NCBI GenBank assembly: GCA_009885845.1
Contig: VFJW01000001.1
Coordinates: 1 to 64,000 of the forward strand
DNA length: 64,000 nucleotides
Reading direction: 5' to 3'
Source of the DNA: Geobacter sp.
GTDB taxonomy: Bacteria > Desulfobacterota > Desulfuromonadia > Geobacterales > Pseudopelobacteraceae
Numbering within the stretch: position 1 is the first letter of the stretch; the number at the start of each line of letters is the position of its first letter. The translations under genes were made by a program, and so were the position numbers. The notes under the pieces were generated by a model, which was not told the DNA's origin, did no database searches, and saw only the letters and a program-made list of their open reading frames with translations. Positions 1-64,000 of this stretch are shown one piece after another.

Positions 1-1053
1 AAATTTGTCGGTGAATTTGGTGCCGGCACGGTCGTAGATCTGTTGGAAAAACAGATTTTTGTCGAAAGGATCAACCCCTGGATGGTGTCTGTCGTCAAGG
101 ATATCATCCCCTGGGAGATAATACAGGAGTTGTTCGTCGGTGAATATGGCATCATCACACTCGGTTTTCGCTACGCGGTCGGTATTATTCTACCGATTGT
201 GGCAACATTCTTCATCTTTTTCTCATTTCTTGAGGATACCGGATATTTCCCCCGTCTGGCACTGCTTGTCGACCGACTGTTCAAGCATTTTGGTCTGACC
301 GGGCGGGCGGTTATTCCGATGGTGCTGGGGTTCGGCTGCGATACCATGGCAACCATGGTTACCCGTACACTTGAAACGGTACGGGAGCGGATCATTGCCA
401 CACTTCTGCTTGCACTGGCAATTCCCTGTTCGGCGCAGTTGGGGGTGATCATTGCACTGCTTGCAAAAGCGCCCGGTGCTCTGGCAGTCTGGAGTCTCTG
501 CCTGCTGCTGATTTTCATTCTGGTTGGTGTCCTGGCTTCCAGAATCATGCCGGGTGAAGCACCGATGTTTTACATGGAGCTTCCCCCCATGCGGCTTCCA
601 CAACTCTCCAATGTCCTGACTAAAACCTATACCCGCATGCAGTGGTACTTCCTTGAGATCCTGCCGTTGTTTGTCATCGCATCGGTGCTGCTCTGGCTCG
701 GCAAGATAACCGGTTTTTTTGGTACTGCGGTCAACGCCATGACCCCGGTCATGGACTCAATCGGTCTTCCCAAAGAAGCTGCGGTGGCATTTATTTTTGG
801 TTTTTTCCGACGTGATTACGGCGCAGCGGGGCTGTACGACCTGCAGACCCAAGGGTTGCTGGATGCCCGACAGTTGACCGTTGCCGCTGTGACTCTGACG
901 CTCTTTATTCCCTGTGTCGCACAGTTTCTGGTTATGAAAAAAGAACGTGGCTGGAAAGTGGCAGGGGGGATCGGCCTGTTTGTCAGCCTGTTGGCGTTCG
1001 GCAGCGGCTATGTATTGAATCAGTTTCTGTTACTGACCGGTCTTCTGGCATGA
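1..1053 (+). CDS. feoB: Ferrous iron transport protein B, C-terminal part (5' end outside window)
   Basis: The frame is open from base 1, so this is the 3' part of feoB; the N-terminal G domain lies upstream of the window. The visible 350 residues are the polytopic inner-membrane permease with two Gate regions. The pore signatures IPCSAQ and IPCVAQ each place a conserved Cys in a membrane segment, and the stretch around GFGCDTMATMVTR is typical of FeoB. The role is GTP-dependent Fe(II) uptake across the cytoplasmic membrane. The stop codon overlaps the start of the next gene by 4 nt (ATGA), so the feo genes are translationally coupled. No separate feoA gene is visible downstream; a FeoA domain is instead carried by the regulator two genes on. 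Confidence 0.95.
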   Translation, partial: KFVGEFGAGTVVDLLEKQIFVERINPWMVSVVKDIIPWEIIQELFVGEYGIITLGFRYAVGIILPIVATFFIFFSFLEDTGYFPRLALLVDRLFKHFGLTGRAVIPMVLGFGCDTMATMVTRTLETVRERIIATLLLALAIPCSAQLGVIIALLAKAPGALAVWSLCLLLIFILVGVLASRIMPGEAPMFYMELPPMRLPQLSNVLTKTYTRMQWYFLEILPLFVIASVLLWLGKITGFFGTAVNAMTPVMDSIGLPKEAAVAFIFGFFRRDYGAAGLYDLQTQGLLDARQLTVAAVTLTLFIPCVAQFLVMKKERGWKVAGGIGLFVSLLAFGSGYVLNQFLLLTGLLA

Positions 1054-1241
1054 AATGCGGATTTTGTGGACATGAGTTTGCCGAGGAAGATGGTATAAAA
1101 GGGTGCGGCGCCTGCCCCGGAGGTTGTCATTCGCTTCATTGTCCGCGCTGTAACTATAAAAACCCGCTTGAACCGCAATTTTTTAAGACAATTCGCTCCA
1201 TTTTCAATGCTACTGACAAGAACAAAGGAGAACCTACATGA
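1050..1241 (+). CDS. Small cysteine-rich protein of the feo operon
   Basis: This 63-residue protein sits between feoB and the DtxR-type regulator, overlapping both by 4 nt. It has eight Cys, in CGFC near the N-terminus and then CGACPGGC and CPRC motifs, plus a His. This would suit a zinc ribbon or an Fe-S or iron-binding site. It has no signal peptide or membrane segment, so it is probably cytoplasmic. By position it occupies the place of FeoC-like accessory proteins, but it is not a winged-helix FeoC. I do not assign a specific family. A role in FeoB function or in iron handover to the regulator is inference from the operon context. Confidence 0.85.
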   Translation: MKCGFCGHEFAEEDGIKGCGACPGGCHSLHCPRCNYKNPLEPQFFKTIRSIFNATDKNKGEPT

Positions 1242-1882
1242 AACTGTCTGATAATGCCGAAGAGATACTTGAAGCGTTGTGGATCGCGGTTGAAGAAAAG
1301 CAGCTATCGGCGCTGGATCCTCATATTACCGGAATTCCCCTTGATGATCCTGCCTTTAAGGAACTTTCGAAGCGGGCGTTAATTGAGATCAGACAGGGAA
1401 TGGTCTATTTCAGGCCGGAAGGACGTGATGAAGGACGAATGACCATACGTCGGCATCGTCTGGCGGAACGGTTGATGATGGACGTTCTCAATATCCGGGG
1501 TGAAGATGGTGATTTCAAGGCGTGCCAGTTTGAGCATCTCCTGAGTGAAGGGGTCGATGTAAAAATCTGTACCATGCTCAATCATCCGACAACCTGCCCA
1601 CACGGCAAACCGATTCCTCCGGGTGAATGCTGCCATCAGGCTCGTGCTGACGGTGATCTCGGAGTCGTGCCACTAACCGAGTTTAAGTCAGGGCAGGAGG
1701 GGGAGATCGCCTACATCCAGACAGATGATAACAAGAAGATGCAGAAGCTGATGGCGATGGGAGTACTGCCGGGCAATCGCATTATTCTGACGCAAGCTTA
1801 TCCGTCCTATATTTTTCGGGTTGGGTACTCGGAGTTTGCCATCGATTCAAACCTGGCCAAAGAGATATTTGTGCGGAAGTAG
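1238..1882 (+). CDS. DtxR-type metal-dependent regulator with C-terminal FeoA domain
   Basis: This 214-residue protein has an N-terminal winged-helix region (about 1-70), a DtxR-like dimerisation and metal-binding region (about 65-130, with RRHRLAERL and the candidate ligands in CQFEH), a Cys-rich linker (CPHGKPIPPGECC), and a C-terminal FeoA/SH3-like domain (about 140-214, with KLMAMGVLPGN). DtxR-family proteins repress iron uptake genes when Fe(II) is bound. The start ATG overlaps the previous stop by 4 nt and follows an AAGGAG ribosome site. Encoding the regulator as the last gene of the feo operon implies autoregulation. The FeoA domain may also serve FeoB directly, since no stand-alone feoA is seen; that part is inference. 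Confidence 0.9.
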   Translation: MKLSDNAEEILEALWIAVEEKQLSALDPHITGIPLDDPAFKELSKRALIEIRQGMVYFRPEGRDEGRMTIRRHRLAERLMMDVLNIRGEDGDFKACQFEHLLSEGVDVKICTMLNHPTTCPHGKPIPPGECCHQARADGDLGVVPLTEFKSGQEGEIAYIQTDDNKKMQKLMAMGVLPGNRIILTQAYPSYIFRVGYSEFAIDSNLAKEIFVRK

Positions 1883-1929
1883 TGTGGGGATTCACGATTA
1901 ATTGCCTGAAGTGGCGGAGCGAAATCACC

Positions 1930-2709
1930 TTAATTTACAGTATCCGGGGTGGCGGGAAATTTCATCTGGAGCATGTCCAGATGCCGGTAAAAAAGTTTTT
2001 TGAAGGTGCTGACAGTATGATTGCCGGGGACAGAAAATGACCTGTCAACTGGCAGGACGGTGGCCAAAAGGGGAGGGCCTTCGTCAGACAGCCAGTCGTT
2101 AGTGCCATACCCGAGATAGAGTGGCGGGTAATTCTGCGGCGCAGCAGCATACTGTTTAATCCAGCTCCAGATGAGGCGTGACCATTCGCTTTGATCAGTT
2201 GTAACCTGCTGCCAGGCCGCTACTCCGCCGGCATCCTTGATTTCGTGAATCATGTCGTCCCATCCGAGAAACGGGCTTGTGAGGAGGACTCCATCAATGT
2301 CGCCCGGGTGGCTGCGCAGGTAAAACAGGCTGCCGACCCCGCCCAGTGAAAATCCTGCAAGCCATATTTGTTTATAGCCCGCTCTTCTCGCGGGATCGAT
2401 GATGTCAGTATTCAGTCGCTCCTCAAGGGTATGGGCTTTGTAGTAACCGAAGTGGGTATCCGGAGCGACAATGTCAAAGGGCAGGCGACGACGTCTGATC
2501 TCATCAATAATCCCTTCATCTTCAAAAATAGAGTTGTTGTCGCCGATTCCGCGCAGTAGCACAAGGAGATTTTCCTCTCTTCCGGTATTCTTCGCTGCGT
2601 ATGTCAGTGAGTCAAGGGGGGCTTTCGGGGTGGCGATGCAGCCGCTGAAAATGAAGCAGAAGGCGAAAATAACAATCAGTAACAGATTTGAAATCCGGGC
2701 AAAAGTCAT
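1930..2709 (-). CDS. Lipoprotein alpha/beta hydrolase
   Basis: This 259-residue protein has an N-terminal hydrophobic segment ending in the lipobox FSGC (Cys at about 24), so it is a predicted lipoprotein. The alpha/beta hydrolase nucleophile elbow is GFSLGG (Ser about 121). An Asp in the GTNDWL segment and a His in the GNHT segment near the C-terminus complete a plausible triad. It converges with the feo operon and is the last gene of a three-lipoprotein minus-strand set, 37 nt after the lipase-like gene. AGGA lies upstream of the ATG. The substrate is unknown; an esterase or lipase acting at the envelope is the reasonable guess. Confidence 0.85.
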   Translation of the reverse strand: MTFARISNLLLIVIFAFCFIFSGCIATPKAPLDSLTYAAKNTGREENLLVLLRGIGDNNSIFEDEGIIDEIRRRRLPFDIVAPDTHFGYYKAHTLEERLNTDIIDPARRAGYKQIWLAGFSLGGVGSLFYLRSHPGDIDGVLLTSPFLGWDDMIHEIKDAGGVAAWQQVTTDQSEWSRLIWSWIKQYAAAPQNYPPLYLGYGTNDWLSDEGPPLLATVLPVDRSFSVPGNHTVSTFKKLFYRHLDMLQMKFPATPDTVN

Positions 2710-2746
2710 ATCAGTATCCTGTTTTCCACCGGTGCAAACAATCCCG

Positions 2747-3733
2747 TTACCGGAATTCCGGAGTCGGTTCTGTACGGTAAAGTCGGGTCAACATCTGTCC
2801 AAAAGCAGCAGATCGATCCGGCACATTAGTATTCAGAATGCCGTGCTTCTGCAAGACGGCAATAAACTTGAGCGGAGCCACACGATTATCACCGACAATT
2901 TCCACATGACCTGCCTTGATTTCGACATTCTTCACGACCGCCCCATCGTCTACAGGCGGATGGATTTGCTCATTCAAGCTGAATACATAATCATTTTCAG
3001 CACATTCTCCCTCTTCAGTAGCACGTCGACAGGAACCTGACTCATTCGTATTGATTTTTAGATGTTCACCCACCTGCTCAAGAAAAATCCCGGGCTGCCG
3101 AATGAATTCTGACGCACCGGTAATCTCGAACCATTTGTCACCACTGGCAATTTTACAGATAGGAATCGTCAGTCCTAAACTCAATATCCTCGCCAGAGTG
3201 GAGCCGCAATGGCTTGCAGCCTCAATCCCGGAAAACGGAGATGAGACCGTCACCAGTTTCAGATCAGCATCGATACTCTTCAGTTTATTTGCATTGTCAG
3301 CAACGAGAGCTTTACGAGCAATCAGGCCACCCTGGCTATGGCCGATAACAGTAATTTTCCTGTTATTCATGTGGCCGGACAGGGTTTCAAGTGACGTTGC
3401 AAGTTGTGCAGAGCTTACCATCAGACTATCGCGATCGTTGTAGCTGAAACAGATTGCCTGTTGACCGGAAAAGGCGAACACTTCTGCCAGAGCACGAAAA
3501 TTTCCCGCCGAACCGACACAGCCATGCACCAGAACAATAACCGGTTCCTGCGAATTCAGCCGGAGTGGCAGATTTGAGTTGTTAATGCATGGTCCCAGTC
3601 CGGGAATTGACAGGTTGATGTCAGGCGGAGGGATTCTGCCCTGATCGATGACAAACAGTTGGGAATCAGGCTGAATGATTGAGGCGCAACCCGTCATTAC
3701 AACGAGGAATAATGATAGCAACAGATACTTCAT
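2747..3733 (-). CDS. Lipase-like lipoprotein (alpha/beta hydrolase)
   Basis: The start is placed at the ATG at 3733, giving 328 residues. It follows AAAGGGTGA and directly begins a lipoprotein signal (MKYLLLSLFLVV, lipobox MTGC); the upstream in-frame ATG at 3751 lacks a ribosome site. The protein has an oxyanion-type VLVHG motif followed by the nucleophile elbow GHSQGG, as in PGAP1/lipase-class hydrolases. Later candidates for the acid and the His are PPVDDGAVV and KAGHVEIVG. It lies between the TatT-like gene and a second hydrolase lipoprotein, all in one direction and closely spaced. It probably hydrolyses an ester or lipid at the outer membrane; the substrate cannot be told. Confidence 0.85.
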   Translation of the reverse strand: MKYLLLSLFLVVMTGCASIIQPDSQLFVIDQGRIPPPDINLSIPGLGPCINNSNLPLRLNSQEPVIVLVHGCVGSAGNFRALAEVFAFSGQQAICFSYNDRDSLMVSSAQLATSLETLSGHMNNRKITVIGHSQGGLIARKALVADNANKLKSIDADLKLVTVSSPFSGIEAASHCGSTLARILSLGLTIPICKIASGDKWFEITGASEFIRQPGIFLEQVGEHLKINTNESGSCRRATEEGECAENDYVFSLNEQIHPPVDDGAVVKNVEIKAGHVEIVGDNRVAPLKFIAVLQKHGILNTNVPDRSAAFGQMLTRLYRTEPTPEFR

Positions 3734-3782
3734 GCGGTCACCCTTTGCCATGTAAATTTACGATACCCATTACTCATTCCGA

Positions 3783-4649
3783 CTACTTCCCCAGAATCTC
3801 ACGGGCATTGTCGCGAAAATGGATACGCCAGGGGTAGGCATCTTTATATTTTTCTATTGGTTGGGACGCAACCCAGGCGAGATCGAGACGACTATTTTCA
3901 ACATCTCCCTGAAGCGGATAATAATATTTACCGCGGGCCCAGCGTGGGAGCAGCCAGCCATCTCCTTTAATGATCGCCTTCTGCATATACTCATCACCCT
4001 TCTGCTTTGAGCCGCCGTAGCTCCCGGGAAGCGCGAGATAGCAGATAACTTTTCCGAGTTCGACCGCACCGCCGCCAAACTCCGGGGCAACTGTCTCGAT
4101 TCGATCAAGGAATACCAGCGCACGCTGAAGCCAGGCGATATTAACGATCTTTGACGGCAGAGACATTCCTTCCTTAAACTCGTACTGCAATGCCGTCACC
4201 CAGAATATCATCGCTTCGGCTTCGGCAGCTCCCAGAGTGTCAACCGCCTCCCACGGCACGCTCCCGGCGTCTACTCGTGCCCTGAATTCCCGGTTGGTGT
4301 ACATCGCCAGTTCGGCATATCGCATTGCCCGAAAAAAGTAGTCCGACTTGAGCGACGAGTTGTCGGTATAGGCGGTGCCACGTAGAATCAGGAGAGCTGC
4401 CGCATCGACGAGTGTCCGGTAATGTGACGGATCAGCGTCCAGCACTCGCTCAAAGGCTGCCAATCCGGCATCAACAGCGGCGGCATCACCTGCCGTTGCA
4501 AAGGCTTCCGAGGCCTGTTTCAAAAGCGGCTGAACATCTGCCGATGAAGAAGCCGGCCGGACCGTATTCCATCCGGCTTGCCAGTTCATCGCGCATCCGG
4601 AGAGTAGTAAACACAACACGAGGATCCCGTAATACGTGATTCTGCTCAT
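3783..4649 (-). CDS. TatT-like (TRAP transporter T-component) lipoprotein
   Basis: This 288-residue protein begins with a short hydrophobic segment and the lipobox LSGC (Cys at about 19). The remainder is helical with TPR-like features: AFERVLDADPSHYRTLVDAAALL, split around short gaps, and a late GGSKQKGDEYMQKAI segment that resembles the TatT family. TatT proteins are trimeric periplasmic TPR lipoproteins first seen beside TRAP transporters. No TRAP P, Q or M genes are present here; the neighbours are two lipoprotein hydrolases downstream. It is the first gene of the set, with GGGAG before the ATG. Exact function is unknown. Confidence 0.8.
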   Translation of the reverse strand: MSRITYYGILVLCLLLSGCAMNWQAGWNTVRPASSSADVQPLLKQASEAFATAGDAAAVDAGLAAFERVLDADPSHYRTLVDAAALLILRGTAYTDNSSLKSDYFFRAMRYAELAMYTNREFRARVDAGSVPWEAVDTLGAAEAEAMIFWVTALQYEFKEGMSLPSKIVNIAWLQRALVFLDRIETVAPEFGGGAVELGKVICYLALPGSYGGSKQKGDEYMQKAIIKGDGWLLPRWARGKYYYPLQGDVENSRLDLAWVASQPIEKYKDAYPWRIHFRDNAREILGK

Positions 4650-4804
4650 GGTCTGCTCCCTATTAAACGAAAAAATATCAGCGTTCCAGCATGGCTTCAG
4701 TAACTAAAATGTGCCAGAAATATACTGCAAATCAGATGGTTGTCAATGAAGATTGTCCATGTCGTATATTCAGTTTGTCGATTATCGGGCCTGGTAATTC
4801 TCTA

Positions 4805-4836
4805 TTGACAAAAACGCACCGGTACTGTTCTATACC
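4805..4836 (+). promoter_or_regulatory. Possible sigma70-type promoter of the aminotransferase gene
   Basis: A perfect TTGACA lies at 4805-4810. The -10 region is poor: TTCTAT at 17 bp spacing or TATACC at 20 bp spacing. It is the only good -35 in the 245-nt gap before the gene, so it is offered as a weak candidate. Confidence 0.3.
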
Positions 4837-4894
4837 TTTTTGCAATCTTTGATACATGAACGATACGATGTTAAAAAAAATCAGGAGGAATTTG

Positions 4895-6199
4895 ATGAAT
4901 CCATTAGCTCAGGAACTGAACGATCAGCTTACCCAGCACAGTCCGCATGTTTTGGAAATGCTGTCCGACCTCGGCAAAAACCTTTTCTTTCCCAAAGGCA
5001 TTCTGACCCAGTCAGCCGAAGCCAAGGATAAGGCACATAAATTTAATGCTACCATCGGCATCGCCACAGAGAACGGCGGCCCGATGTTCCTGCAGTGCAT
5101 CCAGGACAAACTTTCCGCTTTTGATCCCAAGGATATCTACCCCTACGCTCCTCCTGCCGGGAAGCCGGAACTGCGTGCGCTCTGGCGGGAGAAAATGCTG
5201 CGGGAAAACCCAAGCCAGAACGGCAAGCATTTCAGCAACCCTATCGTCACCAACGCGTTGACCCACGGACTCTCTATCGTTGCCGATATGTTCATAGATA
5301 AGGGGGATCACCTTATACTGCCCGATATGCTCTGGGGTAACTATAACCTGACCTTCGGCACCTGCTGCGGCGCAATTGTGAAAAAGCACCCGACTTTTAC
5401 CGTTACCGGTGGCTATGATATAGACGCATTTAAAGCTACCCTTAAAAACAGTGCCGAAGAAAAGGGGAAAGCGGTCGTACTGCTTAACTTCCCCAATAAC
5501 CCCAGCGGTTATACCCCGACGATCGCCGAAGGTGATGCGCTGGTTGCGGCTATCAAGGAAGTGGCTGAGGGGGGCTGCAATGTCGTAGCAATCGCCGACG
5601 ACGCCTACTTCGGTCTTTTCTATGAGGACAGCCTCAAGGAATCGCTGTTCGGCAAACTTGCCAACCTCCATCCACGCATTCTGGCGATAAAGCTGGATGG
5701 CGCCACGAAGGAAGAGTTTGTTTGGGGTTTCCGTACCGGATTCATTACCTTTGCCGATGGCAACGAATACGAAAATGCACCGGTAATGACGGCGCTGGAG
5801 AAGAAGGCGATGGGCATTATCCGTGCGAAAATCTCCAACTGCCCGCATCCTTCACAGACGTTTGTTATTGAGGCGCTTCGCTCGCCGCAATTCCTGACTC
5901 AAAAGGAAGAGAAGTTCCAGGTCATGAAGGGACGCGCCCTGAAAACAAAGCAGGTTCTCGACAACGACAAATACAGTTCCGCCTGGGATTATTACCCGTT
6001 CAACTCCGGTTATTTCATGTGCCTGAAGCTGAAAACGGTAGATGCCGAAAAACTGCGCGTTCATCTGCTCGATAAATACGGTGTGGGCGCGATCTCAACT
6101 ACCAAAACCGACCTGCGTATCGCTTTCTCCTGCATTGCGGAAGAGCACATCCAGGAACTGTTCGACATTATCTATCAGGGAGTTCAGGATCTGGCCTGA
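4895..6199 (+). CDS. PLP-dependent class I/II aminotransferase
   Basis: The start is set at the ATG at 4895, which follows AGGAGG by a good spacing; the upstream ATG at 4856 has none. This gives 434 residues, normal for fold type I aminotransferases. Visible features are the substrate-loop region YPYAPPAGKPELR, the NFPNNPSGY motif with the Asn that contacts PLP, the Asp in AIADDAY, and the likely Schiff-base Lys at about 272 (GATKEE) followed by the phosphate- and substrate-binding Arg in GFRTGF. It catalyses amino group transfer in the cytoplasm, but the amino acid cannot be told from sequence. It stands alone, with a strong terminator after it. Confidence 0.9.
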   Translation: MNPLAQELNDQLTQHSPHVLEMLSDLGKNLFFPKGILTQSAEAKDKAHKFNATIGIATENGGPMFLQCIQDKLSAFDPKDIYPYAPPAGKPELRALWREKMLRENPSQNGKHFSNPIVTNALTHGLSIVADMFIDKGDHLILPDMLWGNYNLTFGTCCGAIVKKHPTFTVTGGYDIDAFKATLKNSAEEKGKAVVLLNFPNNPSGYTPTIAEGDALVAAIKEVAEGGCNVVAIADDAYFGLFYEDSLKESLFGKLANLHPRILAIKLDGATKEEFVWGFRTGFITFADGNEYENAPVMTALEKKAMGIIRAKISNCPHPSQTFVIEALRSPQFLTQKEEKFQVMKGRALKTKQVLDNDKYSSAWDYYPFNSGYFMCLKLKTVDAEKLRVHLLDKYGVGAISTTKTDLRIAFSCIAEEHIQELFDIIYQGVQDLA

Positions 6200-6232
6200 T
6201 TTTATTCCTTGAGTTATTGTTCCATGAAATGA

Positions 6233-6267
6233 ACAAAGGCCCCGCACATTGCGGGGCCTTTGTTTTG
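6233..6267 (+). terminator. Rho-independent terminator after the aminotransferase gene
   Basis: A perfect 13-bp GC-rich stem (6233-6245 with 6251-6263) and a 5-nt loop are followed by a T-rich tract (GTTTTGT). It lies between two converging genes and mainly serves the plus strand. Confidence 0.9.
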
Positions 6268-6312
6268 TGGTGCGCCTGTCTAAAGGGCGTGAACCTGCTT
6301 TGCAGAACAGGA

Positions 6313-7728
6313 TTATTCGGATTTTAACGCGACATAATATACACTTCCGTCAGGACGTTTAAGCAGCAGGCGTACGATATCCCCTTTTTTGTTTTTGGAA
6401 ACAACTGAATTGTATTTTTCTATGGAATCGGGGCGCTGCCCATTGATTTCAATTATAATACTTCCCGGTGCGGTGCCGGCCTCCTCAGCGGACGATCCTG
6501 ATTTAACTTCGGTAATAACCAACCCGCCCTTGCTCTCCTTGATATTCAGGCGGGAGGCCAGTTCACTGGTCAGTTCCTGAACGGTGATTCCAAGTTTTTC
6601 ACTCTCGTTACCACCGGTAGCAGCAGATGCAGAATCTTCACCCTTCAATCTGGCAATAACTACGGAAAACTCCTGTTTTCTGCCATCCCTGAAAACCACG
6701 ACCGGAACCTTCTTGTCGATCGGTGTCACCGCAACATACCGGGGCAGTTCGTTACCTTCAATGATCGGTTTGCCGTCATACTCAAGAATTACATCACCGG
6801 CCTTCAGTCCTGCTTTTTCGGCCGGAGTGTCCTTTTCAACATGTGCAATCAGAGCGCCCTTATCAGACTCAAGTCCAAATGACTTGGCAAGATCAGAGGT
6901 CAAGGGCTGAAAACGAATTCCCAGATACCCGCGAGTCACCTTGCCAGTGTCGCGCAGTTGCGAAATAATACTTTTTGCCATATTCACCGGGATAGCAAAG
7001 CCGATTCCCTGACCTCCGGCGATAATGGCTGTGTTGATGCCGATCACCTTGCCATCTGCGTTGAACAGAGGACCGCCGGAATTGCCCGGATTTATGGAGG
7101 CATCTGTCTGAATGAAATCATCATAGGGACCGTTGCCGATAACACGTCCTTTAGCACTGACTATACCTGCTGTAACCGTCTGAGACAGGCCAAAGGGGTT
7201 GCCGATGGCCATGACCCACTCGCCCACTTCCAGAGCATCACTGTTTCCCAGTTCAGCAGAATTAAAAACTTCCTTATCACTAATCTTGATCAGCGCCAGA
7301 TCCAGTTTTTCATCCGATCCTTTGATCTCACCCTTGATTTCACGGCCATCTGATAATTTTACCAGTACCTCTTCGGCGCCGTTGACTACATGATTATTGG
7401 TGAGGATATACCCGTCCGGGCTGATGATGAATCCGGTTCCCAGGCTCTGCTCTCTGCGCGGTCGCTGTTGGGGCATCTGACCATTGAACTGGCCGAAAAA
7501 ATCTTCGAAAAAGTTATCAAACGGCGACTGCATGCGGGGACGCTGCTGGAATGGTTTCTGTTTAATGACCTTGGCCGTGCGAATATTGACAACAGTCGGC
7601 TTCAGTTTTTTTGCGAGCGCAACAAAATCAGGGCTGACGGTTTTGGCTGCCGACAACGATGGGATTGAAAGAGAACTAATGAGACCCGCAACCAGAAGAC
7701 AAATTTTTAAGACTACACCTCTAAACAT
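6313..7728 (-). CDS. degP: Periplasmic serine protease of the Do/DegP (HtrA) family
   Basis: This 471-residue protein is of usual DegP/DegQ length. An N-terminal signal peptide (about 1-27, ending SLSAA) sends it to the periplasm. The trypsin-like domain carries the triad His113 (TNNHVV), Asp143 (KLDLAL) and Ser217 (GNSGGP), with a long Gln/Phe/Arg-rich LA loop at about 57-93. Two PDZ domains follow (about 265-360 and 380-465). DegP degrades or refolds damaged envelope proteins. The start ATG follows GGGAGGG. It is read in the same direction as clpB, 130 nt downstream of it, so the two stress proteins could share transcripts, although degP has room for its own promoter. Confidence 0.95.
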   Translation of the reverse strand: MFRGVVLKICLLVAGLISSLSIPSLSAAKTVSPDFVALAKKLKPTVVNIRTAKVIKQKPFQQRPRMQSPFDNFFEDFFGQFNGQMPQQRPRREQSLGTGFIISPDGYILTNNHVVNGAEEVLVKLSDGREIKGEIKGSDEKLDLALIKISDKEVFNSAELGNSDALEVGEWVMAIGNPFGLSQTVTAGIVSAKGRVIGNGPYDDFIQTDASINPGNSGGPLFNADGKVIGINTAIIAGGQGIGFAIPVNMAKSIISQLRDTGKVTRGYLGIRFQPLTSDLAKSFGLESDKGALIAHVEKDTPAEKAGLKAGDVILEYDGKPIIEGNELPRYVAVTPIDKKVPVVVFRDGRKQEFSVVIARLKGEDSASAATGGNESEKLGITVQELTSELASRLNIKESKGGLVITEVKSGSSAEEAGTAPGSIIIEINGQRPDSIEKYNSVVSKNKKGDIVRLLLKRPDGSVYYVALKSE

Positions 7729-7860
7729 GTTCTACCCTCCCTGTGTCAGGTACGCTGTAATGGCGATGGGGCAGTTCGCAAGCATAACTCGACACCACCC
7801 CCGATTCATTTTTTGAAGAAATAGGTATTCATTCAACAAAAGTCAACCATCTTCCGTATT

Positions 7861-10470
7861 TTATTTCATCGTTTGAATACAGAGTGCTCCGTTCTCCAGT
7901 TCCACCTTCAGTGTTCCCCCTTCACCAACATCTCCGCCGATGATCGCCCGGGCAACGCGGGTTTCCAGTTCCCGCTGCAGGTAGCGCTTCAACGGCCGTG
8001 CTCCGTAAACCGGATCATACCCGGCTCTGGCAATAAAAGCTAACGCTTCATCGCTAATTTCAAGTGTTATGCGCTGTTCTTTCAAGCGAAGCTTGAGCTG
8101 TTCAGCCAGCAGTTCGGCAATCTTCATGACCTCGTCAATATGCAGCGGCTTGAACATTACTATGTCGTCGACGCGATTAAGGAACTCAGGGCGAAAACCG
8201 GCTTTCAGTTCGTTCATGACATTCTTTCTGGCATCCTCCCTGATTTCGCCGGTTGCGGTGATTCCTTCCAATAGGTACGCAGAGCCGATATTCGAGGTCA
8301 TGATGATAACGGTATTCTTGAAGCTCACTGTACGGCCATGACTGTCAGTAACCCGGCCATCATCAAGAATCTGCAGCAGGATATTGAACACGTCCGGGTG
8401 AGCTTTCTCTATTTCATCAAACAGCAGTACGCTGTATGGTTTGCGCCTGACCGCTTCGGAAAGTTGGCCACCCTCTTCATAACCGACATAGCCGGGAGGG
8501 GCGCCAATCAGACGTGACACGGCAAACTTCTCCATGTATTCGGACATATCGATCCGCACAAGGTTCTCTTCCGAATCAAAGAGCGCTTCGGCAAGGGTTC
8601 GGGCCAGTTCGGTTTTGCCGACACCGGTCGGACCAAGAAAAATGAAAGAGCCGATCGGTCGCCGTGGATCCTTGATGCCGGAGCGGGCACGAAGCACCGC
8701 ATCAGCAACCAGCTGCACCGCTTCATTCTGACCGATCACCCGCTGGTGAAGAATATCTTCCAGGCGCAGCAGTTTTTCCCGTTCTCCTTCCACAAGCCGC
8801 AGTACCGGTATTCCGGTCCAATGTGCGACAATTTCAGCAATTTCATCCTCTGTCACCTCTTCACGCAGCAGTTTCTGTCCCCCCTGTTTCATGTTCAATG
8901 CTGTTTCTTCCTGCTTCAGTTCAGTTTCAAGACCGGGTAACTCCGAATACTTGAGGCGGGAAGCCTGTTCCAGATTGCCGGCTCTCTCAGCCTGTTCGAT
9001 TTCACGCCGGGTCCGCTCGATCTGTTCACGAAGACCCTGAACCCGTTGAATAGCGATCTTTTCAGAATCATACTGCGCCCGCATGGCGTTGGCCTTTTCA
9101 CGATCGTCAGCCAAATCCTTACGCAAGGTGTCCAGGCGTTCAATGCTGGATTTATCCTTTTCTTTTTTGAGAGCAACCTCCTCAATCTCAAGCTGCATGA
9201 CCCGGCGCGATATGGTATCCAGCTCCGACGGCAGCGAGTCGATTTCAGTCCTGATCATGGCACACGCCTCATCGACCAGATCTATGGCTTTGTCCGGAAG
9301 AAACCGCTCGGTAATGTAGCGGTTGGAAAGGGTGGCAGCGGCTACCAGAGCAGTGTCCAGAATTCTGACGCCGTGATGTACTTCGAAGCGCTCCCGCAGT
9401 CCCCGCAGGATCGACACGGTATCCTCAACCGTCGGCTGTTCAACCATAACCGGTTGGAAACGTCTTTCCAGCGCAGCATCCTTTTCGATGTGCTGGCGGT
9501 ATTCATCAAGGGTTGTGGCACCGATGCAGTGCAGCTCTCCCCGTGCCAGCATCGGTTTCAGCATATTGCCGGCGTCCATCGAACCTTCAGCCTTACCGGC
9601 TCCGACAATAGTATGCAGCTCATCAATAAAGAGAATAATGCGCCCTTCGGCCTCCTTGATCTCGTTCAGGACCGCTTTCAGGCGCTCCTCGAACTCCCCC
9701 CGATACTTGGCGCCTGCCACCAGCGCTCCCATATCGAGAGCGAAGACACTCTTGTCTTTTAACCCCTCCGGGACATCACCCCGCACAATGCGCTGCGCAA
9801 GACCCTCAACAATTGCGGTCTTGCCGACCCCCGGCTCACCGATCAGCACCGGATTATTCTTGGTTTTACGTGACAGTACCCGAATAACCCGGCGTACTTC
9901 ATCATCACGCCCGATGACCGGATCCAGCTTGTCACTGCGGGCCATCTTGACCAGGTCACGCCCGTATTTTTCCAGTGCCTCATACGTGGCCTCGGGATTA
10001 GCGCTCTGCACCCGCTGACTTCCTCGTACGTCGGTAAGTGTCTTCAGGAAGCGTTCGGGAGTGATTCCTGCGTTTGCGAGAATCCGGCCGGATGTGACCT
10101 TTTCACCTTCAGTCAGCAGTGCCAAAAAAAGATGTTCAACCGAAACATATTCGTCTTTAAGTCGTTTGGCCTCATTTTCGGCCGTCACCAGAATACGGGA
10201 GAGACGCTGGGAAACAAAAATCTTTCCGGCCTCTGCGCCAGGCCCGGAGACCCGTGGCTTGCGGTCCAGCTCTGACTCCAGCTCTTTTTTGACCATATCA
10301 GGGTTGATGTCCATTCGCTGCAGCAGGCGCGTGACCAGACCATCAACCTGGTCCAGTAATGCCCAGAGCAGATGCTCTCCGTCTACTTCAACGTGCCCGA
10401 ACAACACGGCCTTGTTTTGTGCTTCGGCAAACGCTTCCTGGGATTTCTGTGTAAGTTTGTTGAAGTCCAT
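7861..10470 (-). CDS. clpB: ATP-dependent disaggregase ClpB
   Basis: This 869-residue protein has the full ClpB plan: an N-terminal Clp-N repeat domain (1-145), the first AAA+ module with Walker [10 protein letters not shown] (about residue 205), a coiled-coil middle domain (about 410-525, rich in Glu, Lys and Arg), and the second AAA+ module with GPTGVGKTE (about 605) and sensor and arginine motifs. ClpB extracts proteins from aggregates together with DnaK. The coiled coil separates it from ClpA and ClpC. A TTGACT/TAACTA promoter is visible upstream. No heat-shock operator was recognised with confidence. Confidence 0.97.
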
Positions 10471-10515
10471 GAGTATGCCTCTTCTCTTTCAGCTGCAATA
10501 ATTTACTCTGTCTAC

Positions 10516-10544
10516 TAGTTAACCACGGAGAGTCCGGAAGTCAA
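10516..10544 (-). promoter_or_regulatory. Candidate promoter of clpB
   Basis: On the minus strand TTGACT (10544-10539) and TAACTA (10521-10516) are separated by 17 bp. The -35 lies in CCTTGAC, which also resembles the heat-shock sigma -35, but the -10 is not of the CCCCAT type, so the sigma factor is undecided. Confidence 0.4.
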
Positions 10545-10646
10545 GGCGACCGGGAGTTGCAGAGAGGGTTTCCAGTAGAAAATGATAATGGAATCTGCTA
10601 TGAATGTTTTGCGTGTATGTTTACTAAACCGTGTCAGGAGTAGAAC

Positions 10647-13418
10647 ATGGTACGCCCTCTTGCAGCAAAACGGCAGACAAGTATCAAAAACAGGATTGCC
10701 CTTACAACCCTTGTCACCGTTTCAATAGTCCTCATCTCGGTTTCATCCGCGTTTTTTTTCTATTTTCACTCTGTCCTCAGCAAAAATATCTTCAAACATC
10801 AATTCGATCTGGTTACTGAAATCGCTGAACAGCTCGATGGCCGTATCCAGCTCGCCCGTCTTCAACTGTCACTTGCCGCCACGGAAATTACCGGCAAGGC
10901 GCTGGCTAACCCCTCTGAAATAGAGCGTATTTTTGACAATTTCAGCACTATTAACATGATCTTTGATGCCGGGTTTACGGTTATCGGTACTGATGGACGG
11001 GTTATAGCGGAAAACATGGGTTTTACGGAACTGGTAGGAAAAAATTTGAACAATGAGGAATATGTAAGTGAATCGCTCCGCACCGGAAAACCTGCTATTT
11101 ACGGGCCATTCAGCCTTACAAACAATCCAGGCATTCAGTTGATTGCCATAGTCAATCCGGTCCGTGACAACAATGACAAGGTCACCTGCCTGCTGGTCGG
11201 CTATCATACGATCGGAAACGATCAATTTCTTACCTTCCTCTCCCCGAAACGGTTCGGCGAAATATCCTATTTGTATATTCTTCATGACCGCACCATCCTG
11301 ATGCATCCGGATAAATCGAGGGTTATGGATTTGATCCCGGAGGGGAAAAACCTCGGTATCGACCTGGCTCTCAAAGGTTTTGAAGGTTCCCTGGAGAATG
11401 TCAACTCCAAGGGACTGCACATGGTCAGCTCTTTCAAGAAAATCGGAGAAACCGGCTGGATTTTGGGCGCCAACACTAACTATGAGGAGGCCTTCAGTCC
11501 GATCAATAAGCTAGTTCTTATTACGGCCCTGATATCAGTTTTCGGGATCATATTCGCCCTGGCGGTACTTTGGTATGTTTCACGCCGTCTGACACTTCCG
11601 ATACGCCAACTGACCGATTATGTTGTTGCCGCCAAATCTGATGCAGAGCTTTCGCAACCGGTTTTATTTCGTACCGGTGACGAGATTGAACAATTGTCTG
11701 ATGCCTTTAACAGTCTGATGCAGGAGGTACACGACACAAAACATCTGCTCAAACGAGAAAAAGATTTTTTCAGTGACATCATTCAGAATGCCGCAGCACC
11801 GATGCTTGTTATTGATTACAACCACAAGATAATATTCTGGAACACCGCCCTGACTAAATTGACCGGGAAGAGCGCCGAAGAAATGATCGGCACCAACCGG
11901 CAGTGGACGCCGTTTTATGATGAGGAACGCCCGGTGATTGCCGATCTGGTGATTGACCAGACTCTTGATCGGGCTGATGAACTCTATTCGAACTATTCCT
12001 CCGGTCAATCCAAAATCGGTTCTCTCCGCGCCGAAGGGTGGTACGAAAATATCGGCGGTAAACGACGCTATATTTTCTTTGAAGCAGCACCGGTCAGAAA
12101 CAGTAAACAGGAGGTCATTGCTGCCGTTGAAACGCTGGAGGATATCACTGAACGAAAAATAATAGAAACGGAGTTGGCGGAGAGCAACAGATCATTGAAA
12201 ATGAATCATGCAAAACTTGAGGAACTTTTTGCTCAAGTGGCTCGCGGCAAACGGGAATGGGAAGAAACTCTTGACCACTTGCGGGACTTTATCATCCTGA
12301 CAGACTCAGATCACCGCGTCCGGCGTTTTAACAAATTGCTGGCTGATGCAACCGGCAGGAAGATCACCAAGCTTGTCGGCCTGGACTGGCGCGATCTGAT
12401 GCGGGTTGCGGGATTTGATTTTGTTTCTTTCAATGGGACTATCGGGGAGATATTCCATAAAAAAACGGGGAACACCTATGACATTTTCGTGTATCCGCTG
12501 GAAGTTGGCAGTCAGATAGAAGGATATGTCGTTTCTCTCAACGACACCACACAGTTGCGGGTCGCCAGCCAGGAACTTCAGAAGGCGTATCTGGAACTTA
12601 AAGACGCGCAGATGCATATTTTCCAGCAGGAAAAAATGGCTTCCATCGGTCAGTTGGCCGCCGGTGTGGCCCATGAAATCAACAATCCGATGGGATTTGT
12701 TTCCAGCAACCTGACTACACTCGGTAAATACATGGAACGCCTGACTGAATACATTACTGCCGGGGAACTGGCGATTGAATCATGCCGCGGCGACGAAGCT
12801 GAGAAGCTCAAAAACCTCAAAAAAAGCCTGAAGATTGACTATATCTCTGATGATTCCCGGCTGCTTATCTCTGAGAGCCAGGATGGTGCATCCCGCGTAC
12901 GGCGCATAGTTCAGGATCTGATGAGTTTCTCCCGGGCCGATCAGGCCGAGACTGTCCCGGTCAATCTGAACGATGTGCTGGATACCGCTATCAATTTCGC
13001 CGGCAACGAAATCAAGTATATCGCCACAATCAATCGGGAATTCGGCGATCTCCCCGAAATAAAATGTTCTTCACAACAATTGAACCAGGTCTTTCTCAAT
13101 CTGCTGGTGAATGCCGGTCACGCCATGTCAGGAACTCAGGATGGCATCATAACCATCCGTTCCTGGTGCGAAGGTGACTATGCCTGTGTCTCGATTACTG
13201 ACAGCGGGTGCGGCATCCCTGAGGATATCCGGCAGAAGATATTTGATCCGTTTTTTACCACCAAAGAGGTTGGCAAGGGGACAGGACTCGGACTTTCCAT
13301 CTCGCATGAAATTCTCAAGAAACATGGAGGCGATATCACGGTAGAAAGCGAAATCGGTGTCGGATCAACCTTTACCGTGCGCCTTCCGGTTAATGTAGTA
13401 CCACCGGAACTTGAATAG
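10647..13418 (+). CDS. Membrane sensor histidine kinase: dCache-HAMP-PAS-PAS-HisKA-HATPase
   Basis: This 923-residue kinase starts at an ATG after CAGGAG. A transmembrane helix (about 18-41) and a second (about 290-312) bracket a periplasmic dCache-type sensor domain. These are followed by a HAMP domain (about 313-366), a PAS domain (about 375-500), a second PAS-like region (about 540-640), a HisKA domain with the phosphorylated His at about 676 (AAGVAHEINNPMG) and a HATPase domain with DSGCGIP and GTGLGLSIS boxes. It has no receiver of its own, and two response regulators follow at 106 and 42 nt, so these are its likely partners. The dCache ligand is unknown. Confidence 0.93.
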   Translation: MVRPLAAKRQTSIKNRIALTTLVTVSIVLISVSSAFFFYFHSVLSKNIFKHQFDLVTEIAEQLDGRIQLARLQLSLAATEITGKALANPSEIERIFDNFSTINMIFDAGFTVIGTDGRVIAENMGFTELVGKNLNNEEYVSESLRTGKPAIYGPFSLTNNPGIQLIAIVNPVRDNNDKVTCLLVGYHTIGNDQFLTFLSPKRFGEISYLYILHDRTILMHPDKSRVMDLIPEGKNLGIDLALKGFEGSLENVNSKGLHMVSSFKKIGETGWILGANTNYEEAFSPINKLVLITALISVFGIIFALAVLWYVSRRLTLPIRQLTDYVVAAKSDAELSQPVLFRTGDEIEQLSDAFNSLMQEVHDTKHLLKREKDFFSDIIQNAAAPMLVIDYNHKIIFWNTALTKLTGKSAEEMIGTNRQWTPFYDEERPVIADLVIDQTLDRADELYSNYSSGQSKIGSLRAEGWYENIGGKRRYIFFEAAPVRNSKQEVIAAVETLEDITERKIIETELAESNRSLKMNHAKLEELFAQVARGKREWEETLDHLRDFIILTDSDHRVRRFNKLLADATGRKITKLVGLDWRDLMRVAGFDFVSFNGTIGEIFHKKTGNTYDIFVYPLEVGSQIEGYVVSLNDTTQLRVASQELQKAYLELKDAQMHIFQQEKMASIGQLAAGVAHEINNPMGFVSSNLTTLGKYMERLTEYITAGELAIESCRGDEAEKLKNLKKSLKIDYISDDSRLLISESQDGASRVRRIVQDLMSFSRADQAETVPVNLNDVLDTAINFAGNEIKYIATINREFGDLPEIKCSSQQLNQVFLNLLVNAGHAMSGTQDGIITIRSWCEGDYACVSITDSGCGIPEDIRQKIFDPFFTTKEVGKGTGLGLSISHEILKKHGGDITVESEIGVGSTFTVRLPVNVVPPELE

Positions 13419-13524
13419 CATAATCAGGCGCACGGAGCATTTCTTTTGGCGGTATTTTTGACGACAAGCGGAGTTTAGAAAATGGCTAATGAAATAATAT
13501 GCAGCGATTACCGGAGGAATATTC

Positions 13525-14502
13525 ATGAAAACGGTTCTGTTTGTTGATGATGAAAAATCAATCCAGAATGCCATTGAGCGGATGTATCTGGAGCGTGATG
13601 ATGTACGCTGCCTCTTTGCTTCATCCGGGCAGGAAGGGCTTGAGATTCTTGCACAGGAAGAGGTGTGGGTGGTTGTTTCGGACTTCCTGATGCCCGGTAT
13701 GAGGGGGATCGAATTTCTTTCAAAAGCCCGGGGAATCCGCCCTGATACCGTGCGAATCATGATGACCGCCTACGCAGATATATCCATTGCCATTGACGCC
13801 ATTAACAAATCCGAGGCGTATCGTTTTGTGACCAAGCCCTGGGTCAACCAGGAGCTGCTCACGACCATCGATGAGGCGCTGATGCGTTATCAACTGATCC
13901 AGGCTCTCGGAAAAAATGATGAGTCGCTTTATCTTTCCCTGGCTCAGACAGTTGAATTAAAGGATCCCTATACCAAAGGTCATTGTGACCGGGTGGCTCA
14001 ATATTCCGTCAGCCTGGCGCGTGCCGCCAGCCTTGATGAGCATGCCATCAACGAAATCAAGCATGGGAGCTGGCTGCATGACTGCGGCAAGATTGGCGTC
14101 CCGGAAGCGGTCCTCAATTTTCCGGGTCGGTTGTCGGAAGAAGACCAGGAAATTGTGCGACAACATCCGCGCTGGGGCGCTGATGTTGCCCGTCAGGCCA
14201 GAATGTCCGATGCGGTGGTCAATGTGATTCTTTCTCACCATGAGCAGTTTTGCGGAGGGGGGTACCCGGCCGGGCTCACGGGTGAAAAAATTCCGATTGA
14301 AGCACGGATAGTGGCGATTGCCGACGTGTTTGATGCCCTGTATTCTGATCGCCCGTACCGCAAAGCGTTCGAGTTTGAACGGGTGATGGGAATAATGCAG
14401 GAGATGGCCGAGACTCATTTCGATCCCAGGCTGATGGAGCTTTTCGGGCCAATATCCGAGGAGGCTCGTTTGAAGAAATCTATGGAGGATTCAGGAAATT
14501 GA
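13525..14502 (+). CDS. Response regulator with HD-GYP output (c-di-GMP phosphodiesterase type)
   Basis: This 325-residue protein has an N-terminal receiver domain (1-120) with the acidic pair at Asp8-Asp9, phospho-acceptor Asp53 and the KPW motif common to RpfG-like regulators. The HD-GYP domain (about 135-310) keeps the HD pair (His185-Asp186, in SWLHDCGKIG), the His238-His239 pair and GYP at 246-248. Such domains hydrolyse cyclic di-GMP, so phosphorylation by the kinase just upstream should change c-di-GMP levels. The ribosome site is GGAGG. All metal ligands I can recognise are intact, so activity is expected. Confidence 0.93.
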   Translation: MKTVLFVDDEKSIQNAIERMYLERDDVRCLFASSGQEGLEILAQEEVWVVVSDFLMPGMRGIEFLSKARGIRPDTVRIMMTAYADISIAIDAINKSEAYRFVTKPWVNQELLTTIDEALMRYQLIQALGKNDESLYLSLAQTVELKDPYTKGHCDRVAQYSVSLARAASLDEHAINEIKHGSWLHDCGKIGVPEAVLNFPGRLSEEDQEIVRQHPRWGADVARQARMSDAVVNVILSHHEQFCGGGYPAGLTGEKIPIEARIVAIADVFDALYSDRPYRKAFEFERVMGIMQEMAETHFDPRLMELFGPISEEARLKKSMEDSGN

Positions 14503-14522
14503 ATTGCTCATTGATAATGCCA

Positions 14523-14538
14523 ATCTCCTTTTGGAGAT
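14523..14538 (+). promoter_or_regulatory. Hairpin sequestering a ribosome binding site
   Basis: ATCTCC (14523-14528), a TTTT loop and GGAGAT (14533-14538) form a perfect 6-bp stem whose 3' arm holds the GGAG ribosome site of the gene starting at 14545. It could dampen translation of the second response regulator. Confidence 0.4.
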
Positions 14539-14544
14539 CATGCC

Positions 14545-15111
14545 ATGAATAATAACAGAATCCTGCTGGTAGATGACGAGTCAAACGTACTTTCAGCATT
14601 GAAGAGATCTCTTTTTGATGAATCTCTGGAAATTGTTACCTGCACCAGTGCCGAAGAAGCTCTAAAAATAATGACAGAGCAGACATTCAAGATCGTTATT
14701 TCAGACCAGCGGATGACAGGTATGCAGGGAGCGGAGTTTCTTGCACACGTCAAAGCAGATTACCCGCAAACCATTCGTATGATGCTGACCGGCCATGCTA
14801 CACTGGAAGCTACCATGAAAGCGGTCAACAAAGGTGAGATCTACCGCTTTTTCACCAAGCCGTGGAACGATCATGATCTGATATTTTCCATCCGGGCTGC
14901 TCTCGAAAAATTTGATCTGGAAGCACAAAACCGGTTACTTCTGGATACGGTAAAACAGCAGTACGAGGAAATAAAGGCACTGGAAACAAATTATCCGGGC
15001 ATTACCGCCGTTGCAAAAGATGTAAAAGGGACATTCGTGCTGCCGGATATTTCTGATGATGAAATTACCCGGTTGATTGCGGATTGTGAAAAAGAAGAAG
15101 AAACAAAGTAG
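14545..15111 (+). CDS. Response regulator, receiver domain with short C-terminal extension
   Basis: This 188-residue protein has a receiver domain (1-122) with Asp10-Asp11, phospho-acceptor Asp54 and the KPW motif. Its sequence is closest in style to receivers of HD-GYP regulators such as the gene just upstream, but no HD-GYP domain follows. Residues 125-188 are charged and partly helical, with no recognised output. It may be a phosphate sink or relay partner for the kinase at 10.6 kb, or a remnant of a longer regulator. The ribosome site GGAG lies in a small hairpin. Confidence 0.88.
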   Translation: MNNNRILLVDDESNVLSALKRSLFDESLEIVTCTSAEEALKIMTEQTFKIVISDQRMTGMQGAEFLAHVKADYPQTIRMMLTGHATLEATMKAVNKGEIYRFFTKPWNDHDLIFSIRAALEKFDLEAQNRLLLDTVKQQYEEIKALETNYPGITAVAKDVKGTFVLPDISDDEITRLIADCEKEEETK

Positions 15112-15159
15112 CGGACTGGAAGTCAGCACTGAATCAATTCAGCATCATATATGAAGTGA

Positions 15160-15231
15160 GATTGTAATTTGCTGGAATATAGCTTTGACAATTTGCGGGA
15201 AGTGCTGAAGACAGTTGTTGAGGGGGCTTAG
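15160..15231 (+). pseudogene. Remnant of a receiver-domain C-terminus
   Basis: The frame from 15160 to the TAG at 15229 encodes YSFDNLREVLKTVVEG, which matches the last residues of the hybrid kinase ending at 21097 (YSFDQLREVLKRVVEG) at 14 of 16 positions, and the DNA matches as well. There is a stop just upstream at 15157 and no start codon, so only a fragment remains. It suggests that a related hybrid kinase or receiver gene once ended here and was deleted. Confidence 0.6.
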
Positions 15232-15239
15232 GAGCAGGA

Positions 15240-15270
15240 TCAAGGGCAAGGGTCAAGGGCAAGGGTCAAG
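15240..15270 (+). repeat. Short tandem repeat, 13-bp unit, 2.4 copies
   Basis: The unit TCAAGGGCAAGGG occurs at 15240-15252 and 15253-15265 exactly, followed by TCAAG. It lies between the receiver remnant and a toxin gene. It has no spacers of CRISPR type. Confidence 0.85.
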
Positions 15271-15279
15271 ATTCAAATG

Positions 15280-15552
15280 CTATAAACGGCCACCAACCTC
15301 ATCATACACACTGCTGCGATGCTTGATGGCAAACACGATCACCTCGGTTCCGCGAATTGCATAGACTACGCGCCAATCTCCAACCCGCAGTTTCCAGTAT
15401 CCGGCCAGAGTACCGCGTAACGGCTTGCCGTAAAGCGCCGGTTCGGTCGTCAGTCGTGTCGCTATGGCACTTCGTATCCGTTCGCGGATGGTTTTGGCAA
15501 TTGCAGCGGCATCGTCTTTCACCGCTGGATGGAATATTACTGCAAAGCTCAT
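15280..15552 (-). CDS. RelE/ParE-family toxin
   Basis: This 90-residue protein shows the RelE fold pattern: an N-terminal strand (FAVIFHPAV), two helices, then the strands GYWKLRVGDWRVVYAI and VIVFAIKHRSSVY. The Arg, Lys and Tyr residues typical of mRNA-interferase active sites lie in the RVGDWRVVY and KHRSSVY segments. RelE toxins cleave mRNA on the ribosome. The gene begins on the last base of the antitoxin gene and has no frame disruption, so the pair looks intact. A ParE-like gyrase-directed role cannot be excluded. Confidence 0.88.
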   Translation of the reverse strand: MSFAVIFHPAVKDDAAAIAKTIRERIRSAIATRLTTEPALYGKPLRGTLAGYWKLRVGDWRVVYAIRGTEVIVFAIKHRSSVYDEVGGRL

Positions 15553-15779
15553 CAGCCGAAAACCTGCTCGGCAGTCAATGAAGTTGTACGGTCAAATCCA
15601 ACGGCCCGTTTGTCGGCAACTTTGGCAAGGGCAATATCCTCACGCAGTTCAAGCGATTCGAGTAACAGATCGTGGGCAACTGATGACAGCGAAGCGCCAT
15701 CGCGGGCGGCAATTTCGGCAATAGCTCCATACAGGGGTTTTTCACAGACAACATTGATGCGGGGATTAGCTGAAGGCAT
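15552..15779 (-). CDS. RHH-type antitoxin of the RelE-like toxin
   Basis: This 75-residue protein has a short N-terminal strand (PRINVVCEKPL) and two helices (YGAIAEIAARDGASLSSVAHDLL), the ribbon-helix-helix pattern of DNA-binding antitoxins. The acidic and flexible C-terminus would bind the toxin. It precedes the toxin and shares one base with it, the usual toxin-antitoxin order. GGAG lies before the ATG. A direct repeat 24 nt upstream of the start is a likely operator for autoregulation. Confidence 0.85.
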   Translation of the reverse strand: MPSANPRINVVCEKPLYGAIAEIAARDGASLSSVAHDLLLESLELREDIALAKVADKRAVGFDRTTSLTAEQVFG

Positions 15780-15802
15780 GATGGTCTCCTTGTTTTTGCA
15801 TA

Positions 15803-15822
15803 GTGTATCACAAGTGTATCAC
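15803..15822 (-). promoter_or_regulatory. Likely operator of the RelE/RHH pair: direct repeat
   Basis: GTGTATCAC occurs twice, at 15803-15811 and 15814-15822, one helical turn (11 bp) apart, just upstream of the antitoxin start. RHH proteins often bind tandem half-sites of this spacing. Confidence 0.5.
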
Positions 15823-15897
15823 CAGCAACAGGAGAAAAATTACATGAATCAGGTGTATGCGATTGCTACGACGGAGTGTATGAGCGCGGTAGAGTAA

Positions 15898-16124
15898 TCA
15901 CAATCGATCAAATTCTTCCGGTTCTACTGACGGCACTTTCGCCAGCGCAGCGTGAAACTTGTCAACAGAACCTCTGGCGGCACGCTGGGCAAGATAGGTT
16001 TCGGTGATATTTTCTCGGCCACCGCCGAAGCAATAAACTGATTAAGCGATATATGATCCTCTCTGGCTATTTCACGGGCCATATTGTAAACAGAATCGGG
16101 AAGACGGAGACTGATTGCGCTCAT
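15898..16124 (-). pseudogene. Frameshifted RHH/CopG-type antitoxin
   Basis: The ATG at 16124 follows a strong GGAGG site and opens a typical ribbon-helix-helix start (MSAISLRLPDSVYNMAREIA). After residue 40 (about 16005) the frame runs into an unrelated tail that ends at 15924. Shifting by one base restores a sensible antitoxin tail (TETYLAQRAARGSVDKF onward, stop at 15898). This points to a 1-nt deletion near 16003-16009. The restored protein would be about 75 residues. Unless recoded, the antitoxin is broken. Confidence 0.7.
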
Positions 16125-16199
16125 GGCTGTACCTCCAGGGATGCGAGAAATGTACGAGGATACAAGAACATTGGTATCCAGAACAATATTGATTTTCAT
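16125..16199 (-). pseudogene. N-terminal fragment of a PIN-domain toxin
   Basis: From the ATG at 16199 the frame encodes MKINIVLDTNVLVSSYISR, the first strand and catalytic Asp region of PIN-domain nucleases of the VapC type. After about 25 residues it runs in frame straight into the RHH antitoxin start. The rest of the PIN domain (about 110 residues) is missing. In the usual order antitoxin comes first, so this piece may belong to a second, lost module. No good ribosome site is seen. Confidence 0.6.
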
Positions 16200-16272
16200 A
16201 GGTGGTAGTATAAATACCAAAAAAACTATCAACTAAATCAAAGGCAAAATCAAAGCAATTTCAGATTTATCG

Positions 16273-16300
16273 TTGCAAGCCAGAATAATTGCGATATAAT
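16273..16300 (+). promoter_or_regulatory. Sigma70-type promoter upstream of the leader ORF and BvgS-like kinase
   Basis: TTGCAA (16273-16278) and a perfect TATAAT (16295-16300) are separated by 16 bp. Transcription would begin near 16307, ahead of the leader ORF. Confidence 0.55.
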
Positions 16301-16330
16301 TCCATAAAATCCTCTTTCAGGAGGTCGCAA

Positions 16331-16396
16331 GTGGCAATAAAATTGCAAGCAGGCAAGTTCTCTCCTGACAAATACGTCTGTCAACAAACATTTTGA
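16331..16396 (+). CDS. Putative 21-residue leader peptide
   Basis: A GTG at 16331 lies 6 nt after a perfect AGGAGG (16319-16324) and opens 21 codons (starting MAIKLQAGKF, ending CQQTF) before TGA at 16394. The ribosome site itself can pair with CCTC just upstream. The ORF lies between a good promoter and a terminator-like hairpin that precedes the kinase start, the classic layout of transcription attenuation. No run of one amino acid is seen, so what it might sense is unknown. The translation signals are strong; the function is inference. Confidence 0.4.
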   Translation: MAIKLQAGKFSPDKYVCQQTF

Positions 16397-16410
16397 TTGA
16401 TGCCCATATA

Positions 16411-16451
16411 AACCGGCGCTGCGGATATTACCGTGCGCCGGTTCTTTGTTT
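16411..16451 (+). terminator. Terminator-like hairpin in the kinase leader
   Basis: AACCGGCGC (16411-16419) pairs perfectly with GCGCCGGTT (16435-16443), with a small inner CGG/CCG stem, followed by CTTTGTTTT. It lies 14 nt before the start codon of the BvgS-like kinase, where it could terminate leader transcripts. Confidence 0.6.
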
Positions 16452-16464
16452 TACGGGAGCAGCC

Positions 16465-19170
16465 ATGTCGCCAGCCGGCACAGCAATAATCAAATTCCGC
16501 CGTCTCTTCAACATAGGTATATTTTTCGCCTGTCTGTCGGCGTTCATGGGGCCGCTCCTTGTCCAGGCGGAGCAGGCCAGGCCGGTGATCGTAGTCGGCA
16601 GCGAAATCGATTTCCCTCCCTATGCCATAGTAGACGAGAAAGGTCGTGCCAGCGGCTTTTCGGTGGAGTTGCTCGAAGCGGTTGCCGAAACGATGGGTCT
16701 GACCGTCAAGGTGAATACCGGTCCGTGGCCGGAAGTGTTGGCGGCGTTCAAGGCTGGGAAATACGACCTGCTGCCGCTGGTCGCTCTGTCGCCGCAACGG
16801 GCTGATATGGCCACTTACACCAAGCCGCATACGGTGGCGTTTGACTGTTTTTTCGTGCGTCGCGGCAGCAAACCGGTTTCCTCTATCGCCGAAGCGAAAG
16901 ACAGGGAAGTGATCGTTATGAGCAACGACGCAGCCCATGAGGCGCTGCTTCATTCCAGTGTGCCGGTTCGCATCGTCGAAACCAGAACCATCCCTGAAGC
17001 CATGCGGCTGCTGGCATCCGGCAAACATGACGCAGTGCTGGTGCCGAAACTGTTGGGGCTTCAGGTTTTACGCGAGGCCAAGCTGGAAGCTGTTATAGAG
17101 GCGGGGACACCCATAACCGATTACACCAGGGAGTTTGCTTTTGCGGTTACCCACGGGAACATTGCTCTTCGCGATAAGCTTGAGCAGGGCATGGCAATAC
17201 TTCGCAGCACGGGTAAATACGACGAGCTCTACAAAAAATGGTTCGGTGGGATTGAAACCCATCGCCTGCGCCTGCAAACAATGGTACTTGACAACTACTA
17301 TCCCTACTCCTATCTGGATGACAAAGGTGAACCAAGCGGATTCAGTCTTGATATTGCCCGGGCTGTCGCCAAGACGATGGGTATTGAGCTGGAGATGCGG
17401 ACGGAGAGATGGGATCTGGCGATGAAAGCGCTGGAATCAGGCCGCATCGACCTTATTCCGATGATGGCATATTCCTTTGAACGGGATATTAGTTTCGATT
17501 TCACCGTGCCATATACGGTTGTGTACGATGCGATCTTTTTCAGAAAAGGGACCACCGGCATACGTTCACTCAATGATCTCTCCGGGAAAACCGTTATTGT
17601 TACGGAGAATGATGCTGCTCATGGCTATCTCCTTGCGAGCGGGCTGTCAAAAACTATGACCATCACGCTTGCGAATTCTTTGACAGATGCGCTGCAGATG
17701 CTTTCCGCCGGGAAAGGCGATGCGGTCGTCATGCCGAAACTGATCGGCCTTGAAACGTTAAAGCGCCTGAAGATATCCGGAATAGAGACATCACCCCAAA
17801 CTGTTGACGCCTATAACCGGTCATGGTGCTTCGCAGTCAGAAGCGGTAATCAGGCATTGCAGGAACGCCTCAATCAAGGGTTGAAAATTATCAAAAGTTC
17901 CGGTGAGTATGATGCCATACGCAATAAATGGTTTGGAGATATTGAAGGTTCGCGTCTGCGCCTGAAAAACGTCTTACGCGTTGCGTCACTCGCAGCACTG
18001 CTCATGATTGTCATTCTTGCCTGGAGTTTCATGCTGAAACAACAGGTGAAAGCCAAGACAGTCAAACTTGAAGAGGTGGTTATCGAACTGAAAAAGTCAG
18101 GTGCAGAGCTTCGCCAGTCACAAGCGATACTGCAGGCAGCTATGGACTGCAGCCCTGCAGGTATCGCAATTGCGGATGCGCCAGACGGAAAGCTGCGTTA
18201 TGTCAATGATGCCGGACTTCTCATTCGAGGTGGTAACCGGCAGAGCATCGTTAATGGCGTTGGGATTGACCAATATGTGGCAAGTTGGCAGTTGCTGGAC
18301 CTGGATGGCAGAGTGCTTGGAGTCGACGAAGTTCCATTGGCCCGGGCAATCATATTCGGTGAGCCAAGCAGCCGGGAATTCATTATTCGCCGCAAAGAAG
18401 GTGACGACCGTATCGTGGACGGCAATGCTGCGCCCATCAAAGATGAAACGGGCAACGTTACAGCAGGAATTGTAATATTTACTGACATAACTGATCGCAA
18501 AAAGGCCGATGAACAGATCAGGACATCTCTTCAAGAAAAGGAAATTCTTCTCAAGGAGATCCACCACCGGGTGAAGAACAACCTGCAGATTATCGCCAGC
18601 CTCCTCAAACTGCAGTCCAGATACACCCCCGATGAAAAACTGAATGCTGTTTTTCAGGAATGCCAGGACCGTATCAGAGCCATGGCCGGCGTTCACTCGA
18701 TGCTTTACCGCTCCAGGGATTTCACCCGGATCAATTTCGGGGATTGTATCCGGGAGACGACAGCCGAACTGCTGAGGTCATACCAGAAAAGTCCTGCTAA
18801 CATATTCTCGGACATCCATGACGAAGAAGTCATGCTTTCCATCGATGAAGCCATACCCTGCAGTCTTATCATCAATGAACTGGTCACCAATGCGGTAAAA
18901 TACGCCTTTACGGAAACCGGTCAAGGTGTGATCAAAATTGAGCTGGCAGAGACGGAACAGGGTATCCGGCTGCTTGTCAAGGATAACGGCGTTGGTTTTC
19001 CGCCGGAGCTGAATTTTCGGGAGACCGAAACACTGGGGTTGCAACTCGTCAACATGCTCGTCAAACAACTTGACGGCACCATAGAACAGTCGGTTGACGG
19101 TGGCACAGCATACACCCTGCAGTTTGGGAAAAAACATGATTCAAAGGAGGCGTTGTATGCCGGTCAATAA
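16465..19170 (+). CDS. BvgS-like sensor kinase: two periplasmic SBP_bac_3 domains, TM, PAS, HisKA_2, HATPase
   Basis: The start is placed at the ATG at 16465 (after ACGGGAG), which begins a signal-like helix; an upstream in-frame start at 16393 would span the terminator hairpin. The 901-residue protein has two tandem solute-binding type 3 domains (about 40-270 and 271-500, each with the D(N)YYPYS or DFPPYAI opening typical of the family), a transmembrane helix (about 508-530), a PAS domain (about 555-670) and a HisKA_2 kinase with HHRVKNNLQ (His700-His701) and a HATPase domain. The SBP domains suggest sensing of an amino acid-like ligand. There is no receiver; the next gene overlaps by 14 nt and carries two. 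Confidence 0.9.
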   Translation: MSPAGTAIIKFRRLFNIGIFFACLSAFMGPLLVQAEQARPVIVVGSEIDFPPYAIVDEKGRASGFSVELLEAVAETMGLTVKVNTGPWPEVLAAFKAGKYDLLPLVALSPQRADMATYTKPHTVAFDCFFVRRGSKPVSSIAEAKDREVIVMSNDAAHEALLHSSVPVRIVETRTIPEAMRLLASGKHDAVLVPKLLGLQVLREAKLEAVIEAGTPITDYTREFAFAVTHGNIALRDKLEQGMAILRSTGKYDELYKKWFGGIETHRLRLQTMVLDNYYPYSYLDDKGEPSGFSLDIARAVAKTMGIELEMRTERWDLAMKALESGRIDLIPMMAYSFERDISFDFTVPYTVVYDAIFFRKGTTGIRSLNDLSGKTVIVTENDAAHGYLLASGLSKTMTITLANSLTDALQMLSAGKGDAVVMPKLIGLETLKRLKISGIETSPQTVDAYNRSWCFAVRSGNQALQERLNQGLKIIKSSGEYDAIRNKWFGDIEGSRLRLKNVLRVASLAALLMIVILAWSFMLKQQVKAKTVKLEEVVIELKKSGAELRQSQAILQAAMDCSPAGIAIADAPDGKLRYVNDAGLLIRGGNRQSIVNGVGIDQYVASWQLLDLDGRVLGVDEVPLARAIIFGEPSSREFIIRRKEGDDRIVDGNAAPIKDETGNVTAGIVIFTDITDRKKADEQIRTSLQEKEILLKEIHHRVKNNLQIIASLLKLQSRYTPDEKLNAVFQECQDRIRAMAGVHSMLYRSRDFTRINFGDCIRETTAELLRSYQKSPANIFSDIHDEEVMLSIDEAIPCSLIINELVTNAVKYAFTETGQGVIKIELAETEQGIRLLVKDNGVGFPPELNFRETETLGLQLVNMLVKQLDGTIEQSVDGGTAYTLQFGKKHDSKEALYAGQ

Positions 19171-21097
19171 CATCATGATTGTGGAAGATGAAGAAATAGT
19201 TGCCGCCGATATACGGATGAGTGTTGAAAATAAAGGGCATTTCGTCTGTGCCATGGCCACTTCTGGCGCTGAAGCTATCGAAAAGGCGGGGCTGTTCCGA
19301 CCTGACCTGATCCTGATGGACATCATCCTTAAAGGGAGCATGACCGGCATAGAAGCGGCCACTCAAATCAAAGATCTGTACAAAATACCGGTTATTTACC
19401 TTACGGCGTTTGGCGAAGACAATATCATGCAGCAAGCCAAAATGGCTGAACCCTATGGATATATTCTCAAGCCGTTTCAAGACAGGGAGCTCCACATTGC
19501 AATTGAAATCGCCTTGTACAAGAAACAGGCGGAAGCCAGAATTCAGAAGGTGGAGCGCTGGCTTGCAAATGTCCTCAAGTGCGTGGGTGATGCGGTAATT
19601 ACCTCGGACAATGAAGGGCGCATCACCTTCATGAATGCGGTTGCCGAAGAGCTGACCCATTGGAAACAGGAAGAAGCCCTGGGGAAAAAGCTGACTGAAA
19701 TCCTGCATATGAAGGATATGGATCTGAGCAACCTGGAAAAGCATCTGGTGGAAAGTGTCATTACCGAGGGGTTGATTATCAATCTGATCGAGGATCGGGT
19801 GCTCGTGGCCAGAAACGGCATCGAGCTGAGTATTACCGACAGCGTCGCACCTTTGAGGACAGAAGACGGTGAGACTTCGGGTTCGGTACTCATATTCCGG
19901 GATATCTCCGAACGCAAACGGCTTGAAGAGGAAAAAGCGCTGCTCGAGCAGCAATATCAGCAGGCCCAGAAACTGGAGAGCCTCGGGATACTGGCTGGCG
20001 GCATTGCCCATGATTTTAACAACATCCTGGCAATAATTATATGCAACTGCTCCCTGTTGCAGCAACGACCGGCAATGGCGGCAGAGCTTGTTCCGGAGAT
20101 AGAAACAGCGGCACAACGCGCTGCTGAGCTGTGTCGCCAGATGCTGGTATATGCCGGTAAGGCTCAACCAATCCCGACAAAATTCAATGTCAAGACGCTC
20201 GTGGAAGAGATGGGCAAGCTGCTGAAAGCGACCATCAAACAAAATGTTTCCATCACGCTTGATCTTTCGGAAGATATTCCTTCCATCACAGCGGATGCAA
20301 GCCAGATCAGGCAGGTCGTCATGAATCTGATCATCAATGCTTCAGAGGCGTTCGGCACAGAGCAGGGGAATATTACTGTGTCACTGTCCATCGCAGCGAT
20401 TGAGTCCGGGCAGGTTGAAAAGGAATATCTCGGCAAAGAGATTACGCCCGGTTCCTACATCTGCCTGAAAGTTACCGATAATGGGTGCGGTATGGATGAG
20501 GAGTGCAAAAATCGGTTATTCGAGCCGTTCTATACGACTAAATTTACCGGGCGGGGATTGGGGATGTCGGCTATACTCGGCATCATCAAAGCGCACAATG
20601 GAGCGTTGCAACTCACCAGTCAGCAAGGTGTCGGGACAACCTTCAAAGTGTATCTCCCGGTTCAGAGCAGTGAACCTGTCGGTGACTTACTGCCGCATGT
20701 TTCACTGATGCCATGGCAAGGAAGCGGCACAGTACTGCTGGTCGAGGATGAGCCGCAGCTTAGTATGGTTGCTAAAGCACTTCTGCAAGCACTTGGATTC
20801 ACCGTTATTGAGGCTGCAAATGGACAGGCAGCACTGGAAATGTATCAGAAGCACGTAAAATACATCACCCTGGTTTTGACAGACATTGGCATGCCGGTTT
20901 TGGACGGGTATGAGCTGATTCATGAACTGAAAAAATTGAACCCGGAACTGCCAATCATTGTCTCCAGCGGTTTTGGTGATGCTGAAGTAACAGCCCGTAT
21001 TCATGAGAATATAGCTGGGTGCGTTAGCAAGCCGTACAGCTTTGATCAGCTGCGGGAGGTGCTGAAGAGGGTTGTAGAGGGAGTTGTGAAACGTTAA
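19157..21097 (+). CDS. Hybrid histidine kinase: REC-PAS-HisKA-HATPase-REC
   Basis: The ATG at 19157 follows AAAGGAGG and overlaps the end of the previous kinase by 14 nt, so the two are co-translated. The 646-residue protein has no membrane segment. Domains are a receiver (1-120, acceptor Asp55), PAS (about 130-255), HisKA (His285 in GGIAHDFNNIL), HATPase (about 380-500, TDNGCGM box) and a C-terminal receiver (about 520-640, with LLVEDE and TDIGMP). A phosphorelay from the upstream BvgS-like kinase to the first receiver, then to the internal His and last receiver, is likely. No output regulator follows. A piece of a very similar C-terminus lies at 15160-15231. Confidence 0.92.
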   Translation: MPVNNIMIVEDEEIVAADIRMSVENKGHFVCAMATSGAEAIEKAGLFRPDLILMDIILKGSMTGIEAATQIKDLYKIPVIYLTAFGEDNIMQQAKMAEPYGYILKPFQDRELHIAIEIALYKKQAEARIQKVERWLANVLKCVGDAVITSDNEGRITFMNAVAEELTHWKQEEALGKKLTEILHMKDMDLSNLEKHLVESVITEGLIINLIEDRVLVARNGIELSITDSVAPLRTEDGETSGSVLIFRDISERKRLEEEKALLEQQYQQAQKLESLGILAGGIAHDFNNILAIIICNCSLLQQRPAMAAELVPEIETAAQRAAELCRQMLVYAGKAQPIPTKFNVKTLVEEMGKLLKATIKQNVSITLDLSEDIPSITADASQIRQVVMNLIINASEAFGTEQGNITVSLSIAAIESGQVEKEYLGKEITPGSYICLKVTDNGCGMDEECKNRLFEPFYTTKFTGRGLGMSAILGIIKAHNGALQLTSQQGVGTTFKVYLPVQSSEPVGDLLPHVSLMPWQGSGTVLLVEDEPQLSMVAKALLQALGFTVIEAANGQAALEMYQKHVKYITLVLTDIGMPVLDGYELIHELKKLNPELPIIVSSGFGDAEVTARIHENIAGCVSKPYSFDQLREVLKRVVEGVVKR

Positions 21098-21184
21098 TTG
21101 CCGGATTGGCGAGTATATTTCGAGGCGGTGACCGTACCCACCGAACGTATCAAGGGAAAGAAACCGGGCAGAGAGAGGCACGCC

Positions 21185-21393
21185 ATGATGAGGGTTTTCC
21201 TGCTGGCGGCATCTTCACTGATGTGGGGCGCCCTGTTTGGTCTGGTGGTCTATGGTGTCTATGACATGTGACCAACACGTCAACGCTGGAGGGTTGGCCG
21301 GTCAGGATGGTCTGGATCGATATCTGCTGGAGCTGCTTCCTCTGCGGGGTAACAACCCTTTCCGCCGCGCTGGCGTCGCGGTGGCTGCAGTAA
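21185..21393 (+). pseudogene. DUF2177 membrane protein remnant, truncated and frameshifted
   Basis: The frame from 21185 encodes a hydrophobic stretch ending LFGLVVYGVYDM and stops at 21269. Two bases later the other frame continues TNTSTLEGWPVRMVW to a TAA at 21391. Joined, these match the second half of DUF2177 family proteins (the GALFG..YDxTN..TLxGWP core). The N-terminal half (about 80 residues) is absent, and an extra TG near 21267-21270 breaks the frame. It is the decayed first member of the katG patch. Confidence 0.7.
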
Positions 21394-21422
21394 ACGTACT
21401 ACACACAAAAGGAGCTGCCTCT

Positions 21423-24040
<2,618 letters not shown>

Positions 24041-24438
24041 TCGGAGCATAAACGGCTTCCATGGCTTCTGACAGGATGGCAAAAAAACGGTCAGCTAACA
24101 ACCGGTTCCAGTGGATGGCGTAGTGTCAGGCCTTCATTCTTCATATAAATGAATAGGGGCACGGTCTCAGACCCGCCCTGGTTTGACATGCCGGTAGGGG
24201 CGCGGTCTCAGACCCGCCCTGGTTGCAATAGCCACAACAAAAACCAACATCAAGCACAACGTCAAAGGCGGGCGGGTCATATACCTGGCCAGACTTATCG
24301 AGAGTCTCGCAGGTCGTTTTGGATTTACCATTGTTATATCTTTGCCGCTGCTGTCTTGATGCGACAAACTCTTCTCGCTTGACCAATCACACTATTTACG
24401 CTAGCTTCGCTCAAAACGAGAGTTCACGGGTCAATTAC
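24041..24438. other. Intergenic region between katG and rsmD
   Basis: About 400 nt hold a duplicated 30-bp repeat (24154-24224) and no convincing gene. Short frames exist on both strands (24141-24386), but they have no ribosome site and run through the repeats. No clear promoter or terminator was found. Confidence 0.6.
24154..24224 (+). repeat. Two direct copies of a 30-bp repeat with a dyad core
   Basis: The copies lie at 24154-24183 and 24195-24224 and differ at one position (GGGGCA versus GGGGCG). Each contains the dyad GGTCTCAGACC. The copies are 41 bp apart from start to start. They have the look of dispersed intergenic repeats and sit at the downstream edge of the GC-rich katG patch. 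Confidence 0.85.
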
Positions 24439-25002
24439 ATGCGCGTAATTTCAGGAATATGTCGCGGCAGAAAGTTGTCTGCCCCTCCGGGCATGGCAAC
24501 CCGACCGACTTCTGATCGCGTCAAAGAAGCACTGTTCAGCATTCTGACAAGTCGCATCGATTTTACAGATATCCGCGTTCTTGACATCTGTGCCGGCACC
24601 GGCGGTCTTGGAATTGAAGCGCTCAGTCGTGGGGGCGGAAGCTGTTGCTTTATTGAATCGAATTTATCGCTTAAGCCGATATTATCGAGTAATCTGATAG
24701 TTACAAATAGCCAGAATCGTTCTGACATTGTATCAATGGATGCAGTAAAGGCAATACGTGCTCTGGCAGGTCGTGGACGAAGCTTTGATCTTGTTTTTTT
24801 TGACCCTCCTTATGAATCCGGGTTGTACCGGGGAGTGTTTGAAGCGCTCGGCACCGCCGGTATTATGCAGCCTGGTTCAATTCTGGTGGCAGAGTGTTCG
24901 GCACGAAACCCGTTACCGGAATCAACTGGACGCCTGACACGCTTTGACCGACGGGTATACGGGCAGACTGCTCTCGAATTTTTTACATTGGAGGAAGAAT
25001 GA
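24439..25002 (+). CDS. rsmD: 16S rRNA (guanine966-N2)-methyltransferase
   Basis: The start at 24439 (MRVISGICRGRKL) fits the conserved RsmD N-terminus and gives 187 residues; longer in-frame starts have no homology. The class I SAM-binding motif is LDICAGTGGLGIEAL and the catalytic motif is FFDPPY. It methylates G966 of 16S rRNA in 30S assembly. The ribosome site is poor. Its end overlaps the coaD start by 4 nt; rsmD-coaD is a common bacterial pair. Confidence 0.93.
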   Translation: MRVISGICRGRKLSAPPGMATRPTSDRVKEALFSILTSRIDFTDIRVLDICAGTGGLGIEALSRGGGSCCFIESNLSLKPILSSNLIVTNSQNRSDIVSMDAVKAIRALAGRGRSFDLVFFDPPYESGLYRGVFEALGTAGIMQPGSILVAECSARNPLPESTGRLTRFDRRVYGQTALEFFTLEEE

Positions 25003-25511
25003 AAAAGATCGCTGTATACCCCGGTTCATTTGACCCGATAACGTACGGTCACCTTGATATTATTAAACGTGGCCTGACGATCTTTGATGAAATAATAGTT
25101 GCCGTTGCAAAAAACTCGCAAAAAAACGCTCTGTTCACAACTGATGAGCGGGTTGAATTGATTCAGGATGTTGTAAAAGGGGAGGGGCGGGTCACCGTTG
25201 ATACGTTCAGCGGACTATTGATAGATTACGTCTCTTCTCGCGGGGCTCATGTCATAATCCGTGGCCTCCGGGCAATATCAGACTTTGAATATGAATTCCA
25301 GATAGCCCAGATGAACAGCAGTATCGGCCGGCAGATTGAAACGCTTTTCATGATGACATCACTTCAGTACGGCTATCTCTCATCCTCAATCGTCAAAGAG
25401 GTCTGTTCGCTGAACGGTGATATTGACAAATTTGTGCCACTTGAAGTTAAAATAGCATTGCGTCTGAAATACGGACTCGATATATCGCAAACCACCGGAG
25501 GGGCTTTATGA
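24999..25511 (+). CDS. coaD: Phosphopantetheine adenylyltransferase
   Basis: This 170-residue protein has the nucleotidyltransferase motif GSFDPITYGHLDI near the N-terminus (T/HxGH type), RGLRAISDFEYE in the middle and SSSIVKE near residue 128-134. It forms dephospho-CoA from 4'-phosphopantetheine and ATP, the penultimate step of coenzyme A synthesis. Length and motifs are normal. It overlaps both neighbours by 4 nt, so rsmD-coaD-DUF1858 are translationally coupled. Its start follows GGAGGAAG. Confidence 0.96.
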   Translation: MKKIAVYPGSFDPITYGHLDIIKRGLTIFDEIIVAVAKNSQKNALFTTDERVELIQDVVKGEGRVTVDTFSGLLIDYVSSRGAHVIIRGLRAISDFEYEFQIAQMNSSIGRQIETLFMMTSLQYGYLSSSIVKEVCSLNGDIDKFVPLEVKIALRLKYGLDISQTTGGAL

Positions 25512-25702
25512 TTACCCAGGAAATGATAATTGCCGACATTATTTCACAGCATCCCGAGACCCTGCCCGTTTTCAAGGAGTATAATCTTGACTGTTATGAA
25601 TGTCAGATTGCTGATCTCGAAACATTGGGGCATGGTGCAGGCGTACACAAGGTTGATATTGACCGGTTGCTGAATTCATTGAATGGCGCGCTTAAAAAAT
25701 AG
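25508..25702 (+). CDS. DUF1858 domain protein with CxxC motif
   Basis: This 64-residue protein is a stand-alone DUF1858 domain: an N-terminal helix (QEMIIADIISQHPETLPVF), a CxxC motif (Cys29, Cys32) and a C-terminal helix. Related domains are described as redox-disulfide proteins found near the hybrid-cluster protein. None is near here; it ends the rsmD-coaD unit, overlapping coaD by 4 nt. A thiol redox role is possible. The linkage to coenzyme A synthesis is only positional. Confidence 0.85.
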   Translation: MITQEMIIADIISQHPETLPVFKEYNLDCYECQIADLETLGHGAGVHKVDIDRLLNSLNGALKK

Positions 25703-25741
25703 CATCGGACGCTTGTAATACTCTCCGCCATCATTCATCCA

Positions 25742-28700
25742 TCACGCCAGCATCACCTCTCCTGCACGTCTGATAAATTCGGGCTGCGGCCTTCCAAAAT
25801 AAACTCCGTTCGTCGCCGTGTCGGGAGAAATACCCCGCAGAAACAGATAGAGCGCCCCGCCGAAATGTTTTTCATAATTGTAATCAGGAAGTCGTGTCTG
25901 TAAAAGCCGGTCCAGTGCCAGTGTATAAAGATGATATTGCAGAATATAGGCACTTCGACACATTGATTCGTGCATCGTATCCTGATTGTAATCCGACATT
26001 GTCATGCCGAGATGATTTGATTTCCAGTCGAGAATATAGTAGCGGCCATTGTGCGTGAAAATCAGGTCGATAAAACCTTGCAGCATGCCTCTGCTCTGCC
26101 GGAATGAAAGATGGTTCAGCACTTCATAATAGTCCCCGAAGAGACCCTCGTCAAACAGCCCATCAAATAGCGTGCGTAGTGTATCCGGTGCGAGGTGCCT
26201 GATGGGGAGATAAAACTCCATCTCTGTCTGCCAATCACCTTTTTTCAGGTGTGACAGGGTGAAATCCGGATTTTCCGGAATAATCCGGGCAGATGTCACA
26301 TCTGAAACCATACCGATCACAGCGGGCAGCCACTGCTCGTGGAAGCCATTGCCGGCCAGTGTCGAGCGGGTAATTCCGGCGATGGCTTCTTTGCTCAACT
26401 GCGAGAAATCAAGCAGTTCAAACAGCTCATGAAGACACGTCCCGGCTTTTGCACCACGCGGAAAATCAAAAATAGTACTCCCTCCTGAAGTGTGCTCAGA
26501 ATCCTGAGAAAAATCTGTTGCAGCAATTACGAGCGGATCATGATCCCTGGGTTCAAAAGTATGCGCGGAACCCGAAGTCATGCCACTGAAGCTGGCAACA
26601 TTCCAATCGTCCCGGGGGAGGGTGGTAAGTGAACGGCAGGTGAACGATGAATCAGCAGAGTCGATCGATCGGTAGCGGGGAAATGGTTCGTTCAATGGCA
26701 TCATGGCGGCGGAAATGCCGGTATCTTCGCATGAAAGCATCTGTACGCGATCAAGAATTGCACGATCACTCAGCTCAGAAAAACTTTTGCCATCGGAGCC
26801 GCTATGCAGCAGTTGAAAAAGTGGTGAATCGATCGCGCCGGTAATGCCTCCCCAGACGGCATAACATCGGTACTCAGCCCGGGTCAATGCGACATACAGG
26901 AGTCGGGCGGCTTCACCTTTCTTCTCTGTCGCACTCTTCTGAACGTTTTCCTCGTCACGGGCAAGATCCAGTATCAGTTCCCCGACGTCATTATGGAACA
27001 GTGCCCGGTCTGCTTTGCCGTGAGGAGCATCCCATGCAAATGGAACAAATACAACCGGGTACTGCAGCCCTTTACTGGCATGAATAGTTGAGATCATGAC
27101 CGCGTCTGCGTCTGTTTCAAGCCGCAGCAATGAGGCGTCACTCCGGTCAGGAGAACATATTTTTCTCTCCAGCCAGGTAATTAAGCCGGACAGGTTTTTC
27201 CCCTGTTCCTGTTCGATCTGATGTAGTAATTCACTGCAGTGCAGAATATTAGTCAGGCCGCGCTCACCGCCGACCCGGGATAATATCTGCGTCCGTACCC
27301 CGCAACTCCCCAACAGACGTGATACAAGGGCAACCACTCCTCCGGAGACGGCTGCCGTGTGCAGACTCTGAAAACGGAGCAGCCATTGATCCCACTCGTG
27401 GTCATCCCCGGAACTTTCCACATAGCGTGATACCGTATTGGCGCTTAACCCCATACTTGCGGTCAGCAGAGCTTCACGAACCAGTGATTCACGATGCGGT
27501 TCTGCTGCCGCCCGCAAAATACGCAGCAGATCAAGTGCTTCAGGCGTTTCAAAAATAGTTGAGCTTCCCTGTTGAACCGACGGGATGCCGAGCGACTCCA
27601 GTGCTTCCTGCACCAGATCGGCCTGTTTGTGGGACTTTACCAGTATAGCGATATCTGCGGCTTTTAACGGACGTAACAGGCCCGCTCTGGAGATTGTCGT
27701 GCGTCCCGGTTCAAGCAACCGGGCAGCTTCATCCGCAACGGCCAGAACAATTCTGCGGGTGGCTACCGGTTTAGTTTCAGGTTTGGGCGCGTTGCTGCGG
27801 GGGTACACCCATATTTTAAGCGGGTGTGTATCCGGAACAGAGTCACATAATAACCGGTCATTCAGTGAGCGGCCTGACTGGACCGGATAGAAAGGGATTT
27901 CCCTGCAATGAAACGGGTCAGGGCTTGATGCGAAAAGAGTTGAAACCGCTTTCACCAATGCAGCTTCAGAGCGGAAGTTGGTTGGCAGTGTGTGTCTGCA
28001 TTCCGGAAGCACATTCCTGCCGGCATTCAGATACGCAAAAATATCGGCTCCGCGAAAACTGTAAATTGCCTGCTTCGGGTCACCAATAAGGAACAGCGGA
28101 TAATGAGATTCTGCTCCGATCCGTTTGAAAATATTCCACTGCAGGGGGTCCGTGTCCTGAAATTCATCAATCATGGCAGCCTTGTACCGCTGACGCAGTT
28201 TTTCTGCCAGAACATGTGTGAAATCAGCTTCAAGCGCCAGATGAAGATCAAGCAGCAAGTCATCGAAAGAACGGACATTTAACTGTTTTTTTCTTTGACT
28301 TAATTCGTGTTCAAGCCACTTTTTAAAATCCTGCTGGCTGGTCATAATCCTGTTCTGATATGCCTGCTCAATTGCCACGTTGACTTCTGCCAACTGTTGG
28401 CAGAGAACAAAAAAATCGTGGTTCGGAGTGAAGGGTGATGATTTGGTAATTTTTGAAGTAATCTTCTGCGCCGAAAAGAAATCAAGCGAAGTGATCGGGA
28501 GAGCGGCATTTTCGCCAGCCGCCCAATTGTCAAAAGCAATTGAAGCGGCGGTAATCTGAAACAGTTTGTAGCTCTGCTGGTTCAGACGAGCTTCTTCAAG
28601 CTGTCCGGTTATGGCGCTGCGGTCAATGCTCCAGAGACGGCATGCCTGAGCGTAGAGCCTGTTTCGCTCCCTCATCAGCAACTCTTGCGGCACTTCATCG

Positions 28701-29308
28701 ACCTGGGGGATGATGAGCAGGTCAGGGTTCTGAAAGTGCCCCTCAAACGGCTTTGCAAGCTTTTCCGGCGTATACCCCCCCCCCTCCAGATATGCAATAA
28801 CATCGTCCGGCTGCGAAAGAATGTGTGTACGCCAGAAATCATCCCGGGCCTGTGTTACGATAGCGCTCTGGTCGGTGATCATGGTACTGCCGAAAAGAGA
28901 GCCGCTTTCAAATATATTTTCCAGCAGGGCCCGCTGGCAGAAGCCATGAATAGTAAAAATTGCGGCATTATCAAATGAATACAGTGCCCGCGTCAGGAGT
29001 TGTCTGGCTCTTTGGCTGTTCTGCGGACGAACAGTCATAAGGAGCAGTTCAAGATCGTCATCTGCCGGAGCCCGTCCGCTGGAATAGAGGTCAAGAGTTG
29101 TTGTAATCCGTTGTCTGATTCGTTCGCGCAGCTCTGCGGTTGCGGCTTTTGTGTAGGTCACAACGAGGATTTGTTCGGGAAGCAGCTCTTTTTCAAGCAG
29201 CATCAGGATGTACAGAGCCGCTATAGTCCAGGTTTTGCCGGTACCGGCACTTGCTTCGATCAGGTTACAACCGGAAATGTTAATTGCAGCAAGTTTAAGG
29301 GGCTTCAT
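25742..29308 (-). CDS. recB: Exodeoxyribonuclease V beta subunit (RecB helicase-nuclease)
   Basis: This 1188-residue protein has RecB length. The N-terminal UvrD-like helicase shows Walker A EASAGTGKTWT and VTYTKAATAELRERI, then DEFQDTDPLQW and GDPKQAIYSFRGAD. The C-terminal half carries STIHASKGLQYPVVF and the RecB nuclease domain with the key DWKSNHLG near residue 1090. It acts with RecC and RecD in double-strand break repair. Neither recC nor recD is next to it, which is unusual. The start ATG has no good ribosome site. A run of ten G (complement of 28775-28784) lies in its 5' third. Confidence 0.93.
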   Translation of the reverse strand: MKPLKLAAINISGCNLIEASAGTGKTWTIAALYILMLLEKELLPEQILVVTYTKAATAELRERIRQRITTTLDLYSSGRAPADDDLELLLMTVRPQNSQRARQLLTRALYSFDNAAIFTIHGFCQRALLENIFESGSLFGSTMITDQSAIVTQARDDFWRTHILSQPDDVIAYLEGGGYTPEKLAKPFEGHFQNPDLLIIPQVDEVPQELLMRERNRLYAQACRLWSIDRSAITGQLEEARLNQQSYKLFQITAASIAFDNWAAGENAALPITSLDFFSAQKITSKITKSSPFTPNHDFFVLCQQLAEVNVAIEQAYQNRIMTSQQDFKKWLEHELSQRKKQLNVRSFDDLLLDLHLALEADFTHVLAEKLRQRYKAAMIDEFQDTDPLQWNIFKRIGAESHYPLFLIGDPKQAIYSFRGADIFAYLNAGRNVLPECRHTLPTNFRSEAALVKAVSTLFASSPDPFHCREIPFYPVQSGRSLNDRLLCDSVPDTHPLKIWVYPRSNAPKPETKPVATRRIVLAVADEAARLLEPGRTTISRAGLLRPLKAADIAILVKSHKQADLVQEALESLGIPSVQQGSSTIFETPEALDLLRILRAAAEPHRESLVREALLTASMGLSANTVSRYVESSGDDHEWDQWLLRFQSLHTAAVSGGVVALVSRLLGSCGVRTQILSRVGGERGLTNILHCSELLHQIEQEQGKNLSGLITWLERKICSPDRSDASLLRLETDADAVMISTIHASKGLQYPVVFVPFAWDAPHGKADRALFHNDVGELILDLARDEENVQKSATEKKGEAARLLYVALTRAEYRCYAVWGGITGAIDSPLFQLLHSGSDGKSFSELSDRAILDRVQMLSCEDTGISAAMMPLNEPFPRYRSIDSADSSFTCRSLTTLPRDDWNVASFSGMTSGSAHTFEPRDHDPLVIAATDFSQDSEHTSGGSTIFDFPRGAKAGTCLHELFELLDFSQLSKEAIAGITRSTLAGNGFHEQWLPAVIGMVSDVTSARIIPENPDFTLSHLKKGDWQTEMEFYLPIRHLAPDTLRTLFDGLFDEGLFGDYYEVLNHLSFRQSRGMLQGFIDLIFTHNGRYYILDWKSNHLGMTMSDYNQDTMHESMCRSAYILQYHLYTLALDRLLQTRLPDYNYEKHFGGALYLFLRGISPDTATNGVYFGRPQPEFIRRAGEVMLA

Positions 29309-29359
29309 GACGTTTCATAGCGATGGAAACAGTTGGAAAAAGAGGCAAAAAAGGAGGTT

Positions 29360-29393
29360 CTCCCCCTTTCTCGCTACACAAAGAAAGGGGGAG
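29360..29393 (-). terminator. Hairpin after the Tim44-domain gene
   Basis: A perfect 12-bp stem (29360-29371 with 29382-29393) lies just beyond the Tim44 gene in its direction of reading, followed after a short gap by a run of six T on the minus strand. It is probably a terminator separating that gene from recB. Confidence 0.65.
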
Positions 29394-29405
29394 AGGATTC
29401 ATGAT

Positions 29406-30353
29406 TTATTTCTGGTCAATTGCAGACAGTTTCCAGGGGTTATTGCCGACCGGACGGGTAAAAGTCCAATATTCCTCAAATTTGACCGGATCACTCTTGC
29501 TGCCCGTCAGTAATGTACCGGCTTCATCTGTAGTATAATCAAGCAGATTGGCATAAATCAGGGTGTTGATATAGTCCTGTCCCGATTCCTGCCACGCTTC
29601 CACAATCTCAACTTTTCGAACAGCTATGTTTTCCAACCGGTTAATCTGTTTATCTCTGATAAGTTTATCAATGTCAGACTGAAAAACGCGGCGCATTTCA
29701 TCGGTCAGAATACTGCTTACCGGCGTCAGGTCGCGATTCATCCACGCTCCCTGAATTTTGAAGAAGTTGTCCATAACCAGATCATTATAACGGTTTTCTT
29801 CAAAGTATCCGTCGAACTGGCGGATATGAGCCAGTCCGGTTTCAACATCCTCTACTTCCGGCAGCGCGTTCTGATACCCCTGGGTAATCGGAGTGACTGT
29901 ACCCCCGCGGTATGGCTCCGGCTCAAAAGAGTTTACGGAACTCTCTTCCCTTTTCTTCTTGATATAGCGATAAATCAGGTAACCGATGCCGGCAAGTAAC
30001 AGAATTTCAAACAGACCGATACCGCCACCGCCGCCACCACCCATGCCGCCAAAGCCGAGGCTTCTGAAGAGCATTCCCCCAATCAAGCCGCCGGCAATTC
30101 CACCTGCCATACTTCTCATAAAACCACCGGAAGCTGGTGGTTGATAGGCTGGCGCGGGAGCTGCCTGCTGCGGACGGGAAGGAGCCTGCTGTGTTGATGG
30201 GCTGGAAGGAGTGGTGTTGCTTCGTGAACCTCGACTTCCGGATGAACGACTTCCCGAACCTGCTCTTGCATATGCTTCCATTTCCAGAACAGTGGCAGAA
30301 AGAAACAAGACGGCGGCAAGCAACGTGAAAACCTTAAGAGCGTGTTTTTTCAT
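29406..30353 (-). CDS. Tim44-like domain protein with signal peptide
   Basis: The ATG at 30353 is chosen because AAAGGAG lies 9 nt before it; a TTG at 30362 is too close to that site. The 315-residue protein has an N-terminal signal peptide ending near residue 28, then a low-complexity Ser/Pro/Gln-rich linker (about 32-75), a Gly-rich stretch (around 93-110) with one membrane segment (IGLFEILLLAGIGYLIYRYIKKK), and a C-terminal Tim44-like domain (about 175-312). Such bacterial proteins are membrane-tethered and of unknown role, although mitochondrial Tim44 works in protein import. It has its own promoter and terminator. Confidence 0.85.
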   Translation of the reverse strand: MKKHALKVFTLLAAVLFLSATVLEMEAYARAGSGSRSSGSRGSRSNTTPSSPSTQQAPSRPQQAAPAPAYQPPASGGFMRSMAGGIAGGLIGGMLFRSLGFGGMGGGGGGGIGLFEILLLAGIGYLIYRYIKKKREESSVNSFEPEPYRGGTVTPITQGYQNALPEVEDVETGLAHIRQFDGYFEENRYNDLVMDNFFKIQGAWMNRDLTPVSSILTDEMRRVFQSDIDKLIRDKQINRLENIAVRKVEIVEAWQESGQDYINTLIYANLLDYTTDEAGTLLTGSKSDPVKFEEYWTFTRPVGNNPWKLSAIDQK

Positions 30354-30417
30354 TCTTTGCAACTCCTTTGTGTACTGGATGTACGTAATATTTCGAGTTG
30401 ATCAGCCTGGTGACTGG

Positions 30418-30446
30418 AATATAGTGTCAGAGTACACGAAAATCAA
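30418..30446 (-). promoter_or_regulatory. Sigma70-type promoter of the Tim44-domain gene
   Basis: On the minus strand TTGATT (30446-30441) and TATATT (30423-30418) are 17 bp apart, about 65 nt before the start codon. Confidence 0.5.
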
Positions 30447-30460
30447 GTCAAGATGAATAA

Positions 30461-30501
30461 AAAAGCAGAGATGAACCGGACTCCGGGTTCACTCTGCTTT
30501 T
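30461..30501 (-). terminator. Terminator of the FAD oxidoreductase gene
   Basis: AAAAGCAGAG-TGAACC (30501-30486 on the minus strand) pairs with GGTTCA-CTCTGCTTTT (30477-30461) with one bulged base, and the T tract continues into the next bases. It lies 26 nt beyond the stop codon. Confidence 0.85.
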
Positions 30502-30526
30502 CAGGTTTCCATCTGCTGAGGTAAAA

Positions 30527-31633
30527 TTACGCAATGAGCTTCTTCCTGATAGCTTCAACGACATGATACGCATCATTAATTGCGGTATAGATAAGATTAG
30601 GATGTTTTTCCTCTGAAATCGATCCTTCACTGATTTTCATATAGGATGGTGAGATAGCACCGCCGATAACATACACACCTTTGCGCGTGGATTCGAATTC
30701 AGATGAAAGCAGTACCAGGCGATCCCCATCTTTAGCTATCTTGCAGACGCCTGATGTGCAGGCGATGCTCTGGATATTGAGTTTGTCAAAGATCGGTACC
30801 GGCCCCTGTGAACCGATACAGGCTATGACATTCTGCATCGGAAAGCTCAGGGCATGATAGAGATCGATGCCATCGGCCTGCTTAAACTCGTTGATTCGTA
30901 TAACAAGGCGATCAACTCCTACATCATCGACTTCGCCGATGCGTGGCATCGCTCCAGGCAATAGTCTAATATTTCCGCCAAGAAGGATCTCCTCTCCGAG
31001 GCGTTGAGCGGTCTCTTTGTTAACGTCGAACGTTTCTGCCATATGTGCCCAATAAACAGGGTGAGTGTCTCCCGCCTCACGTTTGGTTTTTAGAATATTG
31101 ATGATAACGTCGGCGGCAGTGTTGCCCCCGCCGATTACCAGGGTTTTTATGCCGACATATTTCCCGGCATCATCGACATTTTTGGCAACCATTTTTGCGT
31201 CACCATAGACTGAAAGTTCCCGCGGAATATTGCTGCCAAAGGAGAGTACCACCTTCTTCCCTCTGAAATTACCTTTTGAGGTAATGACAGTCAGGCCGTC
31301 CCGCTCATCCTTGATGTCTTCAAAATCCACTTCAGTCTGAACAAGAAGGTTTTCATGCTGGACAAAGTGCTGAACGTACTGCAGATAACTTTCAACCGTT
31401 ACCGGCTTGTCCGGTGGGCGTAATTCATCCACCATAAAGGGTTCAGGGGCATCCTTCGGTCGGGAGGCGTACACCAGTTTTCCTTCGGGATAGGTATTTG
31501 CGATCCCTTGAAAAATGGCTTTTCCGGATTCAAGCACCAGATAGGAAAGGCCGTGTTTGTGGCATAGATACGCCGTAGAGAGGCCGGCCGGGCCTCCACC
31601 GATAATCAGTACATCATAGGTTTTATTGGTCAT
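30527..31633 (-). CDS. FAD-dependent NAD(P)-binding oxidoreductase (thioredoxin reductase-like fold)
   Basis: The ATG at 31633 follows AAAGGACG and begins the FAD-binding strand (YDVLIIGGGPAG); upstream in-frame starts lack this support. The 368-residue protein has a second dinucleotide motif, LVIGGGNTAAD, for NAD(P)H. It lacks the redox-active CxxC of thioredoxin reductase, and resembles the YpdA/ferredoxin-NADP reductase-like group. The substrate or electron partner is unknown. It lies alone, with its own terminator, and diverges from the YtxH gene. Confidence 0.85.
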   Translation of the reverse strand: MTNKTYDVLIIGGGPAGLSTAYLCHKHGLSYLVLESGKAIFQGIANTYPEGKLVYASRPKDAPEPFMVDELRPPDKPVTVESYLQYVQHFVQHENLLVQTEVDFEDIKDERDGLTVITSKGNFRGKKVVLSFGSNIPRELSVYGDAKMVAKNVDDAGKYVGIKTLVIGGGNTAADVIINILKTKREAGDTHPVYWAHMAETFDVNKETAQRLGEEILLGGNIRLLPGAMPRIGEVDDVGVDRLVIRINEFKQADGIDLYHALSFPMQNVIACIGSQGPVPIFDKLNIQSIACTSGVCKIAKDGDRLVLLSSEFESTRKGVYVIGGAISPSYMKISEGSISEEKHPNLIYTAINDAYHVVEAIRKKLIA

Positions 31634-31729
31634 TGAAACGTCCTTTATCTGTATCCAAGGTGGTAACATCAATTACTATCTGTGTCCATTGTGTACCATT
31701 ATTCCGCAAAAATAAACAGTGGTAAGGGC

Positions 31730-31757
31730 TTGTCTTATCCACAAAATGCGCTATTAT
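31730..31757 (+). promoter_or_regulatory. Sigma70-type promoter of the YtxH-domain gene
   Basis: TTGTCT (31730-31735) and TATTAT (31752-31757) are separated by 16 bp, with an AAAGGAGG ribosome site and ATG following at a normal distance. Confidence 0.5.
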
Positions 31758-31788
31758 TAAGCTAACATATTTAAAAAGGAGGTCACTT

Positions 31789-32130
31789 ATGGAAAACATG
31801 GATAAGAAAATCGCCGCGGCGGGTTTGCTGGTATTTGCAGGTGGTGTTATCGGCGCAGGCCTGGCTCTGCTTTTTGCTCCCCAGTCCGGAACCAGAACAA
31901 GAAAGGACATCGTTCGCTTCTCCAAAAAAGCCCGCAACCGTGCCGATGAGGTGGCTGAAGATCTTGCAGCCAATGTGTCGAGCCTGGTTGATACAATTGG
32001 AGATAAAACCGATGAACTGCTGGAAAAAGGCAAGGATGTGGCGGGTGGCGCTCGAAAAGACCTGATCCGGTTAATAGAGGAGGGTACTTCGAAGCTTGAA
32101 AAGTTTAGAACAGTTCTGAGCAGGATGTAA
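31789..32130 (+). CDS. YtxH-domain protein
   Basis: This 113-residue protein has a Gly-rich membrane segment (about 9-29, ending LALLFAPQSG) followed by a long amphipathic helix rich in Lys, Asp and Glu. This is the YtxH pattern, with the APxSGxxTR sequence after the membrane segment. Relatives are often stress-induced envelope proteins of unknown function. AAAGGAGG precedes the ATG, and a strong terminator lies 38 nt after the stop, so it is a single-gene unit. Confidence 0.88.
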   Translation: MENMDKKIAAAGLLVFAGGVIGAGLALLFAPQSGTRTRKDIVRFSKKARNRADEVAEDLAANVSSLVDTIGDKTDELLEKGKDVAGGARKDLIRLIEEGTSKLEKFRTVLSRM

Positions 32131-32167
32131 CAACCTAATATAAAAGTCAAATAGTCATTGTTTCACT

Positions 32168-32202
32168 TGACGGGAAGTCCAGATTTACCGGACTTCCCGT
32201 CA
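32168..32202 (+). terminator. Terminator after the YtxH-domain gene
   Basis: A perfect 13-bp stem (32168-32180 with 32190-32202) and a 9-nt loop are followed by TTCTTATT. As the HAD gene converges from the other side, it could serve both strands. Confidence 0.85.
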
Positions 32203-32261
32203 TTCTTATTACTATATTCCACACAAAAATCGAAATTACCTGAACGTAAGGAATTATGGGC

Positions 32262-32951
32262 TCACGGTTTTTCAATCAGAACACTGGTGCTGTTATATTC
32301 AGGAATTAGCCTGTTGAAGTAGTCAATCGTCGGGAAATAATCCGACTTGCGCGGTTCAATCTTTGAACTATAGCGACTGATATAGACGAGATAGCGAATC
32401 GAAAAACTTTCAGCTGTTGTCAGATTGGCCTCGCTGTCTTCCCCGAGCAGTGTCCGTTCGGGATCATACCTGATAAAATCCTGTAATTTCTTCCAGAAAC
32501 GGACATCCTCCTTTGGCAGTCCCACCTGGTGAGCAGAAATAATACCGTCAAAATATGGCCCGATTCTGGTTCTTTTCATTTTCAGATCGAGCGTTTTGGA
32601 ATGAGCATTGGTAACGAGCCAAATAGCTTTGCCCGCCTGTTTCACATACACCAGAAATTCGATCACATACGGATGGACGGCTATCAGGTGCTCAACTTCA
32701 AGCTTTAAAAGCGGAATATCGAGTTTGAGGCGTTCTGACCAGTAATCAAGATCAGTCCAGTTGAGGGTATTTTCCTGAGACCTGAAGAGTTGATAGAGGT
32801 GGTCTTTGGCATCCTGGATTGAGGTGTTATTACAGGCTGCCCAGCGCAGAGGAACATGTTCCAACCAGAAATGGTCATCAAAATGGCGATCCAGCAACGT
32901 GCCATCCATATCAAGCAACACGGTATCTATGTCGTTCCAGTCAATACGCAT
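32262..32951 (-). CDS. HAD-superfamily hydrolase (YrfG-like nucleotidase)
   Basis: The ATG at 32951 follows GGAG at 5 nt; a TTG at 32990 is less likely. The 229-residue protein has HAD motif I DMDGTLLD near the start (about 13-20), motif II in WLVTNAHS, a Lys in GLPKED and motif III in LLGEDSEAN. The pattern resembles YrfG, which acts on GMP and IMP. The cytoplasmic phosphatase call is firm, the substrate only suggested. Confidence 0.85.
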   Translation of the reverse strand: MRIDWNDIDTVLLDMDGTLLDRHFDDHFWLEHVPLRWAACNNTSIQDAKDHLYQLFRSQENTLNWTDLDYWSERLKLDIPLLKLEVEHLIAVHPYVIEFLVYVKQAGKAIWLVTNAHSKTLDLKMKRTRIGPYFDGIISAHQVGLPKEDVRFWKKLQDFIRYDPERTLLGEDSEANLTTAESFSIRYLVYISRYSSKIEPRKSDYFPTIDYFNRLIPEYNSTSVLIEKP

Positions 32952-33243
32952 TTCTGCTCCGCATGTGCCTGATCTGAGTTGATTTGACAATACGTTCAGG
33001 GGAAGTGACTTGTCAAGTCGGTGGTCAAGTATATTTGCAGGAATCTATCGAAGACACTTGTTGAGATGGTATGACGTATGAATTTTTCGGGATAATTTGA
33101 TAAAATACATGGTACAACCTGATAAATGTGTTATTACTAACCATCAGATCATGGTCTGTTGCGGTTTTTCATTTGTCGAGTATGATTATCCACGGCGTGA
33201 GCGACCGTAGCTGGAAATATTCATGTAACGGAGAGGATATATT

Positions 33244-33966
33244 ATGGGTGTTAAAAAGATTCTGCTTGTTGATGATGTTAACTTTTTTCTTGAACTCGAA
33301 AAGGGTTTTTTTGATAGGGAGGAATTTCAGATTCTTCAGGCAAACAACGGTGAAGAAGCCCTTGAAATGCTTATCAAAGATCATCCCGATATAATTTTCA
33401 TGGATCTGTATATGCCTGTCATGGATGGAGATACATGCTGCCAGTTGATTAAATCTCATGCTGCTCTGCAGCATATACCAATAATAATGGTAACCCAGGG
33501 TGGCAGCGATACCGACTTTGAGCGTTGCTGGCAGGCGGGATGTGACGATATTATCCCCAAACCGATAAATCAGTTTCTGTTTCAGTCAATGGTGAGAAAA
33601 TATCTGGAAATTCCATTCAGAAAAGCGCTTAGAGCGCCAATCCGTCTGCATATTCAATGCAAATCCTGTGCGGACCCTGATGAATATCTCTCTGATTACA
33701 CGGTCAATCTGAGCACAGGTGGATTTTTTATTGTATCGACTGTTCTTTACCCGGTTGACTCTCAGTTTATTATTGAATTTCTGTTGCCAAATGAAGGGAA
33801 AACGGTATGTTGTTCGGCGAGGGTTGCATGGATAAATCATCCCGAATCGCTCATTAATAAAACCCTCCCGGTAGGTATGGGACTTCAGTTTCTTAATTTG
33901 TCTTTAGATGATATGAATTCTATCCGCAATTTCATAAAAGATCAGACAATGGTACCGGAATGGTAG
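33244..33966 (+). CDS. Response regulator with PilZ (c-di-GMP-binding) output
   Basis: This 240-residue protein has a receiver domain (1-118, acceptor Asp54, preceded by VDD) and a PilZ domain (about 122-235). The PilZ c-di-GMP motifs are Arg126-x3-Arg130 and N155-x-S157-x2-G160, both present. The second lies in VNLSTGGFFI, typical of PilZ proteins of delta-proteobacteria. It thus joins phosphorylation to c-di-GMP sensing; motility or matrix control is likely but not shown. The ribosome site is GGAGAGG. No kinase gene lies next to it. Confidence 0.9.
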   Translation: MGVKKILLVDDVNFFLELEKGFFDREEFQILQANNGEEALEMLIKDHPDIIFMDLYMPVMDGDTCCQLIKSHAALQHIPIIMVTQGGSDTDFERCWQAGCDDIIPKPINQFLFQSMVRKYLEIPFRKALRAPIRLHIQCKSCADPDEYLSDYTVNLSTGGFFIVSTVLYPVDSQFIIEFLLPNEGKTVCCSARVAWINHPESLINKTLPVGMGLQFLNLSLDDMNSIRNFIKDQTMVPEW

Positions 33967-34134
33967 CCAATCTCGACTGATCCGCGGCAATCTCAGTGGC
34001 ATTTGTGGCATGTACCCATCCTGCCTGATGAATTTCTTTCGTCTTCTTATAATTAACATTGTCTGAATAAAACCTGCAAATTCCCAATTCATTTGACTTT
34101 ATGGTTGCCGCCCGCGTATAAAGATCGATCTCCT

Positions 34135-35448
34135 ATGTTCAATAAACTCCTTTACATAGAAACCTTCGGTTGCCAGATGAATGTGAACGATTCCGAAAGG
34201 ATTGTCTCCATGCTGGCTGATCTTGGGTATGCTCCAACTAACAACCCGGCTGCGTCTGATATGATCCTGCTCAACACCTGCAGTGTTCGTGGAGGTGCAG
34301 AAGAAAAGGTCTATAGACGTCTTGCAAATCTGCGAATTTACAAGAGAGACGGGAAAAAACAGATTATTGCGGTAGGTGGCTGTGTAGCTCAACAGGAAGG
34401 AGATGGGCTGCTCCGAAAACTTCCTTACGTAGATCTGGTGATCGGCACCCATAATCTGCATCTGCTGCCGGAGATGGTCAGGGGCGCCGAACAGGGCGAA
34501 CGCCGCTCTGAAACAACGTTTATAGATAATGACCAGCGTTTGGACCTGTTTCCCGCCATAAAGGGGGAATCCCGCCTGTCCAGATTCGTGACGGTCATGC
34601 AGGGGTGTGATAACTTCTGTTCCTACTGTATCGTCCCCTACGTACGAGGTCGAGAGATCAGTCGCCGCTCCGCAGATGTCCTGGCCGAAGTCAGGCAGCT
34701 TGCGAATGAAGGAGTTCGCGAAGTAATTCTCCTGGGCCAAAACGTCAACTCCTACGGTCTGAAAACCGGGCATGAACCGTCGTTTGCCGACCTCATCCGG
34801 CTGGTTGCTGAAATCGACGGAATCGACCGTATCCGTTTTACAACTTCTCACCCGAAGGATATGTCAGATGAGCTGATCTCCTGCTTTGGCGATGTTCCGA
34901 AATTGAGTTCCCAGATTCATTTGCCGGCACAGTCCGGCAGCAATTCGGTCCTTACGTTGATGGGGCGCGGTTATACCCGCGAATCCTATCTGGATAAGGT
35001 TAGAAAGCTTAGGGCAATGCGCCCTGATATTGTATTTACCGGTGATATTATCGTCGGTTTTCCCGGTGAAACTGATGTGGATTTTGAGCAGACGCTCTCA
35101 CTGATGGAAGAAATTCGGTATATCGACCTTTTTTCGTTTGTATATTCGCCCCGTCCCGGCACCAAAGCTGCCGAACTACCTGATGATCAGCCCCGCGCGG
35201 TAAAAATGGCGCGTCTTGACCGACTGATGGAGCTGCAACGGCGGCATACTCGCGAGCTGAGCCAGCCCTATATCGGCAGTACGATGTCTGTTCTGGTCGA
35301 AGGGGAGGGGAAACTTCCCGGACAGGTATCCGGCAAGGCAGATATTGGACGGATCGTCAACTTTTCCGGTGACAGTTCTCTTGTCGGCCTTTTTGTCGAT
35401 GTCAAAATTATTAAAGCATATCCAAATTCGCTTCTGGGTGAACGGTAA
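34135..35448 (+). CDS. miaB: tRNA-2-methylthio-N6-dimethylallyladenosine synthase
   Basis: The start at 34135 (MFNKLLYIETFGCQMN) fits the MiaB N-terminus and gives 437 residues; no good ribosome site precedes it. Three N-terminal Cys (13, 49, 83) bind the auxiliary 4Fe-4S cluster, and the radical SAM motif CxxxCxxC is Cys158, 162 and 165 (GCDNFCSYC). A TRAM domain ends the protein. It methylthiolates i6A37 in tRNA. It opens a plus-strand series with glnS, era and der, with glnS starting 20 nt after. Confidence 0.95.
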   Translation: MFNKLLYIETFGCQMNVNDSERIVSMLADLGYAPTNNPAASDMILLNTCSVRGGAEEKVYRRLANLRIYKRDGKKQIIAVGGCVAQQEGDGLLRKLPYVDLVIGTHNLHLLPEMVRGAEQGERRSETTFIDNDQRLDLFPAIKGESRLSRFVTVMQGCDNFCSYCIVPYVRGREISRRSADVLAEVRQLANEGVREVILLGQNVNSYGLKTGHEPSFADLIRLVAEIDGIDRIRFTTSHPKDMSDELISCFGDVPKLSSQIHLPAQSGSNSVLTLMGRGYTRESYLDKVRKLRAMRPDIVFTGDIIVGFPGETDVDFEQTLSLMEEIRYIDLFSFVYSPRPGTKAAELPDDQPRAVKMARLDRLMELQRRHTRELSQPYIGSTMSVLVEGEGKLPGQVSGKADIGRIVNFSGDSSLVGLFVDVKIIKAYPNSLLGER

Positions 35449-35467
35449 AATTTTTCAAGAGGGTTAT

Positions 35468-37147
35468 ATGACCAGCAACGAACAGTCATCAACAACACCA
35501 AATAATTTTCTGAAAACCATAATTGATGAAGATCTCAAGAGTGGTAAACACAGCAGTGTCGTGACTCGTTTTCCTCCTGAGCCGAATGGATATCTTCATA
35601 TCGGTCATGCCAAGTCGATCTGCATCAACTTTGGATTGGCACGTGATTTTGGTGGCCGCTGCCATCTCCGCTTTGATGATACTAATCCGGCCAAAGAAGA
35701 ACAGGAATACATTGATTCCATAAAGGACAGTGTTCGCTGGCTCGGTTTTGATTGGGGGGAACATCTCCATTACGCTTCGGACAATTTTGAGCAACTGTTC
35801 CAATGGGCAATCTTTCTGATTCATAAAGGCAAGGCGTATGTCGAAGATCTGAATGTCGAACAAATCCGTGCGTATCGCGGCACATTGACTGAACCTGGAA
35901 CTGAGAGCCCCTTTCGCTCTCGTTCAATTGAAGAAAATCTGGATCTTTTTAATCGTATGCGTTCCGGAGAGTTTCCTGACGGCACCCGTGTTTTACGCGC
36001 AAAAATAGACATGGCCTCACCTAATATCAGTCTGCGCGATCCCGTTCTCTACCGGATACTTCATACGCCGCATCCGCATGTCGGCGATGCCTGGAAGATC
36101 TACCCGATGTATGACTTTGCTCATGGGCAGACCGATGCAATTGAGGGTATTACACACTCTATCTGCACGCTGGAGTTTGAATCCCACAAGCCTCTGTATG
36201 AATGGTTCCTTGACAACCTTCCGGTTCCGGCGCGTCCGCGTCAGTATGAATTTGCCCGCTTAAATCTGACCTATACGGTGATGAGCAAACGAAAGCTGCA
36301 GGAACTGGTTCAGCTTGGTATTGTCAGTGGCTGGGATGACCCGCGCCTGCCTACTCTGGTTGGGATCAAGCGCCGGGGCTATACTCCGGGGGCAGTGAGA
36401 AATTTTTGTGAGCAGATTGGTGTTGGCCGGAGTGATTCATGGATTGATGTTTCATTACTGGAAGAGTGTGTTCGAGCCGAGCTTAATGAATCGGCGCCTC
36501 GGGCTATGGCGGTTTTACGACCGGTAAAATTCATTATTGACAATTATCCTGTCGATCAGGCTGAAGAGCTGCATGCTCCAAATCATCCTCAAAAGCCTGA
36601 GATGGGGGGACGTATCATTCAATTCACCCGGGAAATCTGGATTGACGCTGATGATTTTATGGAAGTGCCGAGCAAAGGCTTCTATCGCCTGTCCGTTGGC
36701 GGTGAGGTTAAGCTCCGCTTTGGGTATATAATCAAATGTACCGGTGTCATCATGAATGAGCAGGGAGCGGTTATGGAGTTACACGGCGAATATGACCCGG
36801 CATCCCGTGAAGGAATTCATACAGCAGATGGCCGGAAAGTCAAAGGCGTTATTCACTGGGTTTCTGCTCACAATGCAGTAACCGCCGAAGTACGATTGTT
36901 TGACCGGCTGTTTAATGTGCCAAACCCCGATAAAGGCGGCATTGACTACAAGGAATATCTCAATCCATTATCTGTTGTATCAATCCCGGCGCAATTGGAA
37001 GCGAGTCTCGCCTCTTCCGATAGCGAAACCCGCTATCAATTTGAGCGCATGGGTTATTTCCGCCAGGATCCGAAAGATTCACTTCCCGGGAAACTGGTAT
37101 TTAACCGGATAGTTACACTGCGTGACGTATGGTCAACTAATAAGTAA
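35468..37147 (+). CDS. glnS: Glutaminyl-tRNA synthetase
   Basis: The start at 35468 follows AGAGGG and gives 559 residues. The class I HIGH motif is in PPEPNGYLHIGHAKS and the KMSKS-like motif is VMSKRKL. The PPEPNG and INFGLA surroundings separate it from glutamyl-tRNA synthetase, and the C-terminal anticodon-binding beta barrels are present. It charges tRNA-Gln directly. Having GlnRS means the organism need not rely only on the transamidation route. The longer in-frame start at 35345 would lie within miaB. Confidence 0.96.
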   Translation: MTSNEQSSTTPNNFLKTIIDEDLKSGKHSSVVTRFPPEPNGYLHIGHAKSICINFGLARDFGGRCHLRFDDTNPAKEEQEYIDSIKDSVRWLGFDWGEHLHYASDNFEQLFQWAIFLIHKGKAYVEDLNVEQIRAYRGTLTEPGTESPFRSRSIEENLDLFNRMRSGEFPDGTRVLRAKIDMASPNISLRDPVLYRILHTPHPHVGDAWKIYPMYDFAHGQTDAIEGITHSICTLEFESHKPLYEWFLDNLPVPARPRQYEFARLNLTYTVMSKRKLQELVQLGIVSGWDDPRLPTLVGIKRRGYTPGAVRNFCEQIGVGRSDSWIDVSLLEECVRAELNESAPRAMAVLRPVKFIIDNYPVDQAEELHAPNHPQKPEMGGRIIQFTREIWIDADDFMEVPSKGFYRLSVGGEVKLRFGYIIKCTGVIMNEQGAVMELHGEYDPASREGIHTADGRKVKGVIHWVSAHNAVTAEVRLFDRLFNVPNPDKGGIDYKEYLNPLSVVSIPAQLEASLASSDSETRYQFERMGYFRQDPKDSLPGKLVFNRIVTLRDVWSTNK

Positions 37148-37173
37148 AACAGTAAGGAGTGGTATATAACAAT

Positions 37174-38064
37174 ATGAATAATAATAAGTTTACATCAGGT
37201 TTTGTTTCAATTATCGGTCGCCCGAATGTTGGTAAATCAACGCTCCTGAACAGCATAATCGGAGAGAAGATTGTCATTACTTCGGATAAACCTCAAACGA
37301 CACGCAACAGGATCCAGGGAATTCACAACATACCCGGTGGCCAGATAGTTTTCATAGATACCCCCGGTATCCACAGCGGTCGCTCACGTCTTAACAAAAG
37401 CATGGTTGATGTGGCACGTTCAGCTATCAGCGGGGTCGATCTTCTGATGCTTGTCGTAGAAGCGACGACTGCCGCCGACCCTGCCTTTGTCCAGGATGTC
37501 CTCAGCAAAGTAAAGATTCCGGTAGTTCTGGTTATCAACAAAATTGATCTGCTTTCTGACAAGAATCAGGTGCTGAAAAAAATGGCTGATTGGGCTGCAC
37601 TCTATCCGTTCAGAGAAATCGTACCGGTTTCAGCCGGTCGCAATGACGGGGTTGAGCAGCTTGTTACAATAGTCAGCGGGTATCTCCCTGAAGGCCCGGC
37701 ACTGTTCCCGGATGATATTCTGACTGATATGCCGGAAAAATTTATTGTTGCTGAGATGATCCGCGAAAAGGTTTTTCGTTTGACTCATGATGAAATCCCC
37801 TATTCGACAGCGGTTGTGGTGGAGAGTTTTATCGAAAGAGAAAACGGCGTAATCGCCATCTCGGCGGCAATTATGTTGGAGAGGGCCACTCAGAAAGGCA
37901 TTATAATCGGCTCGAAGGGTGAAATGCTGAAAAAGATCGGCAGTCAGGCACGGCAGGATATCGAACGCTTGCTTGACACCAGAATATTTCTGGAGCTGTT
38001 CGTCAAGGTAGTTGAAAACTGGAGCGAACGACCCTCAAAACTTAGAGAACTGGGATACGAATAG
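37174..38064 (+). CDS. era: GTPase Era
   Basis: The ATG at 37174 gives 296 residues; AAGGAG lies 14 nt before it, and the GTG at 37159 overlaps that site. The G domain has GRPNVGKST, the effector-region Thr pair in PQTTRN, DTPG and NKID. The C-terminal KH domain carries the [11 protein letters not shown] motif. Era binds 16S rRNA in 30S maturation. A terminator follows, before a toxin-antitoxin pair that separates era from der. Confidence 0.96.
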
Positions 38065-38089
38065 AGTCGGCAATCAATTGGTTGAAAAT

Positions 38090-38129
38090 GCCGCTAAACT
38101 GGAAAGAGTTCCGGGTTAGCGGCTTTTTT
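38090..38129 (+). terminator. Terminator after era
   Basis: GCCGCTAA (38090-38097) pairs with TTAGCGGC (38116-38123), directly followed by six T. It should end the miaB-glnS-era transcript. Confidence 0.85.
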
Positions 38130-38197
38130 ATTATCATTGACAAATGTAAAACAGTTCGCAGAGAATGCCGAATCCTGATACAAGAGGATTTGCATAG

Positions 38198-38344
38198 CAT
38201 ACATATTCCAAACAAGGTGACGCCAATTACTTTTACAGCCTACCAAAGCCAAATCTTCGCTTGGCAACTTATCTGATGATCCCTCATGATGAGATTAATG
38301 AGGGGCGGCGGTTGGTTGATTTTGAGAGATTTATGAAAGCATAG
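38198..38344 (+). pseudogene. Possible C-terminal remnant of an unidentified gene
   Basis: A 48-codon frame runs from a stop at 38195 to TAG at 38342. It has no start near its 5' end and no ribosome site, yet its composition looks coding (with LPKPNLRLATYL and EGRRLVDFERFMKA). It lies between the era terminator and vapB, where insertion or loss of genes is likely. I do not recognise the family. It could be chance. Confidence 0.25.
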
Positions 38345-38405
38345 GTAAATTTTCTAGCAAATTTTCATTGCTAAATATTTCTTTGACCATAATGCATACA
38401 TCATA

Positions 38406-38429
38406 TATCATACCTTTGGAGGTGTGATA
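38406..38429 (+). promoter_or_regulatory. Inverted repeat over the vapB ribosome site
   Basis: TATCATACC (38406-38414) and GGTGTGATA (38421-38429) form a 9-bp inverted repeat with one mismatch around TTTGGA, overlapping the GGAGG site and reaching the vapB start codon. It could be an operator for the RHH antitoxin or an RNA hairpin. Confidence 0.4.
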
Positions 38430-38653
38430 TGAAGCGGACTACAATTTTTGCCGATGATAGCCTGCTTGACGAGGTTAAATACTTGGCAAAAACAAAGAAA
38501 ATCAGTGTTGCGACTGTTGTTAGAGAAGCTCTCGTAAGCTATCTGGCGGCGAATAAACCGGAACGGACTACGGACTTGGCATTCATCGCCATTGGCCAAA
38601 GCGGAGAATCGGATATTGCAGAACGCCACGAGGAACTGTTGTGGCAAAAATAG
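38429..38653 (+). CDS. vapB: RHH-type antitoxin of a VapBC pair
   Basis: This 74-residue protein has the ribbon-helix-helix start MKRTTIFADDSLLDEVKYLA followed by a second helix (ISVATVVREALVSYLA) and an acidic C-terminus for toxin binding. GGAGGTG precedes the ATG. It overlaps the toxin gene by 13 nt. As usual for antitoxins it should neutralise the PIN toxin and repress the operon, perhaps through the inverted repeat over its own ribosome site. Confidence 0.85.
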   Translation: MKRTTIFADDSLLDEVKYLAKTKKISVATVVREALVSYLAANKPERTTDLAFIAIGQSGESDIAERHEELLWQK

Positions 38654-39078
38654 TTTCGATTGCTCCGATATTGGTTGATACCGGTATAATCTACGCATTA
38701 GCTGACCGTTCCGACTCCTGGCATGTTCGCGCCCGCACCTTTGTTGAAACCTTCAAGGGGGCGCTGGTTATCCCTTCCATGGTTATTCCCGAAGCATGCT
38801 ATCTTCTGCAGACGCATCTGTCGCCTCTGGCGGAAACCGCTTTTGTCAAATCAATTATCAACCGGGCATTGAGGCTTGAGCACGTTGATGAGGAAGATTT
38901 AAGCCGTGCGGTTGAGTTAATGGATGCATATCCTGATCTCAAGATCGGCCTGGTGGATGCTTCGGTTGTCGCAGTGGCGGAGCGCCTTAATATCTCAGCG
39001 ATAATGACCACTGATCGTCGCCATTTCTCAGTTATACGCCCTAAAAATTGTGCGGCATTTACTTTGCTGCCGGAATAG
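38641..39078 (+). CDS. vapC: PIN-domain ribonuclease toxin
   Basis: This 145-residue protein starts at GTG 38641 after GAGGA, within the end of vapB. The PIN acidic residues are visible: Asp in ILVDTGIIYAL, Glu in VIPEACYLL, Asp in LVDASVVAVAERL, and the late TTDRRHF with Asp. VapC-type toxins cut specific RNAs, often tRNA-fMet or rRNA loops. The pair is intact, unlike the PIN fragment at 16.1 kb. It lies between era and der. Confidence 0.88.
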   Translation: MAKIVSIAPILVDTGIIYALADRSDSWHVRARTFVETFKGALVIPSMVIPEACYLLQTHLSPLAETAFVKSIINRALRLEHVDEEDLSRAVELMDAYPDLKIGLVDASVVAVAERLNISAIMTTDRRHFSVIRPKNCAAFTLLPE

Positions 39079-39090
39079 TCAGGAACCTTT

Positions 39091-40446
39091 ATGAAACCTT
39101 TAGTAGCCATTGTCGGCCGCCCTAATGTGGGCAAATCAACTCTTTTCAACCGCCTGCTCGGTCATCGTCGCGCTATTGTCGACGATACTCCCGGAGTTAC
39201 TCGTGACCGTAACTATGCAAATATTACCCGGTTTGATAAACCGTTCATCCTTATCGATACCGGCGGATTTGAACCGGTAACCGAAAACCTTCTGCTGCAG
39301 CAGATGCGTGAACAATCAAAACTTGCCATTGAAGAAGCGGACGTCATCATATTTATGATGGATGCCAGAAGCGGCCTGACTCCGGCGGACATTGAGGTCG
39401 CCGGGATGCTGCGCCGCGTCAAAAAGCCGGTTTTTTTCGTGGTTAATAAAGTCGATGGCGAAAAACTGGAGAATGATTCAGCTGAATTCTATTCCCTCGG
39501 AATTGGAGAGTTATACACCATTTCGGCTGAACACAATCGCGGTGTCATCGACCTCGTTGAAAATATTCTTGAGGTTTTCCCGCCGGTTGATATCTCCGAG
39601 CCTGAAGAGAATATCACCCGGATCGCCGTGGTGGGGCGACCAAACGTCGGCAAGTCATCACTGGTCAACCGACTGCTGGGCTTTGATCGGGTCGTCGCTA
39701 ATCCTACCGCAGGGACAACCCGTGATTCAGTTGACACTCCCTTTACCTGCAACAAAAAACCTTATGTGCTGATTGATACGGCCGGCATTCGTCGTAAGGG
39801 GAAAACAACCGAGAAACTTGAAAAATACAGTGTCTGTGATGCTCTGCGCAGTATAGAACGGGCTGATGTTGTGCTGATGGTTATTAACGCAGAGGAAGGG
39901 GTGACTGAACAGGACGAACGTATTGCCGGTTATATTCATGAGGCCGGCAAAGGATGTGTCTTTGTTATCAATAAATGGGATTTACTTGAAAAGGATAATG
40001 CCACCCTCGGAATTTATATTGCCAAAATCAGGGATGGTTTTAAATATCTGGCATACGCACCGATTGTATGTGTTTCAGCCAAAACCGGTCAGCGGTCTGG
40101 CAAGATTATTACTACCGTTGATGAAGTTATGGGTCAATTCTGCCGCCGCGTCACAACATCAGAGCTGGTGCATGTATTTACCGATGCCATTGAATCGCAT
40201 CACGCCCCTTTATCACACGGTCGAAGAGTTAAATTCTACTTTGCCACCCAGGTTGCGACCCGTCCGCCATCTTTTGTTATTTTCACCAATCAGCCTGAAA
40301 ACATTCACTATTCCTATGAACGATATCTTATTAATAAATTCCGCGAAGCATTCGGTTTTGACGGCGTTCCATTGAGACTGATGTTCCGGGGTAGAGATAA
40401 AACAGATACATCGCGCGGTAAGGGCGGTACAGAGCGGAACACATAG
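39091..40446 (+). CDS. der: GTPase Der (EngA)
   Basis: This 451-residue protein has two tandem G domains, each with GRPNVGKS (near residues 9 and 183), DTxG (DTGGFE; DTAGIR) and NKxD (NKVD; NKWD). A KH-like domain completes it (about 355-440). Der is needed for 50S subunit assembly. The ribosome site is CAGGA. It is 12 nt after vapC, so it may be read through from the toxin operon since the era terminator lies upstream of both. Confidence 0.96.
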
Positions 40447-40537
40447 CAGCAAAACCCTATAAAGGCTTTACTTGAGTCCATCGTTACGATATATTCTGCA
40501 GGTTTTTAACCTCTTCTCTGACGTTGGATTATAACAA

Positions 40538-42208
40538 ATGAGCCTGGTAGGTACCCTCGAAGAGCTTGGACTTGGCGAGATATTTCAGATCGTCAGTCTC
40601 AGCAGAAAAACCGGCGTTCTTTCCCTTAGCAGCAGGGACAGAAATGGCTCGGTTTTTTTTCGTCATGGCCAGGTTATCAGAGCCACTTCAAGCACCTATA
40701 AACAAAGCCTGGGGGAGGTACTGATTCAAAAAGGGGTCATTGATCTACATATGCTGCGCAAGGCTCTTGCTTTGCAGCATGAATATAAATTTTGTGAGCG
40801 CCTTGGGGTTATTCTTGTGAAGAATTTTGGTGTTTCTCAAGAGGTAATTGAAGAAGTAGTTCGGGAACAGATTGAAAATGTAGTTTTTTCGCTGTTTTCC
40901 TGGACAGAAGGTACATTTAATTTTCATGCCCAGAGCTCGATTGAAGCGGTTGATGGCACAAAGATGGATCCACGGCAGTTTATGCTTGACCAGGGACTGA
41001 ACCCTCAGTTTCTCGCCATGGAGGGCAGCAGGCTTCTTGATGAAACACGTCATTCAACTGAAATAGGTGTAGCTGGCGATGACTCGTTCAACGATTCTGC
41101 TGAATTTGATATTGACTTGACAAATGGTTTAAATACTCCGGTTTCGTACCCACGAGTGACTCAGAACACGGTGGTTATTGTTGATGATGACGGCCCGACT
41201 TTACAGGCTATCGCCGATGGACTAAGGGAAAGCGGGCTTGTTGTTCATGCCATGACACGCAGTGAAGATACGCTGATCAAGGTAGACTTGCTACGCAGAG
41301 GCGATGAAAACCCATTGGTTCTCGTTGATCTGATAATGCCGAAAATGGACGGATCCGGCGTACTGGGCGGCATAGAATTACTGGAGCTTCTGCATAACAA
41401 TTTCAAAGATCTGCAACTGATAGTCATGACCGATTATCAGCACGCGGATGCTGAGAACAAAGTCCATGAACGCGGCTATCCTTTTATCACGAAACCCCGG
41501 CGCGTTGAAATTACCACTCCTGATATCATGAAAAATTTTCTTTCGAGGATTATTCATGATATCCATCACTACTCTGACGCCATCACTGCCGGCAAAAAAC
41601 CACTGCGATTCAATCTTGGTGACGAACTGAGAATTGAAATGGGTGATGATGATGACATGCCGCATGCCGTTAAATCACCTCAATCGACCGGCGGTTTTTC
41701 TCTGTTGCGCGGTATGCTCGAGGAACTGAATAATCCGGATCTGCAGGGTGGGGTGCTTCTTCTGGTTCTTCGTTTTGCGTCAGAATTTTTAAACAGGGCA
41801 ATAGTTTTTACTATCAATGACCGGATCATTTCCGGATTTGGACAATTCGGCATCATCGGCGGAACAACCAACGGAAATGAAAGAGTACGGGCAATACAAT
41901 TTTCCCAAGACTCCGGTTCAATGTTTGACGAGCCATTTCGTTCCTGCCAGCCGCATACGTTCTCACCAATCCCCACACCGATAGATTCCTATGTGTTCGA
42001 CCAATTGGGCGGCGGGTTGCCTTCAGAGGTTTATATCGGGCCGTTAATCAGTCAATCTCGGGTTATCGGATTTCTTTATGGGGACAACCTTCCGGAAAAT
42101 AAACCGATTGGCAACATTGAACCTCTGGATATTTTCCTGTCACAGGCAGGAATTTCGATTGAAAAATCTTTACTGGAACGACAGCTAAACGAGAGGGGAA
42201 CCCCGTGA
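40538..42208 (+). CDS. DUF4388-receiver-GAF-like regulator, first gene of the chemosensory operon
   Basis: This 556-residue protein has an N-terminal DUF4388 (PATAN-like) domain (about 1-95, with GTLEELGLGEIFQIVSLS and GVLSL), a linker, a receiver-like domain (about 205-330, with VVIVDDDG and LVDLIMPKMDG, including an insert), and a C-terminal GAF-like region (about 385-550). PATAN domains are typical of complex regulators in delta-proteobacteria. Its stop overlaps the next start (GTGA). It probably receives phosphate from the CheA of this operon; its output is unknown. Confidence 0.85.
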   Translation: MSLVGTLEELGLGEIFQIVSLSRKTGVLSLSSRDRNGSVFFRHGQVIRATSSTYKQSLGEVLIQKGVIDLHMLRKALALQHEYKFCERLGVILVKNFGVSQEVIEEVVREQIENVVFSLFSWTEGTFNFHAQSSIEAVDGTKMDPRQFMLDQGLNPQFLAMEGSRLLDETRHSTEIGVAGDDSFNDSAEFDIDLTNGLNTPVSYPRVTQNTVVIVDDDGPTLQAIADGLRESGLVVHAMTRSEDTLIKVDLLRRGDENPLVLVDLIMPKMDGSGVLGGIELLELLHNNFKDLQLIVMTDYQHADAENKVHERGYPFITKPRRVEITTPDIMKNFLSRIIHDIHHYSDAITAGKKPLRFNLGDELRIEMGDDDDMPHAVKSPQSTGGFSLLRGMLEELNNPDLQGGVLLLVLRFASEFLNRAIVFTINDRIISGFGQFGIIGGTTNGNERVRAIQFSQDSGSMFDEPFRSCQPHTFSPIPTPIDSYVFDQLGGGLPSEVYIGPLISQSRVIGFLYGDNLPENKPIGNIEPLDIFLSQAGISIEKSLLERQLNERGTP

Positions 42209-42585
42209 GCACCAAGACCATTTTAATTGCCGACGATTCACCTACAATGCGCACTATGTTAGTTGCTATCATTGAAGGACTCGGTGACTATAAGACTGTT
42301 GAGGCTTCCAGCGGATTTGAGGCGCTCCGTCTTCTCCCACGCGAACAAGTAGACCTGATTCTGACTGATATAAATATGCCTGATATCAATGGACTCGAAT
42401 TAATCAGTTATCTTCGAACCAATCAGAATTACAAAGATATTCCGATTTTTATTATTTCAACTGAAGGCAGCAAGCAGGATATTGAAAAAGGGAAACTGCT
42501 CGGTGCGGACGAATATGTGGTTAAACCGTTTTCTCCGGAAACTCTCCAACAACTAATCAGCCGTTATTTGATAAAAAAACCCTGA
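42205..42585 (+). CDS. cheY: CheY-like response regulator
   Basis: This 126-residue stand-alone receiver starts at GTG 42205, overlapping the previous stop by 4 nt. It has Asp10-Asp11, acceptor Asp55 (ILTDINMP), a conserved Thr/Ser in IISTEG and Lys in VVKPFSPE. It fits a CheY that would be phosphorylated by the CheA 23 nt downstream. Whether it acts on a flagellar motor, on type IV pili or elsewhere cannot be judged here. Confidence 0.92.
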   Translation: MSTKTILIADDSPTMRTMLVAIIEGLGDYKTVEASSGFEALRLLPREQVDLILTDINMPDINGLELISYLRTNQNYKDIPIFIISTEGSKQDIEKGKLLGADEYVVKPFSPETLQQLISRYLIKKP

Positions 42586-42607
42586 CGGGTGTTTTAGGTA
42601 CAGCACT

Positions 42608-44713
42608 ATGAATGATTCCAACGCCGTACATACTTCAAAGGTCCTTCAGGATTTTCTTGCTGAAGCGGAAGAGATAGTCGAACAACTCAGTTCTGAGTTG
42701 TCTGATCTCTCTGATATGGCTGAAAATGGTGATTATAATCCAGATGTTCTTAACTCCATTTTTCGGGGAGCTCATTCCCTGAAAGGATTAGCCGGGATGT
42801 TCGGATTTCCTGGGGTAGCTGATCTATCACATAACATGGAAAACCTTCTTGACTGGCTGAGGCTCGGGAAATTAGATCTGACCCAGCAACTTATGACTGT
42901 TTTGTTTGAATCTCAGGATCTGTTGAGTTCCCTTATTCAAGCTCTTGCTTCTGGGGAAGAAACAAACATGGAGCTTGAAATTGCTGCATGTGTAATGAGG
43001 ATGAATAACTGTCTTGCCCCGCCTGATAAACAGATCGGTGTGTCTCCTCTTGAAGCTATTGGTCTTCCTGTTCATGTGCGTGATGCCCTTACAGAATATG
43101 AGGAACATCGTCTGAAAGATAATCTGGTCAAAGGAAGATTTATTTTTAATATTTACACATCATTTGATCTTTCAACCTTTGACATTGAATTGTCGGCCGT
43201 CACGGAGATATTGAAAGGGTGCGGGGAAGTTATCAGTACGTTGCCGAGTGTTGGTGTAAATCTTGAGACCAATATCGATTTTGAAATTCTTTTCGGTTCC
43301 AGCTGTTCTCTTGCTGAATTGAAAGATTCCATTGAGAAAGATAACATTATTGTTTCACAGTTCGAATCACATACTGCTTCCGATGGAGTTTTTTCTGAGA
43401 CAGATACACATTATGCCTGCTCAGCAGACCCGGCTGGAAAAACAGATCGTACGTTTGATCTACCATTACCACACCCGGTGACAACAACCCTGCTCTCGCC
43501 AGAGGATGTGGTACAGAGTGCAAAAAGTATGAGCAGGACTGTTCGAGTTGATATTGGCAAACTTGATGAGTTAATGAACATCGTCGGAGAACTCGTACTT
43601 GCCAACTCGATTATTTCCGATGTTGCCATCAAGTTGCGTTACGAAGGTTTTTCACACATAGCAATTGAACTGGGCAAAGCCGCAAAAGGGCTTGAGCGGA
43701 AACTTTCAGATCTCCAGAAAGGGGTTATGGAAATAAGAATGATTCCAGTCGGACAGTTATACGAGAAGATGTCGCGAATTGTCCGAAAGATCTCCCGCGA
43801 GCAGGGAAAACGGGTAGACCTTAAATTTTTTGGTGCTGATACCGAGCTGGATAAATTGATTGTTGAAGATATATCTGATCCGATGATGCATATTATTCGT
43901 AATGCAATCGACCACGGTATCGAGTCACGTGATATACGCACTGCACAGGGGAAAAACGAAAAAGGAACCATCAGGATTTCATCGTACCAAAAAGGAAATC
44001 ACGTTGTTATTGAAATTGAAGATGATGGTGGGGGAATCGATGTCGATAAGGTTAAAAGGAAAGCATTACAAAAAGGGTTAGTGAGCGACATAAGCACCGT
44101 ATCTGATCGTGATGCAATCGATTTTATTTTTCTGCCCGGTTTTTCGACCAACGAAACCGTTAGTGAAATTTCCGGACGAGGCGTTGGAATGGATGTTGTC
44201 AAAAACAACATCTCAGCAGTTTCCGGTATGGTTGATGTAGAAACGCGAAAAGGCGAAGGAAGTCGCTTTATCATAACTCTGCCGATCACGCTGGCTATTA
44301 TCAAAGCCTTGATAATTCGCTGTAGTGATAAAACATATGCTCTGCCAATCACCTCAGTCCTTGAATCGTTTTTAATGACTGAAAAGGGCATTATGACGGT
44401 TGAACGGAGAGAGGTCGTACAACTCCGCGAATCAACGTTACCTCTGCTGAGGCTTGAGAACTATTTTGACATATGTCGCAGTGATGAACCCCCCAAAGAA
44501 TTTTATGTTGTTGTCGTCGGCGTAGCCGAGAAGCGTCTCGGTATTGCGGTCGACACTCTCGTCTGTCAGCAGGATATCGTAATAAAGCCGTTGGGTGAAG
44601 CATTCAAGCAGTTTCGTGGTGTTTCGGGAGCAGCAGACCTTGGTGACCAGCGCACCATTCTTGTTTTGGACGTGAGCGGAATAATTAATGAATCAATGCG
44701 TTCCGGGAGCTGA
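42608..44713 (+). CDS. cheA: Chemosensory histidine kinase CheA
   Basis: This 701-residue protein has an Hpt domain with the phosphorylated His56 (AHSLKGLAG), a middle P2-like domain (about 160-245), a dimerisation domain (about 300-365), a HATPase domain (NAIDHGIE, DDGGGID and GRGVGMD boxes) and a C-terminal CheW-like domain (about 560-695). It controls phosphorylation of CheY and CheB. All functional residues I can see are intact. It is cytoplasmic and would dock to chemoreceptors through CheW, yet no receptor is coded nearby. An ATPase gene follows 5 nt later. Confidence 0.95.
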   Translation: MNDSNAVHTSKVLQDFLAEAEEIVEQLSSELSDLSDMAENGDYNPDVLNSIFRGAHSLKGLAGMFGFPGVADLSHNMENLLDWLRLGKLDLTQQLMTVLFESQDLLSSLIQALASGEETNMELEIAACVMRMNNCLAPPDKQIGVSPLEAIGLPVHVRDALTEYEEHRLKDNLVKGRFIFNIYTSFDLSTFDIELSAVTEILKGCGEVISTLPSVGVNLETNIDFEILFGSSCSLAELKDSIEKDNIIVSQFESHTASDGVFSETDTHYACSADPAGKTDRTFDLPLPHPVTTTLLSPEDVVQSAKSMSRTVRVDIGKLDELMNIVGELVLANSIISDVAIKLRYEGFSHIAIELGKAAKGLERKLSDLQKGVMEIRMIPVGQLYEKMSRIVRKISREQGKRVDLKFFGADTELDKLIVEDISDPMMHIIRNAIDHGIESRDIRTAQGKNEKGTIRISSYQKGNHVVIEIEDDGGGIDVDKVKRKALQKGLVSDISTVSDRDAIDFIFLPGFSTNETVSEISGRGVGMDVVKNNISAVSGMVDVETRKGEGSRFIITLPITLAIIKALIIRCSDKTYALPITSVLESFLMTEKGIMTVERREVVQLRESTLPLLRLENYFDICRSDEPPKEFYVVVVGVAEKRLGIAVDTLVCQQDIVIKPLGEAFKQFRGVSGAADLGDQRTILVLDVSGIINESMRSGS

Positions 44714-44718
44714 CATAT

Positions 44719-45519
44719 ATGTATAAACGCTATTTTGGCTTTACGGAAAAACCGTTTAGTAAAACCCCTGATCCCCGTTTTTTGTATTTGAGTCGCGGAC
44801 ATGAAGAGGCGCTCGCTCGACTGGAGTTTGTTGTAGAAGAGCGTGAACTTGCTGTTTTAACAGGCGAAATAGGCTGCGGCAAAACTACGTTGTCGAGAGC
44901 TCTCATGGATCGTCTCGGCCCAAAATTTCGTTTTTGCTATATTATCAATCCTCGCTTGAATGCGATTGAATTTCTTCGAACTATTGCCAGAATTCTTGAA
45001 GTAGAAGTGCCGGCTGATGCCAAGGATACTCTTATCAATCAGATACATACTGCCGTTTATTCTCTGAATCAACGCGATATATGTCCGGTTTTGGTAATTG
45101 ACGAAGCCCAAATGATAACAGATGCTGAAGTATTTGATGAAATCAGGCTTTTGACTAATTTTCAATTGGATGACCGCAACCTGCTGAGCGTTGTTATCAT
45201 GGGACAACCTGAGTTGCGGCCGATGATGGCTTCCAGCCGGTTCGAACCTCTTCGCCAGAGAATTTCACTTCATTATCACCTGAAACCTTTGTCACTTGAT
45301 GAAATAATGGAATATCTCGATTTTCGGCTTGAGGCGGCCGGTGGGACTTCCGGTCTATTCACTCCGGATGCCGTTCAGCGGATTCATGAACTAAGCGGCG
45401 GCGTTCCGCGAAAAATAAATTCCATGGCAACCAATGCTCTGCTTGTGGCATTCGGAATCGATGCCGCACTAATTGATTCCAGCATCATAAACGAAATTAA
45501 AGATGAATTGATGATGTAG
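44719..45519 (+). CDS. ExeA-like AAA ATPase within the chemosensory operon
   Basis: This 266-residue protein has Walker A GEIGCGKTT (residues 49-57), Walker B VLVIDEAQ and the late RQRISLHYHL segment, as in ExeA/GspA-type ATPases. It opens with the typical YFGFTEKPFSKTPDPRFLY. ExeA proteins use ATP to help build secretin complexes with a peptidoglycan-binding partner. This one lacks the membrane and peptidoglycan-binding part. It lies 5 nt after cheA and 11 nt before a CheW, an unusual place; a role in positioning or remodelling of the array is only inference. Confidence 0.9.
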   Translation: MYKRYFGFTEKPFSKTPDPRFLYLSRGHEEALARLEFVVEERELAVLTGEIGCGKTTLSRALMDRLGPKFRFCYIINPRLNAIEFLRTIARILEVEVPADAKDTLINQIHTAVYSLNQRDICPVLVIDEAQMITDAEVFDEIRLLTNFQLDDRNLLSVVIMGQPELRPMMASSRFEPLRQRISLHYHLKPLSLDEIMEYLDFRLEAAGGTSGLFTPDAVQRIHELSGGVPRKINSMATNALLVAFGIDAALIDSSIINEIKDELMM

Positions 45520-45530
45520 GCGGTACCGAA

Positions 45531-46289
45531 ATGGATCTCGCAAAAATAAGAAAAAAATCATTGCTCATACCGGCTGATCCTGTTGAATACGCTCTGTCAA
45601 CTCCGGAAGCTTTGCCGGAATCAGTACAAAACATGCCTGAAACCGTTTTGTCCGTTACTGCATCATCTCCGGTCGTTTTTTTTCAAAAAGCATTACCTGT
45701 TACTACTGTTGCTTCCAGGGAGATTGTTCCGCTTTCGGAATCGGCAATACATACGGAAATTTTCACACCGCTCGAAGCTATTCTGGCCGCAAGAACTGCC
45801 GCAGGGTGCGATGCTGAGTCATTCATTGCCGATGGTGCCACCAATCTGATGGTTGTTGAATCTTTTCAGGAATTTCTCTGCTTTCGTGTTTCTGATGAAA
45901 TATATGGTATAAACATCACGGATATTAAAGAAATTATCAAGCCGAGAGTGGTAACCGAGGTTCCTCGTGCTCCGGCTTTTGTTATGGGTGTGCTCTCACT
46001 TCGGGGCACAATAATTCCGATCATTGATATGCGGATTCGTCTGGGTTTGGGTCTTGCCGGTTCCGGTGGGAGAGAACGGATTATCGTCATCAGAAACAAT
46101 AATTCTTTCAGCGGCCTGCTGGTTGATGAAGTGATCCAGGTTGTAAAAGTTCAACTGGAGTACGTTGAGGCTGTTCCTACTGTTCTTGATGGCGTTGATC
46201 GTGATTTTATCAGTGGTCTTGGTCGTTCTGACGGGCGGTTAATTATCATTTTGAATCTTGAAAATATTACTGACATTAATCTCTATTAA
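45531..46289 (+). CDS. CheW-domain protein with long N-terminal extension
   Basis: This 252-residue protein has a CheW domain at the C-terminus (about 110-250, with CFRVSDEIYGINI, LRGTIIPIIDMR and GLLVDEV). Residues 1-105 form an unusual Pro- and Ser-rich extension of no known domain, probably flexible. CheW links CheA to receptors. The extension could bind another protein, such as the ATPase coded just before it. It is the first of two CheW in the operon. Confidence 0.9.
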   Translation: MDLAKIRKKSLLIPADPVEYALSTPEALPESVQNMPETVLSVTASSPVVFFQKALPVTTVASREIVPLSESAIHTEIFTPLEAILAARTAAGCDAESFIADGATNLMVVESFQEFLCFRVSDEIYGINITDIKEIIKPRVVTEVPRAPAFVMGVLSLRGTIIPIIDMRIRLGLGLAGSGGRERIIVIRNNNSFSGLLVDEVIQVVKVQLEYVEAVPTVLDGVDRDFISGLGRSDGRLIIILNLENITDINLY

Positions 46290-46301
46290 AAAGGAACCGA
46301 C

Positions 46302-46691
46302 ATGCTTAAAAAGAAAAGAGTTTTAATCGTTGAAGATGAAGAAAGTCTGCTCAAGCTGGAAACAATTCTTCTGACCGTTAAGGGCTTTGAAGTATCTGGA
46401 GCATCTACCGGTAAAATGGCTATCGACAAAATAGGAGAGGAAGATTTTGATCTTGTTTTGCTGGACATCATGCTGCCTGATTTTGATGGTTTTGAAGTAT
46501 GCCGGCTGATCCGTAACAATCCCCGCACAGCAACTGTTCCGATTATAATGCTTACCGGTAAAAAATCGCAGAATGACCATGATAAGGGATTGTTGTGCGG
46601 AGCTGATTCCTACATTGTAAAACCGTTTAAATCTGCCATGATTCTTGATGAGATCAATCGATTACTGGCTCTATCTACGGTCCGTGCGTAG
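46302..46691 (+). CDS. Response regulator, stand-alone receiver
   Basis: This 129-residue protein is a receiver with Glu11-Asp12 (IVEDEE), acceptor Asp55 (LLDIMLPDFDG), Thr in MLTGKK and Lys in IVKPFK. It is closer in style to PhoB-like receivers than to the CheY at the start of the operon. AAAGGA precedes the ATG. It is a second possible phosphate target for CheA. Its end lies 1 nt before the next CheW start. Confidence 0.9.
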   Translation: MLKKKRVLIVEDEESLLKLETILLTVKGFEVSGASTGKMAIDKIGEEDFDLVLLDIMLPDFDGFEVCRLIRNNPRTATVPIIMLTGKKSQNDHDKGLLCGADSYIVKPFKSAMILDEINRLLALSTVRA

Positions 46692-46692
46692 C

Positions 46693-47133
46693 ATGGAGGA
46701 TGCAACAAATCATATCCAGTTGGCCTGTTTCATTCTTGAAGATAAACAGTTCGCTGTTGATATCATGAGAATACGTGAAATTATTGTTCCCCATCAACTC
46801 TCGCCATTTCCCTGTTCTACCGAGCTTCTGGAAGGAGTAATTAACCTTCGTGGCACCGTTATTCCGGTAATGAACATGCGTAAGCGATTCGGGATTCCCG
46901 TTATTGACGATGCCGCTGCCGGAAAAGTTCTGATTGTAACTCTGGTCGGACAATTACTTGCTCTTATTGTCGATGATGTTATGGAGGTTATTTCTGTTCC
47001 GGTGACGGACATAAAATCACCGATCCTCATTGATTTTGGGGTGGGTATGGAAATTATTTTGGGAGTCTGCCTTGTAAATACTCGCGTCGTAATGATTCTG
47101 GATATTGATTCACTCCTTTGTACTCATACGTAA
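46693..47133 (+). CDS. cheW: CheW-like coupling protein
   Basis: This 146-residue protein is a plain CheW (ACFILEDKQFAVDI, LRGTVIPVMNMRKRFG, LIVDDVMEV). The ATG at 46693 is chosen since longer in-frame starts lie within the preceding gene; a GTG at 46684 is possible. The ribosome site is not evident, so it may depend on coupling with the gene before it. Two CheW in one operon may give different coupling to receptors made elsewhere. Confidence 0.9.
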   Translation: MEDATNHIQLACFILEDKQFAVDIMRIREIIVPHQLSPFPCSTELLEGVINLRGTVIPVMNMRKRFGIPVIDDAAAGKVLIVTLVGQLLALIVDDVMEVISVPVTDIKSPILIDFGVGMEIILGVCLVNTRVVMILDIDSLLCTHT

Positions 47134-47178
47134 TACGTCCTCCGTTATATCAATGAATACTATATCAGGAGTAGCAAG

Positions 47179-49014
47179 GTGACGAATTTTCAAGCCATAT
47201 GCTGTGCCCTTCAATCGGCTGATGAAGAGGCGCGCAGGTCTGCTCTGTATTCGGTAAAAAGTTTTACGAGTGAGGATGAAATACAGGCAGTGCTGTTCAC
47301 AGCGATGGGCGACAAAAGCTGGAGGGTCCGAAAAGAGGCGGTAGAGTTGTATGTTTATTCGCAGCCGGATCTTATTTCTATTGAACGACTGTTGAATCTT
47401 CTTCGTAATGAAGAGAATGCCGGTTTAAGAAACTCTGCAGCAGAGGCCATTATTCGTCTTGGATCATTGTCTGCAACGCTATTGATGGATATGGTGCAGG
47501 ATCAGGATACCGCTGTGCGCAAATTTGTCATTGATGTCATGGGGGCAATTGGTGATACAGTTTTTGTACCGGCATTATTGCATGCATTGAATGATCCCGA
47601 AGTAAACGTTGCTTCAGCCGCTGCTGAACAACTGGGAGCGCTTGGTGATCCTGATGTGGCGAAATATCTGATGCAGGCAATTTTCATTCGTGATGAATTA
47701 CTGTTCCGCTTCAGTACACTGGGAGCATTGGAGATTCTTGCAATATCGGCACCGGTACCGGAAGCACTGTTGGACCTGGCAGGTCAGGATGTGCTTAAAA
47801 AGGCTGTTTTAAATTGTTTGGGGGCTATTTCTGATGAAAGCTCTGTTACATTACTTCTCGATAATTTTTCATGTCGACAAAAGAACAGTCGAGCAGCAGC
47901 GGTTACATCTCTGTACAAAATCTACCGTCGTTCTTCGCCTGAATCACAGGAAAGAATCCATCTAGCGCTTCAGTTACTTAAGGAAAATGATATTATTCCA
48001 GGTTTGTTGGAACTGTTTGATCATCAGGATTGCAAATTGACGGAAGCCCTTCTCTGGACCAGTATTGAAATCAGAGACGCTCGCTTTATACCGATGCTGA
48101 TTGAAGCATTTACCGCCGAACGAACCGCCTATGACGCACTGGTTGCCCTGAAAAGCTTTGGTCGTGATGCTTTGCTTGAATGTATCTCCCGATATTCAAG
48201 TTTTGATGAGAATGGACGAAGCGGGCTCTGTTTCATGATCGCTGAATGTGGATATTCCGGTTTTAATGATCTTATTCAGATGGCGTTACAGGATCAATCA
48301 GCACAGGTTCGTAAAACTGCCGCAATCGCGACAGGAAAACTCGGCCTGGTTACTTTGATTCCAGATCTGATTTTGTTAGTTGACGATAGGGAGCCTAGCG
48401 TTTATGCAGCAGCCGTTTCCAGCTTACAATCACTGGCCTTGATCAGCCGCATGGCGATCCTGACTGAAGTTGGTCATTTCTGTTCATCAAAAGCCTCTCA
48501 CCATCGAAAAGCCGCAGCACTTTTACTCGCATCACTGGGCGAAAGGGATCGTTTGTTATTGTTGATGAATGATGAAGATCCACAGGTTCGTAAAGTTGCC
48601 GTTTCGGCAATTGGGGCTGACTGGATTGAAACGGCCGGATCAATGCTTGTATTGGCCCTTTCTGATGAAGACCCTGATGTCCGCATAGCGGTTGCCGATA
48701 CCCTGGGAAATATACGTGATACCTCTGTACTTGATACCCTTGAATATGCTCTGAATGACCAGGACGTCTGGGTTCAGTCTTCCGTTTTAAAGGCGATTGC
48801 ACGCATTGAACCGGCAAGGGCATATTCAATTATCAAAAACATATATATCAAGACCGAAGGAATGTTGTTGATTACAATGTTACAAATTCTTGAAGAAGAT
48901 GACAGTTCCGAATCAGTTGAGATCATCCGCCATGCTCTTAAAAGCAGTGACCAGGATATTGCACGACAGGCAGCAAAGTCACTGGAACACGTTATCGCTA
49001 CATATCCAAACTAG
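47179..49014 (+). CDS. HEAT-repeat protein of the chemosensory operon
   Basis: This 611-residue protein starts at GTG 47179 after AGGAG. It consists throughout of HEAT-like helical repeats of about 30 residues, with recurrent units such as DPEVNVASAAAEQLGALGD, DPQVRKVAVSAIG and DPDVRIAVADTLG. Such superhelices are protein-binding scaffolds. It has no signal peptide or membrane segment. HEAT or PBS-lyase-like proteins are known in some chemosensory clusters, and it probably bridges CheW, CheR or regulators. The exact partner is unknown. Confidence 0.88.
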   Translation: MTNFQAICCALQSADEEARRSALYSVKSFTSEDEIQAVLFTAMGDKSWRVRKEAVELYVYSQPDLISIERLLNLLRNEENAGLRNSAAEAIIRLGSLSATLLMDMVQDQDTAVRKFVIDVMGAIGDTVFVPALLHALNDPEVNVASAAAEQLGALGDPDVAKYLMQAIFIRDELLFRFSTLGALEILAISAPVPEALLDLAGQDVLKKAVLNCLGAISDESSVTLLLDNFSCRQKNSRAAAVTSLYKIYRRSSPESQERIHLALQLLKENDIIPGLLELFDHQDCKLTEALLWTSIEIRDARFIPMLIEAFTAERTAYDALVALKSFGRDALLECISRYSSFDENGRSGLCFMIAECGYSGFNDLIQMALQDQSAQVRKTAAIATGKLGLVTLIPDLILLVDDREPSVYAAAVSSLQSLALISRMAILTEVGHFCSSKASHHRKAAALLLASLGERDRLLLLMNDEDPQVRKVAVSAIGADWIETAGSMLVLALSDEDPDVRIAVADTLGNIRDTSVLDTLEYALNDQDVWVQSSVLKAIARIEPARAYSIIKNIYIKTEGMLLITMLQILEEDDSSESVEIIRHALKSSDQDIARQAAKSLEHVIATYPN

Positions 49015-49021
49015 GTCGTTC

Positions 49022-49900
49022 ATGACGTTTTCTTTTGCATATGATCATAGTATGTCCGACGACGAATTCATCCTGTTGAGGGATTGTATCTACGTGCATT
49101 GCGGGATCTATTTTGATCTGGGCTCAAAGTACATTCTCGAAAAGCGGCTTTACCACCGTTTAACAGATCTGAATTTCACCACTTTTTATGACTACTATCA
49201 TTTTTTAAAGTTTGACAGGAATAAAGATCAGGAACTAGCTTATATTATGGATGTTCTTACTACTAACGAGACATATTTTTTTCGTGAATCGTTCCAACTC
49301 AAGGCTTTTACCGATGAAATTATTCCTGAATTAATTACCCGTAAAATTGCATGCGGGAGCCGATCGTTGAAAATATGGAGTGCAGGGTGCTCTACCGGGG
49401 AAGAACCGTACACTATTGCGATGCTGCTGAGTACCATTCGAGAAATCAAGGGATGGAGTATTGATATAATCGGTACCGATATCAGTCAGAAAGTACTGAA
49501 GCAGGCTCGTCGAGCTATATATAGCAAATCTTCGTTTCGGGCTACTGAAGAGAGTAATCTGCAGAGTTTTTTTCATCAGCATGAAGACGGTTACAAGGTA
49601 AATGATTCTATCAGGGAAATGGTAACCATAAGTCATCTCAACCTTTTTGATACACATCGACTGGCCATGCTCGGTAAAGTTGATCTTATTTTTTGTAGAA
49701 ATGTAATTATCTACTTCGATCTGGAAGCCAAAAAGCGCGTTATTGATTCTTTTCACTCTGCTCTGCATGACGGCGGCTACCTCCTTCTGGGACACTCTGA
49801 ATCTCTCATGAACATCTCGACTCAGTTCACCCTCCGTCACTTCAAAAATGACATGGTGTATCAAAAACCTGACCGTTTGTCTGCAGGAGGCATTCTGTGA
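49022..49900 (+). CDS. cheR: Chemoreceptor methyltransferase CheR
   Basis: The start is placed at the ATG at 49022, 7 nt after the previous stop, giving 292 residues; an in-frame start at 49052 is possible. The N-terminal helical CheR domain is followed by the SAM-binding methyltransferase domain with [27 protein letters not shown] and a late [12 protein letters not shown]. It methylates Glu residues of chemoreceptors. Its presence with CheB shows that the pathway adapts through receptors, though none is coded here. Its stop overlaps the cheB start. Confidence 0.93.
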
Positions 49901-50967
49901 AGAAAATCAGGATAGTTGTTGTTGATGATTCCGCGTTCAGCCGTCGCACCATAACCCGTATGCTTGAAGGAATCGATTCTGTAGAGGTTGTGGGATACGC
50001 AATAAACGGTGAAGAAGGCATTCAAAAGGTTATTGCACTCAAGCCGGATCTGGTAACACTTGACCTTGAAATGCCCAAAATGGATGGATTTACGCTGCTG
50101 CGGATTCTGAAGACTCGATTCTCAATTCCAGTTATTGTGATTAGTGCTCTGAGTGGTGCAGATAAGGTCTTTAGAGCACTCGAACTAGGTGCCCTTGATT
50201 TCGTGACTAAACCTTCCTCCTCCGCTTCAATTGATCTGCTCTCAATTAAAGACGATCTTCAGAAAAAGGTCCTTCAGGTACTTGCGCTTAAACCGGGTGG
50301 TTCTGCCCGCGTCACTTCTGAAAATATGTTCACGGAGCGCAGATCAGTAGAAATTCTACGCGCCGGGAACCTTGGCAGTGTTTTTCGACATGCCATTGAT
50401 CTCGTTGCAATAGGCTCTTCTACCGGCGGACCACCGGCTCTGCAGCAGATATTTTCTGCTTTTAAACATACGTATCCTTTTGCGATCGTAGTATCCCAGC
50501 ATATGCCGGCAGGCTTTACCAAAGCCTTTGCAGACAGACTCAACCGTACCTCGCTTTTTGACATTAAAGAGGCGGAAGATGGAGATCTTGTCCTTCCCGG
50601 TAGTGCTCTGATCGCACCTGGTGGCAAAAATATGATTTTTGAAGTATGTAGCGGGCAGGTAACAGCACGAATCGTTGCTCCCGCAGAATCTGATAGGTAT
50701 ATCCCTTCTGTTGATGCCATGCTCCAGTCCTGCGCCGGCATTTACCAGAAGCGGGTAACAGCGGTCATCCTGACCGGAATGGGCAATGACGGTAGTAAAG
50801 GTGTTAAAATTATTAAGGAAAATGGCGGGTATGTAATTGCTGAATCGGAGGAAACCGCAATTGTATACGGCATGCCGCGTGAAGCTGTCGCTACTGGAGT
50901 TGTAGATAGCAGTGTCCCGCTTGACAGAGTTGCTTCAGAAATTATTCTTCAGGGTGGTTTTTCCTGA
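49897..50967 (+). CDS. cheB: Chemoreceptor methylesterase CheB
   Basis: This 356-residue protein starts at GTG 49897, overlapping cheR by 4 nt. A receiver domain (1-120, Asp10-Asp11, acceptor Asp56) leads to the methylesterase domain (about 165-350) with the catalytic Ser in GSSTGGP, His in SQHMPAGF and Asp in GMGNDGSKG. It removes methyl groups from receptors when phosphorylated by CheA. The 27-haem cytochrome gene begins 24 nt after its stop. Confidence 0.95.
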
Positions 50968-50991
50968 TTCAAGTAACGAGGTATTTTGTTT

Positions 50992-53151
50992 ATGAACTTG
51001 TTCCGTATTTTTTTATTGATCGTTGGTATGGTCGCTTCTTCTGGGTCAGTTTTCGCTGATTTCAAGCAGCCACTGTTAATTAAAACATTAAAAGTCGGAA
51101 ACATCCCTTTTAGCCATGAAACTCACCTCAAAAACCTGAACAACAACTGCTCTGCCTGCCATAACTCGATATTCCACATTATTCGAAAAAACAATCAGTC
51201 CGTCACAATGTCTGAAATGGAAAAAGGCAAATCATGCGGAGCATGTCACAACAAAGATAATCCAAAAACTCCGCAACTGAATAATTGCTCAACCTGCCAT
51301 ATGGTTGATGTTGTATTGATAACCATTCCCGATTTCGGGACACTGGCTTTCAAACACAGCAAGCATCTCGGCATGTTCACCTGTACCGATTGCCATGATG
51401 CCATATTCAAGGCAGAGAAGAGCAATCCACCCGTCAGCATGTCCCAGATGCAGCAGGGAAGTTCCTGCGGCAGTTGTCATGATGGTTCGGGCGCATTCTC
51501 TGTTAAAGGAGATTGTGTAAAATGTCACCAGGTAGGTGACATTCCGCTGGCCGGTGGCTCAGTATTCAGCCACAGTGCTCATCTTGAAATGTCATATGCC
51601 TGCTCTGAATGTCACAACAAAATTTTTGTTCCCGGGCCGAACCGTATAAGTTACACCATGCTTGATATGGAATCAGGCAAATCGTGTGGAGCCTGTCACA
51701 ACGGAAAAACTGCCTTTTCTTCCAAGCGTGATTGTCAAAAATGTCATAAGAACGTCACGGACGTTAGATTCAAAGCTTTTGACGCCAGATTCAGCCATAA
51801 TGATCATCTCAAAATGTTTAAATGCGATGAATGCCACAGTGCAATATTTGTTGGCGGAGCCCGAAGTATCCGCTACACAATGTCACAAATGGAGCAGGCA
51901 AAATCGTGTGGAGCTTGTCATGATGACAAGACCGCATTTGGGGTGACCGGAAATTGCGAGAAATGTCATCCAACAGCGCCCCCAGATCGTATTTTTATAA
52001 TCAAGGATATTGGTGTTGTTACGTTCAGTCACGCAAAGCACCGCTCCAATTTTTCCTGTGCCCAGTGTCATAATGATATTGTTGCTGCCGGAGTTGCTTC
52101 CCGGCGTTTTACCATGGGCGAAATGGAAAAAGGGGCGTCATGCGGAGCGTGCCATGATGGGAAAATGGCCTTCAGTGTTACGACGTGCAATAAATGCCAT
52201 CCGGTCAAAGAAGTTTTATTTTCCGATGATGCCCGTTTCAATCATGATAAACATCTTGCCATGTACTCATGCACTGACTGCCACAACAAGCTGTACAGTG
52301 CCGGACCTGGTAACAAGCGGTTTTCTATGGCACAGATGGAGAAAGGGGCTTCTTGCGGCAGCTGCCACGACGGTTCGACTGTTTTCAGCGTAAAAGGCAA
52401 TTGTGAAACCTGTCATAAATCTACTGTTAATGTTGTTTTCAAAGTCAAGGAGACCGGCTCTACAACTTTCAGCCACTTGGTTCATAAAAACATGTTCAAA
52501 TGTAGCGAGTGTCACAATGATATTTTCAAGGCAGGCAAAGAGAGTATTCGGGCTAGTATGGCAGATATGGAAAAAGGGAAATCATGCGGTGCCTGCCATG
52601 ATAACAAGAGTGCTTTTGGAGTGAAATCCGACTGTCAAAAATGTCATACAGTCAAACAGATACATTATCGCCCCGGCAGCGCAGTTTTCAGCCATTCGGT
52701 ACATATTGCCGCGTATAGCTGCAAAGATTGTCACCCGGAGCTTTTTATACCGGGTGCCGGGAACAAACGTTTCACGATGAGCCAAATGGAGCAGGGCAAA
52801 TCATGCGGCAGCTGCCATGATGACAAAACCGCTTTCAGTGTGAAGTCAAACTGTGGAAAGTGCCATCCTGGAACCCCGCGCTCAGTGCGGTATGAGTTGT
52901 CTCCAAGTACCGGAAACGTCGAATTTGGCCACAAACTGCATATTGACAAAGGGTATGTTTGTAGTAATTGTCATTATGCCGTCATACCCTCGGGTGCTTC
53001 AGACAAGCGCTGGGTGATGAAGGAGATGGACCAGGGCGGATTCTGCGGTAGTTGTCACGGTTTCAGCATGGCTTTCAGCGTCAAGGATCCGACAAACTGT
53101 GAACGCTGTCATCAAAAAGAATCGGATTGGCGCCCGCAACTGCTACAGTAA
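50992..53151 (+). CDS. Secreted 27-haem c-type cytochrome made of nine triheme modules
   Basis: The ATG at 50992 begins a signal peptide ending VFA-DF, so the 719-residue product is exported. I count 27 CxxCH haem motifs, three in each of nine repeats of about 75 residues. Each repeat has the order FSH..H-CxxCH-(about 20-25 residues with a Met-rich EMEKGKSCGACH segment)-CxxCH-CxxCH, as in cytochrome c7 and the nanowire triheme repeats of Geobacter. Extra His (FSHxxH) probably are distal ligands. It has no membrane segment or lipobox. It should form a long haem chain carrying electrons in the periplasm or outside. It lies 24 nt after cheB, so it is probably cotranscribed with the chemosensory genes. 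Confidence 0.95.
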   Translation: MNLFRIFLLIVGMVASSGSVFADFKQPLLIKTLKVGNIPFSHETHLKNLNNNCSACHNSIFHIIRKNNQSVTMSEMEKGKSCGACHNKDNPKTPQLNNCSTCHMVDVVLITIPDFGTLAFKHSKHLGMFTCTDCHDAIFKAEKSNPPVSMSQMQQGSSCGSCHDGSGAFSVKGDCVKCHQVGDIPLAGGSVFSHSAHLEMSYACSECHNKIFVPGPNRISYTMLDMESGKSCGACHNGKTAFSSKRDCQKCHKNVTDVRFKAFDARFSHNDHLKMFKCDECHSAIFVGGARSIRYTMSQMEQAKSCGACHDDKTAFGVTGNCEKCHPTAPPDRIFIIKDIGVVTFSHAKHRSNFSCAQCHNDIVAAGVASRRFTMGEMEKGASCGACHDGKMAFSVTTCNKCHPVKEVLFSDDARFNHDKHLAMYSCTDCHNKLYSAGPGNKRFSMAQMEKGASCGSCHDGSTVFSVKGNCETCHKSTVNVVFKVKETGSTTFSHLVHKNMFKCSECHNDIFKAGKESIRASMADMEKGKSCGACHDNKSAFGVKSDCQKCHTVKQIHYRPGSAVFSHSVHIAAYSCKDCHPELFIPGAGNKRFTMSQMEQGKSCGSCHDDKTAFSVKSNCGKCHPGTPRSVRYELSPSTGNVEFGHKLHIDKGYVCSNCHYAVIPSGASDKRWVMKEMDQGGFCGSCHGFSMAFSVKDPTNCERCHQKESDWRPQLLQ

Positions 53152-53205
53152 GGCATAGCAGAAAATAATTACAGTATACTATTCAAGTCTCGAAAGGAAA
53201 TTACC

Positions 53206-55677
53206 GTGGAGCAGAAGTATTCACCAATAGACGTTGAACAAAAATGGCAGGCCATCTGGGAAAACGAAAAAACTTTCAAAGCATCCACTGACAGAAGTAG
53301 GCGTAAATATTATCTTCTGGAGATGTTCCCATACCCTTCAGGACGTATCCATATGGGCCACGTCCGCAATTATTCTATCGGCGATGTTATCGGCAGATTC
53401 AAAAGAATGCGCGGGTACAATGTCCTGCATCCGATGGGATGGGATGCTTTTGGCATGCCGGCCGAAAATGCTGCCATTCAGAATAAGAGTCATCCTGCTA
53501 CCTGGACACATGAAAATATTGCATACATGCGGAATCAGATTAAAAAAATGGGGTTTTCCTACGACTGGGATCGTGAATTGGCTACGTGCGATCTTGATTA
53601 TTATCGATGGGAACAAAAACTTTTTCTGGAAATGTTTGCCAAGGGACTGGCCTACAAAAAAACCTCTTTTGTTAACTGGTGTCCTACTTGCGAGACAGTA
53701 CTTGCCAATGAACAGGTCGAAGATGGTGGTTGCTGGCGGTGTGACAGTGACGTTAACCAGAAAGAGCTTGATCAGTGGTTTTTCCGCATAACCGATTATG
53801 CCGAGGAACTTCTTGAATATACGTATAATCTTCCCGGTTGGCCGGAACGGGTTCTTATCATGCAGCGTAACTGGATTGGCAAAAGTTATGGCTGCGAAAT
53901 CGATTTTCCTGTTGAAAACAGTACGGAACCTATTCGGGTTTTCACCACCCGACAGGACACCGTCTTCGGAGCGACCTTTATGTCGTTGGCTCCCGAACAC
54001 CCACGGGCCCTTGAACTTACATCCGCTGACCAACGGGAAACGGTCATGGCATTTATCGATAAAATCAGAAAAACCGACCGCATGAAACGCACCGCTGATG
54101 ATTTTGAGAAGGAGGGGGTTTTTACCGGTTCATACTGCACTAATCCGGTAAGCGGAGAGAAAATGCCCGTTTTTCTGGCCAACTTTGTCCTGATGGATTA
54201 TGGCACAGGTGCAGTCATGGCGGTTCCGACTCACGATCAACGCGATTTTGAGTTTGCCAAAAAATACGATCTACCTCTGAAAGTTGTAATTCAACCGTCC
54301 GGGGTAACTCTTGACCCGGCCACAATGGGTGAAGCATATACGGAAGCCGGTATTATGGCAAATTCAGGCCAGTTTGACGGTCTGCCGAGCAACGACGCAA
54401 AAGAAGCAATTGCCGACTTTTTACAAACACGGAAACAGGGCGCCAAAACAGTAAATTTCCGTCTCCGTGACTGGGGAATTTCGCGCCAGCGTTATTGGGG
54501 AAATCCTATTCCGGTTATTTACTGCAACGACTGTGGCGTCGTACCGGTACCGGAGAAAGATCTGCCTGTCGTACTCCCGAAGGATGTGGCGTTCAGCGGA
54601 GAAGGGGGAAGTCCGTTGGCACGGCTGGAGTCCTTCGTACAGTGTTCCTGTCCGGTGTGCGGGAAAGCTGCCCGTCGTGAAACTGATACCATGGATACCT
54701 TTGTTCAGTCTTCCTGGTATTTCCTTCGATTCTGCTGCCCTGACTTCAATGACGGGATCCTCGATCGCGACCCGGTTGACTACTGGATGTCGGTAGATCA
54801 ATATATCGGGGGTATCGAGCATGCTGTTTTACACCTGTTATATGCCCGGTTTTTTACTAAAGTAATGCGTGATCTGGGACATATTACTGCCGACGAACCA
54901 TTTACCAACCTCCTGACTCAGGGAATGGTCATAAAAGACGGCGCCAAAATGAGCAAATCGAAAGGAAATGTTGTTGATCCGAACTCCTTGATCTCAAAAT
55001 ACGGAGCGGATACCGCTCGACTGTTTTCGCTCTTCGCAGCACCACCGGAAAAAGACCTGGACTGGAATGATCAGGGCGTAGATGGTTCTTTCCGTTTTTT
55101 GAGCCGCATCTGGAAGCTCGTACATGATCGCCTGGACATGATTAAAAATGCTGCTCCGCTTGATATCGCTGCAATAACTGCCGAAGAGCGTATTCTGCGC
55201 AGAGCAGTTCATAAAACGATCCGTAAAGTTTCAGAAGATATTGAGGATCGTTTCCATTTTAATACCGCAATAGCTTCAGTCATGGAACTGCTAAATATTC
55301 TACAACCGGCACATCTTCCATCTCCTCAATTTCCGGCAATTATGAAAGAATCTCTTCAGAGTGTAATTCTGCTTATGGCTCCGTTTGTCCCTCATATTAC
55401 CGAGGAACTCTGGCAACGCATGGGAAACTCTGTGCAATTGACTCAAGCCGCATGGCCGGAATACGACCGGAATGCCGTTGTTGATGAAGAACTTTTGATT
55501 GTCGTTCAGGTTAATGGCAAATTGCGTTCAAAAATAACTGTTTCAGCCGGTACGGGTGATGATGAAGTTAAGGCTCTTTCGCTGGCAGATGAAAAGATTG
55601 CGCAATTCATTGCGGGCCTGACTGTCAGGAAAGTTATTTGCGTACAGGGCAAGCTTGTTAATATTGTGGCGGGGTAG
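53206..55677 (+). CDS. leuS: Leucyl-tRNA synthetase
   Basis: This 823-residue protein starts at GTG 53206 after GAAAGGAA. It has the HIGH-type motif ([14 protein letters not shown]), a zinc-binding CPTC...C..C region (near residue 160-180), the CP1 editing domain and KMSKS ([10 protein letters not shown]). Length and motifs match bacterial LeuRS, whose task is to charge tRNA-Leu and to remove mischarged amino acids. It opens a leuS-lptE-holA unit, an order seen in many Gram-negative genomes. Confidence 0.97.
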
Positions 55678-55681
55678 GGAG

Positions 55682-56206
55682 ATGTCAGCTTCGATATGGT
55701 GCCGGGTATTACTGCTTGCCCTTCTGCTTAATACAGCAGCTGGGTGTGGATATCACCTGACGAATAGTCAGTCCCATCGCCTGAGTTCTGCCCAGAAAAT
55801 ATGGGTACCCTTTTTTACTAACGAAAGTATCAGTCCAACAGCGCAAACTGTGCTGCGCAGAGCGTTTTATGACGAATTTCATGCCCTGCGCGGACTGACT
55901 CCCGCAGACAGTGAGGTGAATGCCGATCTGTCTATGAAGGCACGGATTATCTCCTATTCAAGCAAGGTTGTTTCCTACAGTTCCACCGATAAGGCACAGG
56001 AATTCAGCCTGGCATTACATGTTGAACTTGAGATTGTCAAAAAAGGAGCAGCGGCTCCTCTCTGGAAAGGACAGATTCAAGGATCGAAGCAGTACCCATC
56101 CAACACGAATCTTGCCCTCCAGCGCAATGCAGAAGACCAGGCTCTTGATGCCGCAGCCCGTATAATTGCCCATAAATTTATTTCCGCCCTGGAAGCGACT
56201 TACTAA
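55682..56206 (+). CDS. lptE: LPS-assembly lipoprotein LptE
   Basis: The ATG at 55682 follows TAGGGAG, 4 nt after the leuS stop. The 174-residue protein has a signal peptide with lipobox TAAGC (Cys22) followed by GYHL, and the LptE pattern of short strands (IWVPFFTNES, ALHVELEIV). LptE is the outer-membrane partner of LptD in lipopolysaccharide insertion. It confirms a Gram-negative envelope with LPS. Longer in-frame starts lie inside leuS. Confidence 0.9.
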   Translation: MSASIWCRVLLLALLLNTAAGCGYHLTNSQSHRLSSAQKIWVPFFTNESISPTAQTVLRRAFYDEFHALRGLTPADSEVNADLSMKARIISYSSKVVSYSSTDKAQEFSLALHVELEIVKKGAAAPLWKGQIQGSKQYPSNTNLALQRNAEDQALDAAARIIAHKFISALEATY

Positions 56207-56208
56207 TC

Positions 56209-57207
56209 ATGACATCTCAGGAGTTTGAAACGTCTCTGAAAAAAGGCACCGTACCAGCTATTTGTTTTCTGTATGGTGAAGAGCAGTTCCTGGTGGAACG
56301 GGCAATACATATGATGCTTGAACGTGCCATTGACCCATCACTTAAAGACTTTAATTTGAATGTTTTTTACGGTAATGAGTCAAAAGGCACTGATATTGTA
56401 GATGCTGCTCAAACGTTGCCGATGTTTTCAGAGCGGCGGGTAGTTCTTGTCAAACGGGCAGAGCAACTAAAAGCAGATGCTCTTGAAGCTATGCTTCCAT
56501 ACGTCTTGAATCCATCTCCCGGTACCTGTCTGCTACTGACCGGCACAAAGATTGACCAACGCAAAAAGTTTTTTCTTGAATTTAAAAAGCATGGCGTCAT
56601 GGTTGAGTATAAGTGTTTCTATGACAACAAACTGTCCGGATTTATCCAGTCTGAATCAGTTACTCATGGGAAACCGATAGAACCGGCTGCTGCGGAACTC
56701 TTAGCCGCGCTGATCGGCAATAATCTTCAGGAGTTAAGCTCGCAGATTGAAAAGCTTGTGGTTTATGCAGGCATCAAACAACGGATAACTGTAGAGGATG
56801 TTCGTACCATGGCCAGTAGCAGCAAAGCCTTTACCGCTTTTGAACTGGCCAGGTTTCTCGGCTTGCGTGATACTTCCAATGCAATCAAAAGCCTGGATGC
56901 CTTGTTTTTGAATGGTGAAGAAGCTCCGATGATGGTTGGTGCACTGACTCGCCACTTTCGGCAACTATGGAAAGTCAGAGAGCTGCTTGACAAAAAAATG
57001 CCACAGGCTGATATAGGCCGGGAGCTTACAATTAATTCATTTTTTCTTGGCGAAATTGTCGCACAGGCCCGCAATTTTACCAGACGGGAACTGAAGCGTA
57101 TTTTTGATGAGTTTTATCGCTGTGATGTCGCTTCAAAAACGGGGGGCGGCCAGTCTTACACACTTCTACACGGTCTTGCCATGGGGATTTGCACCGGTGG
57201 CTGGTAA
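56209..57207 (+). CDS. holA: DNA polymerase III delta subunit
   Basis: This 332-residue protein begins with the HolA pattern (FLYGEEQFLVERAI), has the late helical LIGNNLQELSSQIEKLVVYA region and a C-terminal GALTRHFRQLWKV segment. It opens the beta clamp in the clamp-loader complex. It starts 2 nt after the lptE stop and ends the leuS operon, with a strong terminator 27 nt after. Confidence 0.93.
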   Translation: MTSQEFETSLKKGTVPAICFLYGEEQFLVERAIHMMLERAIDPSLKDFNLNVFYGNESKGTDIVDAAQTLPMFSERRVVLVKRAEQLKADALEAMLPYVLNPSPGTCLLLTGTKIDQRKKFFLEFKKHGVMVEYKCFYDNKLSGFIQSESVTHGKPIEPAAAELLAALIGNNLQELSSQIEKLVVYAGIKQRITVEDVRTMASSSKAFTAFELARFLGLRDTSNAIKSLDALFLNGEEAPMMVGALTRHFRQLWKVRELLDKKMPQADIGRELTINSFFLGEIVAQARNFTRRELKRIFDEFYRCDVASKTGGGQSYTLLHGLAMGICTGGW

Positions 57208-57234
57208 GTGCAACCACTTAAAATTCTTAACAAA

Positions 57235-57269
57235 AAAAAGGGGGCACGCATAAGCGCAGCCCCCTTTTT
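57235..57269. terminator. Bidirectional terminator between holA and rpsT
   Basis: AAAAAGGGGGC (57235-57245) pairs with GCCCCCTTTTT (57259-57269) around a 13-nt loop, with A and T runs on both sides. It serves both converging genes. Confidence 0.9.
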
Positions 57270-57285
57270 GCATTAGTAGTATGAA

Positions 57286-57549
57286 CTAGCCGAGAGTATT
57301 AACCAGCTTGGTAAGTCGTGAAACATTACGGGAGGCGGTTGAGCTATGAATAACACCTTTAGTGGCAGTAGCATCAATGACCGGTATGGCAACCTTGAGA
57401 GCCGCAATAGCGGCATCCTTGTCTTTGGCTTCAACCGCTTCGCGAACACGCTTGATATATGTTTTCAGCGTCGATGAAACATGACGATTACGTGCCGTTT
57501 TCTTTGCACTCTGCTTGATCCTCTTGATTGCCGACTTATGATGAGCCAA
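57286..57549 (-). CDS. rpsT: 30S ribosomal protein S20
   Basis: This 87-residue basic protein has the S20 features: [14 protein letters not shown] at the start, Lys/Arg-rich helices, and [12 protein letters not shown] at the end. It binds 16S rRNA early in 30S assembly. The start codon is TTG (minus strand 57549-57547), with GGAGG 7 nt before it. A rare UUG start is also known in E. coli rpsT, where it takes part in autoregulation of S20. A good promoter lies at 57598-57627. Confidence 0.95.
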
Positions 57550-57597
57550 ACTACACCTCCAAAATTTTCTTGAGTAATAACGGAATTGAAGCTTGGA

Positions 57598-57627
57598 TAA
57601 TTAGCACTAACAGCAAACCTGTGTCAA
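57598..57627 (-). promoter_or_regulatory. Sigma70-type promoter of rpsT
   Basis: On the minus strand a perfect TTGACA (57627-57622) and TAATTA (57603-57598) are 18 bp apart, about 49 nt before the start codon. Confidence 0.65.
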
Positions 57628-57665
57628 GTAAATTGTAATTACTACTGTTTATGTCGTGACTGTTG

Positions 57666-57875
57666 CTAGTCATCTTTCCTGATTCTAACCACTTGACTAA
57701 CTCCCGGCATGATCTCAATTTCCTGGTCATTCAGATTATCAGTATTACCAATCACACCAATGATTGTACGGTTGGCCCCGGTTGATTGATGGATGTCGAA
57801 ATCGCGGGTGATCAAATATTCTTTTATTGAATCAAGCGCAGTTTCTTCAGCATGCTTCTTCATAATAATTAACAT
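57666..57875 (-). CDS. Stand-alone DAHP synthase ferredoxin-like regulatory domain
   Basis: The ATG at 57875 follows AAGGGAG, giving 69 residues. The sequence (MLIIMKKHAEE, GANRTIIGVIGN, PGVSQVVRI) matches the N-terminal ferredoxin-like domain of AroF-type DAHP synthases, which binds Tyr or Phe for feedback control. Here the catalytic barrel is missing and the protein ends normally, so it is a free domain. It is 13 nt after the chorismate mutase gene. It may regulate a DAHP synthase or the mutase in trans, which is inference. Confidence 0.8.
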   Translation of the reverse strand: MLIIMKKHAEETALDSIKEYLITRDFDIHQSTGANRTIIGVIGNTDNLNDQEIEIMPGVSQVVRIRKDD

Positions 57876-57888
57876 AATATACGCTCCC

Positions 57889-58167
57889 TTATACCTCTTC
57901 CTTGTGTGACATAATTCGTTCCAGGCGGCGTGACTCATCAACGACTCGCTCAAACATCCTGACTATAGCTTCATCGTCAAGCGGCCCCGGATTATCCTCT
58001 TTCATGCGGTTGAAAATACGTTTTTCACGGGCAGGATCAAATACCGGCAGATTCAATTCTTTCTTGGCGTGTCCGATTTCAAGAGCTAATCTGGCACGCT
58101 CACTAAAGATTCGCAACAGCACATCATCAAGAAGATCAATTCGATTACGAATTTCGGTAATATCCAC
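57889..58167 (-). CDS. Chorismate mutase, AroQ type
   Basis: This 92-residue helical protein shows the AroQ pattern: EIRNRIDLLDDVLLRIFSER with the first active-site Arg, the Lys in GHAKKELNLPVFDPARE and the late helix FERVVDESRRLE. It turns chorismate into prephenate for Phe and Tyr. It lies 14 nt after nadB and 13 nt before the free DAHP synthase regulatory domain, so it probably acts with the latter. Confidence 0.92.
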   Translation of the reverse strand: MDITEIRNRIDLLDDVLLRIFSERARLALEIGHAKKELNLPVFDPAREKRIFNRMKEDNPGPLDDEAIVRMFERVVDESRRLERIMSHKEEV

Positions 58168-58181
58168 GGAACGAACTCCTT

Positions 58182-59777
58182 TTAAAACTGTTTCTTTACA
58201 AAACTGTCCATTTTCCCGCTCACCTCATCAAGAAATGGGTAATCAAGATTATAGTGCAGTCCTCGCGATTCCTTGCGTCTTTGGGCACAGTTTATAATCA
58301 ATTCGGCAACTGTAGCGATATTACGCAGTTCGATCAAGTCAGAGGTTACATTGAAGTTCCAGTAGTATTCTTCAATTTCACCCTGGATCAATTTAATGCG
58401 ACTCATTGCACGCGCTAAACGTTTGTCTGATCGAACAATTCCAACATAATTCCACATGGTGCGCCGGATCTCATCCCAGTTTTGAGAGACAACTACCATT
58501 TCATCGCTATTGGTGGCAGTCCCGGAATCCCAGGCCGGTATTTCGCGATGGTCGCTCGAAAGCGAAGTAATGACCTCGCTTGAATGGTGATAGGCCTGTC
58601 CTGCATACACGGCGGCTTCCAGCAGAGAGTTGCTTGCCAGGCGGTTGGCTCCGTGCAGTCCGGTAAATGCTGTTTCTCCAATAGCGTACAGACCGGGGAT
58701 GTCTGTTTCTGCATCAGAATTTACCGCGACCCCGCCACAGAGATAATGAGCCGCAGGTACAACCGGAAGCCACTCTTTGGTCATATCAAGGCCGAAATCC
58801 ATACAGGTCTGGTATATGTTAGGAAAGCGATTGCGAACGACTTCAGCCGGTTCGTGGGTGATGTCAAGGAATGCGCAGTCATCGCCGCTGATTTTCATTT
58901 CATTGTCTATGGCGCGGGCCACGATGTCACGGGGTGCTAAATCCTTCAGTTTATGATATTTCTCCATGAACGCTGTCCCATCACGTCGCCGCAGAATCGC
59001 CCCTTCACCGCGGACCGCTTCGGAAATAAGAAACGATTTTGCCAGCGGATGAAACAATGTGGTGGGATGAAACTGCATAAATTCCATGTTTGCAATAGTG
59101 GCACCGGCGCGATACGCCATAGCGACACCATCTCCGGATGCTACGTCGGGGTTGCAGGTATACAGGTACACCTTCCCGGCGCCGCCGCTGGCAAGAAGGG
59201 TAATCTTTGAGCTGAAGGTTACAACGATATCTTCTTGAATATCCAGAACGTACGCCCCCAGACAGCGGTTCTGTTCCAGTTGTCGGCGCTCTATTTTTGC
59301 AGAGGTGATCAGATCGATGGCTATGTGGTTTTCGTAGACAGTAATTGAAGGGTGTTGTTTGACCGCTTCGACCAGTGCCCGTTCAATTTCGCGGCCAGTG
59401 ATGTCCTCGGCATGCAGAATACGCCGGGCGCTGTGTCCACCCTCCCGGGTCAAATCATACGTTTCTCCACTGGTTGTAAACTTTACGCCCCATTCAATCA
59501 GATTGCGAATTGTCTGCGGACCTTCTTCAACGACCATTCTGACAACGGCTTCGTTGCAGATACCTGCTCCCGCGATGAGCGTATCTTCTACATGGGCATC
59601 AAAGGAGTCGTCAGCAGAATAAACTGAAGCAATACCGCCTTGAGCATATTTTGTAGCCGATTCTGAAATATCACGCTTGGTAACAATAGCAACACTGCCA
59701 TGGTTTGCCGCCTTGAGGGCAAAAGAGAGGCCGGCAATCCCGCTGCCGATAACGAGGAAATCGCTTTCAATACGCAT
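58182..59777 (-). CDS. nadB: L-aspartate oxidase
   Basis: This 531-residue flavoprotein has the FAD motif [13 protein letters not shown] at the N-terminus, the active-site region with EGGHSARRI and [14 protein letters not shown], and a helical C-terminal domain. It oxidises aspartate to iminoaspartate in NAD synthesis; in anaerobes fumarate can replace oxygen as acceptor. Length and motifs are those of NadB rather than of the succinate dehydrogenase flavoprotein. A promoter is visible upstream. It is the first gene of a three-gene unit with chorismate mutase. Confidence 0.95.
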
Positions 59778-59812
59778 GTAGTTTCCTTCAGAATTTGGTC
59801 ATTTAATTGATG

Positions 59813-59842
59813 ATTATCGACCCCGCCTGAACACTTTGTCAA
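59813..59842 (-). promoter_or_regulatory. Sigma70-type promoter of nadB
   Basis: On the minus strand TTGACA (59842-59837) and GATAAT (59818-59813) are 18 bp apart. Transcription would begin about 30 nt before the nadB start. Confidence 0.6.
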
Positions 59843-59922
59843 GCAGAGAGGGGTGATAATCAATTTTTGTTGATTTTTATCCACACAGCAATTACTACAT
59901 ACCTGTATACGAAAGGAATAAC

Positions 59923-61002
59923 ATGAATAGGTTCATCATAATACCCATAAGTCTGGTAACAATTTTCTGCCTGTATTTTCCTGTCACGGGCATTGCAAAT
60001 GATTCCGCCTCAGGGAAGGTCTCTGAAGGCGCGGTTCCAACAGCATCTCCTGCCACTATCACAAAAAATATCAAGCAGACCGGCCATAGAAAAGAAATAT
60101 CTTTCTTTTCTATAAGCAATAATGGGAGTCTCGCCGTCACTTCTGATGAAGACGAAAACAATTTTGTCTGGGATTTGAAAAACGGCCTGCTTCTGAGAGA
60201 AATTGGAAAACCGGAAGCTATGCGTATCAGAGTAGTCACGGCAGCATTTTCACCAGAAGCTTCACAACTTCTCTGGGCGCGTAACGGTAAAATTATGCCT
60301 GTTCTATGGGATGTAGAGACCGGAAGGCGTATCGGCGTACTTTCATCAAAAGAGAAAGGTCATAGTGCGAACATTATTTCAATGACCTTTTCAGCAGACG
60401 GTCGATACATAGCAACGGGGGATATTCAAGGCACGGTAGTTATCTGGAATCGCGCAGACCGTTCGGTCGTCAGACGTTTTACGGCACACTCCGGGGAAAC
60501 CCGATATCTTATGTTTATTCCCGGGAAAAATGAACTTGTAAGCGCCGGAAGTGATGGTGCGTTGCGGTTATGGGGAATTACCGGAACAGAGCCGCTTGCA
60601 ACGCTGCTTAAACCGTCAGAGTACAGTGTTACTGCGTTGGCCGTTTCGGCAGATGGTTTGCTCCTGTACGCTGCACGGGAGGATATGTCCGTTAAAGGTT
60701 GGATGGTTTCTTCGAGAAATTTACGTAGTACATTGAATTTTAACAATCGACAGATTAACAGCATAGCATTGTCACCTGACAACAGTTTGATGGCTTTGGC
60801 AGAAGAGAATGAATCGGTTCTTCTCTGGAACATCCGTGAGGGGAAAACGGCCTGGAAAAGCGAACTGAACAGTTCTGCCACACGGGTTCTCTTCTCACCG
60901 GACGGGAAAAAACTGTATTCATCTGGAGGTGACAACTGGATTCGTGAATGGGATGTAAAAACAGGTCATTTGCGTAAAAAATTTGGTGGGATGAGCGAAT
61001 AA
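59923..61002 (+). CDS. Exported WD40-repeat protein
   Basis: This 359-residue protein starts after GAAAGGA with a signal peptide (about 1-25, ending GIA). The rest is a WD40 beta-propeller, seen in repeats such as FSADGRYIATGDIQGTVVIWN, LVSAGSDGALRLWG and LFSPDGKKLYSSGGDNWIREWD; about seven blades fit the length. WD40 propellers bind proteins, here in the periplasm or beyond. Neighbours are unrelated, so its partner is unknown. Confidence 0.9.
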   Translation: MNRFIIIPISLVTIFCLYFPVTGIANDSASGKVSEGAVPTASPATITKNIKQTGHRKEISFFSISNNGSLAVTSDEDENNFVWDLKNGLLLREIGKPEAMRIRVVTAAFSPEASQLLWARNGKIMPVLWDVETGRRIGVLSSKEKGHSANIISMTFSADGRYIATGDIQGTVVIWNRADRSVVRRFTAHSGETRYLMFIPGKNELVSAGSDGALRLWGITGTEPLATLLKPSEYSVTALAVSADGLLLYAAREDMSVKGWMVSSRNLRSTLNFNNRQINSIALSPDNSLMALAEENESVLLWNIREGKTAWKSELNSSATRVLFSPDGKKLYSSGGDNWIREWDVKTGHLRKKFGGMSE

Positions 61003-61024
61003 ACAGGTGTTTTCGAAGATTGGT

Positions 61025-61645
61025 TTATTCTGAAATCAGGACTTTACGCCCGGAAATCTTTATTTTTCCGTCTATAATCAGCTTGATTGCATCAGGAAAA
61101 GCCTTATGTTCAGCCTTCTGAATCTTTGAGGAAAGAGTTTCTTCCGTATCATCCTGCTCTACCGGGACGATCGCCTGCAGAAGTATTGGACCGGTATCCG
61201 TGCCATAGTCTACAAAGTGTACTGTGCATCCTGAGAATCGAACACCATAGTCAAGAGCCTGCTGCTGGGCATGGAGACCGGGGAAAGAGGGGAGCAGGGC
61301 AGGGTGGATATTGAGGATTGCGTGTGGAAAAGCGTTAACCATAACATCCGACAAAATCCTCATAAAACCGGCCAGAATTACCAGGTCCACGTTGTAGCCG
61401 CGTAAAATTTCAACCGTTGCAGCGTCGTATAATCGGCGCTCGGGGAATTTTTCGTTTTCATGCACAACGATCGGAATTCCGTGACGCGAAGCGCGGGTAA
61501 GTGCAAACACATCTGCCTTATTGCTGATGACGCAGGCAATCTCGGCATTGATCTCCCCTGATTCTATCCGGTCGATAATGGCCTGAAGGTTTGTCCCGCT
61601 TCCAGAAACGAGTATGCCCAGACGGCATCGAATGCTTACTGACAT
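61025..61645 (-). CDS. purN: Phosphoribosylglycinamide formyltransferase
   Basis: This 206-residue protein has the PurN start GILVSGSGTNLQAI, the catalytic Asn112 and His114 (LNIHPALLPSFPG) and Asp150 in DYGTDTGP. It uses 10-formyl-tetrahydrofolate to formylate GAR in the third step of purine synthesis. It is 5 nt after purM, as in many bacteria, and converges with the WD40 gene without a visible terminator. Confidence 0.96.
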   Translation of the reverse strand: MSVSIRCRLGILVSGSGTNLQAIIDRIESGEINAEIACVISNKADVFALTRASRHGIPIVVHENEKFPERRLYDAATVEILRGYNVDLVILAGFMRILSDVMVNAFPHAILNIHPALLPSFPGLHAQQQALDYGVRFSGCTVHFVDYGTDTGPILLQAIVPVEQDDTEETLSSKIQKAEHKAFPDAIKLIIDGKIKISGRKVLISE

Positions 61646-61650
61646 ACCGT

Positions 61651-62703
61651 TTATCCTTCCACCAATTCAACGCGTTCATCACCGATATTACAAGCAGCTA
61701 CTTCACCAATTATCCAGGCCGTTTCCCCTGATTGATGCAAATGATTAATTATATGTTCAGCCTGATGTTCCGCCACTACCAGTACCATGCCGATTCCCAT
61801 GTTAAAGGTACGATACATCTCGTCGCGTTCAACGTTACCGGCTTTTTGTAATACCGTAAACAGGTTCGGCAGTTCCCAGCTGCCCGGATGAATTTGAACC
61901 CGGCACCCTTTGGGGAGAACGCGGGGAATATTTTCAAGAAGCCCGCCACCGGTAATGTGGGCGATACCATTAATGGGAAAATCATTCAGCAGGTTCAAAA
62001 TAGGGCGGACATAAATTCTGGTCGGCGCCAGCAGCACATCCGCGACGGAAGCACAGTCACCAGGAAATGTATCGTGTACAGAGAGCTTCAGGTGATCAAA
62101 AATCAATGTTCGTGCCAGAGAATAGCCGTTACTGTGTAATCCGCTCGATGCAATACCAATAACGCGGTTGCCTGCAGTTATGTGAGAACCGTCGATAATG
62201 TTTTCTCTATCAACGACACCGACGGTAAATCCGGCAACGTCATATTCACCGTCAGCATAAAAACCGGGCATTTCAGCTGTTTCACCACCTATCAGCGCAC
62301 AACCGGCCTGCTTGCACCCCTCGGCGATACCTTTTACAATTTCGGCACCCTTTTCAGGGAGCAGCTTTCCGGTAGCGAGATAATCAAGGAAAAAAAGTGG
62401 TTCAGCTCCCTGAACAATAATGTCATTTACGCACATTGCCACCAGATCGATACCAATCGTGTCATGACGGTCTGCCAGAAAAGCGATTTTGAGCTTTGTG
62501 CCGACTCCATCAGTTCCTGAAACCAGAACCGGATTTTTATATTTCGCCGTGTTGAGAGCAAATAAACCGCCAAAGCCACCGATATCAGCCAGCACCTCAG
62601 GGCGAGAGGTAGCCTTTACTAACGGCTTGATAAGATTCACAAAGTTATTTCCGGCAGCAATGTCAACCCCGGAGTCTTTATAGGTAACCGATTTTTCTCT
62701 CAT
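61651..62703 (-). CDS. purM: Phosphoribosylformylglycinamidine cyclo-ligase
   Basis: This 350-residue protein has the PurM motifs: [12 protein letters not shown] at the N-terminus, [12 protein letters not shown], the [12 protein letters not shown] segment and [15 protein letters not shown]. It makes AIR from FGAM with ATP in the fifth step of purine synthesis. It is the first gene of purM-purN, and diverges from the lytic transglycosylase gene. Length is normal and all motifs are intact. Confidence 0.97.
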
Positions 62704-62800
62704 GCAAATCTCCCCCTTTATGCAAAGAATCTTTGTAGAGCATGACCTTTAAAAAGTCAATTTCAAACTGGCTTTAAAAATCTATTACGCAGAATTTCTC

Positions 62801-62829
62801 TTGACAATTCCGCACCTTTTGGGATTATT
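62801..62829 (+). promoter_or_regulatory. Candidate promoter of the lytic transglycosylase gene (possibly leaderless)
   Basis: A perfect TTGACA (62801-62806) is followed at 17 bp by ATTATT (62824-62829). This places the transcript start at or beside the ATG at 62836, and no ribosome site precedes that ATG. Confidence 0.45.
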
Positions 62830-62835
62830 GATATC

Positions 62836-63468
62836 ATGCTATTGAAGCACTCCTTATATTCCGTCTACGGTGCGATCTGCATCTGTACTGTGGTGGCTTG
62901 CATTCTGATGGTGCCATGCTCCGCTAAAGCCGACATTTACCGGTATGTTGATGAAGACGGTATTGTCCATTTCACCGATGCACCGACTGATAAGCGCTTC
63001 AAAGTTTTCATGCGGGACTTGAAAAAAGATAAAGAGTTGCGCACAAAACTTAGATATTCCGCGTCTGCCAATCCCGCTGAATTTGAACAACTCATCAGAA
63101 CCTGCTCAGAAAAATACGGCGTTAACCCGAATCTGGTCAAAGCTGTTATCCATGCAGAATCGGGATACAACCCGAATGCCGTTTCCAGCAAAGGAGCAAG
63201 CGGTTTGATGCAGTTGATGCCCGGAACCGCAAAATCACTAAAAGTAGCGGATCGGTTCAATCCTAAAGATAATGTTGAGGGGGGGGTAAAATACCTCCGT
63301 TTTTTACTCGATACGTTTCGAGGGGATGTCTCGCTGGCTGTAGCGGCTTACAATGCCGGACTCAATAAAGTTGCAAAATATGGCGGTATTCCTCCCTATA
63401 ATGAAACACGAACCTATGTAAGCCGGGTTCTTGCCTACATGAAGACGTATCAGGAAAACGGTATTTAA
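62836..63468 (+). CDS. Lytic murein transglycosylase with N-terminal DUF4124
   Basis: This 210-residue protein has a signal peptide (about 1-32), a short DUF4124 segment (IYRYVDEDGIVHFTDAPT) and an SLT domain (about 84-200) with the catalytic Glu108 (IHAESGYNP), GLMQLMPGT and AAYNAGLNKV. It cleaves peptidoglycan between MurNAc and GlcNAc, forming 1,6-anhydro ends. It has no ribosome site, and the promoter lies so close that the mRNA may be leaderless. pgsA begins 2 nt after its stop. Confidence 0.92.
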   Translation: MLLKHSLYSVYGAICICTVVACILMVPCSAKADIYRYVDEDGIVHFTDAPTDKRFKVFMRDLKKDKELRTKLRYSASANPAEFEQLIRTCSEKYGVNPNLVKAVIHAESGYNPNAVSSKGASGLMQLMPGTAKSLKVADRFNPKDNVEGGVKYLRFLLDTFRGDVSLAVAAYNAGLNKVAKYGGIPPYNETRTYVSRVLAYMKTYQENGI

Positions 63469-63470
63469 TA

Positions 63471-64000
63471 ATGACTGACAACCGGACAAATCAGATATTG
63501 AATCTGCCGAATATTCTCACAATGATGCGGATTGCAATTATTCCGCTCCTTGCAGCGCTCCTGTTGTCGCCATCACGTTCGGCTGGCTTTTGGGCTGCAG
63601 CCCTTTTTGCCGTTGCATCCACCACAGACTGGCTGGATGGTTATCTGGCCCGCCGCATGGGGATTGTTACGATCTTCGGCAAATTTCTGGATCCAATAGC
63701 CGACAAGCTGATTGTTATGGCGGCTCTGATTATGATTCTGCCTTTTAATCGAGTTCCTGCCTGGATTGTGCTCGTTATTCTGGCGCGTGAGATTGTTATA
63801 ACCGGCCTGCGCGGGATTGCTTCAAGTGAGGGGATAATCATTGTTGCCAGTGACCTTGGCAAGTACAAAACAATTTTCCAGATTGTTGCCATTCTCGGGC
63901 TTCTTCTGCATTATGACTACAGCTGGTTTTTCGGTATTCCGCACACGCTCCTGACAGTAAACATGCACAATGTGGGAATGTTTTACCTCTGGATCGCCAC
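63471..64000 (+). CDS. pgsA: CDP-diacylglycerol-glycerol-3-phosphate 3-phosphatidyltransferase, 5' part
   Basis: The gene runs off the window after 176 codons. The visible part has membrane segments and the CDP-alcohol phosphotransferase motif DG-x2-AR-x8-G-x3-D-x3-D (Asp56, Gly57, Ala60, Arg61, Gly70, Asp74, Asp78). It forms phosphatidylglycerol phosphate in the inner membrane, the committed step to phosphatidylglycerol and cardiolipin. It begins 2 nt after the transglycosylase stop, so the two are probably one operon. Confidence 0.93.
   Translation, partial: MTDNRTNQILNLPNILTMMRIAIIPLLAALLLSPSRSAGFWAAALFAVASTTDWLDGYLARRMGIVTIFGKFLDPIADKLIVMAALIMILPFNRVPAWIVLVILAREIVITGLRGIASSEGIIIVASDLGKYKTIFQIVAILGLLLHYDYSWFFGIPHTLLTVNMHNVGMFYLWIA

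Follow-up and report, generated by a model that had tools for sequence, protein, structure and literature searches.

In the window analysed here, a 64,000-nucleotide stretch of a Geobacter sp. genome (positions 1 to 64,000 of contig VFJW01000001.1, assembly GCA_009885845.1), the gene for a 27-haem cytochrome directly follows a chemosensory gene cluster. Among relatives, this gene is evolutionarily coupled with that of CheY2, a single-domain receiver encoded 4.3 kb upstream, and the two have repeatedly been lost together. We infer that the role of the cytochrome probably lies in an accessory output branch run through CheY2, and not in sensing. It is already known from mutants that EsnB (CheW) and EsnC (CheA) are needed for growth of G. 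sulfurreducens on electrodes (PMC5585712) and that GSU2210 has been called a 27-haem periplasmic nanowire (PMC10138318).

Organization of the Gene Run

Eleven plus-strand open reading frames occupy positions 40538 to 53151 with spacings of at most 45 nt, and profile searches recovered the domains claimed for them in the original prediction. The first encodes a DUF4388-receiver protein (g1; 40538..42208; PF14332, E 4.9e-30; PF00072, E 3.3e-9), the C-terminal half of which appears GAF-like by eye. It is followed by the genes for CheY1, a single-domain receiver (42205..42585; PF00072, E 6.7e-29), CheA with Hpt, dimerisation, ATPase, and CheW domains (42608..44713), an AAA ATPase (44719..45519; PF13401, E 4.3e-23; TIGR03015, 230 bits, under the cut-off of 324.5), CheW1 (45531..46289; PF01584, E 7.3e-34), CheY2 (46302..46691; PF00072, E 5e-27), and CheW2 (46693..47133; PF01584, E 1e-29; start chosen within a frame that opens at 46645). 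The remaining genes encode a HEAT-repeat protein (47179..49014; PF13646, E 4.8e-53), CheR (49022..49900; PF01739, E 9.4e-60; start likewise chosen, the frame opening at 48890), CheB with a receiver domain (49897..50967; PF01339, E 2.9e-60; PF00072, E 3.3e-23), and the cytochrome (50992..53151). With the likeliest starts, successive gaps are -4, 22, 5, 11, 12, 1, 45, 7, -4, and 24 nt, where the ATGs of cheW2 (46693) and cheR (49022) were read off the sequence; a scripted variant gives 46690 and 49025. The 4-nt overlaps had been described as several; they are present but number only two, DUF4388-receiver/cheY1 and cheR/cheB.

As predicted, the 24 nt between the cheB stop and the cytochrome ATG at 50992 contain no terminator-like site in a consensus scan, and a second scan detected no hairpin with a T-run. 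Under a simple hairpin and T-run rule, such a signal is flagged at 1 of 15 cheB–cytochrome junctions in relatives (G022; G011 resembles it in sequence and is not flagged), at 1 of 30 cytochrome–leuS junctions (G046), and at none of 54 cheB–leuS junctions without the cytochrome. A promoter-like TTGACA-16-TATTCT at 50921 to 50948 (10/12 matches in the consensus scan) was considered as an internal promoter and is not treated as functional because the pattern, sought in the 3′-terminal 60 nt of cheB, is flagged in none of the relatives' junctions listed (15 cytochrome-bearing junctions and a remainder lacking the gene). The consensus scan yields no clear excess of either class of site (promoter-like, 35 vs. 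32.0, sd 5.6; terminator-like, 20 vs. 17.1, sd 4.0). That the run ends in the cytochrome was not borne out: leuS (53206..55677, plus strand) begins 54 nt further on without an intervening terminator and is followed by lptE and holA, likewise on the plus strand, with a strong terminator-like hairpin (dG -18.5) 3′ of holA. The same packing criterion carries the run into leuS-lptE-holA, and the cytochrome therefore need not be the operon end. Judged from this packing, one transcript for the che genes and the cytochrome is plausible, and leuS may possibly be carried on it as well.

The 27-Haem Cytochrome

The predicted haem count was confirmed, the protein containing 27 CXXCH motifs and neither CX3CH nor CX4CH. 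It consists of tandem c7-type trihaem modules, with nine stretches matched by TIGR04257 (694 bits; cut-off 40) and nine by PF14522. The module is shared with the dodecahaem cytochrome GSU1996 (PDB 3OV0; E 2.7e-76), which has four modules as compared with nine here. Trihaem c7 nanowire cytochromes are expected to have two bis-His haems and one His-Met haem in every module, and one His-Met haem per module is reported for GSU1996 (PMC10138318). In the present cytochrome, candidate ligands are read from the residues, each of the nine modules holding F-x-H-x-x-H and M-x-x-M together with two further His. The N-terminus is signal-peptide-like by eye, and the cytochrome is presumably periplasmic. An AlphaFold2 model built from 12 aligned sequences was unusable (mean pLDDT 40.5; pTM 0.20).

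GSU2210, a 27-haem "nanowire of hemes" listed as periplasmic, shares with this cytochrome both the haem number and c7-type trihaem modules such as those of GSU1996-like proteins (PMC10138318); one 2026 paper gives its location as unknown. Haem count alone cannot identify GSU2210, because other Geobacter 27-haem cytochromes exist, e.g., omcA (PMC13194489). Haem count, protein family, and the locus number reached by counting genes from GSU2220 make the present cytochrome a putative GSU2210 ortholog.

Relationship to the Esn-Type Chemosensory Cluster

The locus contains cheA, cheW, cheR, and cheB, with no mcp among its eleven genes, and by gene order and content it matches the MCP-less beta-group (Esn-type) clusters of Geobacter. 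The order CheA-ATPase-CheW is that of GSU2222-2221-2220 as tabulated in PMC5585712, in accordance with which CheA is EsnC-like and CheW1 is EsnB-like; the G. sulfurreducens beta-group (EsnB, GSU2220; EsnC, GSU2222) likewise has cheR and cheB in an MCP-less cluster (PMC2577667; PMC5585712). Gene counting suggests GSU2219 as the possible counterpart of CheY2, the gene of which lies between the two cheW genes. The partner of the beta-group is described as a class 40H MCP that has a cytoplasmic GAF domain and is encoded outside the cluster (PMC2577667; PMC5585712). In the genome studied here, the protein L150 carries GAF and MCP signal domains (Pfam), and a candidate GAF-type receptor is retained in 72 of 76 family genomes.

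This retention bears on the idea, also raised in the original prediction, that the cytochrome informs the pathway of redox conditions in the periplasm or outside the cell. Its gene sits in a chemosensory locus, and haem-containing receptors are known in Geobacter (GSU0582 and GSU0935; PMC2577667). Nevertheless, five MCP matches in the same genome show no haem-binding sensor domain (Pfam) and no CXXCH by eye, loss of the cytochrome leaves CheA, CheW, CheR, CheB, and the GAF-type MCP in place, and the co-lost protein is a receiver located in the cytoplasm and no receptor. A place for the cytochrome in the sensing path is thus not supported, and redox input is considered very improbable.

Regarding the literature, a word search of the available text of PMC2577667 did not return "cytochrome," the available text of PMC5585712 yielded no tie of GSU2210 to the Esn cluster, and the main text of the open-access papers searched yielded no statement placing the 27-haem gene in the esn cluster, although such a statement may be in print. 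The single-domain receivers and the HEAT-repeat protein can be likened to the CheY7-Cpc7 pair of Myxococcus xanthus, in which a single-domain CheY of a chemosensory system binds a HEAT-repeat protein; this account, in its available text, mentions no cytochrome (PMC11514114). Furthermore, the HEAT-like repeat protein KN400_2162, which might be the HEAT gene of this cluster, is among the mutated genes of anode-evolved strains, for which the available text reports no mutations in GSU1704, GSU2220, GSU2222, and GSU3376 (PMC13194489).

Conservation and Inheritance of the Neighborhood

The cytochrome was found in 42 of 277 genomes of the class. The gene-order comparison called for by the original prediction places che genes directly upstream of it in 40 of these 42 and leuS downstream in all 42, an arrangement conserved beyond chance. 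The exceptions are G023, in which the contig begins at the cytochrome, and G276, in which a hydrolase-like gene lies upstream and an intact che cluster is found on a contig other than that of the cytochrome. The order der-che-cytochrome-leuS is shared by three families of the order; the cytochrome directly follows cheB in the present locus, whereas a receiver gene precedes it in 23 of the 25 loci of the other two families. Across 28 genomes, cytochrome distances track those of LeuS (r 0.93) and CheA (r 0.94), and inheritance of the locus has been mostly vertical; these distances do not favour horizontal acquisition of the cytochrome. The correlation with CheY2 distances is low (r 0.51; 0.22 within the family), probably because of G023, for which a paralogue was the only choice.

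Vertical inheritance and slow rearrangement could by themselves have kept the cytochrome between che and leuS with no functional tie. The flanking housekeeping genes der and leuS are equally conserved, leuS-lptE-holA are packed likewise, and the G276 cytochrome has remained beside leuS, apart from che. Direct linkage to che in 40 of the 42 genomes and the co-loss of CheY2 on the tree argue against mere adjacency, which is regarded as unlikely.

Repeated Loss of the Cytochrome and CheY2

Gene states were scored in 87 of 97 genomes (G000–G096). Those left out have an unknown state of the cytochrome (G002, G025, G071, and G084) or CheY2 (G023 and G067), or have no such cluster beside leuS (G037, G040, G043, and G045). 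Both genes are present in 29 genomes, neither in 49, CheY2 only in nine, and the cytochrome only in none. Among the 58 genomes lacking the cytochrome, cheA, cheR, and cheB are each present in 57 and cheW1 in 58; because this core persists in nearly all of them, it does not need the cytochrome.

The CheY2 pattern was first spotted in one genus, which is included in the test set, and the sample was widened to the family after smaller trees, based on LeuS alone or on eight proteins and 41 rows, had been weak, each providing three supported pairs (p 0.5). A careful locus tree provides eight independent pairs on supported branches, in which CheY2 differs in the same direction as the cytochrome in a mean of 6.7 and in the opposite direction in none (median p 0.0156); a quick tree provides nine pairs (median p 0.0078). 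A dependent two-trait model for the two genes gives LR 52.4 with 4 df. The corresponding values for the HEAT protein and CheY1 are 0.4 and 0.3 of eight pairs, with LR 6.3 and 5.2, respectively; these are weak controls because each changes state only three to four times. The C-terminal half of g1 is also co-lost (5.7 of eight pairs; median p 0.031; LR 24.2), and the link with the cytochrome is therefore not unique to CheY2. In scoring, G034 was uncounted for g1 in the pair test and taken as lacking in the likelihood test, and G091, which has a CheY1 match, was counted as present in the pair test and still as lacking in the likelihood test. The partial HEAT match of G008 was scored as absence in both tests and as presence in a repeat pair test, with the same result.

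CheY2 is kept without the cytochrome in three clades (G053/055/057, G058–060, and G024/031/032). In 48 of the 49 genomes lacking CheY2, cheW2 directly follows cheW1. Most of the genes that separate CheY2 from the cytochrome are retained, and the two were thus deleted in separate events.

Lineages with changed respiration might have dropped both the cytochrome and CheY2 from a common cause, without either gene acting on the other. Such a cause would allow for two observations: besides CheY2, a second part is co-lost, namely the g1 C-terminal half, and losses of the HEAT protein and CheY1 are also limited to cytochrome-less genomes. However, trihaem cytochrome matches within the genus are not fewer where the gene is missing (mean of 6.5 rows in 24 genomes without it vs. 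6.4 in 11 with it), and the che core and the GAF-type receptor candidate are retained. A common cause is accordingly judged somewhat unlikely, while the co-loss hints that CheY2 and the cytochrome work together.

Proposed Role of the Cytochrome and Perspective

The predicted tie between chemosensory pathway and cytochrome is thus supported by linkage, by the scarcity of terminator-like sites at the junction, and by the CheY2 coupling, and is not supported as regards the cytochrome as a part of the sensing path. The reading preferred here, in its entirety, is an Esn-type locus with an accessory GSU2210-like cytochrome gene and a cytochrome-dependent CheY2 branch, and it is advanced tentatively, at somewhat less than an even chance. 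A receptor encoded elsewhere, for which the GAF-type MCP is a candidate, would drive CheA, the phosphate of which would go to two branches. The core branch, comprising CheY1, the HEAT protein, and the ATPase, would perform a general job, and the accessory branch would comprise CheY2 and perhaps also the g1 C-terminal half. For its benefit, the accessory branch would depend on the cytochrome, acting as a wire or store for electrons in the periplasm, and a single transcript would provide this protein each time the pathway is produced. After loss of the cytochrome, CheY2 would have nothing left to serve and would decay. The link between the two must be indirect, because the receiver is cytoplasmic and the cytochrome presumably periplasmic. 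In a more specific and decidedly doubtful version, CheY2 would be a dedicated regulator running a 27-haem periplasmic capacitor: the pathway would decide on commitment to, or leaving of, an acceptor, and the co-made cytochrome would meanwhile hold electrons. The linkage and the CheY2 co-loss join two questions, namely the output of the Esn pathway and the function of the 27-haem nanowire.

Gene Cluster and Extent of the Transcript

Eleven plus-strand genes, recognized from ORFs and domain matches, occupy positions 40538 to 53151 and encode, in order, a DUF4388-receiver protein (40538–42208), CheY1, CheA, an AAA ATPase, CheW1, the single-domain receiver CheY2 (46302–46691), CheW2, a HEAT-repeat protein, CheR, CheB, and a multihaem cytochrome (50992–53151). 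Intergenic distances range from -4 to 45 nt and the cytochrome starts 24 nt past cheB, confirming the tight packing of the original prediction; of its several 4-nt overlaps, two are present. It also saw no terminator between cheB and the cytochrome, and no hairpin with a T-run was found at this junction in the window. The same scan of the 54-nt cytochrome/leuS junction found none either, and the first strong terminator-like hairpin (57198–57290, dG -18.5) lies 3′ of holA, so that an operon ending in the cytochrome is not borne out. Judged by packing alone, the transcript could extend through leuS-lptE-holA, and the cytochrome may not be its last gene. A minus-strand ORF (57286–57549), convergent to holA, lies beyond this hairpin. 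Between der and the first gene, which lie 91 nt apart, there is a weak promoter-like match. Further upstream, a PIN-domain gene (38641–39078) lies between era and der; among the relatives mapped, it is matched only in G021 and G024, and era and der adjoin or overlap in many others.

Cytochrome Structure and Conservation of the Neighbourhood

The cytochrome comprises 719 residues with 27 CXXCH motifs and nine modules of 71–80 residues, each with F-x-H-x-x-H, three CXXCH, and M-x-x-M ahead of the middle CXXCH; two additional histidines fall outside this scheme. TIGR04257 (nanowire trihaem) and Cytochrome_C7 each match it in nine stretches, and the closest solved structure is 3OV0, GSU1996 (E 2.7e-76), for which two bis-His haems and one His-Met haem per module are reported (PMC10138318). 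The two spare histidines of each module would suit two bis-His haems and the methionine one His-Met haem, as in GSU1996. According to the same source, GSU2210 of G. sulfurreducens is a 27-haem periplasmic nanowire, and a capacitor role is suggested there for periplasmic nanowires.

The cytochrome, counted as full-length, near-full-length or two-piece genes, is carried by 42 of 277 class genomes, all in the same order, with leuS following in 42/42. The neighbourhood is present in other Desulfuromonadia, che genes lying directly upstream in 40/42. In G023 the contig begins at the cytochrome. In G276 (L158, L168) a hydrolase-like gene lies upstream, and cytochrome and leuS stay together; the intact che cluster, including CheY2, sits on a different contig, and the 7.6 kb that follow it yielded neither a cytochrome nor a leuS match. 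The che cluster and the cytochrome are separated in G276, and this genome, together with G022, a relative with a hairpin and T-run between cheB and cytochrome, speaks against obligatory co-transcription. In the two other families, a receiver gene stands just ahead of the cytochrome in 23/25 loci (exceptions G239 and G276). In the 14 loci measured it mostly lies no farther than about 60 nt from the first likely start; at L042 a GAF gene is also ahead. Cytochrome distances track LeuS distances (r 0.93, 28 genomes), and the cytochrome is therefore mostly inherited in place. A 36-CXXCH relative in a 972-aa open frame occurs in G107 (L164) and G113 (L163), with no che match on these short contigs. 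At L144 (G095) the cytochrome is matched in three separate pieces and may be broken or misassembled. Loci L081, L082, and L084 (G037, G040, G045; another family, same order) have a more distant cheA (40–42% identity) and cheW beside leuS.

Co-loss of CheY2 and the Cytochrome

Among 58 scored genomes without the cytochrome, cheW1 was found in 58, cheA in 57 (the G086 contig stops short of it), cheR and cheB each in 57 (G078 has neither), the ATPase in 55, and HEAT in 52. The cytochrome is not needed by the che core. CheY2 is absent as well in 49/58, cheW1 being followed directly by cheW2 in 48 of these 49. Over 87 genomes, both genes occur in 29, neither in 49, CheY2 only in nine, and the cytochrome only in none; since the cytochrome is never seen without CheY2, the pattern suggests that the cytochrome was lost first and CheY2 later.

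On supported branches of a careful locus tree (seven proteins, 3035 columns), eight independent pairs differ as to the presence of the cytochrome. CheY2 changes with it in 6.7 of 8 pairs on average and oppositely in 0 (median p 0.0156; 0.0078 for 9 pairs of a quick tree), the pattern having been noticed first and then tested on a set including where it was noticed. For the first gene's C-terminal half, GAF-like by eye, the link is weaker (5.7 of 8 pairs; median p 0.031); in G075, which has the cytochrome, tblastn gave no match to this gene. HEAT and CheY1 showed no link (0.4 and 0.3 of 8 pairs), with only 3–4 state changes. A two-trait Markov model (4 df), rough in its midpoint root and flat root prior, gave LR 52.4 for CheY2, 24.2 for the C-terminal half, 6.3 for HEAT, and 5.2 for CheY1. 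Smaller trees had too little power and did not show CheY2-cytochrome co-loss. The two genes lie 4.3 kb apart with intervening genes mostly kept, and their losses are therefore taken as separate events. CheY2 looks like a working receiver by its residues: E11, D12, D55, and K107 are found in 38/38 aligned copies and T85 in 37/38.

Against a coupling, three clades retain CheY2 without the cytochrome, and more than one cluster part is co-lost with it. A common lifestyle cause may instead lie behind both losses, though this is less likely than not; trihaem-cytochrome matches are not fewer in genus members without the cytochrome (mean 6.5, n=24) than in those with it (6.4, n=11).

Receptor Candidate and Related Che Systems

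The beta group of che clusters was defined as lacking MCPs by Tran et al. 2008 (PMC2577667), who also cite, as unpublished, cluster 5 mutants of G. sulfurreducens with effects on extracellular matrix. Chan et al. 2017 (PMC5585712) report that growth on electrodes, though not growth with Fe(III) oxide, is impaired by deletion of esnA (GSU1704, GAF-type MCP), esnB (GSU2220, CheW), esnC (GSU2222, CheA) or esnD (GSU3376). With GSU2221 an ATPase, CheA-ATPase-CheW1 of the window shares the order of GSU2222-2221-2220. The source genome has five MCP matches; one of them, at L150, carries a GAF domain as well as an MCP signal domain, shows membrane stretches on inspection by eye, and is a candidate EsnA-like receptor. 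It is matched at E 1e-90 or better in 72/76 family genomes (16/17 with the cytochrome, 56/59 without). Identity is 65–89%, a strong conservation.

The individual parts, che cluster and nanowire cytochrome, are already known; their linkage is not remarked upon in the portions of the literature examined, and the CheY2-cytochrome coupling is, as far as seen there, new. One of the genes listed as mutated in two strains after years of evolution on an anode (PMC13194489) is KN400_2162, which encodes a HEAT-like repeat protein and might correspond to the HEAT gene of this cluster. In Myxococcus, single-domain CheY7 works with the HEAT protein Cpc7 (as summarized in a review, PMC11514114), a precedent for the proposed core branch of the window cluster.

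Role of the Cytochrome

The original prediction, partly supported here, tied the pathway to the cytochrome either as a target or as part of the sensing path. Co-loss with CheY2 supports an output-side link; a sensing role is disfavoured because the receptor candidate, CheA, CheW, CheR, and CheB stay when the cytochrome is gone. That CheY2 is a dedicated regulator running a 27-haem periplasmic capacitor seems improbable, and G276 slightly weakens both this and the main reading. An accessory output branch, the main reading, held tentatively at somewhat less than an even chance, fits the loss pattern better than sensing does. In such a branch, the cytoplasmic receiver and the presumably periplasmic cytochrome would have to be linked indirectly, through expression, export or shared physiology.
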